The translations under genes were made by a program, and so were the position numbers. From positions 1 through 30,109 of the IMG/VR virus record IMGVR_UViG_3300008517_000159: a stretch of 30,109 nt of DNA, one strand, 5' to 3'. This stretch comes from a virus. Of the stretch, positions 1-30,109 are shown one piece after another. Position 1 is the first letter of the stretch. Every line of letters begins with the position of its first letter. The notes under the pieces were generated by a model, which made no database searches, was not told where the DNA came from, and saw nothing but the letters and a program-made list of their open reading frames with translations.

Positions 1-3000
1 CTCTCACGTACTCGATAAATTCGGGTCCGACTTGCGATCTTACAATGTCTCTTATAGATCTCGGATCCAGAGCGTGAATATTAAAGACAGCGTTGAGAGT
101 CGTAGATCCTGATCTAGCGAGAGCAGAGCTGAGTTTCCTATCAGGAATGACAGTCTCCGGAACTTCTCCGACTAGAGCAAGAGTCGGACGATCGAAGTGT
201 GCTCCTGTTTGAGCTGTAGGAATTGATTTCAATTTATCAGAGCAGCTCTTTGCGTATCCTCTTATATCTCCCAGAAGACTTTTCACGCTATCGATTCTTC
301 CCATAATCGCGTCCGATTTATCTGCGACAGTATCGCGGATCTGATCCAGTCTCTTTACGAGTTCCCAGAACATAGGAAGAATGTCAATAAAGAGAGCGTC
401 TCGTGTAAGTTTCGTATTGTCAACAATCTGCTGAAGGAATTTTTCCGCAGTCTTTCCGAGTCCTTTTTTCTGAAGCAGCCCTCCGATTCCTCCGAGCAGT
501 CCTCCGATTGCTTTCCCGATTCCTCCGACAATATCCGCGACTGCTCCGAAGACAGCGTCTATGACTTTTCCGACTCCTTCAATATATTTGACAAGATTTT
601 CGGAGACAGCTTTCCAGACGTCCTGAACAGTCTTCGTTATGTTCTTGAATCCGATAATCTTTCCGATCAGCAATCCGATCCCCAGAGGCCCCGCTAATTT
701 TGTTATATTGGATAAAAATCCTCCGGACATTTCTCCTGCGGAATCTGCGACTTTTCCAGCAGCGTCCGCAGCAGCTCCAGCAGCATCTCCGACAACGTCC
801 TTTGTCTTCCCAAAGATCCCAGAAATAGCACTTCCTATTCCACTGAAAGTTTCCTTCAGTCCTCCTAGGAGACCTTTACTCCCATCAAGAAGATTTTCTA
901 TAAATCCGACAGTCCACTTTGTCACGAGCTGGGAGACGAGAGTCGCGAACTGCTCCTTGACTGCTCCCCACGTTCCTTTAAGCACGTCTCCGAAGCTCTT
1001 CGACTTCAGGATCATATCTTTGAATCCAAGAGTCCAGACGTCCTTAATCCGCTGCGAGACTTCAGTGAATGCGGATTTCACTTTCTTTGTAGTCTTCTCT
1101 ACTGCTGGGACGATCGCTTTCAATTTTCCTGGAGCTTGTGAGACTACGTCCGAAAAGTCTCGAGCTGCAGGAAGAGTCACAGCATCCACAGTCTCTCCGA
1201 GATCGTGCATCTCGTCGCGGATATTCTTCGTCGCTTCGAGATAATCCTGGAGCGTGACTTTTCCTTCTTCATAAACATGATCCAGAATGGCGAGCTTCTG
1301 CTTCAGCTCCATAGTCTTCGCGATTTTTTCATTGATCGTAAGGATCCCAGTCTCTTTAAGAAGATCGAGCCAGCTTTTAGTTTTTTCCTCTGTCTCTCCT
1401 AGCTTTGGATTAAGCTGGCTTCCAAGTGCTCCAGCGAGATCCAAGACTGCTCCTTTCTGTTTGTCAACCTCATCTTTGTGCTTTGAGCTCACGTCCGCGA
1501 GAGCTTTTTGGAGCTCTTCTCCTTCTTTTCCTCGCTTGATCGCCATCGCCATTGCAGCAGCGCTTCCATGATAAGCGTCGCGAAGCTTAAGGAATTCTTT
1601 CTCAGTGAGTCCAGCTTGATCCGCTGCAGCTTTGAGTTTCCGGAAGAGTCCATCCTCGACTTCTTTTGCTGTGCGTGCGGACTCGTTCGCTGCGTCTCGA
1701 GCTTTTTTGACTTTCATATATCCGATCACGAGAGCTGCGAGAGCTGCCACGAGAACTCCTGTCGTGAGAGTCAGTGACATGATCGCTGCTTTAAGCTTTG
1801 CTAGTTTTGCGATGACCATCGGAATAACATCTGCTTTCAAAATTGCGAACATTTTAAACATGGGAGCAGCAGCAGCGACTAATCCTCCGAATGCGAGGAC
1901 GACTGTTTTCAATGGAGCAGGAAGTTTCGCGAAGAGTCCGATGATCTTAGTAAACAGCGTCACGAGCGGTTGAAACGCTTCGACAATATCAGCGACCACA
2001 GGAAGGAGTTGATCTCCGAGCGTCTGCATCATGACAGCGATCCGCTGCTTCGCTTGCTGGAATCGGAATCCAGCTTCATTGACTCCTCCAGTCATCGTCT
2101 CGAACGCTGTCGTCGCTCCTCCTGCAGCTTCTCCCATGGCTCCAATCTTTTCTTTGAGAGTGTCGGATTGAGCTCCTGTCATTGCCATTGCGAGCGTGAG
2201 TCCTTCTTTCCGCGTGATAAGCTTTCCGATTCCGATCGAAGTTCCATCCGTCTTCGAGATGAGCTTTTCCATGGCTCCAATAAGTCCGAGATCCGCGATC
2301 ATTGCTTCTCCGGTTTTGTAACCACACTCATCCATCGCGACGATCATCTCTTCGGATGGTTTAATTAAAGCTCCAAGTACTCCTTCGAATTGAGTCGCGA
2401 CTTTTGAAGCATCTCCTGTGACTCCTGTGAACGCAGCAAAAGTTCCGAAGAGCTCTTCCTGAGAGACGTTGAGTTTCTTTGCAATGGGAACGACGGATCC
2501 GATCGAATTCGCGAGCTCCGGAAAAGTTGTCTGTCCGAGCTTGACTGTCGTGAATGCGAGATCCGAAACTTTTGTGAATGCTTCTGCGCTGGCATCTCCG
2601 TATCCTTTCGTCACTGCTGAAGTGAGATTAATCGCGTCTGTCGTCGTCGCCATTCCTGCAGCAGCAGCTTTCACATTCGTTTCTAAGATCTTGACAGTGT
2701 CCGCAGTATCTCCGATCGCGGAGATCACTTGATAAGCTCCATCCGCGATGCTTCCTGTCGACTCTCCAGTGGCGATCGCGAGATCCTGGATGGAGCTCTT
2801 TAGCTCATTGACTCGCTTCACTCCTTTTTCCGGAATGAGAGTCGCGATATTCGCCATTGATTTATTGAAGTCAGCCGCCATCTTGACAGCAGCGATTCCG
2901 ACTCCAGCAACCGCGAACGAGACTTTGTTTAAACTGCTTTGGATTTTTTTCTTATTGTCATCGAGCTTCTTTGAAACTTGATTGAATTTTTTAGTCAGAT

Positions 3001-3046
3001 CAGAGACGTCCGCTCCTATCTTTACAAGCATTGTTTTAATTAACAT
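1..3046 (-). CDS. Tail tape measure protein (3' end beyond window)
   Basis: An uninterrupted frame of about 1015 codons runs from ATG 3046 to the left window edge, so the C-terminus is missing. GAGGAG lies eight bases before the start. The N-terminal region (SDLTKKFNQVSKKLDDNKKK) is coiled coil. The TP901-type repeats follow (FNKSMANIATLIPEKG, TEEDxAxxx-like helices, FEGVLGALIKPSEEM). Hydrophobic helices are at about residues 370-395 and 425-445 (LVAALAALVIGYM), and glycine-rich ones near 840-860 (GGIGKAIGGLLGGIGGLL). PTAQTGAHFDRPTLALVGEV near 940-960 is the familiar pre-terminal domain. It fixes tail length and probably enters the host membrane. A tail of roughly 150 nm or more would follow from about 1.5 angstrom per residue. 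Confidence 0.93.
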   Translation of the reverse strand, partial: MLIKTMLVKIGADVSDLTKKFNQVSKKLDDNKKKIQSSLNKVSFAVAGVGIAAVKMAADFNKSMANIATLIPEKGVKRVNELKSSIQDLAIATGESTGSIADGAYQVISAIGDTADTVKILETNVKAAAAGMATTTDAINLTSAVTKGYGDASAEAFTKVSDLAFTTVKLGQTTFPELANSIGSVVPIAKKLNVSQEELFGTFAAFTGVTGDASKVATQFEGVLGALIKPSEEMIVAMDECGYKTGEAMIADLGLIGAMEKLISKTDGTSIGIGKLITRKEGLTLAMAMTGAQSDTLKEKIGAMGEAAGGATTAFETMTGGVNEAGFRFQQAKQRIAVMMQTLGDQLLPVVADIVEAFQPLVTLFTKIIGLFAKLPAPLKTVVLAFGGLVAAAAPMFKMFAILKADVIPMVIAKLAKLKAAIMSLTLTTGVLVAALAALVIGYMKVKKARDAANESARTAKEVEDGLFRKLKAAADQAGLTEKEFLKLRDAYHGSAAAMAMAIKRGKEGEELQKALADVSSKHKDEVDKQKGAVLDLAGALGSQLNPKLGETEEKTKSWLDLLKETGILTINEKIAKTMELKQKLAILDHVYEEGKVTLQDYLEATKNIRDEMHDLGETVDAVTLPAARDFSDVVSQAPGKLKAIVPAVEKTTKKVKSAFTEVSQRIKDVWTLGFKDMILKSKSFGDVLKGTWGAVKEQFATLVSQLVTKWTVGFIENLLDGSKGLLGGLKETFSGIGSAISGIFGKTKDVVGDAAGAAADAAGKVADSAGEMSGGFLSNITKLAGPLGIGLLIGKIIGFKNITKTVQDVWKAVSENLVKYIEGVGKVIDAVFGAVADIVGGIGKAIGGLLGGIGGLLQKKGLGKTAEKFLQQIVDNTKLTRDALFIDILPMFWELVKRLDQIRDTVADKSDAIMGRIDSVKSLLGDIRGYAKSCSDKLKSIPTAQTGAHFDRPTLALVGEVPETVIPDRKLSSALARSGSTTLNAVFNIHALDPRSIRDIVRSQVGPEFIEYVR

Positions 3047-3919
3047 TGCTCAATCTCCTCTGCTTCTCTTCCCATATTTTTCTATGGAGAGCAGCGTGCT
3101 TACTCTTTATCTCTTCATAGTCTGCTCGAGTATATTTTTTTCCTGATCCCTGGATCCGCGTCTCAGCGAAGAGCGGAATTTGATCCAGGAGTCCTTTCAG
3201 CGTGACTCTCCGCTTGAGTGATCCGAGTCCCAGTCCGCAGACATTGACTATCTTTTCCGTCATCCATGCGATTCTGATCCATTCGTTTTTTTCCTTTATC
3301 TCGAATCCTCTGACTGCTCTGTCGTACTCTCTTAATGTCGATCTCCAGAAACGATCTTCTGTCCAGCACAGCATTCCTACTGCTGTGTTGAGGAGCTCGC
3401 TCCAGCTCCAACTTTCTTTTTCCTCCCAGTCGTCGTCAGAGTCACGCTTTTCGCTTTTTTTACTAGCTCGTCCTTTGCTTCCGGAGTCGACTCTCCAATA
3501 GAAACAAAGATCGTCGCGATAAGCTCATGAAGCGTTCCGAGATGATAATCCGATTTCTCGAGAAGTTCTGCTGTCTGCTCAAGAGTGATATCAGGATCCT
3601 CTCGGATTAATCCAGCCCAGACGAGCTTGTAGATATCGTCTATGGAAATTGTATTCGCAGTGATCTTCTTGCTGATAAAATCAAAGAACTCGAGCATCGG
3701 CATCTCGCAGGATCCCAAATGCTTCTTTTTCTGTCCGCAATACTCGCAGATCTTAGGATCCTCTAAAGACGGAATAAAGTCGTGACTGTATGTCTGTTCG
3801 AGCATTTTCAGTCCTTTCATTCCGTATCTTATCTCTCTCCGACGATCGAGTTCTAAGAATACGAAGTCTTCTCTAGAGACTTTTTTCTCTGGCTTTTTTT
3901 CTAAATTTTCATCCTTCAT
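3036..3919 (-). CDS. Tail assembly chaperone, long frameshifted form (G-T type)
   Basis: The long form joins codons 1-168 of the chaperone (3919-3416) to the -1 frame from 3416 down to 3036, predicting 294 residues. The extension opens ESWSWSELLNTAVGM and continues with LCWTEDRFWRSTLREYDRA. This is the typical C-terminal domain that binds tape measure and tube proteins (W..LL..A.....W....FW..TLREY). Without the frameshift this sequence has only a poorly placed internal ATG (3374) and no ribosome site. Its last bases overlap the tape measure start by 11 bases. Confidence 0.85.
3377..3919 (-). CDS. Tail assembly chaperone, short form
   Basis: The 180-residue product matches the place and style of lambda gpG-type chaperones, which coat the tape measure during tail assembly. 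It contains FVFLELDRRREIRYGMKGLKML, a CEYCGQKKKHLGSC segment that may bind zinc, and helical repeats (DIYKLVWAGLIREDPDITLE). The start lies behind GAGGAGG. Close to the 3' end lies a -1 frameshift signal, after which the alternative frame encodes the T-like extension. The terminal 12 codons (KVGAGASSSTQQ) are read only by ribosomes that do not slip. Confidence 0.85.
   Translation of the reverse strand: MKDENLEKKPEKKVSREDFVFLELDRRREIRYGMKGLKMLEQTYSHDFIPSLEDPKICEYCGQKKKHLGSCEMPMLEFFDFISKKITANTISIDDIYKLVWAGLIREDPDITLEQTAELLEKSDYHLGTLHELIATIFVSIGESTPEAKDELVKKAKSVTLTTTGRKKKVGAGASSSTQQ
3392..3422 (-). promoter_or_regulatory. Programmed -1 ribosomal frameshift signal
   Basis: The heptamer G-AAA-AAG (3422-3416) lies in the zero frame as AAA AAG. 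After a 6-base spacer (AAAGTT) a hairpin follows, GGAGCT (3409-3404) pairing perfectly with AGCTCC (3397-3392) around a 6-base loop, extendable by GTTG/CAAC with a small bulge. Slippery sequence, spacing and stem are the canonical -1 design. AAA to GAA in the P site leaves a first-position mismatch, so the efficiency is likely modest. Confidence 0.75.
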
Positions 3920-3930
3920 TTTTCCTCCTC

Positions 3931-3966
3931 GAGAGTCTTCTGGGTAGCCAGCTCAGATTGACTCTC
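3931..3966 (-). other. Hairpin directly upstream of tail chaperone ribosome site
   Basis: On the minus strand GAGAGTC (3966-3960) pairs with GACTCTC (3937-3931), with an inner CTGG and CCAG pair. The hairpin ends immediately before GAGGAGG, the ribosome site of the tail chaperone. No T-run follows on this strand, so it is not a normal terminator. It could tune translation of the chaperone relative to the abundant tube protein, or protect mRNA ends. Confidence 0.45.
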
Positions 3967-3995
3967 TCTAAATATTTTTTTCACTTTCCCAGCTC

Positions 3996-4385
3996 TTAAC
4001 TCGCTGTCGTCTGGAGTTCTCCAGATCCTTGAAGAGTTCCGCTTGCTGTCGATTCTGCGGAGTACGGCCCCTCGAAGGAGTAAGAAGTGAGAAAGCACGT
4101 TCCGCTGTAAGTGTTTCCTGCTGGAGTCGTGATGATGATTGCAAGTGAAGCGTGATTGAAATATGCGTCTTCGATGTTCTGCTCCGCTGCGTCATCCTCC
4201 ATGTAGCAAGCATCAAAAGCTATGCTCCAGGATCTCAGCCCTGCGAGATGAGTCATCCACCAATTCGAATCTCGATGAGTAACATCGATGACGTCCATCG
4301 AGAGATCGAGAGTGACTCCTCTTTGTCCTGCAAGGACGGGGCCGTCGATACTCAGCGAAAAATCGACTCCGCTTACTGCTGCCAT
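3996..4385 (-). CDS. Major tail (tube) protein
   Basis: The 129-residue protein follows AGGAGG and has the beta-rich pattern of phage tail tube proteins: AAVSGVDFSLSIDGPVLAGQ, then LDLSMDVIDVTHRDSNWWMT, then LRSWSIAFDACYMEDDAAEQ, ending in ASTASGTLQGSGEL-like sequence. The DVTHRDSN.W....AGLRSWSI.F.A.Y pattern is characteristic of TP901-1-type major tail proteins. Its length is typical. It is followed by a hairpin (3931-3966) and the tail chaperone. Confidence 0.9.
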   Translation of the reverse strand: MAAVSGVDFSLSIDGPVLAGQRGVTLDLSMDVIDVTHRDSNWWMTHLAGLRSWSIAFDACYMEDDAAEQNIEDAYFNHASLAIIITTPAGNTYSGTCFLTSYSFEGPYSAESTASGTLQGSGELQTTAS

Positions 4386-4394
4386 GGTTTCCTC

Positions 4395-4859
4395 CTATAA
4401 AACTTGAATTAAATATCTGAATTCTACAAAGCCACGCTGGACGATATAAGGATCGTCCTGAGACGCTCCTTGCTCGATATATCTAAGCTCGCTTAGATCC
4501 TGGAGGATATTATTAAATCCGTAGGAACTAAGATCCAGCTTTCCGAGTGTCGCGTCCGTCATGGCCTGCAGAACTAAATTCACGATATGCTTCACTTCAT
4601 GTTGTCCTGTCTTTATGCTGTTATCAGTGAAGACGTTAGTCTCAGAAAAATATTCAAAGCCAGCAATGTCTCGAGCTCCGAACTCCCCAGCGAATCCTCC
4701 TCCGACTCGAATATAAGGACGTGCTTGATTCTCCGGAACTTCATCGAAGATCACATCTTTATAAGGAGCGAGGAGAGAATGCGCGACAAGACGATCAAAA
4801 GTTTCCTTCTGGATCGCCCAGCTCGGATCCTTATGCTCTGGCTTCATTCCTCTTCCCAT
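4395..4859 (-). CDS. Tail terminator / tail completion protein (DUF3168-like)
   Basis: The 154-residue protein looks like a tail completion protein of the DUF3168 type: FDRLVAHSLLAPYKDVIFDEVPENQARPYIRVGGG at the start, then FSETNVFTDNSIKTGQHEVKHIVNLVLQAMTD, then a strand-rich end (YIVQRGFVEFRYLIQ). This family caps the tail tube and joins it to the head. The position just before the tube gene supports the call. The coupling TAATG joins it to the methyltransferase gene. Confidence 0.85.
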   Translation of the reverse strand: MGRGMKPEHKDPSWAIQKETFDRLVAHSLLAPYKDVIFDEVPENQARPYIRVGGGFAGEFGARDIAGFEYFSETNVFTDNSIKTGQHEVKHIVNLVLQAMTDATLGKLDLSSYGFNNILQDLSELRYIEQGASQDDPYIVQRGFVEFRYLIQVL

Positions 4860-5593
4860 TACTTAACACCTTTTATGACGACATTTTTTATATCAATGAG
4901 ACAGTCCTTCTCTCCGACCATTCTTACATTTTGAGCTCGCTTGAATTCTTCAGATCCTTCCGCATGATAAAAAAGGATTTCATCCTGGATCTCCTGTGAG
5001 AGTCCGCTTTTCTGGAGCCAGCTCTTCACGCTGAGATCTCGGGTCCAGAAGTCCTCGAATTTTTCAATCCTGAACCCAGCGCAGACGAGAAGCTTGCAGA
5101 GAGACAAAGGAGTAAAGATGACTCTGCGATCTTTGAGCGCGAGAATTTTTTTGTATTCCTCCTTTACTTCTTCTGCTGGAGCGACGCGGTCTCCGACCAG
5201 GATCTCTCCTCCTTCTTTCAAGACTCGATAGCATTCCGCGAGCGCCATCTCAACGTCAAGATAAATATGATGGAGCACGTTCCTTGCGATCACTTTATCA
5301 AAGCTCTCATTCATAAAAGAGAGATTCCGGAGATCCTCGTGCGCGAGGATCGTGTTTCCGTTCTTGCTGCAATGCTGGAGCATAGAGAGTGAAGAGTCGA
5401 CTCCTACAATAGCTCTCACGCGCCCAGAGAGCTTATCTGAGATCAGTCCAGTTCCGATTCCAGCATCGAGGACGAGATCTTCCTTCCGGAACTCCAGGAA
5501 GTTAAGAAAGAGATCGATATACTTCGGATCATTCGCCCACTGGAAAGAGCTATATTTCCCTGCTCTTTTTTTCCAGTATTCCTGCTTGCTCAA
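4859..5593 (-). CDS. Class I SAM-dependent methyltransferase (UbiE-like)
   Basis: The 244-residue protein has motif I LVLDAGIGTGLIS (40-52), motif II VGVDSSLSML (63-72), SFDKVIARNVLHHI (97-110) and VLKEGGEILVGDRV (124-137), a UbiE/COQ5-type methyltransferase. The TTG start overlaps the LicD-like stop (TTGA) with GGAG eight bases upstream. The stop overlaps the tail terminator start (TAATG). Within the cassette it may methylate a glycan or phospho-group, or could act independently. It shares no obvious sequence beyond the fold with the methyltransferase at 16115-16993. Confidence 0.82.
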   Translation of the reverse strand: MSKQEYWKKRAGKYSSFQWANDPKYIDLFLNFLEFRKEDLVLDAGIGTGLISDKLSGRVRAIVGVDSSLSMLQHCSKNGNTILAHEDLRNLSFMNESFDKVIARNVLHHIYLDVEMALAECYRVLKEGGEILVGDRVAPAEEVKEEYKKILALKDRRVIFTPLSLCKLLVCAGFRIEKFEDFWTRDLSVKSWLQKSGLSQEIQDEILFYHAEGSEEFKRAQNVRMVGEKDCLIDIKNVVIKGVK

Positions 5594-6171
5594 AGTAGGA
5601 TCTCCTCAAAAGTTTCGAAGTCGATCGCTTTGCTATCTCTCCAGGAGAGCCAGTCACGATCCGGAATATCCCATCTCTTCCCATACCAGCGCTCGAGATA
5701 TTCTTCCGGAGGATCCGGAACGAAACATTTTATTCCTCTAAAGTTTATCTCCTTGAGATTTAAAAATAATTTCTTTTTAAAAACGCATGGATAAAAAACT
5801 TTGTATTCTCCCCAGCGTCCTTTTTTGTCGGGTCCGAACAGCCCATGCCAGCAGTACTCTCCATTCACGTAATAAGGAAAGAGATCCAGCTTCGAGAGGA
5901 TCTCCTCTCCTTCTCGTGATCTCATCGCAAGCGCGACTTTTAGATCTTTTTCCTTCCATTCCATGAAGAGCTCAAAGCCCAGAGATTTCAATTCTTCGAT
6001 GAGACAATCCCAAATCTTCGGATCGCTCGGAAAGTATCCTATGTCAATATCGATATTGAGAAAGCGATTGTCTCGTACTGCTCCTAGACAAGCTCCTGCC
6101 ATGAGCCAGCATTGCCAGCCATGGCTCTTGAAGATCTCAAGCGCTGCGCGAAGAGCTTCGAAAGTATTCAT
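5590..6171 (-). CDS. LicD/fukutin-like phosphotransferase
   Basis: The 193-residue protein matches the LicD family, nucleotidyltransferase-fold enzymes that attach phosphocholine or other phospho-groups to surface glycans. The signature is AGACLGAVRDNRFLNIDIDI (25-44), where G-A-C-L-G-A-V-R is followed by a D41-x-D43 metal motif. The other typical end pattern is PDPPEEYLERWYGKRW (about 150-165). It overlaps the neighbouring genes as ATGA upstream and TTGA downstream. It is shorter than full LicD proteins but retains the key residues. The donor and acceptor are not known. Confidence 0.85.
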   Translation of the reverse strand: MNTFEALRAALEIFKSHGWQCWLMAGACLGAVRDNRFLNIDIDIGYFPSDPKIWDCLIEELKSLGFELFMEWKEKDLKVALAMRSREGEEILSKLDLFPYYVNGEYCWHGLFGPDKKGRWGEYKVFYPCVFKKKLFLNLKEINFRGIKCFVPDPPEEYLERWYGKRWDIPDRDWLSWRDSKAIDFETFEEILL

Positions 6172-7211
6172 GCGTCCATCCTCCGAGCTTGCTTCCTTTC
6201 CATCCGCTTCTTCCAGAATTCATTCTTTTGTTCCTGGAGTTTTTCTTCCTCCTTGCTGATCTGCTTCCGCGTTTCCTTCTCCACGATGGTTAATTTATTG
6301 TCGAGCTGTCTATTAATCTCTTCAGTGAGCTTTTTATAAATCCTCTGGACTGGAGTTTCCTGATTAGTTCCGTAGACTTTATTTAAGAATAAATGATGAT
6401 TGCTTACGAGCTCTCCTGTAAGTAGATCTATGACTTTGATTCCTCCTTCAGCTTTCGTCATATAGATTCCGAAGCGGATTCCAGTCTTCTTGAAATAGTG
6501 GAGCCAGCTTAAGCGCTTCCGTCCTTTCGAAGAACGGAGAATCTCGTACTCGTCTTTATGTGGTTTTTTATCATGATTCGCGTGGACTGTCGGAGTATAG
6601 ATGACTTTCCACTTTCCCTGATCCTTGAGATCCAGGAAGAATTGAAGATGCTCATGGACAATTTTGTATTCCGAGTCCCAGGGATTATCCTCCCAGCATT
6701 CTCTCCTCATCATAAACCAGTTCATCGCGAGATCGCAGTAATGGTATTTGATTCCTTTGTGATTCTTCCATTTGATCTCATCGTATTCCTTCATGACATA
6801 GAATTTTTCGAACTTCCGGAGCTCGTGCTCGTAGTGCCAGTCCTGTCCATTCGTGTTAAGCATTCCTGCAGCGAGCCCAGCTTCCGGATGAGCGAGGAGG
6901 AGCGTCTTCCAGTTTTCGAGTCGACTCCTCTCAGTGAAGACGAAATCATCGTCGCAGATCACCATGTATTTTTCTTTGGATGCTATCATTCCGATATTCC
7001 GAGACAGAGCGAGTCCGGAATCATAAGGAAGTCGGATCAGATTGCATTCGCTTTGTCGTAGGAATCTTTCTTTCGCATAGCTTGTCTTCCCCTGATCTAC
7101 GACATAAATATTGATATCAGGATAAAATTGCCGAATACTTTGCACGCACTTAAAGAGCACGTCATCGCGGATAAAAGTAACTACTATAATTCCGACGTCA
7201 TTAAGCTTCAT
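6168..7211 (-). CDS. Family-2-type glycosyltransferase (GT-A fold)
   Basis: The 347-residue protein starts at ATG 7211 with AGGAG nine bases upstream. An in-frame upstream ATG would overlap the sulfotransferase heavily. It begins with a GT-A core (VGIIVVTFIRDDVLFKCVQSI), then YVVDQGKTS, DSGLALSRNIGMIAS and the metal-binding DDDF (87-90) after YMVICDDDF. A later KIVHEHLQFFLDLKDQGKWK provides the expected acidic/His-rich acceptor region, resembling N-acetylgalactosaminyltransferase-like GT2 enzymes. The C-terminal 80 residues are charged coiled-coil. The stop overlaps the LicD-like gene by ATGA. It probably adds a sugar to a virion or host glycan. Confidence 0.85.
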   Translation of the reverse strand: MKLNDVGIIVVTFIRDDVLFKCVQSIRQFYPDINIYVVDQGKTSYAKERFLRQSECNLIRLPYDSGLALSRNIGMIASKEKYMVICDDDFVFTERSRLENWKTLLLAHPEAGLAAGMLNTNGQDWHYEHELRKFEKFYVMKEYDEIKWKNHKGIKYHYCDLAMNWFMMRRECWEDNPWDSEYKIVHEHLQFFLDLKDQGKWKVIYTPTVHANHDKKPHKDEYEILRSSKGRKRLSWLHYFKKTGIRFGIYMTKAEGGIKVIDLLTGELVSNHHLFLNKVYGTNQETPVQRIYKKLTEEINRQLDNKLTIVEKETRKQISKEEEKLQEQKNEFWKKRMERKQARRMDA

Positions 7212-8007
7212 TATTCTTTTCTCCTTTCTTTTGCTGCAGCTCGCGGATCTGCTGTTCCTTGCTCTCGAAGAAATGATCTTGAGCGGATTTTGTAGGATCC
7301 TGTCCTCGAGCTCCCCAGTCTTCAATGATCCTCTTGAATGTTATCGCAGGATCTTCCTGGATTGCGTTCATGGTTTTTCGCGGATGGAAAAAATTATCTG
7401 GGAACTTTTGCGGAAGTTCGTGCTCGATCTCGAAGTGTGCGAACATTTTTCGATACTCCTCCGGATCCGAGATCTTCCGAAAGTCAAAGTCGTATGTCTT
7501 GTCAAATTTATCTTTCCACAGAAGGAAACGCTCGCGGATTTCGAAGCACTGCCAGAGAGAGATCTCGTGGAAGCCGAGTCCTTTTCTTCCTCGCATGAGA
7601 TTCTTTTGCCACTGAGGTTGTAAGTGCCAGCTCATGTCATGACTCGGGAAAGTTTTTTTGAAATAGCTCATCGTGACTTCGATCGGATTCCGATGGAGAT
7701 AAATTACATAGAGCGGACGGAATTCTTTTTTATAGACGACGAGATGGAGATAGCTTTTTATAAACATCTGATTCGATTCGAAATAATTTCCTTCTTTTGC
7801 ATCTCCTGAGATCTGGAGGAGTTTTGTGCGCAGCTCCTCTCTCGAGCTTTTATTCATTCCGCATTCGTTATTCACTTCTCGGAGAGTCTGTCCTGCGCAG
7901 TATGGGACTGGCTCATGGAAGCTTGGATATTTTGTGAAGTACTTCCAGACAGCAGTTAGGAATTTTGTTCCGCAGCGTCCAGTTGAAGCGACAAAAATAA
8001 ACGCCAT
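7201..8007 (-). CDS. Sulfotransferase-family protein
   Basis: The 268-residue protein resembles PAPS-dependent sulfotransferases, which transfer sulfate to sugar or other acceptors. The N-terminus FVASTGRCGTKFLTAVW (5-21) is a 5'-phosphosulfate-binding loop (S/TGRCGT) following a beta strand. VIYLHRNPIEVTMSYFKK (101-118) is the 3'-phosphate-binding motif (LHRNP..V..S). A later KTYDFDFRKISDPEEYRKM segment resembles the family's C-terminal strand and helix. The C-terminus is charged and helical. It opens a four-gene cassette and its stop overlaps the glycosyltransferase start by 11 bases. The acceptor is unknown. Confidence 0.8.
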   Translation of the reverse strand: MAFIFVASTGRCGTKFLTAVWKYFTKYPSFHEPVPYCAGQTLREVNNECGMNKSSREELRTKLLQISGDAKEGNYFESNQMFIKSYLHLVVYKKEFRPLYVIYLHRNPIEVTMSYFKKTFPSHDMSWHLQPQWQKNLMRGRKGLGFHEISLWQCFEIRERFLLWKDKFDKTYDFDFRKISDPEEYRKMFAHFEIEHELPQKFPDNFFHPRKTMNAIQEDPAITFKRIIEDWGARGQDPTKSAQDHFFESKEQQIRELQQKKGEKNNEA

Positions 8008-8022
8008 TCTTTATGTCTCCAT

Positions 8023-8400
8023 TCATCCTCGAGGAAGGATCGCTCTAAGTTTTGTTTGAAGATATCGGACATAGATCGGATTGTACTTTTGCCATGCTGG
8101 ACGGAGATATGGTTTCGCTTTCATCCTGCAAGTTCCGAACTCTACGAATGGAGCGTACTCGACATTCGTTCCGATCTCTGCATAGCAGTCTCGTTTATAA
8201 AATACAAAAGTCATGGATCTCCGCAGCGTCCCAGTCACTACGCTTTTATTCACTGTAAGATTTCTCTTCGCTTGATCTGATATTTTTTTTGCAGCGGAAG
8301 CAGTCGCTTCTCTAAGATCTTTTTTTGTCTTCCTGTCAATCTTATCCAGATCGACTTTGAACGCTCCGTAATTCTTGAATTCGACCGTAAGCTTTGCCAT
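8023..8400 (-). CDS. HK97 gp10-family tail completion / neck protein
   Basis: The 125-residue protein shows the HK97 gp10-type pattern: helix DLREATASAAKKISDQAKRNL, then VVTGTLRRSMTFVFYKRDCYAE, then IGTNVEYAPFVEFGTCRMKAKPYLRPAW. The YAPFVEFGT..M.A.PYLRPA motif is diagnostic. These proteins help build the head-tail joint and tail end. The stop lies 15 bases before the glycan cassette, which interrupts the usual adjacency with the tail terminator gene. Confidence 0.9.
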   Translation of the reverse strand: MAKLTVEFKNYGAFKVDLDKIDRKTKKDLREATASAAKKISDQAKRNLTVNKSVVTGTLRRSMTFVFYKRDCYAEIGTNVEYAPFVEFGTCRMKAKPYLRPAWQKYNPIYVRYLQTKLRAILPRG

Positions 8401-8401
8401 C

Positions 8402-8752
8402 TTAAGTCTCTCTATCCTGCTCCAGACAATCGAGTCTCATGAGCTCATCGAGATTCGATTGACTATGGACATTGAGGATCGCGAAGTAATGGACTTGAGA
8501 CGTCTTCGGATCCGTCCACTTGATTCGATGCAGCTCAGTCACGACCGGACTGGAAAGGAATCTCATGTGGATCTTATGAGTCCTCTTGACTGTTGTCTTT
8601 CCATATATGAACTCCTCATATCCTCGTTTCGGAACAACTCTGCAAGGAACGTCTGAATGAACTGCAGCATAAGTTTTTTCTTTGCAACCTCCTCCGAGAT
8701 CTGCTTTTGAGAAAGCTTCAATATCGACTTTGTGACGGAATGAATCTCTCAT
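8402..8752 (-). CDS. Head closure / neck protein (SPP1 gp16-like)
   Basis: The 116-residue product has FRHKVDIEAFSKADLGGGCKEKTY at the N-terminus and PCRVVPKRGYEEFIYGKTTV in the middle. MRFLSSPVVTELHRIKW and a beta-strand-rich end with YFAILNVHSQ follow. This order resembles small beta-barrel head-closure proteins of siphoviruses. The start overlaps the connector stop (ATGA). The assignment rests on pattern and position. Confidence 0.65.
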   Translation of the reverse strand: MRDSFRHKVDIEAFSKADLGGGCKEKTYAAVHSDVPCRVVPKRGYEEFIYGKTTVKRTHKIHMRFLSSPVVTELHRIKWTDPKTSQVHYFAILNVHSQSNLDELMRLDCLEQDRET

Positions 8753-9666
8753 GCGAATGATCCTGTCGTGCTTAAGAGCGGACGCTTCCGAATGTAGTCA
8801 GAGAGGATCCTGTCTACTTTAAGGATCCCAGTATGGACACGCTTCGGATTCTGGTAAGAGAAGTCTCCTCCGACTCCGAAAGCTCCTTCTCTCCAGTGAT
8901 CGTAAAGCGTCTCGTCGAAGCGATCCATGACCATCATAGCAGCAGCGAGCCTGATCTCTCTGGGACACGAGCTCCATCCGTAAGTCCCCACGATCCGGAC
9001 ATTCTCGTGTCCTTTCGGAAAAAGGACGTCAGATCCCCACTCTCTTTGAAGATGACGGAATTCAGCCCACGATCCTCCAGTTGATTCTAGATCCAGGAAG
9101 ATAGATCTTGTGTCGTTAGTCCAGAGCGAGGAATCTATTTCGACTCCCCAAATATAAACAGCAGTCACAGTAAGAATATTCGGAAGGACGCTGGGGAAGA
9201 TTCTGCTTTTTCCGCTTCCGCTCATCTTCATATCGAATGCTTTAGAATAAAAAAAATCGTGAGTGATTCGCTCTATTCTTTCCTCCTCGAGATCCACAGC
9301 GTCGCGCTTATCGTCTGCGTCATAAGTGCTTGGAAAATTTTCCACGTCATCCATGAGAATTTTGAGAGTTTGAGAATTCGCTTCCAGAAGACAGCTCGCT
9401 TCCAGGAGATCAGCCATATTATCCTTCGACGCAGCGGAAGACTTTCCGAGCAGCGTCGCATTCCAATCCGCGATCGTGTTAATCACAGTGACGAGTTTCC
9501 CGAGCTCATCATTCGCTGGTGCAGTAAGATCGATGACTGTCGGAGATCCGTCCTTTGTGAGAGTGAGAGAGTTCTCACTCAGTTTGATTGTCGCTGCGGA
9601 TCCGGATCCACAGTAAACAGAGATCGCGTCTTTATCTGTGAGATAGTTTCCTTGAAAACTCTCCAT
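8749..9666 (-). CDS. Head-tail connector (adaptor) protein, probable
   Basis: The 305-residue protein has a beta-type N-terminal domain (ISVYCGSGSAATIKLSENSL) and a large C-terminal part with SWAEFRHLQREWGSDVLFPKG then VRIVGTYGWSSCPREIRLAAAMMV, ending in a helical segment RILSDYIRKRPLLS. The pattern G.YGW...P..I..A......R resembles gp6-like head-tail adaptors. The N-terminal 80-residue domain is an extra feature. Position between capsid genes and the neck protein supports the assignment. It is coupled to the next gene by ATGA. Confidence 0.65.
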   Translation of the reverse strand: MESFQGNYLTDKDAISVYCGSGSAATIKLSENSLTLTKDGSPTVIDLTAPANDELGKLVTVINTIADWNATLLGKSSAASKDNMADLLEASCLLEANSQTLKILMDDVENFPSTYDADDKRDAVDLEEERIERITHDFFYSKAFDMKMSGSGKSRIFPSVLPNILTVTAVYIWGVEIDSSLWTNDTRSIFLDLESTGGSWAEFRHLQREWGSDVLFPKGHENVRIVGTYGWSSCPREIRLAAAMMVMDRFDETLYDHWREGAFGVGGDFSYQNPKRVHTGILKVDRILSDYIRKRPLLSTTGSFA

Positions 9667-9687
9667 GAGTCACTCCTTCTTAACGAG

Positions 9688-9737
9688 AAAAAACTAGAGA
9701 GCGAGCTCCAGATTTCAAGATCCAGAGCTCGTGCTCT
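9688..9737 (-). terminator. Intrinsic terminator after capsid unit
   Basis: On the minus strand AGAGC (9737-9733) pairs with GCTCT (9702-9698), and an inner GAGCTC (9730-9725) pairs with GAGCTC (9708-9703), separated by a 16-base loop region that can extend the stem. CTAG and six T residues follow to 9688. This strong terminator closes the scaffold-capsid-decoration unit. The gap 9667-9772 otherwise contains only the ribosome site of the next gene. Confidence 0.85.
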
Positions 9738-9772
9738 TTATCGTTATTAAAAAATTTCTTTGTAAGCGACTC

Positions 9773-10480
9773 TTATCGAGCTTGAACAGCCATGAGATAA
9801 TCGAGATAAAGGCTTTTCGCTGCAGCTTCTCCATTCATGATCGCGAATGACGGAGTCAATTCCTCATCGTCCGGAATGTTTGTCGTGATCTTCTTTGCGG
9901 TGTAAGCAGCTCCGTTTAGATAAGGAACGAGCGTCGAGTATCCGTCGAAATAGAATCCGACTCTCGTCCATGTGTTCGCTGCGAGTACTCCGATCTCATT
10001 CTGTGCTGTCGGAGTGGAATTCTTGACAGCTTCAAAATCTAGCAGCGCGTCTCCATCGTCCTTCTTCCACGCGACACCATCGCTGAATCCAGCGATCAAC
10101 GTCGTGTCAGTAATGCAGAGTCCGAAGAGTAGATCGACTTGTATCGGATCCGCAGTCATGAATTTCGCTTCACAGTAGCAGAATTTTCCTGTTTGAAGCT
10201 TGAATGGTTCTCCTAGCCACTGCGCTTGATATGAATCATTGTCTGCAGCAGCATTCGTGACGAGTAGGACTCCTCCTACAATATTCTGCAGAACAGCAGT
10301 CGCGACTCCGTATCCCAGCTCGACTGCAGTGCGCGTCCAATTTCCGGTTATCCATGCCAGAAAGTCTGCTTCGATTCCGTCAAAGCGGACAGCTTCCAGG
10401 ATCGAAAGATATCGGATCCACTCAGCGAGCGGACTCCATATTTTCGTATCCAGCTTTTTTACGTCAGGGATGATTGACAT
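9773..10480 (-). CDS. Putative capsid decoration protein (lectin-like beta-sandwich)
   Basis: The 235-residue protein lies just after the capsid genes and just before an intrinsic terminator. It is beta-rich with LamG/concanavalin-like spacing: AADNDSYQAQWLGEPFKLQ, then GKFCYCEAKF, then DLLFGLCITDTTLIAG, then NTWTRVGFYFDG and SLYLDYLMAVQ. Similar lectin-like proteins of unknown function follow capsid genes in many environmental phages, and a surface decoration role is inferred. Aromatic residues typical of sugar-binding loops are present. No signal peptide is seen. The start has AGGAGG upstream. Confidence 0.65.
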   Translation of the reverse strand: MSIIPDVKKLDTKIWSPLAEWIRYLSILEAVRFDGIEADFLAWITGNWTRTAVELGYGVATAVLQNIVGGVLLVTNAAADNDSYQAQWLGEPFKLQTGKFCYCEAKFMTADPIQVDLLFGLCITDTTLIAGFSDGVAWKKDDGDALLDFEAVKNSTPTAQNEIGVLAANTWTRVGFYFDGYSTLVPYLNGAAYTAKKITTNIPDDEELTPSFAIMNGEAAAKSLYLDYLMAVQAR

Positions 10481-10779
10481 TGAATTCCTCCTAGTGATTC
10501 GAGTAGCTCGGACTTAGTTGACCTGGAGCATCCTTTTATCCGACGTTTCAATGCGAGATTCCGCAGTCTCCGGACTGTAAATCCAGTCAGATCCAGCTTC
10601 TCTCTCACTTCCACGAAAGGAGCCGAGCGCAGATCTTTAAGCTCTTGTTCGTCTGTTTCCCCTGGCCTGCGCCAGAAGCACTCGCGATGAGCTATGAAAA
10701 GTCCTCCTCTGTGCGTCGGAATAATTCGCGATGCTCCGAAGTTTTGAATCTCGTAGATTATGGGAACCGGTTTTGCCAC
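10459..10779 (-). CDS. Small head protein with HeH/SAP-like (Rho-N-like) domain
   Basis: The 106-residue product starts at GTG with GGAGG five bases upstream. The N-terminal part (VPIIYEIQNFGASRIIPTHRG) is beta-like. The C-terminal part has FTVRRLRNLALKRRIKGCSR followed by STKSELLESL. That is the helix-extended-loop-helix pattern of SAP/Rho-N-like DNA-binding modules frequently found beside capsid genes in phages. It overlaps the next gene by 22 bases. It may help link genome and shell or serve in head completion. Confidence 0.75.
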   Translation of the reverse strand: MAKPVPIIYEIQNFGASRIIPTHRGGLFIAHRECFWRRPGETDEQELKDLRSAPFVEVREKLDLTGFTVRRLRNLALKRRIKGCSRSTKSELLESLGGIQCQSSLT

Positions 10780-10796
10780 ATTGTCCTCCGAGATTC

Positions 10797-11873
10797 TTAT
10801 CCGTGAGTAAGTTTCTCGATCAGCACGATCGCATTCACGTTCTCAACAGTGAAGTCACAGCGGATGGAATAGAAGAAGTAGTTCGCTTCATCCGAAGCTT
10901 GTCTCTCAGTCTCGATCTTGATCTCTCTCTGGATTCCCCAGATCAGATTCATCCAGTGCGTGAGCATGGCGTCGCAGTAGTTTCCTGCGTCGAGCTTTCC
11001 TGCAGCGTCAAGCGTGATCGGCATCTGCGGAACGGACACGAGTTTGACTTTTCCGTAAGCATACTCTTCTCCAGCTTTTCCGGTGATAACAGTGTCTCCG
11101 AGAGCAGTCGCTCGCTTTGCCAAAGCATCGAGATAATCCTGTTCGACGTTGTCATTCTGGAAGAATCTTAACTGAGAGAGTCCTCCTTTCTTTTTGTACT
11201 TGGAGGGCATTGTCCGGATCGCTTTGCTATATTTATATTCCTGATCGTATGGAGCAGCAGCTTCTCTCTCAACTATCTTCCCAGCTCTCGCGAAGTCCGC
11301 AGTCGCGTCCAGGACATAGGATCCTCCGGAGACTTCATTGTAATAAGCTTGTCCGACTGCAGAATGAGTGATGACATAGCGCCATCCATCCCACATTGAG
11401 CGAATATCATCTGGAGCAAATCCTCCGAGCGCGTGCGTATCTGAAATATAAGCAGCTTCCTCGACTTCATTCGCGACCTGAGACGCGACCATTTTCATAA
11501 CATGATCCGTAAATTGATCGTCTGTTTCGACTGTGATATCTTCCAGATCATCGTCATAGATCACGACACAACCTCGAGCTTTTTTGGTCGCCAGCGTGAT
11601 CGTGTTGGATCCGAATTCCTTCTTATAGTCGGAAGTTCCGAATGTGTTCGCTGGTTTAAGGAAGCGTCCGGATCCGAATCCGAGTCCTTGAATATTCTTC
11701 TCGCTGTTCTTCATCTTCACGATCCTGCAGTTATTCTTCAGCACGCTCTCATCGACCACGTAATCGATAAAGCGATCAGCTTCCTCCGGTTGCAGCGTGA
11801 GCGATGGGAGAATAGTCAAAGCTTTCTTCATCCGCTCCTTATTTTTCTTCAACAGATTTTTGTTCGTTCTCAT
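10797..11873 (-). CDS. Major capsid protein (HK97-fold)
   Basis: The 358-residue protein follows the scaffold gene behind AGGAGG. It resembles HK97-fold capsid proteins of PBSX/P2-like type: a helical N-arm (NLLKKNKERMKKALTILP), then a segment with GRFLKPANTFGTSDYKKEFGSNTI, the ARGCVVIYDDDLEDITVE strand, a helix DHVMKMVASQVANEVEEAAYI (spine-helix-like) and a C-terminal MPITLDAAGKLDAGNYCDAM ... IWGIQREIKIETER typical of the A-domain and receptor-like end. No separate protease site is evident, although the N-terminal arm is a candidate for removal by the XkdF domain. It is the best candidate for the most abundant virion protein. Confidence 0.9.
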   Translation of the reverse strand: MRTNKNLLKKNKERMKKALTILPSLTLQPEEADRFIDYVVDESVLKNNCRIVKMKNSEKNIQGLGFGSGRFLKPANTFGTSDYKKEFGSNTITLATKKARGCVVIYDDDLEDITVETDDQFTDHVMKMVASQVANEVEEAAYISDTHALGGFAPDDIRSMWDGWRYVITHSAVGQAYYNEVSGGSYVLDATADFARAGKIVEREAAAPYDQEYKYSKAIRTMPSKYKKKGGLSQLRFFQNDNVEQDYLDALAKRATALGDTVITGKAGEEYAYGKVKLVSVPQMPITLDAAGKLDAGNYCDAMLTHWMNLIWGIQREIKIETERQASDEANYFFYSIRCDFTVENVNAIVLIEKLTHG

Positions 11874-11919
11874 CGTTTCCTCCTGATTTTTACGAACTGT
11901 TTTTGTCGTGAATCAGATC

Positions 11920-12624
11920 TTAATCGCTGTCTTTAGGAGCAGCGAGAGAAAAGCTCCACGATCCTTTTTTCTTGACGTCCTCGTCTTCCAGATCTTCATC
12001 TTCTTCAGCATCATTTCCTTTGAGAGACTTCTTCACTCCTTTCTGTTTTGCGATCTTGTTGACAGTCTTCGTCAGGCTCTCGATTTTCTCCATGAGCTCA
12101 CTGTCTTCCTTCTTGATTTTCTTTTTGCTCTTGTCCTCGTCGTCGTCGTCTTCCTCATCGTCTTCTTCTGGATCGTCATCCGCTTTCTTCAGATCTTTAA
12201 GAGTGTCCATAATCTGATCGAGCTGCTTCTCAACGTCGCTCTTCTGTGCGCTTTCTGGAATAAGTCCCTTCAGAAGCTTCAGAGCTTCCGGAGCTTTTTC
12301 GAGCAGCGCCACGATTTTTTTGAGTCTCGAGACTGTATCCTTCGAGAGTTTTGCTCCAGCTTTCTTCACGTCCTCGTCGTCGTCGGCTTTTTCTGCAGCG
12401 TATCCATAAGACGCGAACTTCGCGAGCGTATTGATTGCAGTTTTGACGTCATCGGGATATTGGCCTTTGTACTTACTCAGGAGAGAAAGTGCTCCTTTCA
12501 GAGCTTTTCCTGCTTCCGGAGGAATCTTCTCTTCGGCTTTTTCGACCAGCTCGAGCTCTTCTTCTGTGAGCTCCTCGTCGTCTTCCTCCAGAAAAGTTTT
12601 TAAGATTTCAGAAAGTGTTTTCAT
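11920..12624 (-). CDS. Probable nested scaffold product from internal start
   Basis: Codon 89 of the scaffold frame is an ATG preceded by AAAAAAAGGAGAACGCGG, a Shine-Dalgarno AAAGGAG at seven bases. It begins just after the zinc ribbon and a KKRRTR stretch. Translation from here would give a 234-residue, purely acidic helical protein lacking the N-terminal module. Nested scaffolds made from an internal start are known, for example Nu3 within lambda gene C. The ribosome site is as good as those of most genes in this window, so I consider the shorter product likely. Confidence 0.55.
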   Translation of the reverse strand: MKTLSEILKTFLEEDDEELTEEELELVEKAEEKIPPEAGKALKGALSLLSKYKGQYPDDVKTAINTLAKFASYGYAAEKADDDEDVKKAGAKLSKDTVSRLKKIVALLEKAPEALKLLKGLIPESAQKSDVEKQLDQIMDTLKDLKKADDDPEEDDEEDDDDEDKSKKKIKKEDSELMEKIESLTKTVNKIAKQKGVKKSLKGNDAEEDEDLEDEDVKKKGSWSFSLAAPKDSD

Positions 12625-12888
12625 CCGCGTTCTCCTTTTTTTAAAAGTGATCTCAGTGTCGGAGCTTAATAAATTTTCTCCGCACTCAGGACACTCCTCG
12701 CTCGCACTCTTTACAAAGTCGACGAGAGCTTCCTGATGACCACAGGACGGACAGGAGATAATTCCATTCGGAATAGTCCGGACTTTCTTATCCACGTCCG
12801 CTTTTCGGAATAGGAACTTCCTTTTCGTTGCTGGAACGTCGACGAGAGAGATCTCGTCTAGCTCGATATCTTCAAGCTTGAATGGCAT
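11920..12888 (-). CDS. Scaffold-like head protein with zinc ribbon and XkdF-like N-terminus
   Basis: The 322-residue protein lies immediately before the major capsid gene, where scaffolds are expected. The N-terminus LEDIELDEISLVDVPATKRKF resembles a strand seen in XkdF-type protease proteins. A zinc ribbon follows (CPSCG 46-50, CPECG 66-70). From residue 89 on it is helical, highly acidic and low in complexity (repeated EEDDEE, DDDPEEDDEEDDDDEDK) with lysine-rich coiled-coil segments, as in phage scaffolds. The start ATG has AGGAG six bases upstream. A strong internal start lies at codon 89 (see 11920-12624). The final segment KKGSWSFSLAAPKDSD may contact the capsid protein. Confidence 0.75.
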   Translation of the reverse strand: MPFKLEDIELDEISLVDVPATKRKFLFRKADVDKKVRTIPNGIISCPSCGHQEALVDFVKSASEECPECGENLLSSDTEITFKKRRTRMKTLSEILKTFLEEDDEELTEEELELVEKAEEKIPPEAGKALKGALSLLSKYKGQYPDDVKTAINTLAKFASYGYAAEKADDDEDVKKAGAKLSKDTVSRLKKIVALLEKAPEALKLLKGLIPESAQKSDVEKQLDQIMDTLKDLKKADDDPEEDDEEDDDDEDKSKKKIKKEDSELMEKIESLTKTVNKIAKQKGVKKSLKGNDAEEDEDLEDEDVKKKGSWSFSLAAPKDSD

Positions 12889-12929
12889 GTTCCGCTCCTG
12901 AAATTTTTTTCTGATCCCCCCAACTTTGC

Positions 12930-12983
12930 AAAAAAAAAGCGAAGCCGAGAAGGATCTTTACGTCGGATCCTTTTCAACTTCGC
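12930..12983 (-). terminator. Intrinsic terminator or attenuator upstream of scaffold gene
   Basis: On the minus strand GCGAAG (12983-12978) pairs with CTTCGC (12944-12939), and an inner AAAGGATC pairs with GATCCTT across a 9-base loop. A 4-by-4 internal loop separates the stems. Nine T residues follow (12938-12930). This is a strong rho-independent terminator shape. It lies after the ligase-protease gene and after the promoter at 13073-13102, and 42 bases before the scaffold start. Capsid transcription must therefore read through it or be controlled by it. Confidence 0.8.
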
Positions 12984-13072
12984 TTATCGACGAAAGCTTC
13001 TGTCCTGGATGGACAGACTTATTTCTCGATCAAGTGAATTGAAAGCTATCCATCACCGTCATATCGTTGTAG

Positions 13073-13102
13073 AAGATAAATATAAGTTCAAGAGCTTGTC
13101 AA
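13073..13102 (-). promoter_or_regulatory. Sigma70-type promoter for the capsid unit or a leader RNA
   Basis: A perfect -35 TTGACA (13102-13097) is followed after 18 bases by TATCTT (13078-13073), a 4/6 match to TATAAT. It lies in a 333-bp noncoding region and is directed toward the scaffold and capsid genes. The predicted RNA start is near 13066. An intrinsic hairpin lies about 85 bases downstream, before the scaffold gene, so the transcript could be a short RNA, an attenuated leader, or both. Confidence 0.65.
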
Positions 13103-13109
13103 GGATTAT

Positions 13110-13133
13110 TTTACTCCGGAGTTACTCCGGAGT
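13110..13133 (-). promoter_or_regulatory. Perfect 21-bp palindrome, candidate operator (copy 1 of 23-bp repeat)
   Basis: Bases 13113-13133 form two copies of the self-complementary decamer ACTCCGGAGT separated by one base, so the whole is a perfect odd-length palindrome. Twenty-three bases (13110-13132) recur at 20717-20739. This copy lies 8 bases upstream of the -35 element of the promoter at 13073-13102, centred near -57. That position suits an activator or a looping repressor. The regulator is unknown, and the HTH/RHH protein at 19614-20093 is one candidate. Confidence 0.6.
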
Positions 13134-13221
13134 AGATCCGGAGCTCCTCGAGAAGACAGTGAATGCAATGATATACGTCGGAAAGAGGTTGTCGCTTAGA
13201 CGCGATCTCAGAGCGTTTTTT

Positions 13222-16110
13222 TTATTCGACTTTCTCCTTTTTCCTCCGATGAGCGACTCCAGCCATGGAGAAGCCAGTGAGCTCTCCGTCCTTCACTTTC
13301 TTCCACAGCGCAGCGTCGCGGATTCGGATAATCAGGATCCAGGATCCTTTTTTGATTTTTTCTTTTGCGATCTCAAGATCCTGTGGAGCGATATAGTTTT
13401 CTAAGATATTTATTTTCGAAGAGATTGCGATTCCTTCATGCTGCAGCTTGAATCTCCTAGCGTGCTCCATGTAATAATAGCAAGCTTGTCGGATCTCCTC
13501 TTCAGTGGAGAAGTCTCCTTGCGAGTCCTCCTCCTTTGGCTCGTATACGATTCCTCCGACGATCTGCTCGTCCTCCTTCACTTTGAAGATCGGAACTGTA
13601 TCCGGAAGTCTCTTCTGAATCGTCTCGTCATAGTCAGTCTCCTTGAGTCTCGACAGCATCCAGACGCGCTTTCCTCCTTCTACTGGAACGAAAGCAAAGA
13701 GATAATTTCCTGTCAGATATCTATTCTTGAAGCGGATCTTCTTCGCGTGCTCATCCGCAAGATAGATCTCCCAGTGAAGCTTGTCCATCTGGATCATAGA
13801 AGCATACTGATTCGCGCTGGCTCCGGATTCTCCTGGTTTAAAAATATGGACAGATCGCTCTCCGATCAGCATCCATCCGAGAGATCCTCGCACGACTTTA
13901 GTCTTCGTCTCTCCAGCTCGCGATTGCTTCCATGCAAAGCGAAGCTTTCCTTGAGTGTGAAGCTTCTTGAGCTTCTGGAGTCCGGAGATATTTCCGATCA
14001 TGATCTCGCCACCTTCCCAGAAGTTCTCTCCTTCTCTATGCAATCTCATGTCAATGTGAGCTCCATGCTCTCCGATCGCTGCATGGAGAGTGTTCTGCAG
14101 CTTCGAAGGATCCTGTCTCGCGATCATGATCTTTTTCTCAACGCTCTTTAGATCTTCCGCTTCTTCATCGCTCAATCCCATAATATGAATCTGGATCACT
14201 GCAGATCCTTTGTCTCCAACTTTAAAATCGATATTTCCGAATTCGGATCCTTTTCCTTCGTCGTCCTTATGGAGCTGTCCGTATCCTGGACGCTCTCTCC
14301 TTCTCATCTGTCCCCCACACTTAGGACACTCGAGATCTATGCAGTGCTCTTCAGTCTCAATCGTATGTCCGCATTCAAGACACTCGCAGAGAAACTTCTC
14401 TTCAGCTTTTGTCCTCTTCAGCTTTGCGAGAGTCTTCGCTTGCTCCTTTGTTGTCAACGCTGTTCCTCGAGGTTTTAAGGAACGCACGATCGGATTATCC
14501 CATGTAAAGGAATTTTTCTTCTCGTCGTACTTCACTTCAGCGACAGCGATCTCCAGAACGTCTCCGACTTTCGCTTTGATCTTCGTCGCGTATGTCCGTC
14601 CGATCGGAGCTCCATCCTGGATCTCGCATGTATAGATCCATCCTCCTCCTTCCTTCGATTCGACTTTCACGACTCGAGCTCGGATCTCCTTCATGTTCTT
14701 GAACTTCGCCCAGTCCGGAGTTGATCCTTTCAACGGATACTTTGAATTGACAGCTTTACACATAGCTCCTTCGGAATGCTTTTCCTCCGAATGCTTTTTT
14801 ACTGCAGCGCGGAATCGAGCTTCAGTCTTCGCAATCGTGGGGACAACTTTCTCCACATTGAGCTCGTCGACTTTAGAGAAAATCTGCGATAGAGAATCCT
14901 GACGACTTCGCCATTCATTGTTATCAAGCGGAGTGTTATGGTAGTAGAGACAGTCGAAACAGAAGATCTTTGCTTTGAAAGCTGGAGGATCTTTCGACAT
15001 TATATAAGTCGGCATGTCCTTCCTGTCGATCTTCCCACCTTCTGAGCTGTAGACTAGCAGCTCTCCATCCAGGACAAAATTATCCTTGAAGGACTGAATC
15101 TCCTTCTTAAGATCCGGAAGACGTTCTGAGAGATCTCGCTTCGCGTCTTCTGAAAAGATCTTCACGTCCTTATCATGCTTATGGATCTGGACACGGAATC
15201 CGTCGAACTTCGTCTCCACTGCGACTCCAGGATCCGGAAGATATCCGGACGCCCAGATCTTGACAAGCTCATCGATGGATCCGAACTCATGCTTTCCGTA
15301 TCCTCCTGCAGACTTGAGTGGAGTGAAAGGACGTCCGAGCGTGATTGACGCTTTCTCAAACTTTCTGCAGATTCCATCTAGCGTCTCCTCATCTCCGCAG
15401 ATCAAACAGCGAGGATGACCATTCTTGTGAGTCCACTTCGCAGGCATAAAAGGATGAGGAAACTTCGCTTGTTCTGCGTTCCTCCGGATCCTCTCGCTCT
15501 CTTCCTCGTATTCTTTGTGCTCCTTCATCTTCCGGTCAAGCTTCTTCGCTTTTGAGATATCCATTTCCTTGACTCGCTTGATCTCCATAAGATCTTTAGG
15601 ACGGAGCACTAGATCAAAGAGAGAGATATAGGAGGAGTGGGGCCCCGCAGCGTGATAGATAAATTCAATATCTTTTTTCACATGCTTTTGAAGAGCTCGT
15701 CCCAGCTTCAGCTCCAGTGTTTCATCTCTCGCTTCTTCGTTGAATCTAAGAACGACGTCTATATCTTGCGCTTCTTCCGGATTCCGGACAAAGGATCCTG
15801 CGATTGAGCAAAAGTCCGGAATGATAACGAGATCTCCGAATTCGGAAACAGAAAATTTGTAATTAGACTTATTGAAAATATAGCTCTCAATCGTATTCAG
15901 CTTTTTGTAGTAGATTCCTCTCTTTGACATTTCCTTTGTCAGGATTTTATATTTCTGCAGAAGATAATTTCGCCCTAGCACTCCGGAAGTTTTGAGCTCG
16001 TTTCCATGGAAGTTTGATTTCCAGAGCTGATCGATTATCGTCCTCAAAGGAGGAAGCTCTTCACTTCTTTCTCTATCGAGTGACTTTGTCGTGATCTCTT
16101 CTATTCGCAT
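13222..16110 (-). CDS. Nucleotidyltransferase - ATP-dependent DNA ligase - XkdF prohead protease fusion
   Basis: The 962-residue protein occupies the place of the prohead protease. Residues about 90-180 resemble a nucleotidyltransferase (AGSFVRN, then D116-I-D118). A small Cys motif follows (RCLICGDEETLDGIC). Residues 296-471 contain all covalent ligase motifs: KFDG (301-304, adenylated lysine K301), LDGE (347-350), FCFD (383-386), EGAMCK (447-452) and WAKFK (467-471). An OB-like region follows to about 550, then a Cys4-type ribbon (C577/C580 and C595/C598). Residues about 630-805 recall the LigD 3'-phosphoesterase (HIDMRL at 685). Residues 848-952 match XkdF-type proteases (VYEPKEEDSQGDFST, YIAPQDLE, GSWILIIRI, DGELTGFSMAG). 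The start is ATG 16110 behind AGAGG. An upstream in-frame extension would overlap the methyltransferase by 185 bases. Confidence 0.88.
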   Translation of the reverse strand: MRIEEITTKSLDRERSEELPPLRTIIDQLWKSNFHGNELKTSGVLGRNYLLQKYKILTKEMSKRGIYYKKLNTIESYIFNKSNYKFSVSEFGDLVIIPDFCSIAGSFVRNPEEAQDIDVVLRFNEEARDETLELKLGRALQKHVKKDIEFIYHAAGPHSSYISLFDLVLRPKDLMEIKRVKEMDISKAKKLDRKMKEHKEYEEESERIRRNAEQAKFPHPFMPAKWTHKNGHPRCLICGDEETLDGICRKFEKASITLGRPFTPLKSAGGYGKHEFGSIDELVKIWASGYLPDPGVAVETKFDGFRVQIHKHDKDVKIFSEDAKRDLSERLPDLKKEIQSFKDNFVLDGELLVYSSEGGKIDRKDMPTYIMSKDPPAFKAKIFCFDCLYYHNTPLDNNEWRSRQDSLSQIFSKVDELNVEKVVPTIAKTEARFRAAVKKHSEEKHSEGAMCKAVNSKYPLKGSTPDWAKFKNMKEIRARVVKVESKEGGGWIYTCEIQDGAPIGRTYATKIKAKVGDVLEIAVAEVKYDEKKNSFTWDNPIVRSLKPRGTALTTKEQAKTLAKLKRTKAEEKFLCECLECGHTIETEEHCIDLECPKCGGQMRRRERPGYGQLHKDDEGKGSEFGNIDFKVGDKGSAVIQIHIMGLSDEEAEDLKSVEKKIMIARQDPSKLQNTLHAAIGEHGAHIDMRLHREGENFWEGGEIMIGNISGLQKLKKLHTQGKLRFAWKQSRAGETKTKVVRGSLGWMLIGERSVHIFKPGESGASANQYASMIQMDKLHWEIYLADEHAKKIRFKNRYLTGNYLFAFVPVEGGKRVWMLSRLKETDYDETIQKRLPDTVPIFKVKEDEQIVGGIVYEPKEEDSQGDFSTEEEIRQACYYYMEHARRFKLQHEGIAISSKINILENYIAPQDLEIAKEKIKKGSWILIIRIRDAALWKKVKDGELTGFSMAGVAHRRKKEKVE

Positions 16111-16114
16111 TGCA

Positions 16115-16993
16115 TTACCTCTTTTTAAGGAATAGAGCTCCGAAAGTGTATGGAGCATAATTGTATCGCGGATGACCCAGATATGTCTTTCCGTTGTCAT
16201 AGAGCTCCTGATTATATTGGATCTCAAAGAGTCCTTCATCCAGCAGGAAGCACTTCCGGAGATCTTCCGGAGTAGACATGAGCTGATCCTTCCATTCAAA
16301 AGGATCCTGGGGATCCGGACGGAAAATCGCAGGACGAGGATTCTTATAGTCGAACGTGATCGTCAGCGTTCCTCCAGGGACTAGCGTCCGATGATATTCT
16401 CTGATCGCACGCTGGCGCTGGTGAATCGTGAGATGCTCCATGACGCAGATCGAGAAGATCGCGTCAAAGGATCCAGGAGGAAAGATCTCGAGCTTTGTAA
16501 TATCCTGGACGATCGAGGAGCTCCAATGAGGAGTCTGAGGATCATTACTCAGCCATGTCTTGATCTGCGCGATCCGCTGCGCTTGCTCCACGAGCTTCTC
16601 ATCCAGCTCGCAGGAGAAGACTTTATATTTCCGGAGCTCGGAGAGATACGCCCAGAATAAGGAGCACGCTCCTCCTGCGTCCAGGATCCACCATCCATCC
16701 TTGAGCAGAGTATGCTTCAGAGCCCAGAAGATCTCCCAGTATAGGAACCAAGGAAAGTGCGGATCGTCTGCAGCTCCAGGAATAGGAATGTATCCTCCTG
16801 GAGTTCCGCAGTTCCGCGAGTCTTTTTCCGGATTTGCTGGGACGTCAGTTAAAGTTCCATGCCATCCGGAAAGATGGAGATTGAGATTTTGGAAACTCCG
16901 GATCAGGAGATTGAGCTCTTTTATAAGCTTCGCAGCGTCCTCATGTAAAAAAAGATCATCTCGATCCATGGTTTTATTTATATGTTCAATCAT
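16115..16993 (-). CDS. Class I SAM-dependent methyltransferase
   Basis: The 292-residue protein has the Rossmann methyltransferase core. Motif I is WILDAGGACSLF (102-113), an acidic end of strand 2 follows (FSCELDEKL), and SFDAIFSICVMEHLTIHQRQ gives motif IV and post motifs (about 174-193). A REYHRTLVPGGTLTITFD segment then marks strands 5-6. These are typical of small-molecule or sugar/lipid methyltransferases rather than DNA methylases, because no DPPY or PC motif is seen. It lies between the MuF and ligase-protease genes, an unusual place, and abuts both (ATGA overlap upstream, 4-base gap downstream). The substrate is unknown. Methylation of a virion sugar or of DNA-attached groups is possible. 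Confidence 0.8.
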   Translation of the reverse strand: MIEHINKTMDRDDLFLHEDAAKLIKELNLLIRSFQNLNLHLSGWHGTLTDVPANPEKDSRNCGTPGGYIPIPGAADDPHFPWFLYWEIFWALKHTLLKDGWWILDAGGACSLFWAYLSELRKYKVFSCELDEKLVEQAQRIAQIKTWLSNDPQTPHWSSSIVQDITKLEIFPPGSFDAIFSICVMEHLTIHQRQRAIREYHRTLVPGGTLTITFDYKNPRPAIFRPDPQDPFEWKDQLMSTPEDLRKCFLLDEGLFEIQYNQELYDNGKTYLGHPRYNYAPYTFGALFLKKR

Positions 16994-17124
16994 TTTTTCC
17001 TCCTTTTCTTCTCCTCTTTCTCGCGCTCCTCCTTGATTCTCCTCTCCATCTTCGGAGTCCAGTAAGTAGCAAGAGAATCTTTATCGATCTCAAATCCTTT
17101 TGGGAATGGATTTTTCTTCGCCAT
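16990..17124 (-). CDS. Small charged hypothetical protein
   Basis: This 44-residue ORF begins MAKKNPFPKGFEIDKDSLAT, continues YWTPKMERRIKEE and ends in a very basic and acidic helix (EKEEKKRRKK). The ATG has an excellent ribosome site (AGGAGG formed by the MuF stop region), and the stop overlaps the methyltransferase start as ATGA. That position argues it is translated. No family is recognised. Confidence 0.65.
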   Translation of the reverse strand: MAKKNPFPKGFEIDKDSLATYWTPKMERRIKEEREKEEKKRRKK

Positions 17125-17125
17125 T

Positions 17126-18733
17126 CTATCCTCCTGTTGAAACTTTTGTTCTCTTGTAATTATATTTGAATGTCTCGGCTATATACGTGACAGTTTCATG
17201 TGAATGCTCTTCGTTTAATTCATCTGTTATTTGTTCGATGAGTTTATTTTTCTGCGCTGGAGGAAGCGAATCTCCTTTCGCTGCTCTGAATTTTTCAAAA
17301 AATTTTGTATCATATTTCGAGAAGAGAGATCTCCATTTATTCCTCTGTATCGATGGAGCGAGACTATTCCATTTATCTCCAGTGGCGGGAGCGATCGTGA
17401 ATCGGTATTTCGTAGAAGTGACAATCATCTCTCCTATGTTAAGCTCTGTCGCGAACTTGATATCAGCAGGAGAGAAGGACGCAGAGACAGGATGATTATG
17501 GACAAAAGCAGCAGCGTTTCTTATTTCCGCGCACTCTTCCGCAGTATATTTGACTGAGCGACGTCCTCCACTCTTCCGGAAGATTATGTTTCCAGCATTG
17601 TCAAGAGCTGCGCTGTGCTCTCTCGGACTTCTGGCAAATTTAGCCATGATCTCAGCGATCGCGTTTTCGATTCCTCCTTTCAGTCCTCCTGGAGGTTTGT
17701 ACGTCAGCGGATTCTTGAGTCCTCCTTTCGGATGACGCAGGATCCAATCGCAGCGTCCGTTCGGATGGACTGGGATCACTCCGTATGCTTCCTCGATCTT
17801 ATAAGTCGTTCCATCCATATCCGCACAGATCGGACAAGCTCCATGCGCAGCGAAGAATCGGACTTCCTGAACTCCAACTGATTTATATCCGACAAGAGAT
17901 CCTTGAGCTTGAGCGATCGCAGTCTCAGTCCTCGCGATCATTATCCTTCTGGCTCTCAGAAGTTTATTACGATATCTCTGCGCGATCGCGTTCGATTTAT
18001 CCGCTGCCATTCCTGCAGCTTGTCGCTTCACGTTCGCGTTCACTACTGCAGCAGCCCAGCGATCCGAAAGCGTCTGGATCATGGTAAGGTCTCGAGCGAT
18101 GTGTGGCATGGATAAGCCGTTCTCGATCCCAGTCTTTACGGTCGACCGGACAGCTTTCCGGATCTCATCTGTGACGCTCGTGATGAGATCCCCTCCTATC
18201 TTGTTGATTGCAGCGACAGCTTCAGGTTTCAGAACGTCGAACTGAGCTTGAATCCCAGCAAGTCGATAAGCAGCGTTTCCTCCATCGACAAAAGCAGCAG
18301 TATACCCAGCTTTGAGAATTGCAGCTCCTTCCGTCTTAATCTTCTCGAGATTCATCGTCCCAAAGATCCGAGCTGTGACTTTGTTCGCGACTGTGGAAGG
18401 ATCCGCTTTAATCCTGAATGTCTTCGCGCTGGTGATCTTCTTTCCTGAGACATAGAAGTCCATCTTCTTAGACTGGGAGAGTCTCAGTTCTTTCCGGATC
18501 GCACGCTGGAATTCCGGAATTAAAACTTCTCTTTCGAACTGGATATAAAGTTTCTTAAATTTCGGAATGTTTTTATTCTGGATCCTGTCATAGATTCTCT
18601 TCACAAAACTCCGGATCGGAGCGGACTTATAGATCTTTTCAATCAGCATCGATGCTTGCTCAGTATCCACGAGATGAGCTTCCTTTATGATCGACTCAAT
18701 CTTCTGGATCCGCTGCTGCAGCTCAGTCGCCAT
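17126..18733 (-). CDS. MuF-type head morphogenesis protein with C-terminal HNHP domain
   Basis: The first 340 residues are a phage Mu F / SPP1 gp7-like minor head protein. Family landmarks are RRIMIARTETAIAQAQG (262-278), FFAAHGACPICADMDG (293-308, CxxC) and PVHPNGRCDW (321-330). These proteins sit at the portal and are packaged in the head. From about 365 to 535 there is an extra domain: an N-terminal beta region, then AAFVHNHPVSASFSPADI (408-425) and a beta-rich tail. H412-x-H414, S421 and D424 resemble the metal ligands of JAB/JAMM-like enzymes, with one residue fewer than the classic H-x-H-x7-S-x2-D spacing. MuF proteins are known to carry C-terminal effector or toxin domains. Whether this one is an enzyme is unproven. 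The start has AGGAG upstream. Confidence 0.88.
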   Translation of the reverse strand: MATELQQRIQKIESIIKEAHLVDTEQASMLIEKIYKSAPIRSFVKRIYDRIQNKNIPKFKKLYIQFEREVLIPEFQRAIRKELRLSQSKKMDFYVSGKKITSAKTFRIKADPSTVANKVTARIFGTMNLEKIKTEGAAILKAGYTAAFVDGGNAAYRLAGIQAQFDVLKPEAVAAINKIGGDLITSVTDEIRKAVRSTVKTGIENGLSMPHIARDLTMIQTLSDRWAAAVVNANVKRQAAGMAADKSNAIAQRYRNKLLRARRIMIARTETAIAQAQGSLVGYKSVGVQEVRFFAAHGACPICADMDGTTYKIEEAYGVIPVHPNGRCDWILRHPKGGLKNPLTYKPPGGLKGGIENAIAEIMAKFARSPREHSAALDNAGNIIFRKSGGRRSVKYTAEECAEIRNAAAFVHNHPVSASFSPADIKFATELNIGEMIVTSTKYRFTIAPATGDKWNSLAPSIQRNKWRSLFSKYDTKFFEKFRAAKGDSLPPAQKNKLIEQITDELNEEHSHETVTYIAETFKYNYKRTKVSTGG

Positions 18734-18968
18734 TCGCTTGAACTCCTACTTTTTCAATCTCATCCAGGAATCGGAGGAGGATCCTCTCTGGATCGTTAGA
18801 AGTGATGAGATCTCGCTTGAGTTGTCTGCGCAGCGTCCGCGAGACTCCAGCTTTCACAAGAGCTCTGTTCAGATAGAGGAACGCGTAGATCGACTTCTCA
18901 ATCTTCTTGACAGACTTTGTGCGCTTTCTTCTTCTCTTCCATTTCAGCCAGATTCTCAGGATCCACAC
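18723..18968 (-). CDS. Small basic hypothetical protein upstream of MuF
   Basis: The 81-residue protein begins at GTG 18968 behind AAAGGAGGAGAAAA, one of the strongest ribosome sites in the window. It is strikingly basic and aromatic at the start (WILRIWLKWKRRRKRTK). A helical segment (IYAFLYLNRALVKAGVSRTL) and an acidic end follow. The last 11 bases overlap the MuF gene. The N-terminus could be membrane-associated or bind nucleic acid. No family is recognised. Confidence 0.65.
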   Translation of the reverse strand: MWILRIWLKWKRRRKRTKSVKKIEKSIYAFLYLNRALVKAGVSRTLRRQLKRDLITSNDPERILLRFLDEIEKVGVQANGD

Positions 18969-19048
18969 TTTTCTCCTCCTTTATCGAAAATCCGACGCGA
19001 TGAGAGACGCTCTAAGCAACGATCTCCTGGGGATCCAATGCTTCATAC

Positions 19049-19264
19049 TCATCTCCTGGGGATTGTCTTCCTAAGAAAGCGCTGCTTACTGGAATGCTGA
19101 TCTTTCATCTGTATCGCGGACTCCTTTGTCAGCTTCCGCTTCGAACTGAGATCCTGCTTCGATTTCTTCTTACAGAGCTTCAGCTTACGAAAAAGGAAGC
19201 TCCGCTCTGTATCGCGGACGATTTCACTCAGCATCGCGAGGATCTCAGCGTGCGTCTGCTTCAT
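19049..19264 (-). CDS. Small basic hypothetical protein
   Basis: The 71-residue protein begins MKQTHAEILAMLSEIVRDTE and is very rich in lysine and arginine afterwards (LFRKLKLCKKKSKQDLSSKR). It is coupled to the previous gene by an ATGA overlap. The composition suggests RNA or DNA binding. No family is recognised. An 80-base gap with no obvious signals other than the next ribosome site follows. Confidence 0.6.
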   Translation of the reverse strand: MKQTHAEILAMLSEIVRDTERSFLFRKLKLCKKKSKQDLSSKRKLTKESAIQMKDQHSSKQRFLRKTIPRR

Positions 19265-19461
19265 TCCGGGTCCTCTCGATCGATTAAAGCTCTAATCTGC
19301 TTCCCATGTTCACTACAAGTCTTTTTGAAAAAGAAAATTGATTTGGATCCTGAAGCAAGGAACTCAACGCATCCGCATTCATAGCGCACTCCTCGAGCTT
19401 CCGTCTCGGTCGATAAAGGACGTCCGATCGAAACTCCATTTGAAAATATCATTTCTTCCAT
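19261..19461 (-). CDS. Small cysteine-rich protein, possible zinc finger
   Basis: The 66-residue product has the pattern RYECGCVEFLASGSK followed by KTCSEHGKQI, so C-x-C and C-x2-H could form a zinc-binding site. The start is ATG 19461, which overlaps the membrane peptide stop as TGATG and has GGAG six bases upstream. An in-frame GTG six codons earlier has no better support. The stop overlaps the next start (ATGA). The protein resembles small phage proteins of unknown function. Confidence 0.7.
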   Translation of the reverse strand: MEEMIFSNGVSIGRPLSTETEARGVRYECGCVEFLASGSKSIFFFKKTCSEHGKQIRALIDREDPE

Positions 19462-19553
19462 CACAGGCTCCGGATCCACTTTACGAAAGCAATGAATAAA
19501 ATCGCCAGTACAAAGATGACTGCGAGTACGATCAAAATAATTTTTCCAGTCAT
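19461..19553 (-). CDS. Tiny single-span membrane protein
   Basis: This 30-residue ORF is almost entirely a hydrophobic helix (MTGKIILIVLAVIFVLAILF then IAFVKWIRSL). It starts at an ATG with GGAGG eight bases upstream. Earlier in-frame starts (ATG 19568, GTG 19595) have poorer ribosome-site spacing. The stop overlaps the next gene (TGATG). It is a second minimal membrane peptide in the portal-MuF block, and its function is unknown. Confidence 0.6.
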   Translation of the reverse strand: MTGKIILIVLAVIFVLAILFIAFVKWIRSL

Positions 19554-19613
19554 GTTAATATCCTCCATCCTTCCTTTAGGAAAAAATACGGCCACCTCCG
19601 ATCTTACTGTCGT

Positions 19614-20093
19614 TCACGCTCGCTTATTGAGAACGTCTTCCTCCTCCTCCGGAGTCCCCATGGATACTCGATCAGTCGTCAGCGCTTCCGGAAGTTCCGG
19701 ATCCACGTTGTAGATTCTGGGACGTCCTCGTCGTCTTTTGTGCTCCACTGTTCTCCTGTCGATCTTTTCTTCCGGATCTCTGAAGACATTAATTCCTTTA
19801 TCGAGAAAATTCTCTACGATCGCTTTCGTTATAAGATCCTCGACAGATTCATCAAGTCGCTTCGCTTCCTTCTCGAGTTCTCGAATCATATAATCCGGAA
19901 GCTGGACAGGAATAATTTTATGATGGGATTTCATCACTGCTTTGTAAGTGAGCCCATGGATCTTTTTATATTTGTAGACAGTAATAGGAGCACAGCCCAG
20001 AATCTCCGCAATCTGTTCAGGATTATGCTGCTGGAGCTGCTGAGAGAGCCAGTCTCGATCGAGGAGCTGCTTATGAATAACAGGACGCGCCAC
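19614..20093 (-). CDS. DNA-binding protein with HTH, ribbon-helix-helix and AT-hook segments
   Basis: This 159-residue protein carries three apparent DNA-binding elements. Residues 16-47 form a helix-turn-helix (LSQQLQQHNPEQIAEILGC then APITVYKYKKIHGL). Residues 60-97 fit a ribbon-helix-helix (strand KIIPVQLP, helices DYMIRELEKEAKRL and ESVEDLITKAIVENFL). Residues 119-127 are an AT-hook-like KRRRGRPRI. The acidic C-terminus is probably unstructured. The GTG start has AGGA eight bases upstream. It is most likely a transcriptional regulator or a DNA-organising protein. RHH proteins bind tandem short repeats, so the 21-bp palindromes in this window are candidate targets, by inference only. Confidence 0.75.
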   Translation of the reverse strand: MARPVIHKQLLDRDWLSQQLQQHNPEQIAEILGCAPITVYKYKKIHGLTYKAVMKSHHKIIPVQLPDYMIRELEKEAKRLDESVEDLITKAIVENFLDKGINVFRDPEEKIDRRTVEHKRRRGRPRIYNVDPELPEALTTDRVSMGTPEEEEDVLNKRA

Positions 20094-20095
20094 GA

Positions 20096-20464
20096 TCAGG
20101 ATCCTTTCGTTCTTGACGTTCCCTTCGATCCGGAAGATCTCCGCTTCCTGGATCCTGTCGTCCTCTTCTCCCGGATCTGAGTCTCAGAAGGAGTCGGAGT
20201 CGCGAGCTTCTTATCAAGATCCTCCACGATTCCGGAAATATCGGATTCAGCGTGCTTCACTCCGAATGCAATATCCTGCGCGAGCTTTGTCATCGTGAGC
20301 TTTTGAAGCTGGATCCTCTCTTCGAAAGCAGGATCTCCTTCCAGTCTTCCGAACTTATGCTTGAAGCACAACTCTCGAATCGTGACGTCAGTCGGATTTT
20401 CCATCACGTCTCCGACTTTGTAGTTTCCCCACTTTCGAATGAAAATGATTTTTCGATTCGCCAT
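20096..20464 (-). CDS. Hypothetical protein with basic tail
   Basis: The 122-residue product begins MANRKIIFIRKWGNYKVGDV, a small beta-rich domain, then has a helical middle (LQKLTMTKLAQDIAFGVKHAE). It ends in a basic, disordered tail (TTGSRKRRSSGSKGTSRTKG) that could bind nucleic acid. The start lies behind AAAGGAGGAAC. The stop is followed two bases later by the GTG of the HTH/RHH gene, so the two are probably cotranslated. No family is recognised. Confidence 0.7.
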   Translation of the reverse strand: MANRKIIFIRKWGNYKVGDVMENPTDVTIRELCFKHKFGRLEGDPAFEERIQLQKLTMTKLAQDIAFGVKHAESDISGIVEDLDKKLATPTPSETQIREKRTTGSRKRRSSGSKGTSRTKGS

Positions 20465-20480
20465 CGTTTTAGTTCCTCCT

Positions 20481-20588
20481 TTATTTTAAAGTCAAAGGAT
20501 CCACTATCCACAGCAAAATAATTGCTGCGAGGAATCCTGTAAGGATCGCAATCGCGATCTCAATGATCTTTCTTTTTTTCTCCTTCAT
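20481..20588 (-). CDS. Tiny single-span membrane protein
   Basis: This 35-residue ORF encodes a basic N-terminus (MKEKKRK) followed by a continuous hydrophobic helix (IIEIAIAILTGFLAAIILLW) and a short tail, a clear inside-positive single-span topology. The ATG is preceded by AAAGGAG at eight bases. The gene fits exactly between neighbours. Small phage membrane peptides can be holins, lysis modulators or exclusion factors, and none of these is established here. A second protein of the same kind lies at 19461-19553. Confidence 0.65.
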   Translation of the reverse strand: MKEKKRKIIEIAIAILTGFLAAIILLWIVDPLTLK

Positions 20589-20591
20589 TTT

Positions 20592-20798
20592 TTAATCTCC
20601 TTTGTTTTCGAGCGCGACTTTCTTTGGAATTATCCGGAGGATAATTCTTTCTTTATTCTTCTCTTCTTTCTTAATTCTTCTCTTAACTTCTATTCTATTC
20701 CCTTCAGACGGCAACGCTCCGGAGTAACTCCGGAGTAAATTCTCTTTTTCCTCTGGAGAAAAAAGCTCTGCTGGCGCTGCTGCAGATGCGCGAGACAT
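20592..20798 (-). CDS. Doubtful small ORF in gene-poor region
   Basis: A 68-residue frame (MSRASAAAPAELFSPEEKEN...) runs to a TAA just before the next gene but has no ribosome site at its ATG. A competing frame at 20690-20818 (42 residues, MGAVLDKCLAHLQQRQQSFF...) has AAAGGA seven bases upstream. Both read through the 23-bp repeat, and neither is recognised. The stretch 20589-20908 may instead be mainly regulatory. Besides the repeats it contains a perfect 9-bp inverted repeat (GAATTATCC, GGA loop) at 20627-20647 and a long purine-rich run on the minus strand. Confidence 0.3.
   Translation of the reverse strand: MSRASAAAPAELFSPEEKENLLRSYSGALPSEGNRIEVKRRIKKEEKNKERIILRIIPKKVALENKGD
20717..20739 (+). 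repeat. Copy 2 of the shared 23-bp palindromic repeat
   Basis: The sequence consists of CTCCGGAGT, A, ACTCCGGAGT and AA. It is identical over 23 bases to the minus strand of 13110-13132 but lies in the opposite orientation relative to transcription. Each half is the self-complementary decamer ACTCCGGAGT (first base G just outside this copy). It lies in the gene-poor stretch 20589-20908, within weak overlapping ORFs, so it may be a regulator binding site. Confidence 0.6.
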
Positions 20799-20808
20799 TT
20801 ATCGAGCA

Positions 20809-20881
20809 CTGCTCCCATAGCAGCGTCCTTTAAACGTCCTTGCTGCCATACCAACGTCCTTTAAACGTCCTTGCTCCCATA
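20809..20881 (-). repeat. 31-bp tandem repeat carrying repeated SD-ATG units
   Basis: Two full copies and a partial third copy of a 31-bp unit lie head to tail. On the minus strand each begins TATGGGAGCA or TATGGCAGCA and ends AAAGGACG(T/C)TG. The ATGs are at 20880, 20849 and 20818, exactly 31 bases apart. The second and third are each preceded by AAAGGA seven bases upstream. Because 31 is not a multiple of three, each ATG opens a different frame. The first two encode only 16 residues (similar MxARTFKGR peptides), and the third opens a 42-residue frame (20690-20818). Confidence 0.75.
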
Positions 20882-20908
20882 GCTCTAGTCGAGAAAAAAT
20901 TCGTTAAC

Positions 20909-21121
20909 TTAAATCCGCGAATCGAACTTATCGCAGATCCTCGCCAGCATCCGCTCCACTCCTTCAAAGAACTTTTGCTGATTTCCGAGCTCCGCAGCTT
21001 TCTGAAGATTCATCTTAAAATCTGGATGCCAGATCCCATTCACGATCCTGCAGATATCCTTATGACGACAATTAAAGCAGCAGACTTCAATTCCTTCCAG
21101 CTCATCTTTCTTATTCGCCAT
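20909..21121 (-). CDS. Small cysteine-rich (possible zinc-binding) protein
   Basis: The 70-residue protein has a cluster CCFNCRHKDIC (about residues 14-24) and a later cysteine near the C-terminus. The C-x2-C and H/C spacing could bind zinc. The remainder is a helical segment (FKMNLQKAAELGNQQKFFEGVERML). The start follows AAAGGAGATCCAGG and overlaps the previous gene by 11 bases. Its stop opens a 320-bp gene-poor stretch. The function is unknown. Confidence 0.65.
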   Translation of the reverse strand: MANKKDELEGIEVCCFNCRHKDICRIVNGIWHPDFKMNLQKAAELGNQQKFFEGVERMLARICDKFDSRI

Positions 21122-21419
21122 CCTGGATCTCCTTTAAGATCCTCTTGAAGAGTGGATCTCTTTGCTGTAGCATGATCGTAAGCTCCTCTCTCACGAGCTC
21201 GCGGATCCTCTGATCGTCCACGACGAGAGAAGTCGTTCCTTTCCTCCTTCCTGGAATCTGCAGCGTGACTTTTTTCTTATCCGGATCCTCCTCTCCTTTT
21301 GAGATAAAGACAGCAGCAACGTCCTTTTTCTCAAGAGACTCCTTCGACATTTCCAGAAGTTCCTCGATCGTTCCTTCCTTCTTCTCTCCCAGCGTTCCGT
21401 CGTATCGTATTTCTTGCAT
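21111..21419 (-). CDS. Hypothetical protein
   Basis: The 102-residue product is highly charged: an acidic helical N-terminus (EELLEMSKESLEKKDVAAVF), a basic central strand (KKKVTLQIPGRRKG) and a helical C-terminus. The start follows AGGAGGTG at ideal spacing. Its last 11 bases overlap the next gene. No known family is recognised. Confidence 0.65.
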   Translation of the reverse strand: MQEIRYDGTLGEKKEGTIEELLEMSKESLEKKDVAAVFISKGEEDPDKKKVTLQIPGRRKGTTSLVVDDQRIRELVREELTIMLQQRDPLFKRILKEIQDGE

Positions 21420-21430
21420 TAAACACCTCC

Positions 21431-21772
21431 TCAGTGCTTGTATTTTAGTTTAGTCTGAGACACGACTCTGATCTGCTCCACGATCGACTCGATGAGATAC
21501 TGTGGAGCTTGAATCGTGATCCTATCTCCGACTTTTATATCTCCTTCCAGGAGAGCTGCGAACTCATCCGCACTGAAGTCCGGAATGATCTCCAGGATCT
21601 TAGGAGCTTTCTCTCTTCGCTCTGCAAGGAAGCCGACAAGGAACTGCTGGAGGAATCCAAGAAGCAGAAGAGGATTGAGCTTCAGTCCTCCAGTCGATTC
21701 ATGAATAAGATTCACCAGCTCTTGAGATTCTTTTCTAATAAACTTATCGTACTTTTCCCAGTCCATAATCAT
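21431..21772 (-). CDS. Hypothetical protein
   Basis: The 113-residue protein is mostly helical, with a hydrophobic stretch KLNPLLLLGFLQQFLVGFLAE (about residues 29-50). That stretch could be a membrane-associated or buried helix. A more polar C-terminal half ends VSQTKLKYKH. Two starts are possible, ATG at 21772 (overlapping the HTH stop as ATGA) or ATG at 21766, which has GAGGAG closer to ideal distance. No family is recognised. Confidence 0.65.
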   Translation of the reverse strand: MIMDWEKYDKFIRKESQELVNLIHESTGGLKLNPLLLLGFLQQFLVGFLAERREKAPKILEIIPDFSADEFAALLEGDIKVGDRITIQAPQYLIESIVEQIRVVSQTKLKYKH

Positions 21773-21942
21773 CTCCTCATCTTCTCACGATAGCGACGGA
21801 TGCAGGATAAAATCTGCGCTTTCGAATATCCGAAACGCTGCGCGAGTCCATCGATCGAAACTCCTTGATCGTGCAGCTCGTTAATCCTCTTATTCTCATG
21901 ATCTCTCTCCTTCTTCGTGAGTCTCCTGCGATCTTCATTCAT
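21769..21942 (-). CDS. Small helix-turn-helix protein
   Basis: This 57-residue product contains an HTH-like pattern, INELHDQGVSIDGLAQRFGY followed by SKAQILSCIRRYREKMRR. It has the spacing of a helix, a G-V-S-I turn and a recognition helix, as in small Hin or resolvase-type and sigma-like HTH units. Flanking segments are rich in arginine and lysine. It is probably a DNA-binding regulator or a packaging-site-binding accessory protein. It starts immediately after the preceding stop and its own stop overlaps the next start (ATGA). It is too small to be a complete transcription factor with a separate dimer domain. Confidence 0.65.
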   Translation of the reverse strand: MNEDRRRLTKKERDHENKRINELHDQGVSIDGLAQRFGYSKAQILSCIRRYREKMRR

Positions 21943-22116
21943 TCAGATCTCCGCATTGAGGAGCTTTCTAAGAGCTCTCCAGCTCGTCACGACTTTCTCT
22001 CCGTCTTCCATTACGATAAGAATGGATCCTTTCGCTCCTCTGATTAAGACGTCGCACTTCTTTCCTCGCAGCTTCGCTCTCTTCGAGTTGTTTTTCCAGT
22101 AGAAAAAATATTTCAT
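21943..22116 (-). CDS. Small basic hypothetical protein
   Basis: This 57-residue ORF begins MKYFFYWKNNSKRAKLRGKK and continues with CDVLIRGAKGSILIVMEDGE, ending in WRALRKLLNAEI. The start overlaps the preceding stop (ATGA) behind AGAGGAA, and the stop abuts the next ATG directly. The beta-strand-rich, basic composition would suit a small nucleic-acid-binding or structural protein. No family is recognised. Perfect packing between neighbours supports it as a real gene. Confidence 0.65.
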   Translation of the reverse strand: MKYFFYWKNNSKRAKLRGKKCDVLIRGAKGSILIVMEDGEKVVTSWRALRKLLNAEI

Positions 22117-22388
22117 TTCCTCTTCTTCAGCTTATACTCAAACCAGCGATATCGGAATCCGCGAAACTGCTTGCAAGGAATCGAATTGATATAAGTGAAG
22201 GAGCTTCCGTCCCAGAGGATCGTCTCCGAAATATCTCTATCCGGATTGAACTCCAGGACTTCGACATATCCCATGACGCGTCCTCTCATGGCGATGAAGA
22301 GCTTATCGTCTTCTGTGAACTTCTTTGGAATACTCGCGTCCGTCTTGTGCAGGAAGTCTTCCTCGTTCATATAGATGACGATATCCAC
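22113..22388 (-). CDS. Hypothetical protein
   Basis: The 91-residue product starts at GTG 22388, which shares a base with the preceding stop (TAGTG) and has AAAGGA seven bases upstream. An in-frame start further upstream at 22472 would overlap the preceding gene by 85 bases and lacks support. The protein is small and mixed alpha/beta (FIAMRGRVMGYVEVLEFN, FRGFRYRWFEYKLKKRK). No family is recognised. The stop overlaps the next gene (ATGA). Confidence 0.65.
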   Translation of the reverse strand: MDIVIYMNEEDFLHKTDASIPKKFTEDDKLFIAMRGRVMGYVEVLEFNPDRDISETILWDGSSFTYINSIPCKQFRGFRYRWFEYKLKKRK

Positions 22389-22621
22389 TACTTTGTCCTT
22401 TCGAACGCTGTCCGTTTTACAATCAGATAGACTGGAGGGTGCGTGTTCTCTTTCGTCCGGATATTCAGCCATGCTCTCCCCAGCAGCAGCGCAGAGGCTC
22501 TCTCCTTGAAGCTCATCCTCCAGCAGCTCAAGACCTGGGATCCGTCAGTGAAGACAGGAAGATCCGCGCAGTCCGGAGCGACGAGCTTTGTGTTCGCTTC
22601 CTCAAAATTGACTGGTTTCAT
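22388..22621 (-). CDS. Small hypothetical phage protein
   Basis: This 77-residue protein begins MKPVNFEEANTKLVAP and contains the segment SCWRMSFKERASALLLGRAWLNI, a pattern I associate with small conserved phage proteins of unknown function. The start overlaps the portal stop (ATGA), with GAGGAGG upstream. The stop TAG shares one base with the GTG start of the next gene. It is probably cotranslated with the portal. No function is assigned. Confidence 0.75.
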   Translation of the reverse strand: MKPVNFEEANTKLVAPDCADLPVFTDGSQVLSCWRMSFKERASALLLGRAWLNIRTKENTHPPVYLIVKRTAFERTK

Positions 22622-24216
22622 TTCGTATCCTCCTCTTCTAGCGTCTGGACTCTAGACTCGAGATTCTGCGTGATCCGAAGCAGCTCTTCCTCCTCCTTTT
22701 CCAGATCCTCCTCTCCGACTTTGACAAGTCCTTTCTCAATGTATCGATCGTTTCCTCCTTCTTTCTCGTCGATCGCTTCTCGTCCGTCGACAGCTCGCAG
22801 CTCGTTCACTCTCAAAGCAGCGTTCCGGAAGAGCTTGATCGCTCTCGCGATCTCCGAATCTTTATTCCTGATATCCGGAGGAATCAACTTGAACAGCATC
22901 GGAACTTCCTTATCCTCCCCATCTCCTTCGACCAGAGTCGGAAGGATCTGGAAGTTGAAGATGTTCTCGACTTTCTGCTGTAGCGTCTCTACGCTCGAGG
23001 AAACATAGATATCAGTCAGCTCTTCTGCGAGATTTCCTCCAAGAGCTCCTTCTTCTGCAATCGCCACTCGGTAAGGAGGCATTGAATAAGCGACCAGGAT
23101 CTCATTCCTCATCTGCTTGTAATAGTCCTTCATGAAGTCTCCTTCCTTGACTTCGTTCATGAGAGGAATCCATTCGAGTCCTTTTCTCTCCTCCTTCGTG
23201 AGTCCAATCTCGTCCTGCTGTGGAGCTTGGAGCACTAGAGTCTTATACGCGTTCTCGGATCCTCTGATCTCGGATTCAATAAACTCCTTTATCTCTGTGT
23301 CGGATCCTTCTTTCCAGTCTCCATACAGGATCACGAGAGCTGCCGGGACTCCGTAATTTTCGAAGAACGAAAGATTGAAGTCTCGGATTCCGATCATGGA
23401 GATGACAGCTCCAAGAGCTCCCAGAATATTCGGAACTCCATAGTAGTCAGATCTCACATAGTAGTTCACGTCCATAATCATTTCACTTGCAAGATCCTCT
23501 TCTTTTGCTTCTTTCTTTGATTCCGCGCCAGTCTCCGCGACAAGATCTTCCTTCTCTCCGAATCTCTTAAACCAGACACGCTTCCGCTGTCCTTTGACAT
23601 AGCGAGTCTGACAGTATTTCTTCTCCGATTCGTGAACGCGGATCGTATAAGCTGGGACGTGAAACATCGATCCGATATCTCCGTCTCCAGTTCTCGAAAG
23701 TTCCATGTTCATCCATCCGGAGGATCCCCAGTCAACGATGAGGCGCTTTATCATTTCGATAAGATCGTAGTCGCCGTCCGCTGGACGATCGAGGAGCTTC
23801 TTCGCTTTCTCCTTGAATGACTTCGCTTTCTCATCTTTCTCAGGATCGACTCCTTCCTTTGGCTCGAACTTGTATCCTTGTCCAGCAACGTCTTGCGCAA
23901 GCTGATTCACTGTCCGCATGTAATAGATGTTAGACTCGTAATAAGTGAGGAATCCTTCAGGATCATAAGGAGGGGCCATGAGTCCTTTATCTTTCCAGTA
24001 GGACTTATCCTCCTTGAGCTGCTTCGAAGTCCTCTTTCCTTCTGTGCGCTTTGAGATCTGGACAAGCTTTCCTTTTGTCGTGTAAGCGAAGACTCGCCCT
24101 TGTCGGAGTTTCGACTGCTCGGAGATCTTGTCGTGAATCTGCTCCGGAGTGAGCGGACGTCCTTTTTGGACGATCGTCATCTTCTTCTTAAGAGCGCTTT
24201 TCTTTTTCTCGGCCAT
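22618..24216 (-). CDS. Portal protein (PBSX XkdE / HK97-like)
   Basis: The portal forms the dodecameric DNA gate at one capsid vertex. Family features include TYYESNIYYMRTVNQLAQDVAGQGYKFE, then DYYGVPNILGALGAVISMIGIRDFNLSFFENYGVPAALVIL in the centre, then RNEILVAYSMPPYRVAI followed by AEELTDIYVSSSVETLQQKVENIFN. These are typical of PBSX-type portals. The start is set at ATG 24216 rather than the GTG six bases upstream because AGAGGAGGTGACA precedes this ATG perfectly. The protein is 532 residues long and has an acidic C-terminal coiled coil. The stop overlaps the next start by ATGA. Unlike most phages, the MuF gene does not follow directly but lies about 4 kb downstream. Confidence 0.93.
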   Translation of the reverse strand: MAEKKKSALKKKMTIVQKGRPLTPEQIHDKISEQSKLRQGRVFAYTTKGKLVQISKRTEGKRTSKQLKEDKSYWKDKGLMAPPYDPEGFLTYYESNIYYMRTVNQLAQDVAGQGYKFEPKEGVDPEKDEKAKSFKEKAKKLLDRPADGDYDLIEMIKRLIVDWGSSGWMNMELSRTGDGDIGSMFHVPAYTIRVHESEKKYCQTRYVKGQRKRVWFKRFGEKEDLVAETGAESKKEAKEEDLASEMIMDVNYYVRSDYYGVPNILGALGAVISMIGIRDFNLSFFENYGVPAALVILYGDWKEGSDTEIKEFIESEIRGSENAYKTLVLQAPQQDEIGLTKEERKGLEWIPLMNEVKEGDFMKDYYKQMRNEILVAYSMPPYRVAIAEEGALGGNLAEELTDIYVSSSVETLQQKVENIFNFQILPTLVEGDGEDKEVPMLFKLIPPDIRNKDSEIARAIKLFRNAALRVNELRAVDGREAIDEKEGGNDRYIEKGLVKVGEEDLEKEEEELLRITQNLESRVQTLEEEDTK

Positions 24217-24227
24217 TGTCACCTCCT

Positions 24228-25154
24228 CTATTCTGAGCGATAGACTATCACTTCAGATTTTCTTTGAAGATCAAAATCAGATACAGCAAAGAGAATCTCC
24301 TCTCCATCGAAGACGTAGATCTTATCTGATCTCTGGAGCTTTATATTCTTTGAGATCTCGAAGCATTTTCCAGTCGATACGAGATGGAGTCGAGATGGAG
24401 CACTCATCTGCGCAAAGTCTTTCGACCATTTTGCATCCAGTACAAGAGCAGCTCCAGCGAACTTCTGCGGAACGCAGACAAATAAGCGGACTTGTCCTTC
24501 TTTTATCCGCTCCATGAGCTTGTTGAATCCTTTAACTACTTCCAGAGATGAATCTTTCCACTTCAGCAGGATCTCGTAGTGGATCCCAGTCTCCATCTCA
24601 TAGCGATCCGGATCATCCGGAAATTCAGGATCCTCCTCCTCGTTTCTCCTCTCCAGCGATTTGATCGTATCCTTCATAATGACATTCTCTCTCACCATTC
24701 CTGCAGGATCGCAGACAGTCTCGAGACTATGGATATAACTCCGGACAGCTTCAGGCAGCTCATTGACATTCCTTGAAGTTGGGAGCCAGGATCCAGGAAT
24801 GCAAAAGAAGTCACTAGGAAACTTAAAGCCCTCCACTTCAGCGGAGAATGTGATAGGAGCTAAAGTCCGGAGGATCTCGCGGATCTTCTCTCTGAATTTT
24901 TTCCTATCAGGAAGACAAGGACTATTGATAGCGCTCCTCATCATATTGTAGATCCTGTCGATCGCTTTATCCTCGGACTCGTCTAGTTTTTTTGCTTCCT
25001 TGATATCCATTTTGATCACCTCCTCTTGCAGTGCAGAACGACTGCTTTTTTTTACAGTGTCGAAAAATGCGAGCATGTTTTCTCTGGAGTATCCATAGAG
25101 ATCGACGTTTGAATCTGTCCGCATTCTCCTTAATAAATCTCTGAATTTATTCAT
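24228..25154 (-). CDS. Hypothetical protein between terminase and portal
   Basis: The 308-residue protein is not recognised. Its first 85 residues are rich in basic and acidic helices (IKMDIKEAKKLDESEDKAIDRI). The middle has FKFPSDFFCIPGSWLPTSRNVNELP, and the C-terminus is predicted to be beta-rich (KIYVFDGEEILFAVSDFDLQRKSEVIVYRSE). It overlaps the terminase stop by ATGA and is followed within a few bases by the portal. This fixed position in the packaging block suggests a function linked to packaging or the portal vertex. No catalytic motif is evident. Confidence 0.75.
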   Translation of the reverse strand: MNKFRDLLRRMRTDSNVDLYGYSRENMLAFFDTVKKSSRSALQEEVIKMDIKEAKKLDESEDKAIDRIYNMMRSAINSPCLPDRKKFREKIREILRTLAPITFSAEVEGFKFPSDFFCIPGSWLPTSRNVNELPEAVRSYIHSLETVCDPAGMVRENVIMKDTIKSLERRNEEEDPEFPDDPDRYEMETGIHYEILLKWKDSSLEVVKGFNKLMERIKEGQVRLFVCVPQKFAGAALVLDAKWSKDFAQMSAPSRLHLVSTGKCFEISKNIKLQRSDKIYVFDGEEILFAVSDFDLQRKSEVIVYRSE

Positions 25155-26455
25155 CTTACGACTCGTCCTTGTCGCTTCTCTTTGACTCTGGAGTGAGCGA
25201 TCACGATCGCGTCCAGTCTGTCCGGACTCATCTTGATTCTCTTCTTAAACTCCTCTTTTGATTCGATCCGGATCTGTCTGTCTACAGTTGGGACTCGATA
25301 TCGGATCCTCATCTGCTTTGCCAGCTTGTCATCCAGTGGAAGATCTAGAGCGTGGAGATCGTTCCGGAGCAGGAAGAAGTCTTCTGCTCTTTTGTTTTTA
25401 TACATAGGATCCAGCGCAGCGTCAGAGGATCTATACGCGAGGAGCTTTCCTCTGAATCCGCGCTGCAGGAGCCATGGAAGCTTCCGCTTAATTCTATCGT
25501 AGACTCCAGCTCCGAATCCGATTATATCGATCTTCACTTCCGCTTCTCTGTGATTAATCATCTCGTCTATCACTTTATCTGCGAGGAGCATGAGATCAGC
25601 TAGTCGATAGATCCGAAACGTGTACTTGTTCGCACGCTTGAACGCGAGGACTGATTCGTCTGGACCCTCGCGAGCGACGTCGACTCCGATCGCGCTCACG
25701 TTCGCGAGCGCTCGAGACTGGCGTCTCATCGCTTCCTCTACAAGAGAGATAGGAAAGACGTGAGACTCTTCAGAGAGTACGTCCCAGTCTCCTCTCATCC
25801 AGGATTTAAAAAGCTCAGCAGGAAGAATCTTTTTCATTCCCAGGAGATATCCTTCAGGATTATATGGATTGTCTTCCGGAAGAGCAGGAATAAAATCGTG
25901 ATCCTCGAGCTCCTGATCGATCCAGCGGATCTTAACCCAATTAGAAGCAGGATTCGCAGTGCAGAGTCCTTTGTGAATGATTCCTGGAAGATTCAAAGAA
26001 AGCCGAGTTGACAGCATAAGGAAATGATCTTCAGTCGTCTCTTCAATCTGATCTACTCCGAACCAGCCGAGCTCCATTGACTTTAGCTTATCGAGTCCGC
26101 GCTGATCGTCTCCGAGTCCTCCGTAATACATTTCGGATCCGTTCTTGAATTTGAAGAGCTTCTCGGATTTATTATGAAAAAGATAAAGAGCAGGATCCAG
26201 CCACTTCTCCACTTCTTTCAATGTGGAGCGCTTGAATTCCTCTAGCTCATGTCTGCAAAGATATCCTCTGTTTCCTGGATACAGCGTCGAGAGCTGGATT
26301 CCGGAATTCACGAGCCAGCATGTTTTTCCTCCTCGCATAGCTCCTCCATACATCGGATACTTCACAGGAGAGAGATGAGCTTTGAGCTGGCGGGGCTCTG
26401 GAACGTACGACTCCACTCTTACCACTTTGAATCCGGATTCCTGGATTCCGATCAT
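25151..26455 (-). CDS. terL: Terminase large subunit (ATPase and nuclease)
   Basis: This is the motor that translocates phage DNA into the prohead and cuts it. The Walker A motif is GGAMRGGKT (residues 37-45), and the Walker B region is MELGWFGVDQIEE (127-139), with DQ in place of the commoner DE. The C-terminal RNase H-like nuclease begins at SAIGVDVAREGPDESVLAF (about 254-272, D259 as first metal ligand), continues with VKIDIIGFGAGVYDRI, and ends with PDRLDAIVIAH (411-421, D414 as the expected third acid). The 434-residue length is normal for the family. The stop overlaps the next gene start (ATGA). Confidence 0.95.
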   Translation of the reverse strand: MIGIQESGFKVVRVESYVPEPRQLKAHLSPVKYPMYGGAMRGGKTCWLVNSGIQLSTLYPGNRGYLCRHELEEFKRSTLKEVEKWLDPALYLFHNKSEKLFKFKNGSEMYYGGLGDDQRGLDKLKSMELGWFGVDQIEETTEDHFLMLSTRLSLNLPGIIHKGLCTANPASNWVKIRWIDQELEDHDFIPALPEDNPYNPEGYLLGMKKILPAELFKSWMRGDWDVLSEESHVFPISLVEEAMRRQSRALANVSAIGVDVAREGPDESVLAFKRANKYTFRIYRLADLMLLADKVIDEMINHREAEVKIDIIGFGAGVYDRIKRKLPWLLQRGFRGKLLAYRSSDAALDPMYKNKRAEDFFLLRNDLHALDLPLDDKLAKQMRIRYRVPTVDRQIRIESKEEFKKRIKMSPDRLDAIVIAHSRVKEKRQGRVVR

Positions 26456-26491
26456 TATTTCATTCCTTCTGTCATTATTTCAGAGATTCTT

Positions 26492-26668
26492 TCACTTTCC
26501 TCGCTTTTTTTTCAGCAGCTCGCGTATGTCAAGTAGAGCTTCGAGGAGGAGCTGCTGATTATCCATGAGATCGAGCAGCAAGAAAACTCCTTTCTTCGCG
26601 ACGTCCTCATTCGATTCCATGCTCTTTAAAGTGCGGAGATCGGTTTCGATCTCTTGTCTTAGTCTCAT
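26492..26668 (-). CDS. Small hypothetical protein between terminase subunits
   Basis: A 58-residue ORF starts at an ATG preceded by AAAGGAG at ideal spacing and fills the gap between the two terminase genes. The product is helical and amphipathic, with a leucine-rich segment (FLLLDLMDNQQLLLEALLDI) and a lysine-rich end (LLKKKRGK). No family is recognised. Its placement suggests a packaging accessory protein or simply a small filler gene. The strong ribosome site and tight fit make it likely to be translated. Confidence 0.65.
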   Translation of the reverse strand: MRLRQEIETDLRTLKSMESNEDVAKKGVFLLLDLMDNQQLLLEALLDIRELLKKKRGK

Positions 26669-26686
26669 ATCGTCTCCTTTAAAAAA

Positions 26687-27316
26687 TTAATCCAAGTACT
26701 CCTCGCTGGGAAGCGGATCCTTCTCCTTTTCTTTCGCTTTCTTTTTTGCGGATCGAGGAACAGGCATGTGAGAGATATACTGGACGAGAGATCCTTGCGT
26801 GTCGATCTCAGTGATTTGTCTGTCCGTCATTCCGAGCCAATTTTTCGCAAGGAAGATCCAGGATCCAGGAGTCAAGATCGGAACGAAAGCGTAGAAGAGC
26901 GCGTTCCTCTTTTGTTCGAATAATTCCATCGCTTCTTTCAGCTTCGGATATTTTGCCATCCAGTTATAGAGCGTGGATCTATGGAGCCCCATGAAGTCCG
27001 CGAGTGATTCGAAGGAGCAGAAGGAGAAGAAGTTCCGGATCTCAAGAGTCTCAGTGAAAGCTTCAATCATCGCAATTACTTTCTCCTCGTTGTATTTTGT
27101 CGGACGTCCTGCTTTGTGCCTTTTGATTTTCTGCTGAAGTGATTTCTCGTACTCATCTCGGAAGCGTTGGAGTGCTTCTTTCTTGATCCGGAGCTCTTCC
27201 TTCTCGGATATCTTATAAGAGGAGCGCGGAGCTGCTCTGTCCGTCGCGGTTCCCTTCCTCTTCGACGTGGCAGCGTTTCCGCGCTTCCTCTTTATTTTGT
27301 TTTTTAGAGCTGTCAA
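26687..27316 (-). CDS. terS: Terminase small subunit
   Basis: This protein probably recognises the packaging site and recruits the large terminase. The N-terminal 75 residues are basic and disordered-looking. AGRPTKYNEEKV then opens a helix-turn-helix region with SLADFMGLHRSTLYNWMAKYPKLKEAMELFEQKR, and the end has a PGSWIFLAKNWLGMTDRQ segment. The order RPTKY, then W..KYP.L..A, then F.AKN..GM.D, is typical of phage DNA-packaging small subunits. The TTG start overlaps the upstream stop as TTGA, with AAGGAG 11 bases before it, so a slightly later start is possible. It is followed by a 58-residue ORF and then the large subunit. Confidence 0.85.
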   Translation of the reverse strand: MTALKNKIKRKRGNAATSKRKGTATDRAAPRSSYKISEKEELRIKKEALQRFRDEYEKSLQQKIKRHKAGRPTKYNEEKVIAMIEAFTETLEIRNFFSFCSFESLADFMGLHRSTLYNWMAKYPKLKEAMELFEQKRNALFYAFVPILTPGSWIFLAKNWLGMTDRQITEIDTQGSLVQYISHMPVPRSAKKKAKEKEKDPLPSEEYLD

Positions 27317-28230
27317 CTATTAAGGATCTCCTTGAACTCCTGGAGTGTTCCTCTCCGCTCTGCAGAAGCTTTCCTTCTCCAGCGGAGTTGTCTTGTGAGA
27401 TGATCGTCATAATTAGATCCGATCTCCTTGATTGCTTGCTTCAAAGATTTCCGATCGGAGACTAGATATTCAGAGATATCGTATCCAGCAGTCTCAAATG
27501 TATTTAAGCAGTTCCGATCAAAGAGCTGGACGACTCCGGATCCCAGAGCTTCATAAAACCTGTTCGCAGGATAAGTGTAGTGACTATGACTGAAAGCATC
27601 TTCCAGATAAAGTGAGAAGAGACAGCGCTGCAGCAGCGATCCTTTCGCGTGCCAATAGAAAGGAGTCCCAAAATGAGCTTTAACTCCCAGCGCTTTGAAC
27701 AGCGACACGTTTCGTGGAGACGTGGAGACGACGAGATCTCGATAGAAATATCGCTCGAAATAGATCTCTCGATCCTTGCGATACATTCCATAATAGACGA
27801 TCGAATACGGACGCTCAGCTATTCCCAGCGGACGGAGTCCTTTGTAGATCAGCGCATTGATATTCAGAGTTCTCCATGTCATCCATCCTCTCCGCGATCG
27901 TTTAGGAGCTGGATAGCTGCAGACAGTGACGACTCCGCGCTTCCGGAGGATCTTCGCGACGTCATTATTCAGATTCAGCAGATAGTCATTCGTGATCCAG
28001 TAAAGACTAGATTCGGAATGGCGATCGAGGAATGCGCAGATCTCCTTCACGTCAGCCCAGTGTGCAGCATAAGAAAGGAAGATCTTCTCGATCTTCTCGT
28101 TCCAGAATTCGCGGAATTTTCCGTTGACAATAGGAACTTCGAATTTTTCCTGCAGGATCTTGTCGTTCCTCCAGTATGGAGTAAAGCTTTTGTGTCTCGG
28201 CTCTGGCTCCACGATCACAGCTTTAATCAC
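27313..28230 (-). CDS. Glycosyltransferase, probably GT-B fold (group 1 / CgeB-like)
   Basis: The 305-residue protein looks like a GT-B glycosyltransferase. The C-terminal half carries a donor-site pattern, with SLYLEDAFSHSHYTYP followed by RFYEALGSGVVQLFD (about residues 205-240). This resembles the E-x7-E and 'YEALGSG' region of glycosyl transferases group 1 and CgeB/YkvP-like proteins. The N-terminal half has alternating beta-alpha character without a clear motif. The GTG start overlaps the ParB-like stop as GTGA and is preceded by GGAGGAGG. Its position directly upstream of the small terminase is unusual. The substrate may be phage DNA bases, the virion or host glycans, and the sequence does not say which. 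Confidence 0.72.
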   Translation of the reverse strand: MIKAVIVEPEPRHKSFTPYWRNDKILQEKFEVPIVNGKFREFWNEKIEKIFLSYAAHWADVKEICAFLDRHSESSLYWITNDYLLNLNNDVAKILRKRGVVTVCSYPAPKRSRRGWMTWRTLNINALIYKGLRPLGIAERPYSIVYYGMYRKDREIYFERYFYRDLVVSTSPRNVSLFKALGVKAHFGTPFYWHAKGSLLQRCLFSLYLEDAFSHSHYTYPANRFYEALGSGVVQLFDRNCLNTFETAGYDISEYLVSDRKSLKQAIKEIGSNYDDHLTRQLRWRRKASAERRGTLQEFKEILNS

Positions 28231-28883
28231 AGGCCTCCTCCAGGTTTCAGATGTTCCAGGATCTCGAGGATCTCGGATCCTTTGATCGTATTGACTTTCT
28301 TGTCTCCGATCCCCAGCGACCGCTTGACTTCCGCGAGCTGCTCGTCCGAGTCGCAGCGGATCGTGACAATCCTCCTGTCTCCTTTATCAATGAAGTTGAA
28401 CGACTCCTCCGGATAATTTTCATAGTCGATCATGGACTTCTGGACTTTGAGAGAGAATCCAGAAAGCGCCAGAGAGACGGATCCATCGTCACAGTAGTCC
28501 AGACACTCTTTGAGCTTCGGAAAGTTTGTCTGAGCGAGCTGAGCGATCCTGTTCGACGCAATACAGTAAAGGACAGCGTGCTTATAAGTGCGGAAAGGAT
28601 AGAGCTTCACAGGAACTTTCTTGAGTCCCAGCTCCTTCGAGATCCGGACGCGCTTGTGTCCTGCGACGATCATGAGTTTTTTGTCATGACGATAGACGAT
28701 GACGTCCTCTACAAAGCCCTGTCCCAGGATCGACTCTCGCAGCATATCCGTTCCAGCTTCCGTCTCCTGCGACGGATTGCCATCGAAAGGATGAAGATCC
28801 GAGATCTTCACATTGATATACTTTGATTTCTCCTGGAGCTCCAGAGTCTCCTTCGCGAATTTTAAGATCTCCTCTTTATCCAT
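28227..28883 (-). CDS. ParB-like nuclease-domain protein
   Basis: The N-terminal half matches the ParB/sulfiredoxin fold found in plasmid partition proteins and many phage proteins. It has ISDLHPFDGNP (about residues 27-37), then LRESILGQGFVEDVIVY, then the signature VAGHKRVRISKELGLKKVPV (about 73-92), where GHKR replaces the common GHRR or GERR motif. The C-terminal 120 residues are not recognised. In phages such proteins often lie just before the terminase genes, as here, and are thought to act on DNA, possibly as nucleases or CTP-dependent DNA-binding proteins. The start follows AAAGGAGGAGG. The stop overlaps the GTG start of the glycosyltransferase gene (GTGA). Confidence 0.85.
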   Translation of the reverse strand: MDKEEILKFAKETLELQEKSKYINVKISDLHPFDGNPSQETEAGTDMLRESILGQGFVEDVIVYRHDKKLMIVAGHKRVRISKELGLKKVPVKLYPFRTYKHAVLYCIASNRIAQLAQTNFPKLKECLDYCDDGSVSLALSGFSLKVQKSMIDYENYPEESFNFIDKGDRRIVTIRCDSDEQLAEVKRSLGIGDKKVNTIKGSEILEILEHLKPGGGL

Positions 28884-28888
28884 TTTGT

Positions 28889-29239
28889 TTATCCTCCTCC
28901 TTTATCTTTGGCGAGATCAAATAGCTTATCGGTATTTTTTGAGATGGAGATAGCATGATTCTTATTAATCTCCGACTGAGCTTTAAGATGCTGCCCACAG
29001 CGCTTATTGATATTCGTGACTTCATTCTTCATGACTCGGACGTCCGCCTGAGTGTTTCCGACTTCCTTCTTGATTGAATCGGACGTCTTTCCTAGATCTC
29101 CGAGAGCTTTGAGGATCAGCGAATTCGGGCATCCTCCGTTCTTTTTGTTCCTTGCGAGCGTGTAAATCCGCTCTGCAACAAGACCCAGGATTCCAGCTCC
29201 GGTCACTCCACTGATTATAACAGAGACAGTAATTTCCAT
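28889..29239 (-). CDS. Small membrane protein with coiled-coil tail, holin-like by context only
   Basis: The 116-residue protein has one N-terminal hydrophobic segment (about residues 4-22, VSVIISGVTGAGILGLVAE) followed by a basic patch (ARNKKNGG) and a long polar, probably coiled-coil region. This is a typical single-span topology. Two cysteines lie in the soluble part. The start ATG follows AAAAGGAG at good spacing. Phage holin or spanin-like proteins can look like this, and it sits beside a DUF5675-like gene, but no holin family signature is seen, so the lysis role is only a guess. The stop is 6 bases before the next start. Confidence 0.6.
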   Translation of the reverse strand: MEITVSVIISGVTGAGILGLVAERIYTLARNKKNGGCPNSLILKALGDLGKTSDSIKKEVGNTQADVRVMKNEVTNINKRCGQHLKAQSEINKNHAISISKNTDKLFDLAKDKGGG

Positions 29240-29252
29240 AGAGCTTCTCCTT

Positions 29253-29651
29253 TTAGGATGAGAAAATGGTGAGAAGAAATGTATCTTGATTTTTAAGTCT
29301 CAGGAGGAATTCTTTAAAAGCTTTTCCGGAAGACAGGACAGCGCTCTCTCCATTGAGAGGATCGAACAGTTCTCCGACTATGATACACCCATGAGTGTCG
29401 TCAGCTATGTTTCCTTTATGAAAAAGAATGTGACTCCTGTCCGGAACATTCGTCACTTCAAAAGTCTTTCCGAACTTAGGAGAGATGACTTTCCTGCAGT
29501 TGTATGCTCCTGTCGGAATGCAGGAGACGTTCGGAAGATTGTCTTCCCATGGGAGCTCGAGAGTCACGCAGAAAGGAAGATTGTCATCCAGCAAGACTCC
29601 GAATGTGGCGTCATCGTGATAGGAGACTCTGTTGAGTCTAAATGTTTTGAT
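29253..29651 (-). CDS. DUF5675-like protein with apparent AUC start
   Basis: The protein resembles the DUF5675 family of small phage-associated proteins of unknown function. Recognisable pieces are ATFGVLLDD near the N-terminus, TLELPWEDN, SCIPTGAY, a SPKFG..FEV..VP..S.ILFHKGN stretch and HGCIIVG. The first ATG, GTG or TTG in frame is a TTG at 29594, but it has no ribosome site and would cut off the conserved TFGVLL segment. The frame stays open upstream, and a good Shine-Dalgarno GAGGAG (29664-29659) sits 7 bases before an ATC codon at 29651, exactly where the family should begin (IKTFRLNRVSYHDD). I therefore place the start at this ATC, giving 132 residues. The next gene encodes a small membrane protein, so a role near lysis or the cell surface is possible but unproven. 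Confidence 0.7.
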   Translation of the reverse strand: MKTFRLNRVSYHDDATFGVLLDDNLPFCVTLELPWEDNLPNVSCIPTGAYNCRKVISPKFGKTFEVTNVPDRSHILFHKGNIADDTHGCIIVGELFDPLNGESAVLSSGKAFKEFLLRLKNQDTFLLTIFSS

Positions 29652-29670
29652 CCTTCTACTCCTCGCTCTG

Positions 29671-29700
29671 AAAGTAAAGGAATAGAATGCACGTTGTCAA
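29671..29700 (-). promoter_or_regulatory. Possible sigma70-type promoter
   Basis: A perfect -35 TTGACA (29700-29695) is followed after 18 bases by TACTTT (29676-29671), a 3/6 match to TATAAT. It lies in the only noncoding gap of the early part of the window and points toward the DUF5675-like gene. The predicted RNA start near 29664 would coincide with the Shine-Dalgarno GAGGAG at 29664-29659, leaving a very short leader. That makes the call tentative. Confidence 0.4.
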
Positions 29701-29740
29701 GAAATATTTAAGAACTAACCCCCTCGAGGTGAGAAATTAT

Positions 29741-30109
29741 TCAGAATTTTTTTATCTTGAGCTGCTCGTGATCCTGGACTAATCTCTCTATTCTATCGAG
29801 CTCTTTTTTTAGATTCCGGATCTGATCTTTTAAAGGATACCTCTCGGAGAATACTTTTCCGAGCTCGCAATATCGGAGAGCTTTCCTCATAAACTTCTTC
29901 TCGTCTTCGTCCCAGACAATCCTCCGGAGCTTCTGGATGAATGCGTCGCGATCGGATCTCTTTCTCTCCAGCTCTCTCTCCTTCTCCCAGATCGCGTCCT
30001 CGATCTTTCTCCTGTATTCTTCAGCGATTTTTTTATTGACATGCTCTTCGAATTCCTGCTGCGTGACGTCCTTTCCTAAAAATTTTAAAGGAACGTCCGA
30101 GACGTTCAC
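29741..30109 (-). CDS. Coiled-coil hypothetical protein at window edge
   Basis: This reading frame opens with GTG exactly at the window edge, so the true start may lie outside and the gene may be 5'-truncated here. The visible 122 residues are highly charged (KERELERKR, KKELDRIERL) and look almost entirely helical, consistent with a coiled coil. No catalytic motif or known family is recognised. It is the first visible gene of the minus-strand series and is followed by a roughly 90-base noncoding gap with a promoter-like sequence. It could be a structural or packaging accessory protein, but no function can be assigned. Confidence 0.6.
   Translation of the reverse strand: MNVSDVPLKFLGKDVTQQEFEEHVNKKIAEEYRRKIEDAIWEKERELERKRSDRDAFIQKLRRIVWDEDEKKFMRKALRYCELGKVFSERYPLKDQIRNLKKELDRIERLVQDHEQLKIKKF

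Follow-up and report, generated by a model that had tools for sequence, protein, structure and literature searches.

The window, by which we mean the whole 30,109-nucleotide stretch of DNA analyzed here, comes from an environmental tailed virus and encodes on its minus strand a 962-amino acid protein in which a putative nucleotidyltransferase (NTase), a DNA ligase of the ATP-dependent type, a zinc-ribbon-like motif, a predicted LigD-type 3'-phosphoesterase (PE), and an XkdF capsid protease follow one another. Here, we propose that this protein unites a capsid maturation protease with an N-terminal LigD-like enzyme for end healing and sealing that works without Ku, is associated with the virion, and is delivered with the genome, and we put the chance of this at about even. 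The open reading frame (ORF), the ligase, the PE fold, the His/Ser pair of XkdF, the head gene neighborhood, and the distant recurrence of the design form the basis in sequence and fold, from which we infer virion entry, cleavage, and activity. The features of the protein and its neighbors are as follows.

13222..16110, minus strand: whole ORF, NTase–DNA ligase–zinc-ribbon-like motif–LigD-type PE–XkdF protease (translation)
15886..16062, minus strand: helical N-terminal element, residues 17–75; relatives show ...EM.RRG..H... (alignment)
15601..15843, minus strand: putative Pol-beta superfamily NTase, residues 90–170 (sub-threshold profile matches and motif)
14695..15225, minus strand: ATP-dependent DNA ligase adenylation domain, residues 296–472, motif I K301 (Pfam, E = 5.1e-26)
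14476..14694, minus strand: presumed ligase OB domain, residues 473–545 (after the adenylation domain; aligned across the family)
14293..14388, minus strand: zinc-ribbon-like CxxC...CxxC, residues 575–606 (CLEC 577, CPKC 595)
13639..14211, minus strand: predicted LigD-type 3'-phosphoesterase fold, residues 634–824, with H642, H685, D687, and R689 (AlphaFold2 model compared with LigD PE structures)
13597..13626, minus strand: low-confidence linker between PE and XkdF, residues 829–838 (pLDDT below 50 in the model)
13243..13587, minus strand: XkdF/Peptidase_S78_2 capsid protease, residues 842–956, H891 and S948 (Pfam, E = 3.2e-31)
10797..11873, minus strand: capsid protein-like gene (phrog_1623, virion structural protein, E = 7.8e-57)
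11920..12888, minus strand: scaffold-like gene, next after the fusion (phrog_3017 positions 258–391, E = 7.5e-10)
16115..16993, minus strand: SAM-dependent methyltransferase, directly upstream of the fusion gene (Pfam, E = 2.7e-12)
17126..18733, minus strand: MuF-domain minor head protein (Pfam, E = 1.1e-7)
22618..24222, minus strand: portal protein (Pfam, E = 7.3e-12; PHROG, E = 9.3e-34)
25151..26455, minus strand: terminase large subunit (PHROG, E = 7.6e-19)

Domain organization of the fusion protein

The frame is unbroken from the ATG at 16110 to the stop ending at 13222. An earlier reading of the DNA alone (the sequence-only reading) had placed the ligase and XkdF in one frame without giving the strand, which is minus; no frame error was found between the two. 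The identical 962-amino acid protein (100%) is encoded by a 53.9-kb contig (L002), whose DNA is 99.93% identical over 22,886 bases, and residues 391–962 are present at 100% identity in a third contig. The single frame and the identity of the protein in the second and third contigs rule out chance or a frame artifact of one assembly.

The Pfam family DNA_ligase_A_M matched residues 296–472 with 92.1 bits (curated cut-off, 26.2) and an E value of 5.1e-26, whereas the match to the RNA_ligase family was far poorer (E = 1.7e-4). When the ligase family profile was compared with the PDB, 45 distinct sequences were matched, all of them named DNA ligase or DNA ligase-like (best E = 1.3e-26). The motifs KFDG 301, LDGE 347, FCFD 383, EGAMCK 447, and WAKFK 467 all lie at the residues named in the sequence-only reading. 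With the adenylation domain over the cut-off and the motif I lysine present, the predicted membership in the ATP-dependent DNA ligases is highly significant. The region that follows (residues 473–545) presumably forms the OB domain.

The Pol-beta-type NTase is the weakest of the domain calls. Its palm motif GS...DxD...D is present (G105–S106, D116, D118, and D166), and DUF6932 gave sub-threshold Pfam matches with the whole protein (E = 0.0027) and with the region alone (E = 2.8e-4). In the comparison of the NTase profile with the PDB, the best 60 of 74 rows were all TdT or Pol beta, mu, or lambda, with a best E of 0.024. The structure model of this region is poor (mean pLDDT, 60), and in 4 of 11 aligned rows an Arg or Lys takes the place of the third Asp. 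Helices are predicted in the N-terminal element (pLDDT mostly 67–80), and the zinc-ribbon matches of residues 575–606 in Pfam were sub-threshold.

The AlphaFold2 model of the PE region was matched to LigD PE structures (3p43, 3p4h, 3n9b, and 5dmp), with a Z score of 12.5 for 3p43 (122 aligned residues, rmsd 2.5). The top six rows of the structure search were LigD PE entries, and the row after them had a Z score of 4.3. The Pfam family LigD_N had no match at E ≤ 1 in the window protein and matched only 6 of the 12 PE segments of the family at this threshold. In LigD PE, the metal triad is described as His42, His48, and Asp50, accompanied by Arg52, in the available text of PMC8656161. Sequence and profile alignment gives H642, H685, D687, and R689 as the counterparts of the triad and Arg52, and this H-H-D-R set is kept in all 12 aligned PE segments, the window's among them. 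Resting on the fold of the model, the assignment of residues 634–824 to the LigD 3'-phosphoesterase superfamily is supported. The description of the repair set as complete in the sequence-only reading stands only in part: the residues for metal binding occur in the PE, but the NTase is sub-threshold, equivalents of the phosphate-binding His84 and Tyr88 were not placed because the alignment is unreliable over that stretch, and Ku was found in none of the 14 records searched, which may be fragments.

The C-terminal region (848–952 in the sequence-only reading) is covered by the Peptidase_S78_2 (XkdF) match, which scored 108.4 bits against a curated cut-off of 24; the PHROG head maturation protease match had an E value of 9.5e-41. 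The columns of H891 and S948, which we take to be the catalytic pair, are invariant across five aligned XkdF domains, including that of the window. The XkdF profile had no convincing solved relative in the PDB (best E = 0.68), and no XkdF-region row exceeded a Z score of 4.3 in the structure search list. In the model, the linker of residues 829–838 is a candidate release site.

Head gene neighborhood and distant relatives

The gene order is TerL–portal–MuF–fusion–scaffold–capsid, so that the fusion occupies the protease position between portal/MuF and the major capsid protein. PHROG family 3017, matched by the scaffold-like gene, is a head maturation protease family, and besides a zinc-ribbon-like motif, this gene has a segment at its N terminus that resembles the one of ordinary XkdF proteins. 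The prohead-protease position and the ligase, NTase, LigD PE-like, and XkdF anatomy suggested by the sequence-only reading are supported by Pfam, motifs, fold, and gene order. Several enzyme domains stand on one polypeptide in a late-gene context, as expected of a polyvalent protein.

Relatives with the repeated design share about 19–35% identity; they were collected by homology and are not independent evidence of function. The architecture recurs, with all four parts in one ORF, in two further lineages, L014 and L115. L014 is surrounded by TerL, portal-MuF, a scaffold-like gene, and a capsid gene. In L115, the order differs (NT-PE-PE2-LIG-XkdF), and the ORF lies between portal/MuF-like and capsid genes; the match of the gene after it covers phrog_3017 positions 4–31. 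L114 differs from L115 by one mismatch and one gap (99.98% identity), and XkdF is a separate ORF there. L096, which is truncated by its contig, may be fused as well. In a ligase-region tree of 18 rows, the three XkdF-fused rows need three changes on the best tree and were grouped in 0% of 200 bootstrap trees, yet the well-supported branches force only one change; a single origin of the fusion is compatible with the sequences. L014 forms a long branch in this tree.

The three repair domains occur together in 18 of 22 contig groups, and the remaining four end at contig ends. No XkdF fusion was found in most groups, yet the module lies within the head gene block. Head genes are beside it in 16 of the 22 groups in the stretch examined, including groups without the fusion (ANMV-1, L107, L109, L110, and L119); the head position is therefore not merely a consequence of fusion. 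A protease of another family is among the neighboring head genes in L118 and L119. No head gene was found in the stretch examined in six groups (L111, L116, L125, L127, L129, and L130); whole-record searches for one portal and one terminase family added, among these six, a single terminase, which lies 12.8 kb from the ligase in the record of L127. Portal and/or terminase genes are nearby in 12 groups (the window, L014, L115, L096, L107, L109, L110, L118, L119, L120, ANMV-1, and L131).

A second, degenerate PE copy is seen in several relatives, and L119, L109, and L116 carry fused D12 methyltransferase and metallo-beta-lactamase domains. An Artemis-like nuclease assignment for the latter domains was unsupported: that of L109 is nearest to 6b9v and PhnP, and that of L116 had no PDB match at E ≤ 0.01. 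As to host markers, TBP was found in 1 of 11 records (ANMV-1) and MCM in none of the 11, while PCNA was in none of nine records and DnaB in one (that of L115). In Pfam, ten large ORFs from the longer contig yielded a recombination-directionality family of the Gp3-like type and no marker of a host. Two scans of genome contigs by exact short peptide patterns found no relative.

Comparison with known systems

LigD (POL-PE-LIG) of bacterial and archaeal NHEJ likewise carries a PE, an ATP-dependent ligase, and a nucleotidyl-transferring domain on one polypeptide. Unlike LigD, the window protein comes from a virus and is joined to a capsid protease, its transferring domain is of the Pol-beta type, and no Ku was found. 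No primase-type POL family was among its Pfam matches at E ≤ 1, although a very divergent one could escape. The XkdF proteases of the PBSX, psiM2, and ICP1 type share the domain, the His/Ser pair, and the place before scaffold and capsid. In 78 other XkdF loci surveyed, one of which is cut by a contig end, the domain begins no later than residue 109 of the open frame, whereas it is preceded by 841 residues in the window. The XkdF examples inspected from these loci have a further C-terminal part, whereas here a gene of its own encodes the scaffold-like part. Two XkdF proteins labeled "DNA methyltransferase" were rejected as enzyme–protease fusions: gp54 of Pseudomonas phage K8 (156 amino acids) has only XkdF over the Pfam cut-off, and a Lactococcus protein has a short N terminus. 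Such labels are likely misannotations.

Polyvalent proteins and MuF-fused effectors, in which enzyme domains are joined to or lie beside portal, MuF, or head proteins and delivery is proposed (available text of PMC5512222), share the enzyme–head protein linkage of the window. In the window, the fusion partner is instead the capsid protease, with an end-healing and sealing set as the payload; the word "ligase" occurs three times in that available text, always for RNA ligases of the 2H passage. Another likeness is gp18 of the Arthrobacter phage Salgado, annotated as RNA ligase, which has a 2H phosphoesterase N-terminal to XkdF in a head block. It differs in having one small 2H domain without a ligase or NTase match, and it is probably a member of phrog_14859 ("RNA ligase"), judging from name, length, and layout. 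In the ANMV-1 virus, a putative archaeal virus, AJP62006 unites NTase, ligase, and PE in one protein beside a portal-family gene and is 26–31% identical over the shared parts, but XkdF was not found in it and its annotation is ATP-dependent DNA ligase only; "ligase" is absent from the main text of the 2015 ANMV-1 paper (PMC4372165).

PolX of Phaeocystis globosa virus, a polymerase-lyase-ligase according to the title and abstract start of PMC5537341, has a Pol-beta core fused to a further domain. It resembles the window protein as a virus-encoded Pol-beta-type domain joined with ligase activity, but it comes from a giant virus of a eukaryotic alga, and neither PE nor capsid linkage is mentioned in that title and abstract start. 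The mycobacteriophages Omega and Corndog, for which the available part of PMC7719229 describes end joining used for successful infection, bring Ku and use host LigD; in the window, the virus itself encodes the ligase side, and no Ku was found. Among the matches listed for open PMC titles and abstract starts, none described the fusion of a ligase or a LigD PE with a capsid protease.

Proposed function and alternatives

In the delivery mechanism that we propose, the XkdF part would bring the fusion protein into the prohead within the scaffold–protease core, and linkage to head genes would serve for entry in the fusion-less relatives. Maturation cleavage at the disordered linker would then leave the repair part in the head, where it would stay with the DNA and be delivered together with it. 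At entry or just after, and without Ku, the repair part would heal 3' ends, fill or tail short gaps, and seal nicks or the ends of the linear genome. Prohead entry, release by self-cleavage, and action on the genome at entry, as put forward in the sequence-only reading, are plausible and are strengthened by the module in the head block of relatives without the fusion.

The same relatives argue against a cytoplasmic polyprotein, in which the protein would be the virus's only ligase, serving replication or late repair within the cell, and fusion would serve co-expression and later freeing rather than delivery. A replication ligase would not be expected in a head gene block. The number of DNA_ligase_A_M matches, one in 21 of 22 whole records and never more (none in L125, whose contig starts inside the ligase), agrees with this explanation, as does the possibility that the XkdF part frees the repair part before or during assembly, but we regard it as unlikely. 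Repair at the packaging stage, in which nicks and gaps would be closed or terminase-cut ends dressed in the prohead or at the portal so that translocation does not stall, would have identical anatomy, and the 12 groups with portal and/or terminase genes close by fit it. The present evidence fits packaging-stage repair and delivery at entry alike. The ATP supply within a closing prohead would probably be difficult, and we consider packaging-stage repair rather improbable.

Two further explanations concern the N-terminal part. If the set mended phage DNA or tRNA cut by host nucleases early in infection, it would resemble polyvalent proteins, for which delivery as effectors against host defense is one of the main interpretations in the available text of PMC5512222; the 2H–XkdF fusion of Salgado gp18 and the additional domains fused in L119, L109, and L116 would also accord with counter-defense. 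This explanation is opposed by the ligase itself, given the E values of the DNA and RNA ligase families and the 45 of 45 PDB matches, and we judge it quite improbable. It is very improbable that the N-terminal part serves as a filler in the structure or as a scaffold-like segment, its enzyme activities having been lost: the window PE is indeed divergent and without a Pfam match, the third NTase Asp is gone in several rows, and some relatives have the degenerate second PE, but the ligase motifs of the window are intact and the PE set is invariant.

More tentatively, and with somewhat less than even confidence, delivery may be extended to a wide group of tailed viruses including ANMV-1, in which a Ku-less LigD-like end-joining machine would be a head component, built onto the capsid protease in several lineages, and the repair of genome ends would begin with delivered enzymes. 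Effectors such as RNA polymerase, ADP-ribosyltransferase, and anti-restriction proteins are among the known or proposed cargo of phage heads. If our proposal is true, a head-linked DNA end-healing and sealing set would be a payload class that we did not find described, and it would be a protein-level answer to the survival of damaged or nicked linear genome ends at entry, one that does not await new synthesis or host enzymes. The ligase–PE–transferase fusions are enzymes worth study, and a gene labeled ligase in a virus contig can belong to the head block. That distant relatives retain the enzyme set, mostly next to their capsid genes, suggests that the particles of these viruses may contain a packaged kit for DNA repair.

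Domains of the fusion protein

The gene at 13222–16110 lies on the minus strand, with 962 codons in one open frame from the ATG at 16110 to the end at 13222, and the ATG is preceded by a purine-rich stretch that is a candidate ribosome-binding site. The sequence-only reading had described an XkdF-type protease fused to a DNA ligase, a nucleotidyltransferase (NTase) and a LigD-type phosphoesterase (PE), and every motif it quoted was found at the residues it had named. The Pfam matches of the protein are as follows.

Residues 93–149, minus strand: NTase-like family DUF6932, sub-threshold (E = 0.0027)
Residues 296–472, minus strand: DNA_ligase_A_M, well above cut-off (E = 5.1e-26)
Residues near 568–606, minus strand: zinc-ribbon-like matches, sub-threshold
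Residues 842–956, minus strand: Peptidase_S78_2 (XkdF), well above cut-off (E = 3.2e-31)

The PE region had no match in Pfam. In PHROGs, the C-terminus matched the head maturation proteases of phrog_3017 (E = 9.5e-41).

At E ≤ 0.01, a profile of 11 NTase–ligase regions hit 45 different PDB sequences (best, 1.3e-26), all of which are named DNA ligase or DNA ligase-like. With the NTase profile, the best 60 of 74 PDB matches (E ≤ 5) were all family X polymerases (TdT, Pol beta, mu, and lambda), which are variants of just four enzymes with a best E of 0.024. Member-wise Pfam searches found DUF6932 and NTP_transf_2 in four of the 11 NTase members each (best E, 3.3e-6 and 1.1e-4, respectively). D116 and D118 are invariant in the 11 aligned rows; D166 is common to seven, and Arg or Lys takes its place in the relatives L110, L116, L118, and L120. 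Structure prediction of the NTase part gave no confident model. We assign it, with moderate confidence, as a predicted Pol-beta superfamily transferase, without claiming polymerase activity.

The AlphaFold2 model of residues 600–962, built from 28 aligned rows, has a mean pLDDT of 78. Most ten-residue blocks of residues 634–824 have values of 81 to 97, with a dip to ~50 near residue 735, and residues 829–838 (pLDDT < 50) precede the XkdF part. LigD phosphoesterase structures occupied ranks 1–6 and 8 of the Foldseek search against the PDB (top E, 5.8e-4). The top six rows of VIA-align were also LigD PE entries, led by 3p43 (Z 12.5, rmsd 2.5, 122 aligned) and followed by 3p4h (Z 12.1), 3n9d (10.4), 3n9b (10.3), 5dmp (9.5), and 2lj6 (8.9), and the next row had a Z of 4.3. 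The best three PDB sequences matched by a profile of 12 PE segments were LigD PE chains (E = 1.1e-4, 0.026, and 0.045), and six of the 12 segments reached Pfam LigD_N at E ≤ 1 (best, 1.2e-5). The whole PE ORF of L110 scored 37.4 bits against LigD_N, above the 31.1 cut-off; in the genome search, which found LigD_N in two of nine records, the best L110 stretch scored only 21.3 bits, below the cut-off. The metal-binding His42, His48, and Asp50 of Pseudomonas aeruginosa LigD, whose roles are described with that of Arg52 in PMC8656161, have their counterparts in H642, H685, and D687, and Arg52 corresponds to R689; this set is kept in all 12 aligned PE segments. Because no confident alignment of the His84/Tyr88 stretch was obtained, the PE is called without a claim of activity. 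The PE-bearing ORFs of L107, L115, L116, and L129 each match the PE profile twice in succession, and the metal-binding residues seem, by eye, to be absent from the second copy of L115. Classification as LigD itself was rejected: unlike LigD, the window protein has no primase-type POL domain among its Pfam matches at E ≤ 1, and Ku was not seen in the 14 records searched.

Repair domains and head genes in the relatives

The NTase–ligase profile search found L014, a locus of a different virus (32% identity) in which NTase, ligase, PE, and XkdF are all in one ORF; TerL, a portal–MuF fusion, a scaffold-like gene (phrog_34096 positions 255–347, E = 3.8e-6), and a capsid gene surround this ORF. Two PE-profile searches, together with L096 and ANMV-1, a metagenomic and putatively archaeal virus according to PMC4372165, gave 22 contig groups after we merged near-identical contigs: the window, L014, L115, L096, L107, L108, L109, L110, L111, L112, L116, L118, L119, L120, ANMV-1, L123, L124, L125, L127, L129, L130, and L131. 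Identity to the window is 19 to 34% in the NTase–ligase alignment, and the highest value in the tree is 35% over 291 ligase columns. The complete trio of repair domains was detected in 18 of the 22 groups, and in L096, L108, L124, and L125 the absent part lies beyond the contig end. The three domains share a single ORF in six groups (the window, L014, L115, L109, L131, and ANMV-1) and are elsewhere split to the next ORF or up to ~4.2 kb apart; L115 differs in domain order (NTase, PE, degenerate PE, ligase, XkdF). The E-values of the domain profiles are inflated since many of the same loci are inside those profiles; L123, L127, L129, L130, and L131 are outside them, and all three parts were matched there anyway. 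DNA_ligase_A_M has one match in 21 of the 22 records (20 above cut-off) and more than one in none; L125, with zero matches, starts within the ligase.

Several of these ORFs carry additional elements. LAGLIDADG and intein signals are present in L111:262-4290, and long interruptions, perhaps inteins, in the NTase–ligase ORFs L112:2-2914 and L123:2-4783. The NTase is preceded by a metallo-beta-lactamase fold in L109:3543-6983 (PhnP-like) and L116:3887-7543, and by a D12 adenine methyltransferase in L119:4738-7269. An N-terminal helical element, H..H..EM.RRG..H, lies before the NTase in L014, L107, and L109 and is weakly similar to Pfam Pyr_excise (E = 0.0055, 3.4e-4, and 0.019, respectively).

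In the window, the fusion gene is placed among head genes; in the direction of transcription, the first four genes listed here are upstream and the last two downstream.

25151–26455, minus strand: terminase large subunit
22618–24222, minus strand: portal
17126–18733, minus strand: MuF protein
16115–16993, minus strand: methyltransferase
11920–12888, minus strand: scaffold-like gene (phrog_3017 positions 258–391 of 402, E = 7.5e-10)
10797–11873, minus strand: capsid-type protein (phrog_1623, E = 7.8e-57)

Other minus-strand genes of the record (7201–8007, 27313–28230, and 28227–28883), taken with 16115–16993, are of methyltransferase, weakly sulfotransferase-like, weakly glycosyltransferase-like, and ParB-like kinds.

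Genes for terminase, portal, MuF, protease, or capsid, called by PHROG, Pfam, or resemblance to proteins given such names in another group, were detected in the examined stretch of 16 of the 22 groups. In L107 and L109, the module's open frame starts before the portal frame has ended, and in L119 it starts four bases past the portal end. In ANMV-1, the module comes after a gene with a Pfam portal match (E = 3.2e-22); the record labels this gene (L004:1913-3193) a MutT-like hydrolase. The L096 terminase was identified by phrog_2 (E = 4.1e-47). The downstream protease of L118 belongs to a different family, phrog_976 (E = 1.7e-39), and that of L119 resembles it (E = 1e-15). L115 has the order portal, minor-head/MuF-like gene, fusion, a gene that matches phrog_3017 over the short stretch of positions 4–31, and a phrog_1623 capsid-type gene. 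No head gene was detected in the examined stretch of L111, L116, L125, L127, L129, and L130, where neighbors were compared with 26 query proteins only. Whole-record searches found one portal family in seven and one terminase family in 10 of the 22 records, and their sole gain for these six groups was a terminase of L127 that lies 12.8 kb away from the ligase. Fusion to XkdF was seen in three of the 22 groups. In an 18-row ligase tree, the XkdF-fused rows group in 0% of 200 bootstrap trees; they may have a single origin.

Comparison with known head proteases and fused enzymes

An XkdF survey, drawn with one peptide pattern and not a fair sample of these proteins, retained 80 of 133 loci, two of them from the window's own virus. 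In all 78 others, including L037, which is cut by a contig end, the domain starts at residue 109 or earlier of the stop-to-stop frame. The long N-terminal part gained by the window protease is therefore unusual among the surveyed loci. In ordinary members, the protease and a further part follow each other in one protein, whereas two genes share them in the window. The scaffold-like gene at 11920–12888 begins with a segment, ISLVD..A.KR.FL, resembling the N-terminus of ordinary XkdF proteins and also has a zinc-ribbon-like motif, as if the gene of a typical protease had been divided.

Passages of PMC5512222 interpret enzymes joined to MuF or portal domains as packaged and injected effectors and state that such proteins are scarce in archaea. 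Enzyme–protease fusions as such are not new, because gp18 of Arthrobacter phage Salgado (L101:5260-6381, annotated RNA ligase) joins a 2H phosphoesterase to XkdF and a viral structure library lists matches labeled zeta toxin domain protein. In a set of 50,697 phage records, the NTase–ligase region of ANMV-1 matched itself only (E ≤ 1e-5). The L096 region matched 11 phage records, and in ANMV-1 alone did the match cover 80% or more of the region. For the window protein, there were 51 matching records; the best 40 of these were mostly matched via the XkdF part, and ANMV-1 and SPbeta-type phages among them via the ligase. Thus, the theme of head-linked delivered enzymes is known, and the LigD-like repair payload appears to be a new variation, which we did not find reported in the open PMC literature. 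In several Pseudomonas and Lactococcus phages, the XkdF protease carries the annotation DNA methyltransferase (L102:2890-3360 and L008:2890-3939); the one scanned, the K8 protein, had no methyltransferase match. In Arthrobacter phage Mufasa8, gp3 (L104:2006-5008) combines portal, NUDIX, and MuF in one 1000-aa protein.

Proposed role in the virus head

The repair set and the head block are the constant part and the protease fusion is a variable extra, and for this reason the repair enzyme is best explained as belonging to the virus head. Here, we propose a mechanism in which each step, from entry into the prohead onward, is inferred. The protease would bring the repair enzyme into the prohead, where the disordered linker at residues 829–838 would be a natural release site. 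Inside the head, the enzyme would remain associated with the DNA and accompany it on delivery. The PE would then convert blocked 3′ ends to hydroxyls; nucleotide addition or filling would fall to the transferase, and sealing to the ligase. Ku was found in none of 14 records, and in place of blunt breaks the substrate may therefore be nicks, gaps, or cohesive ends that have annealed.
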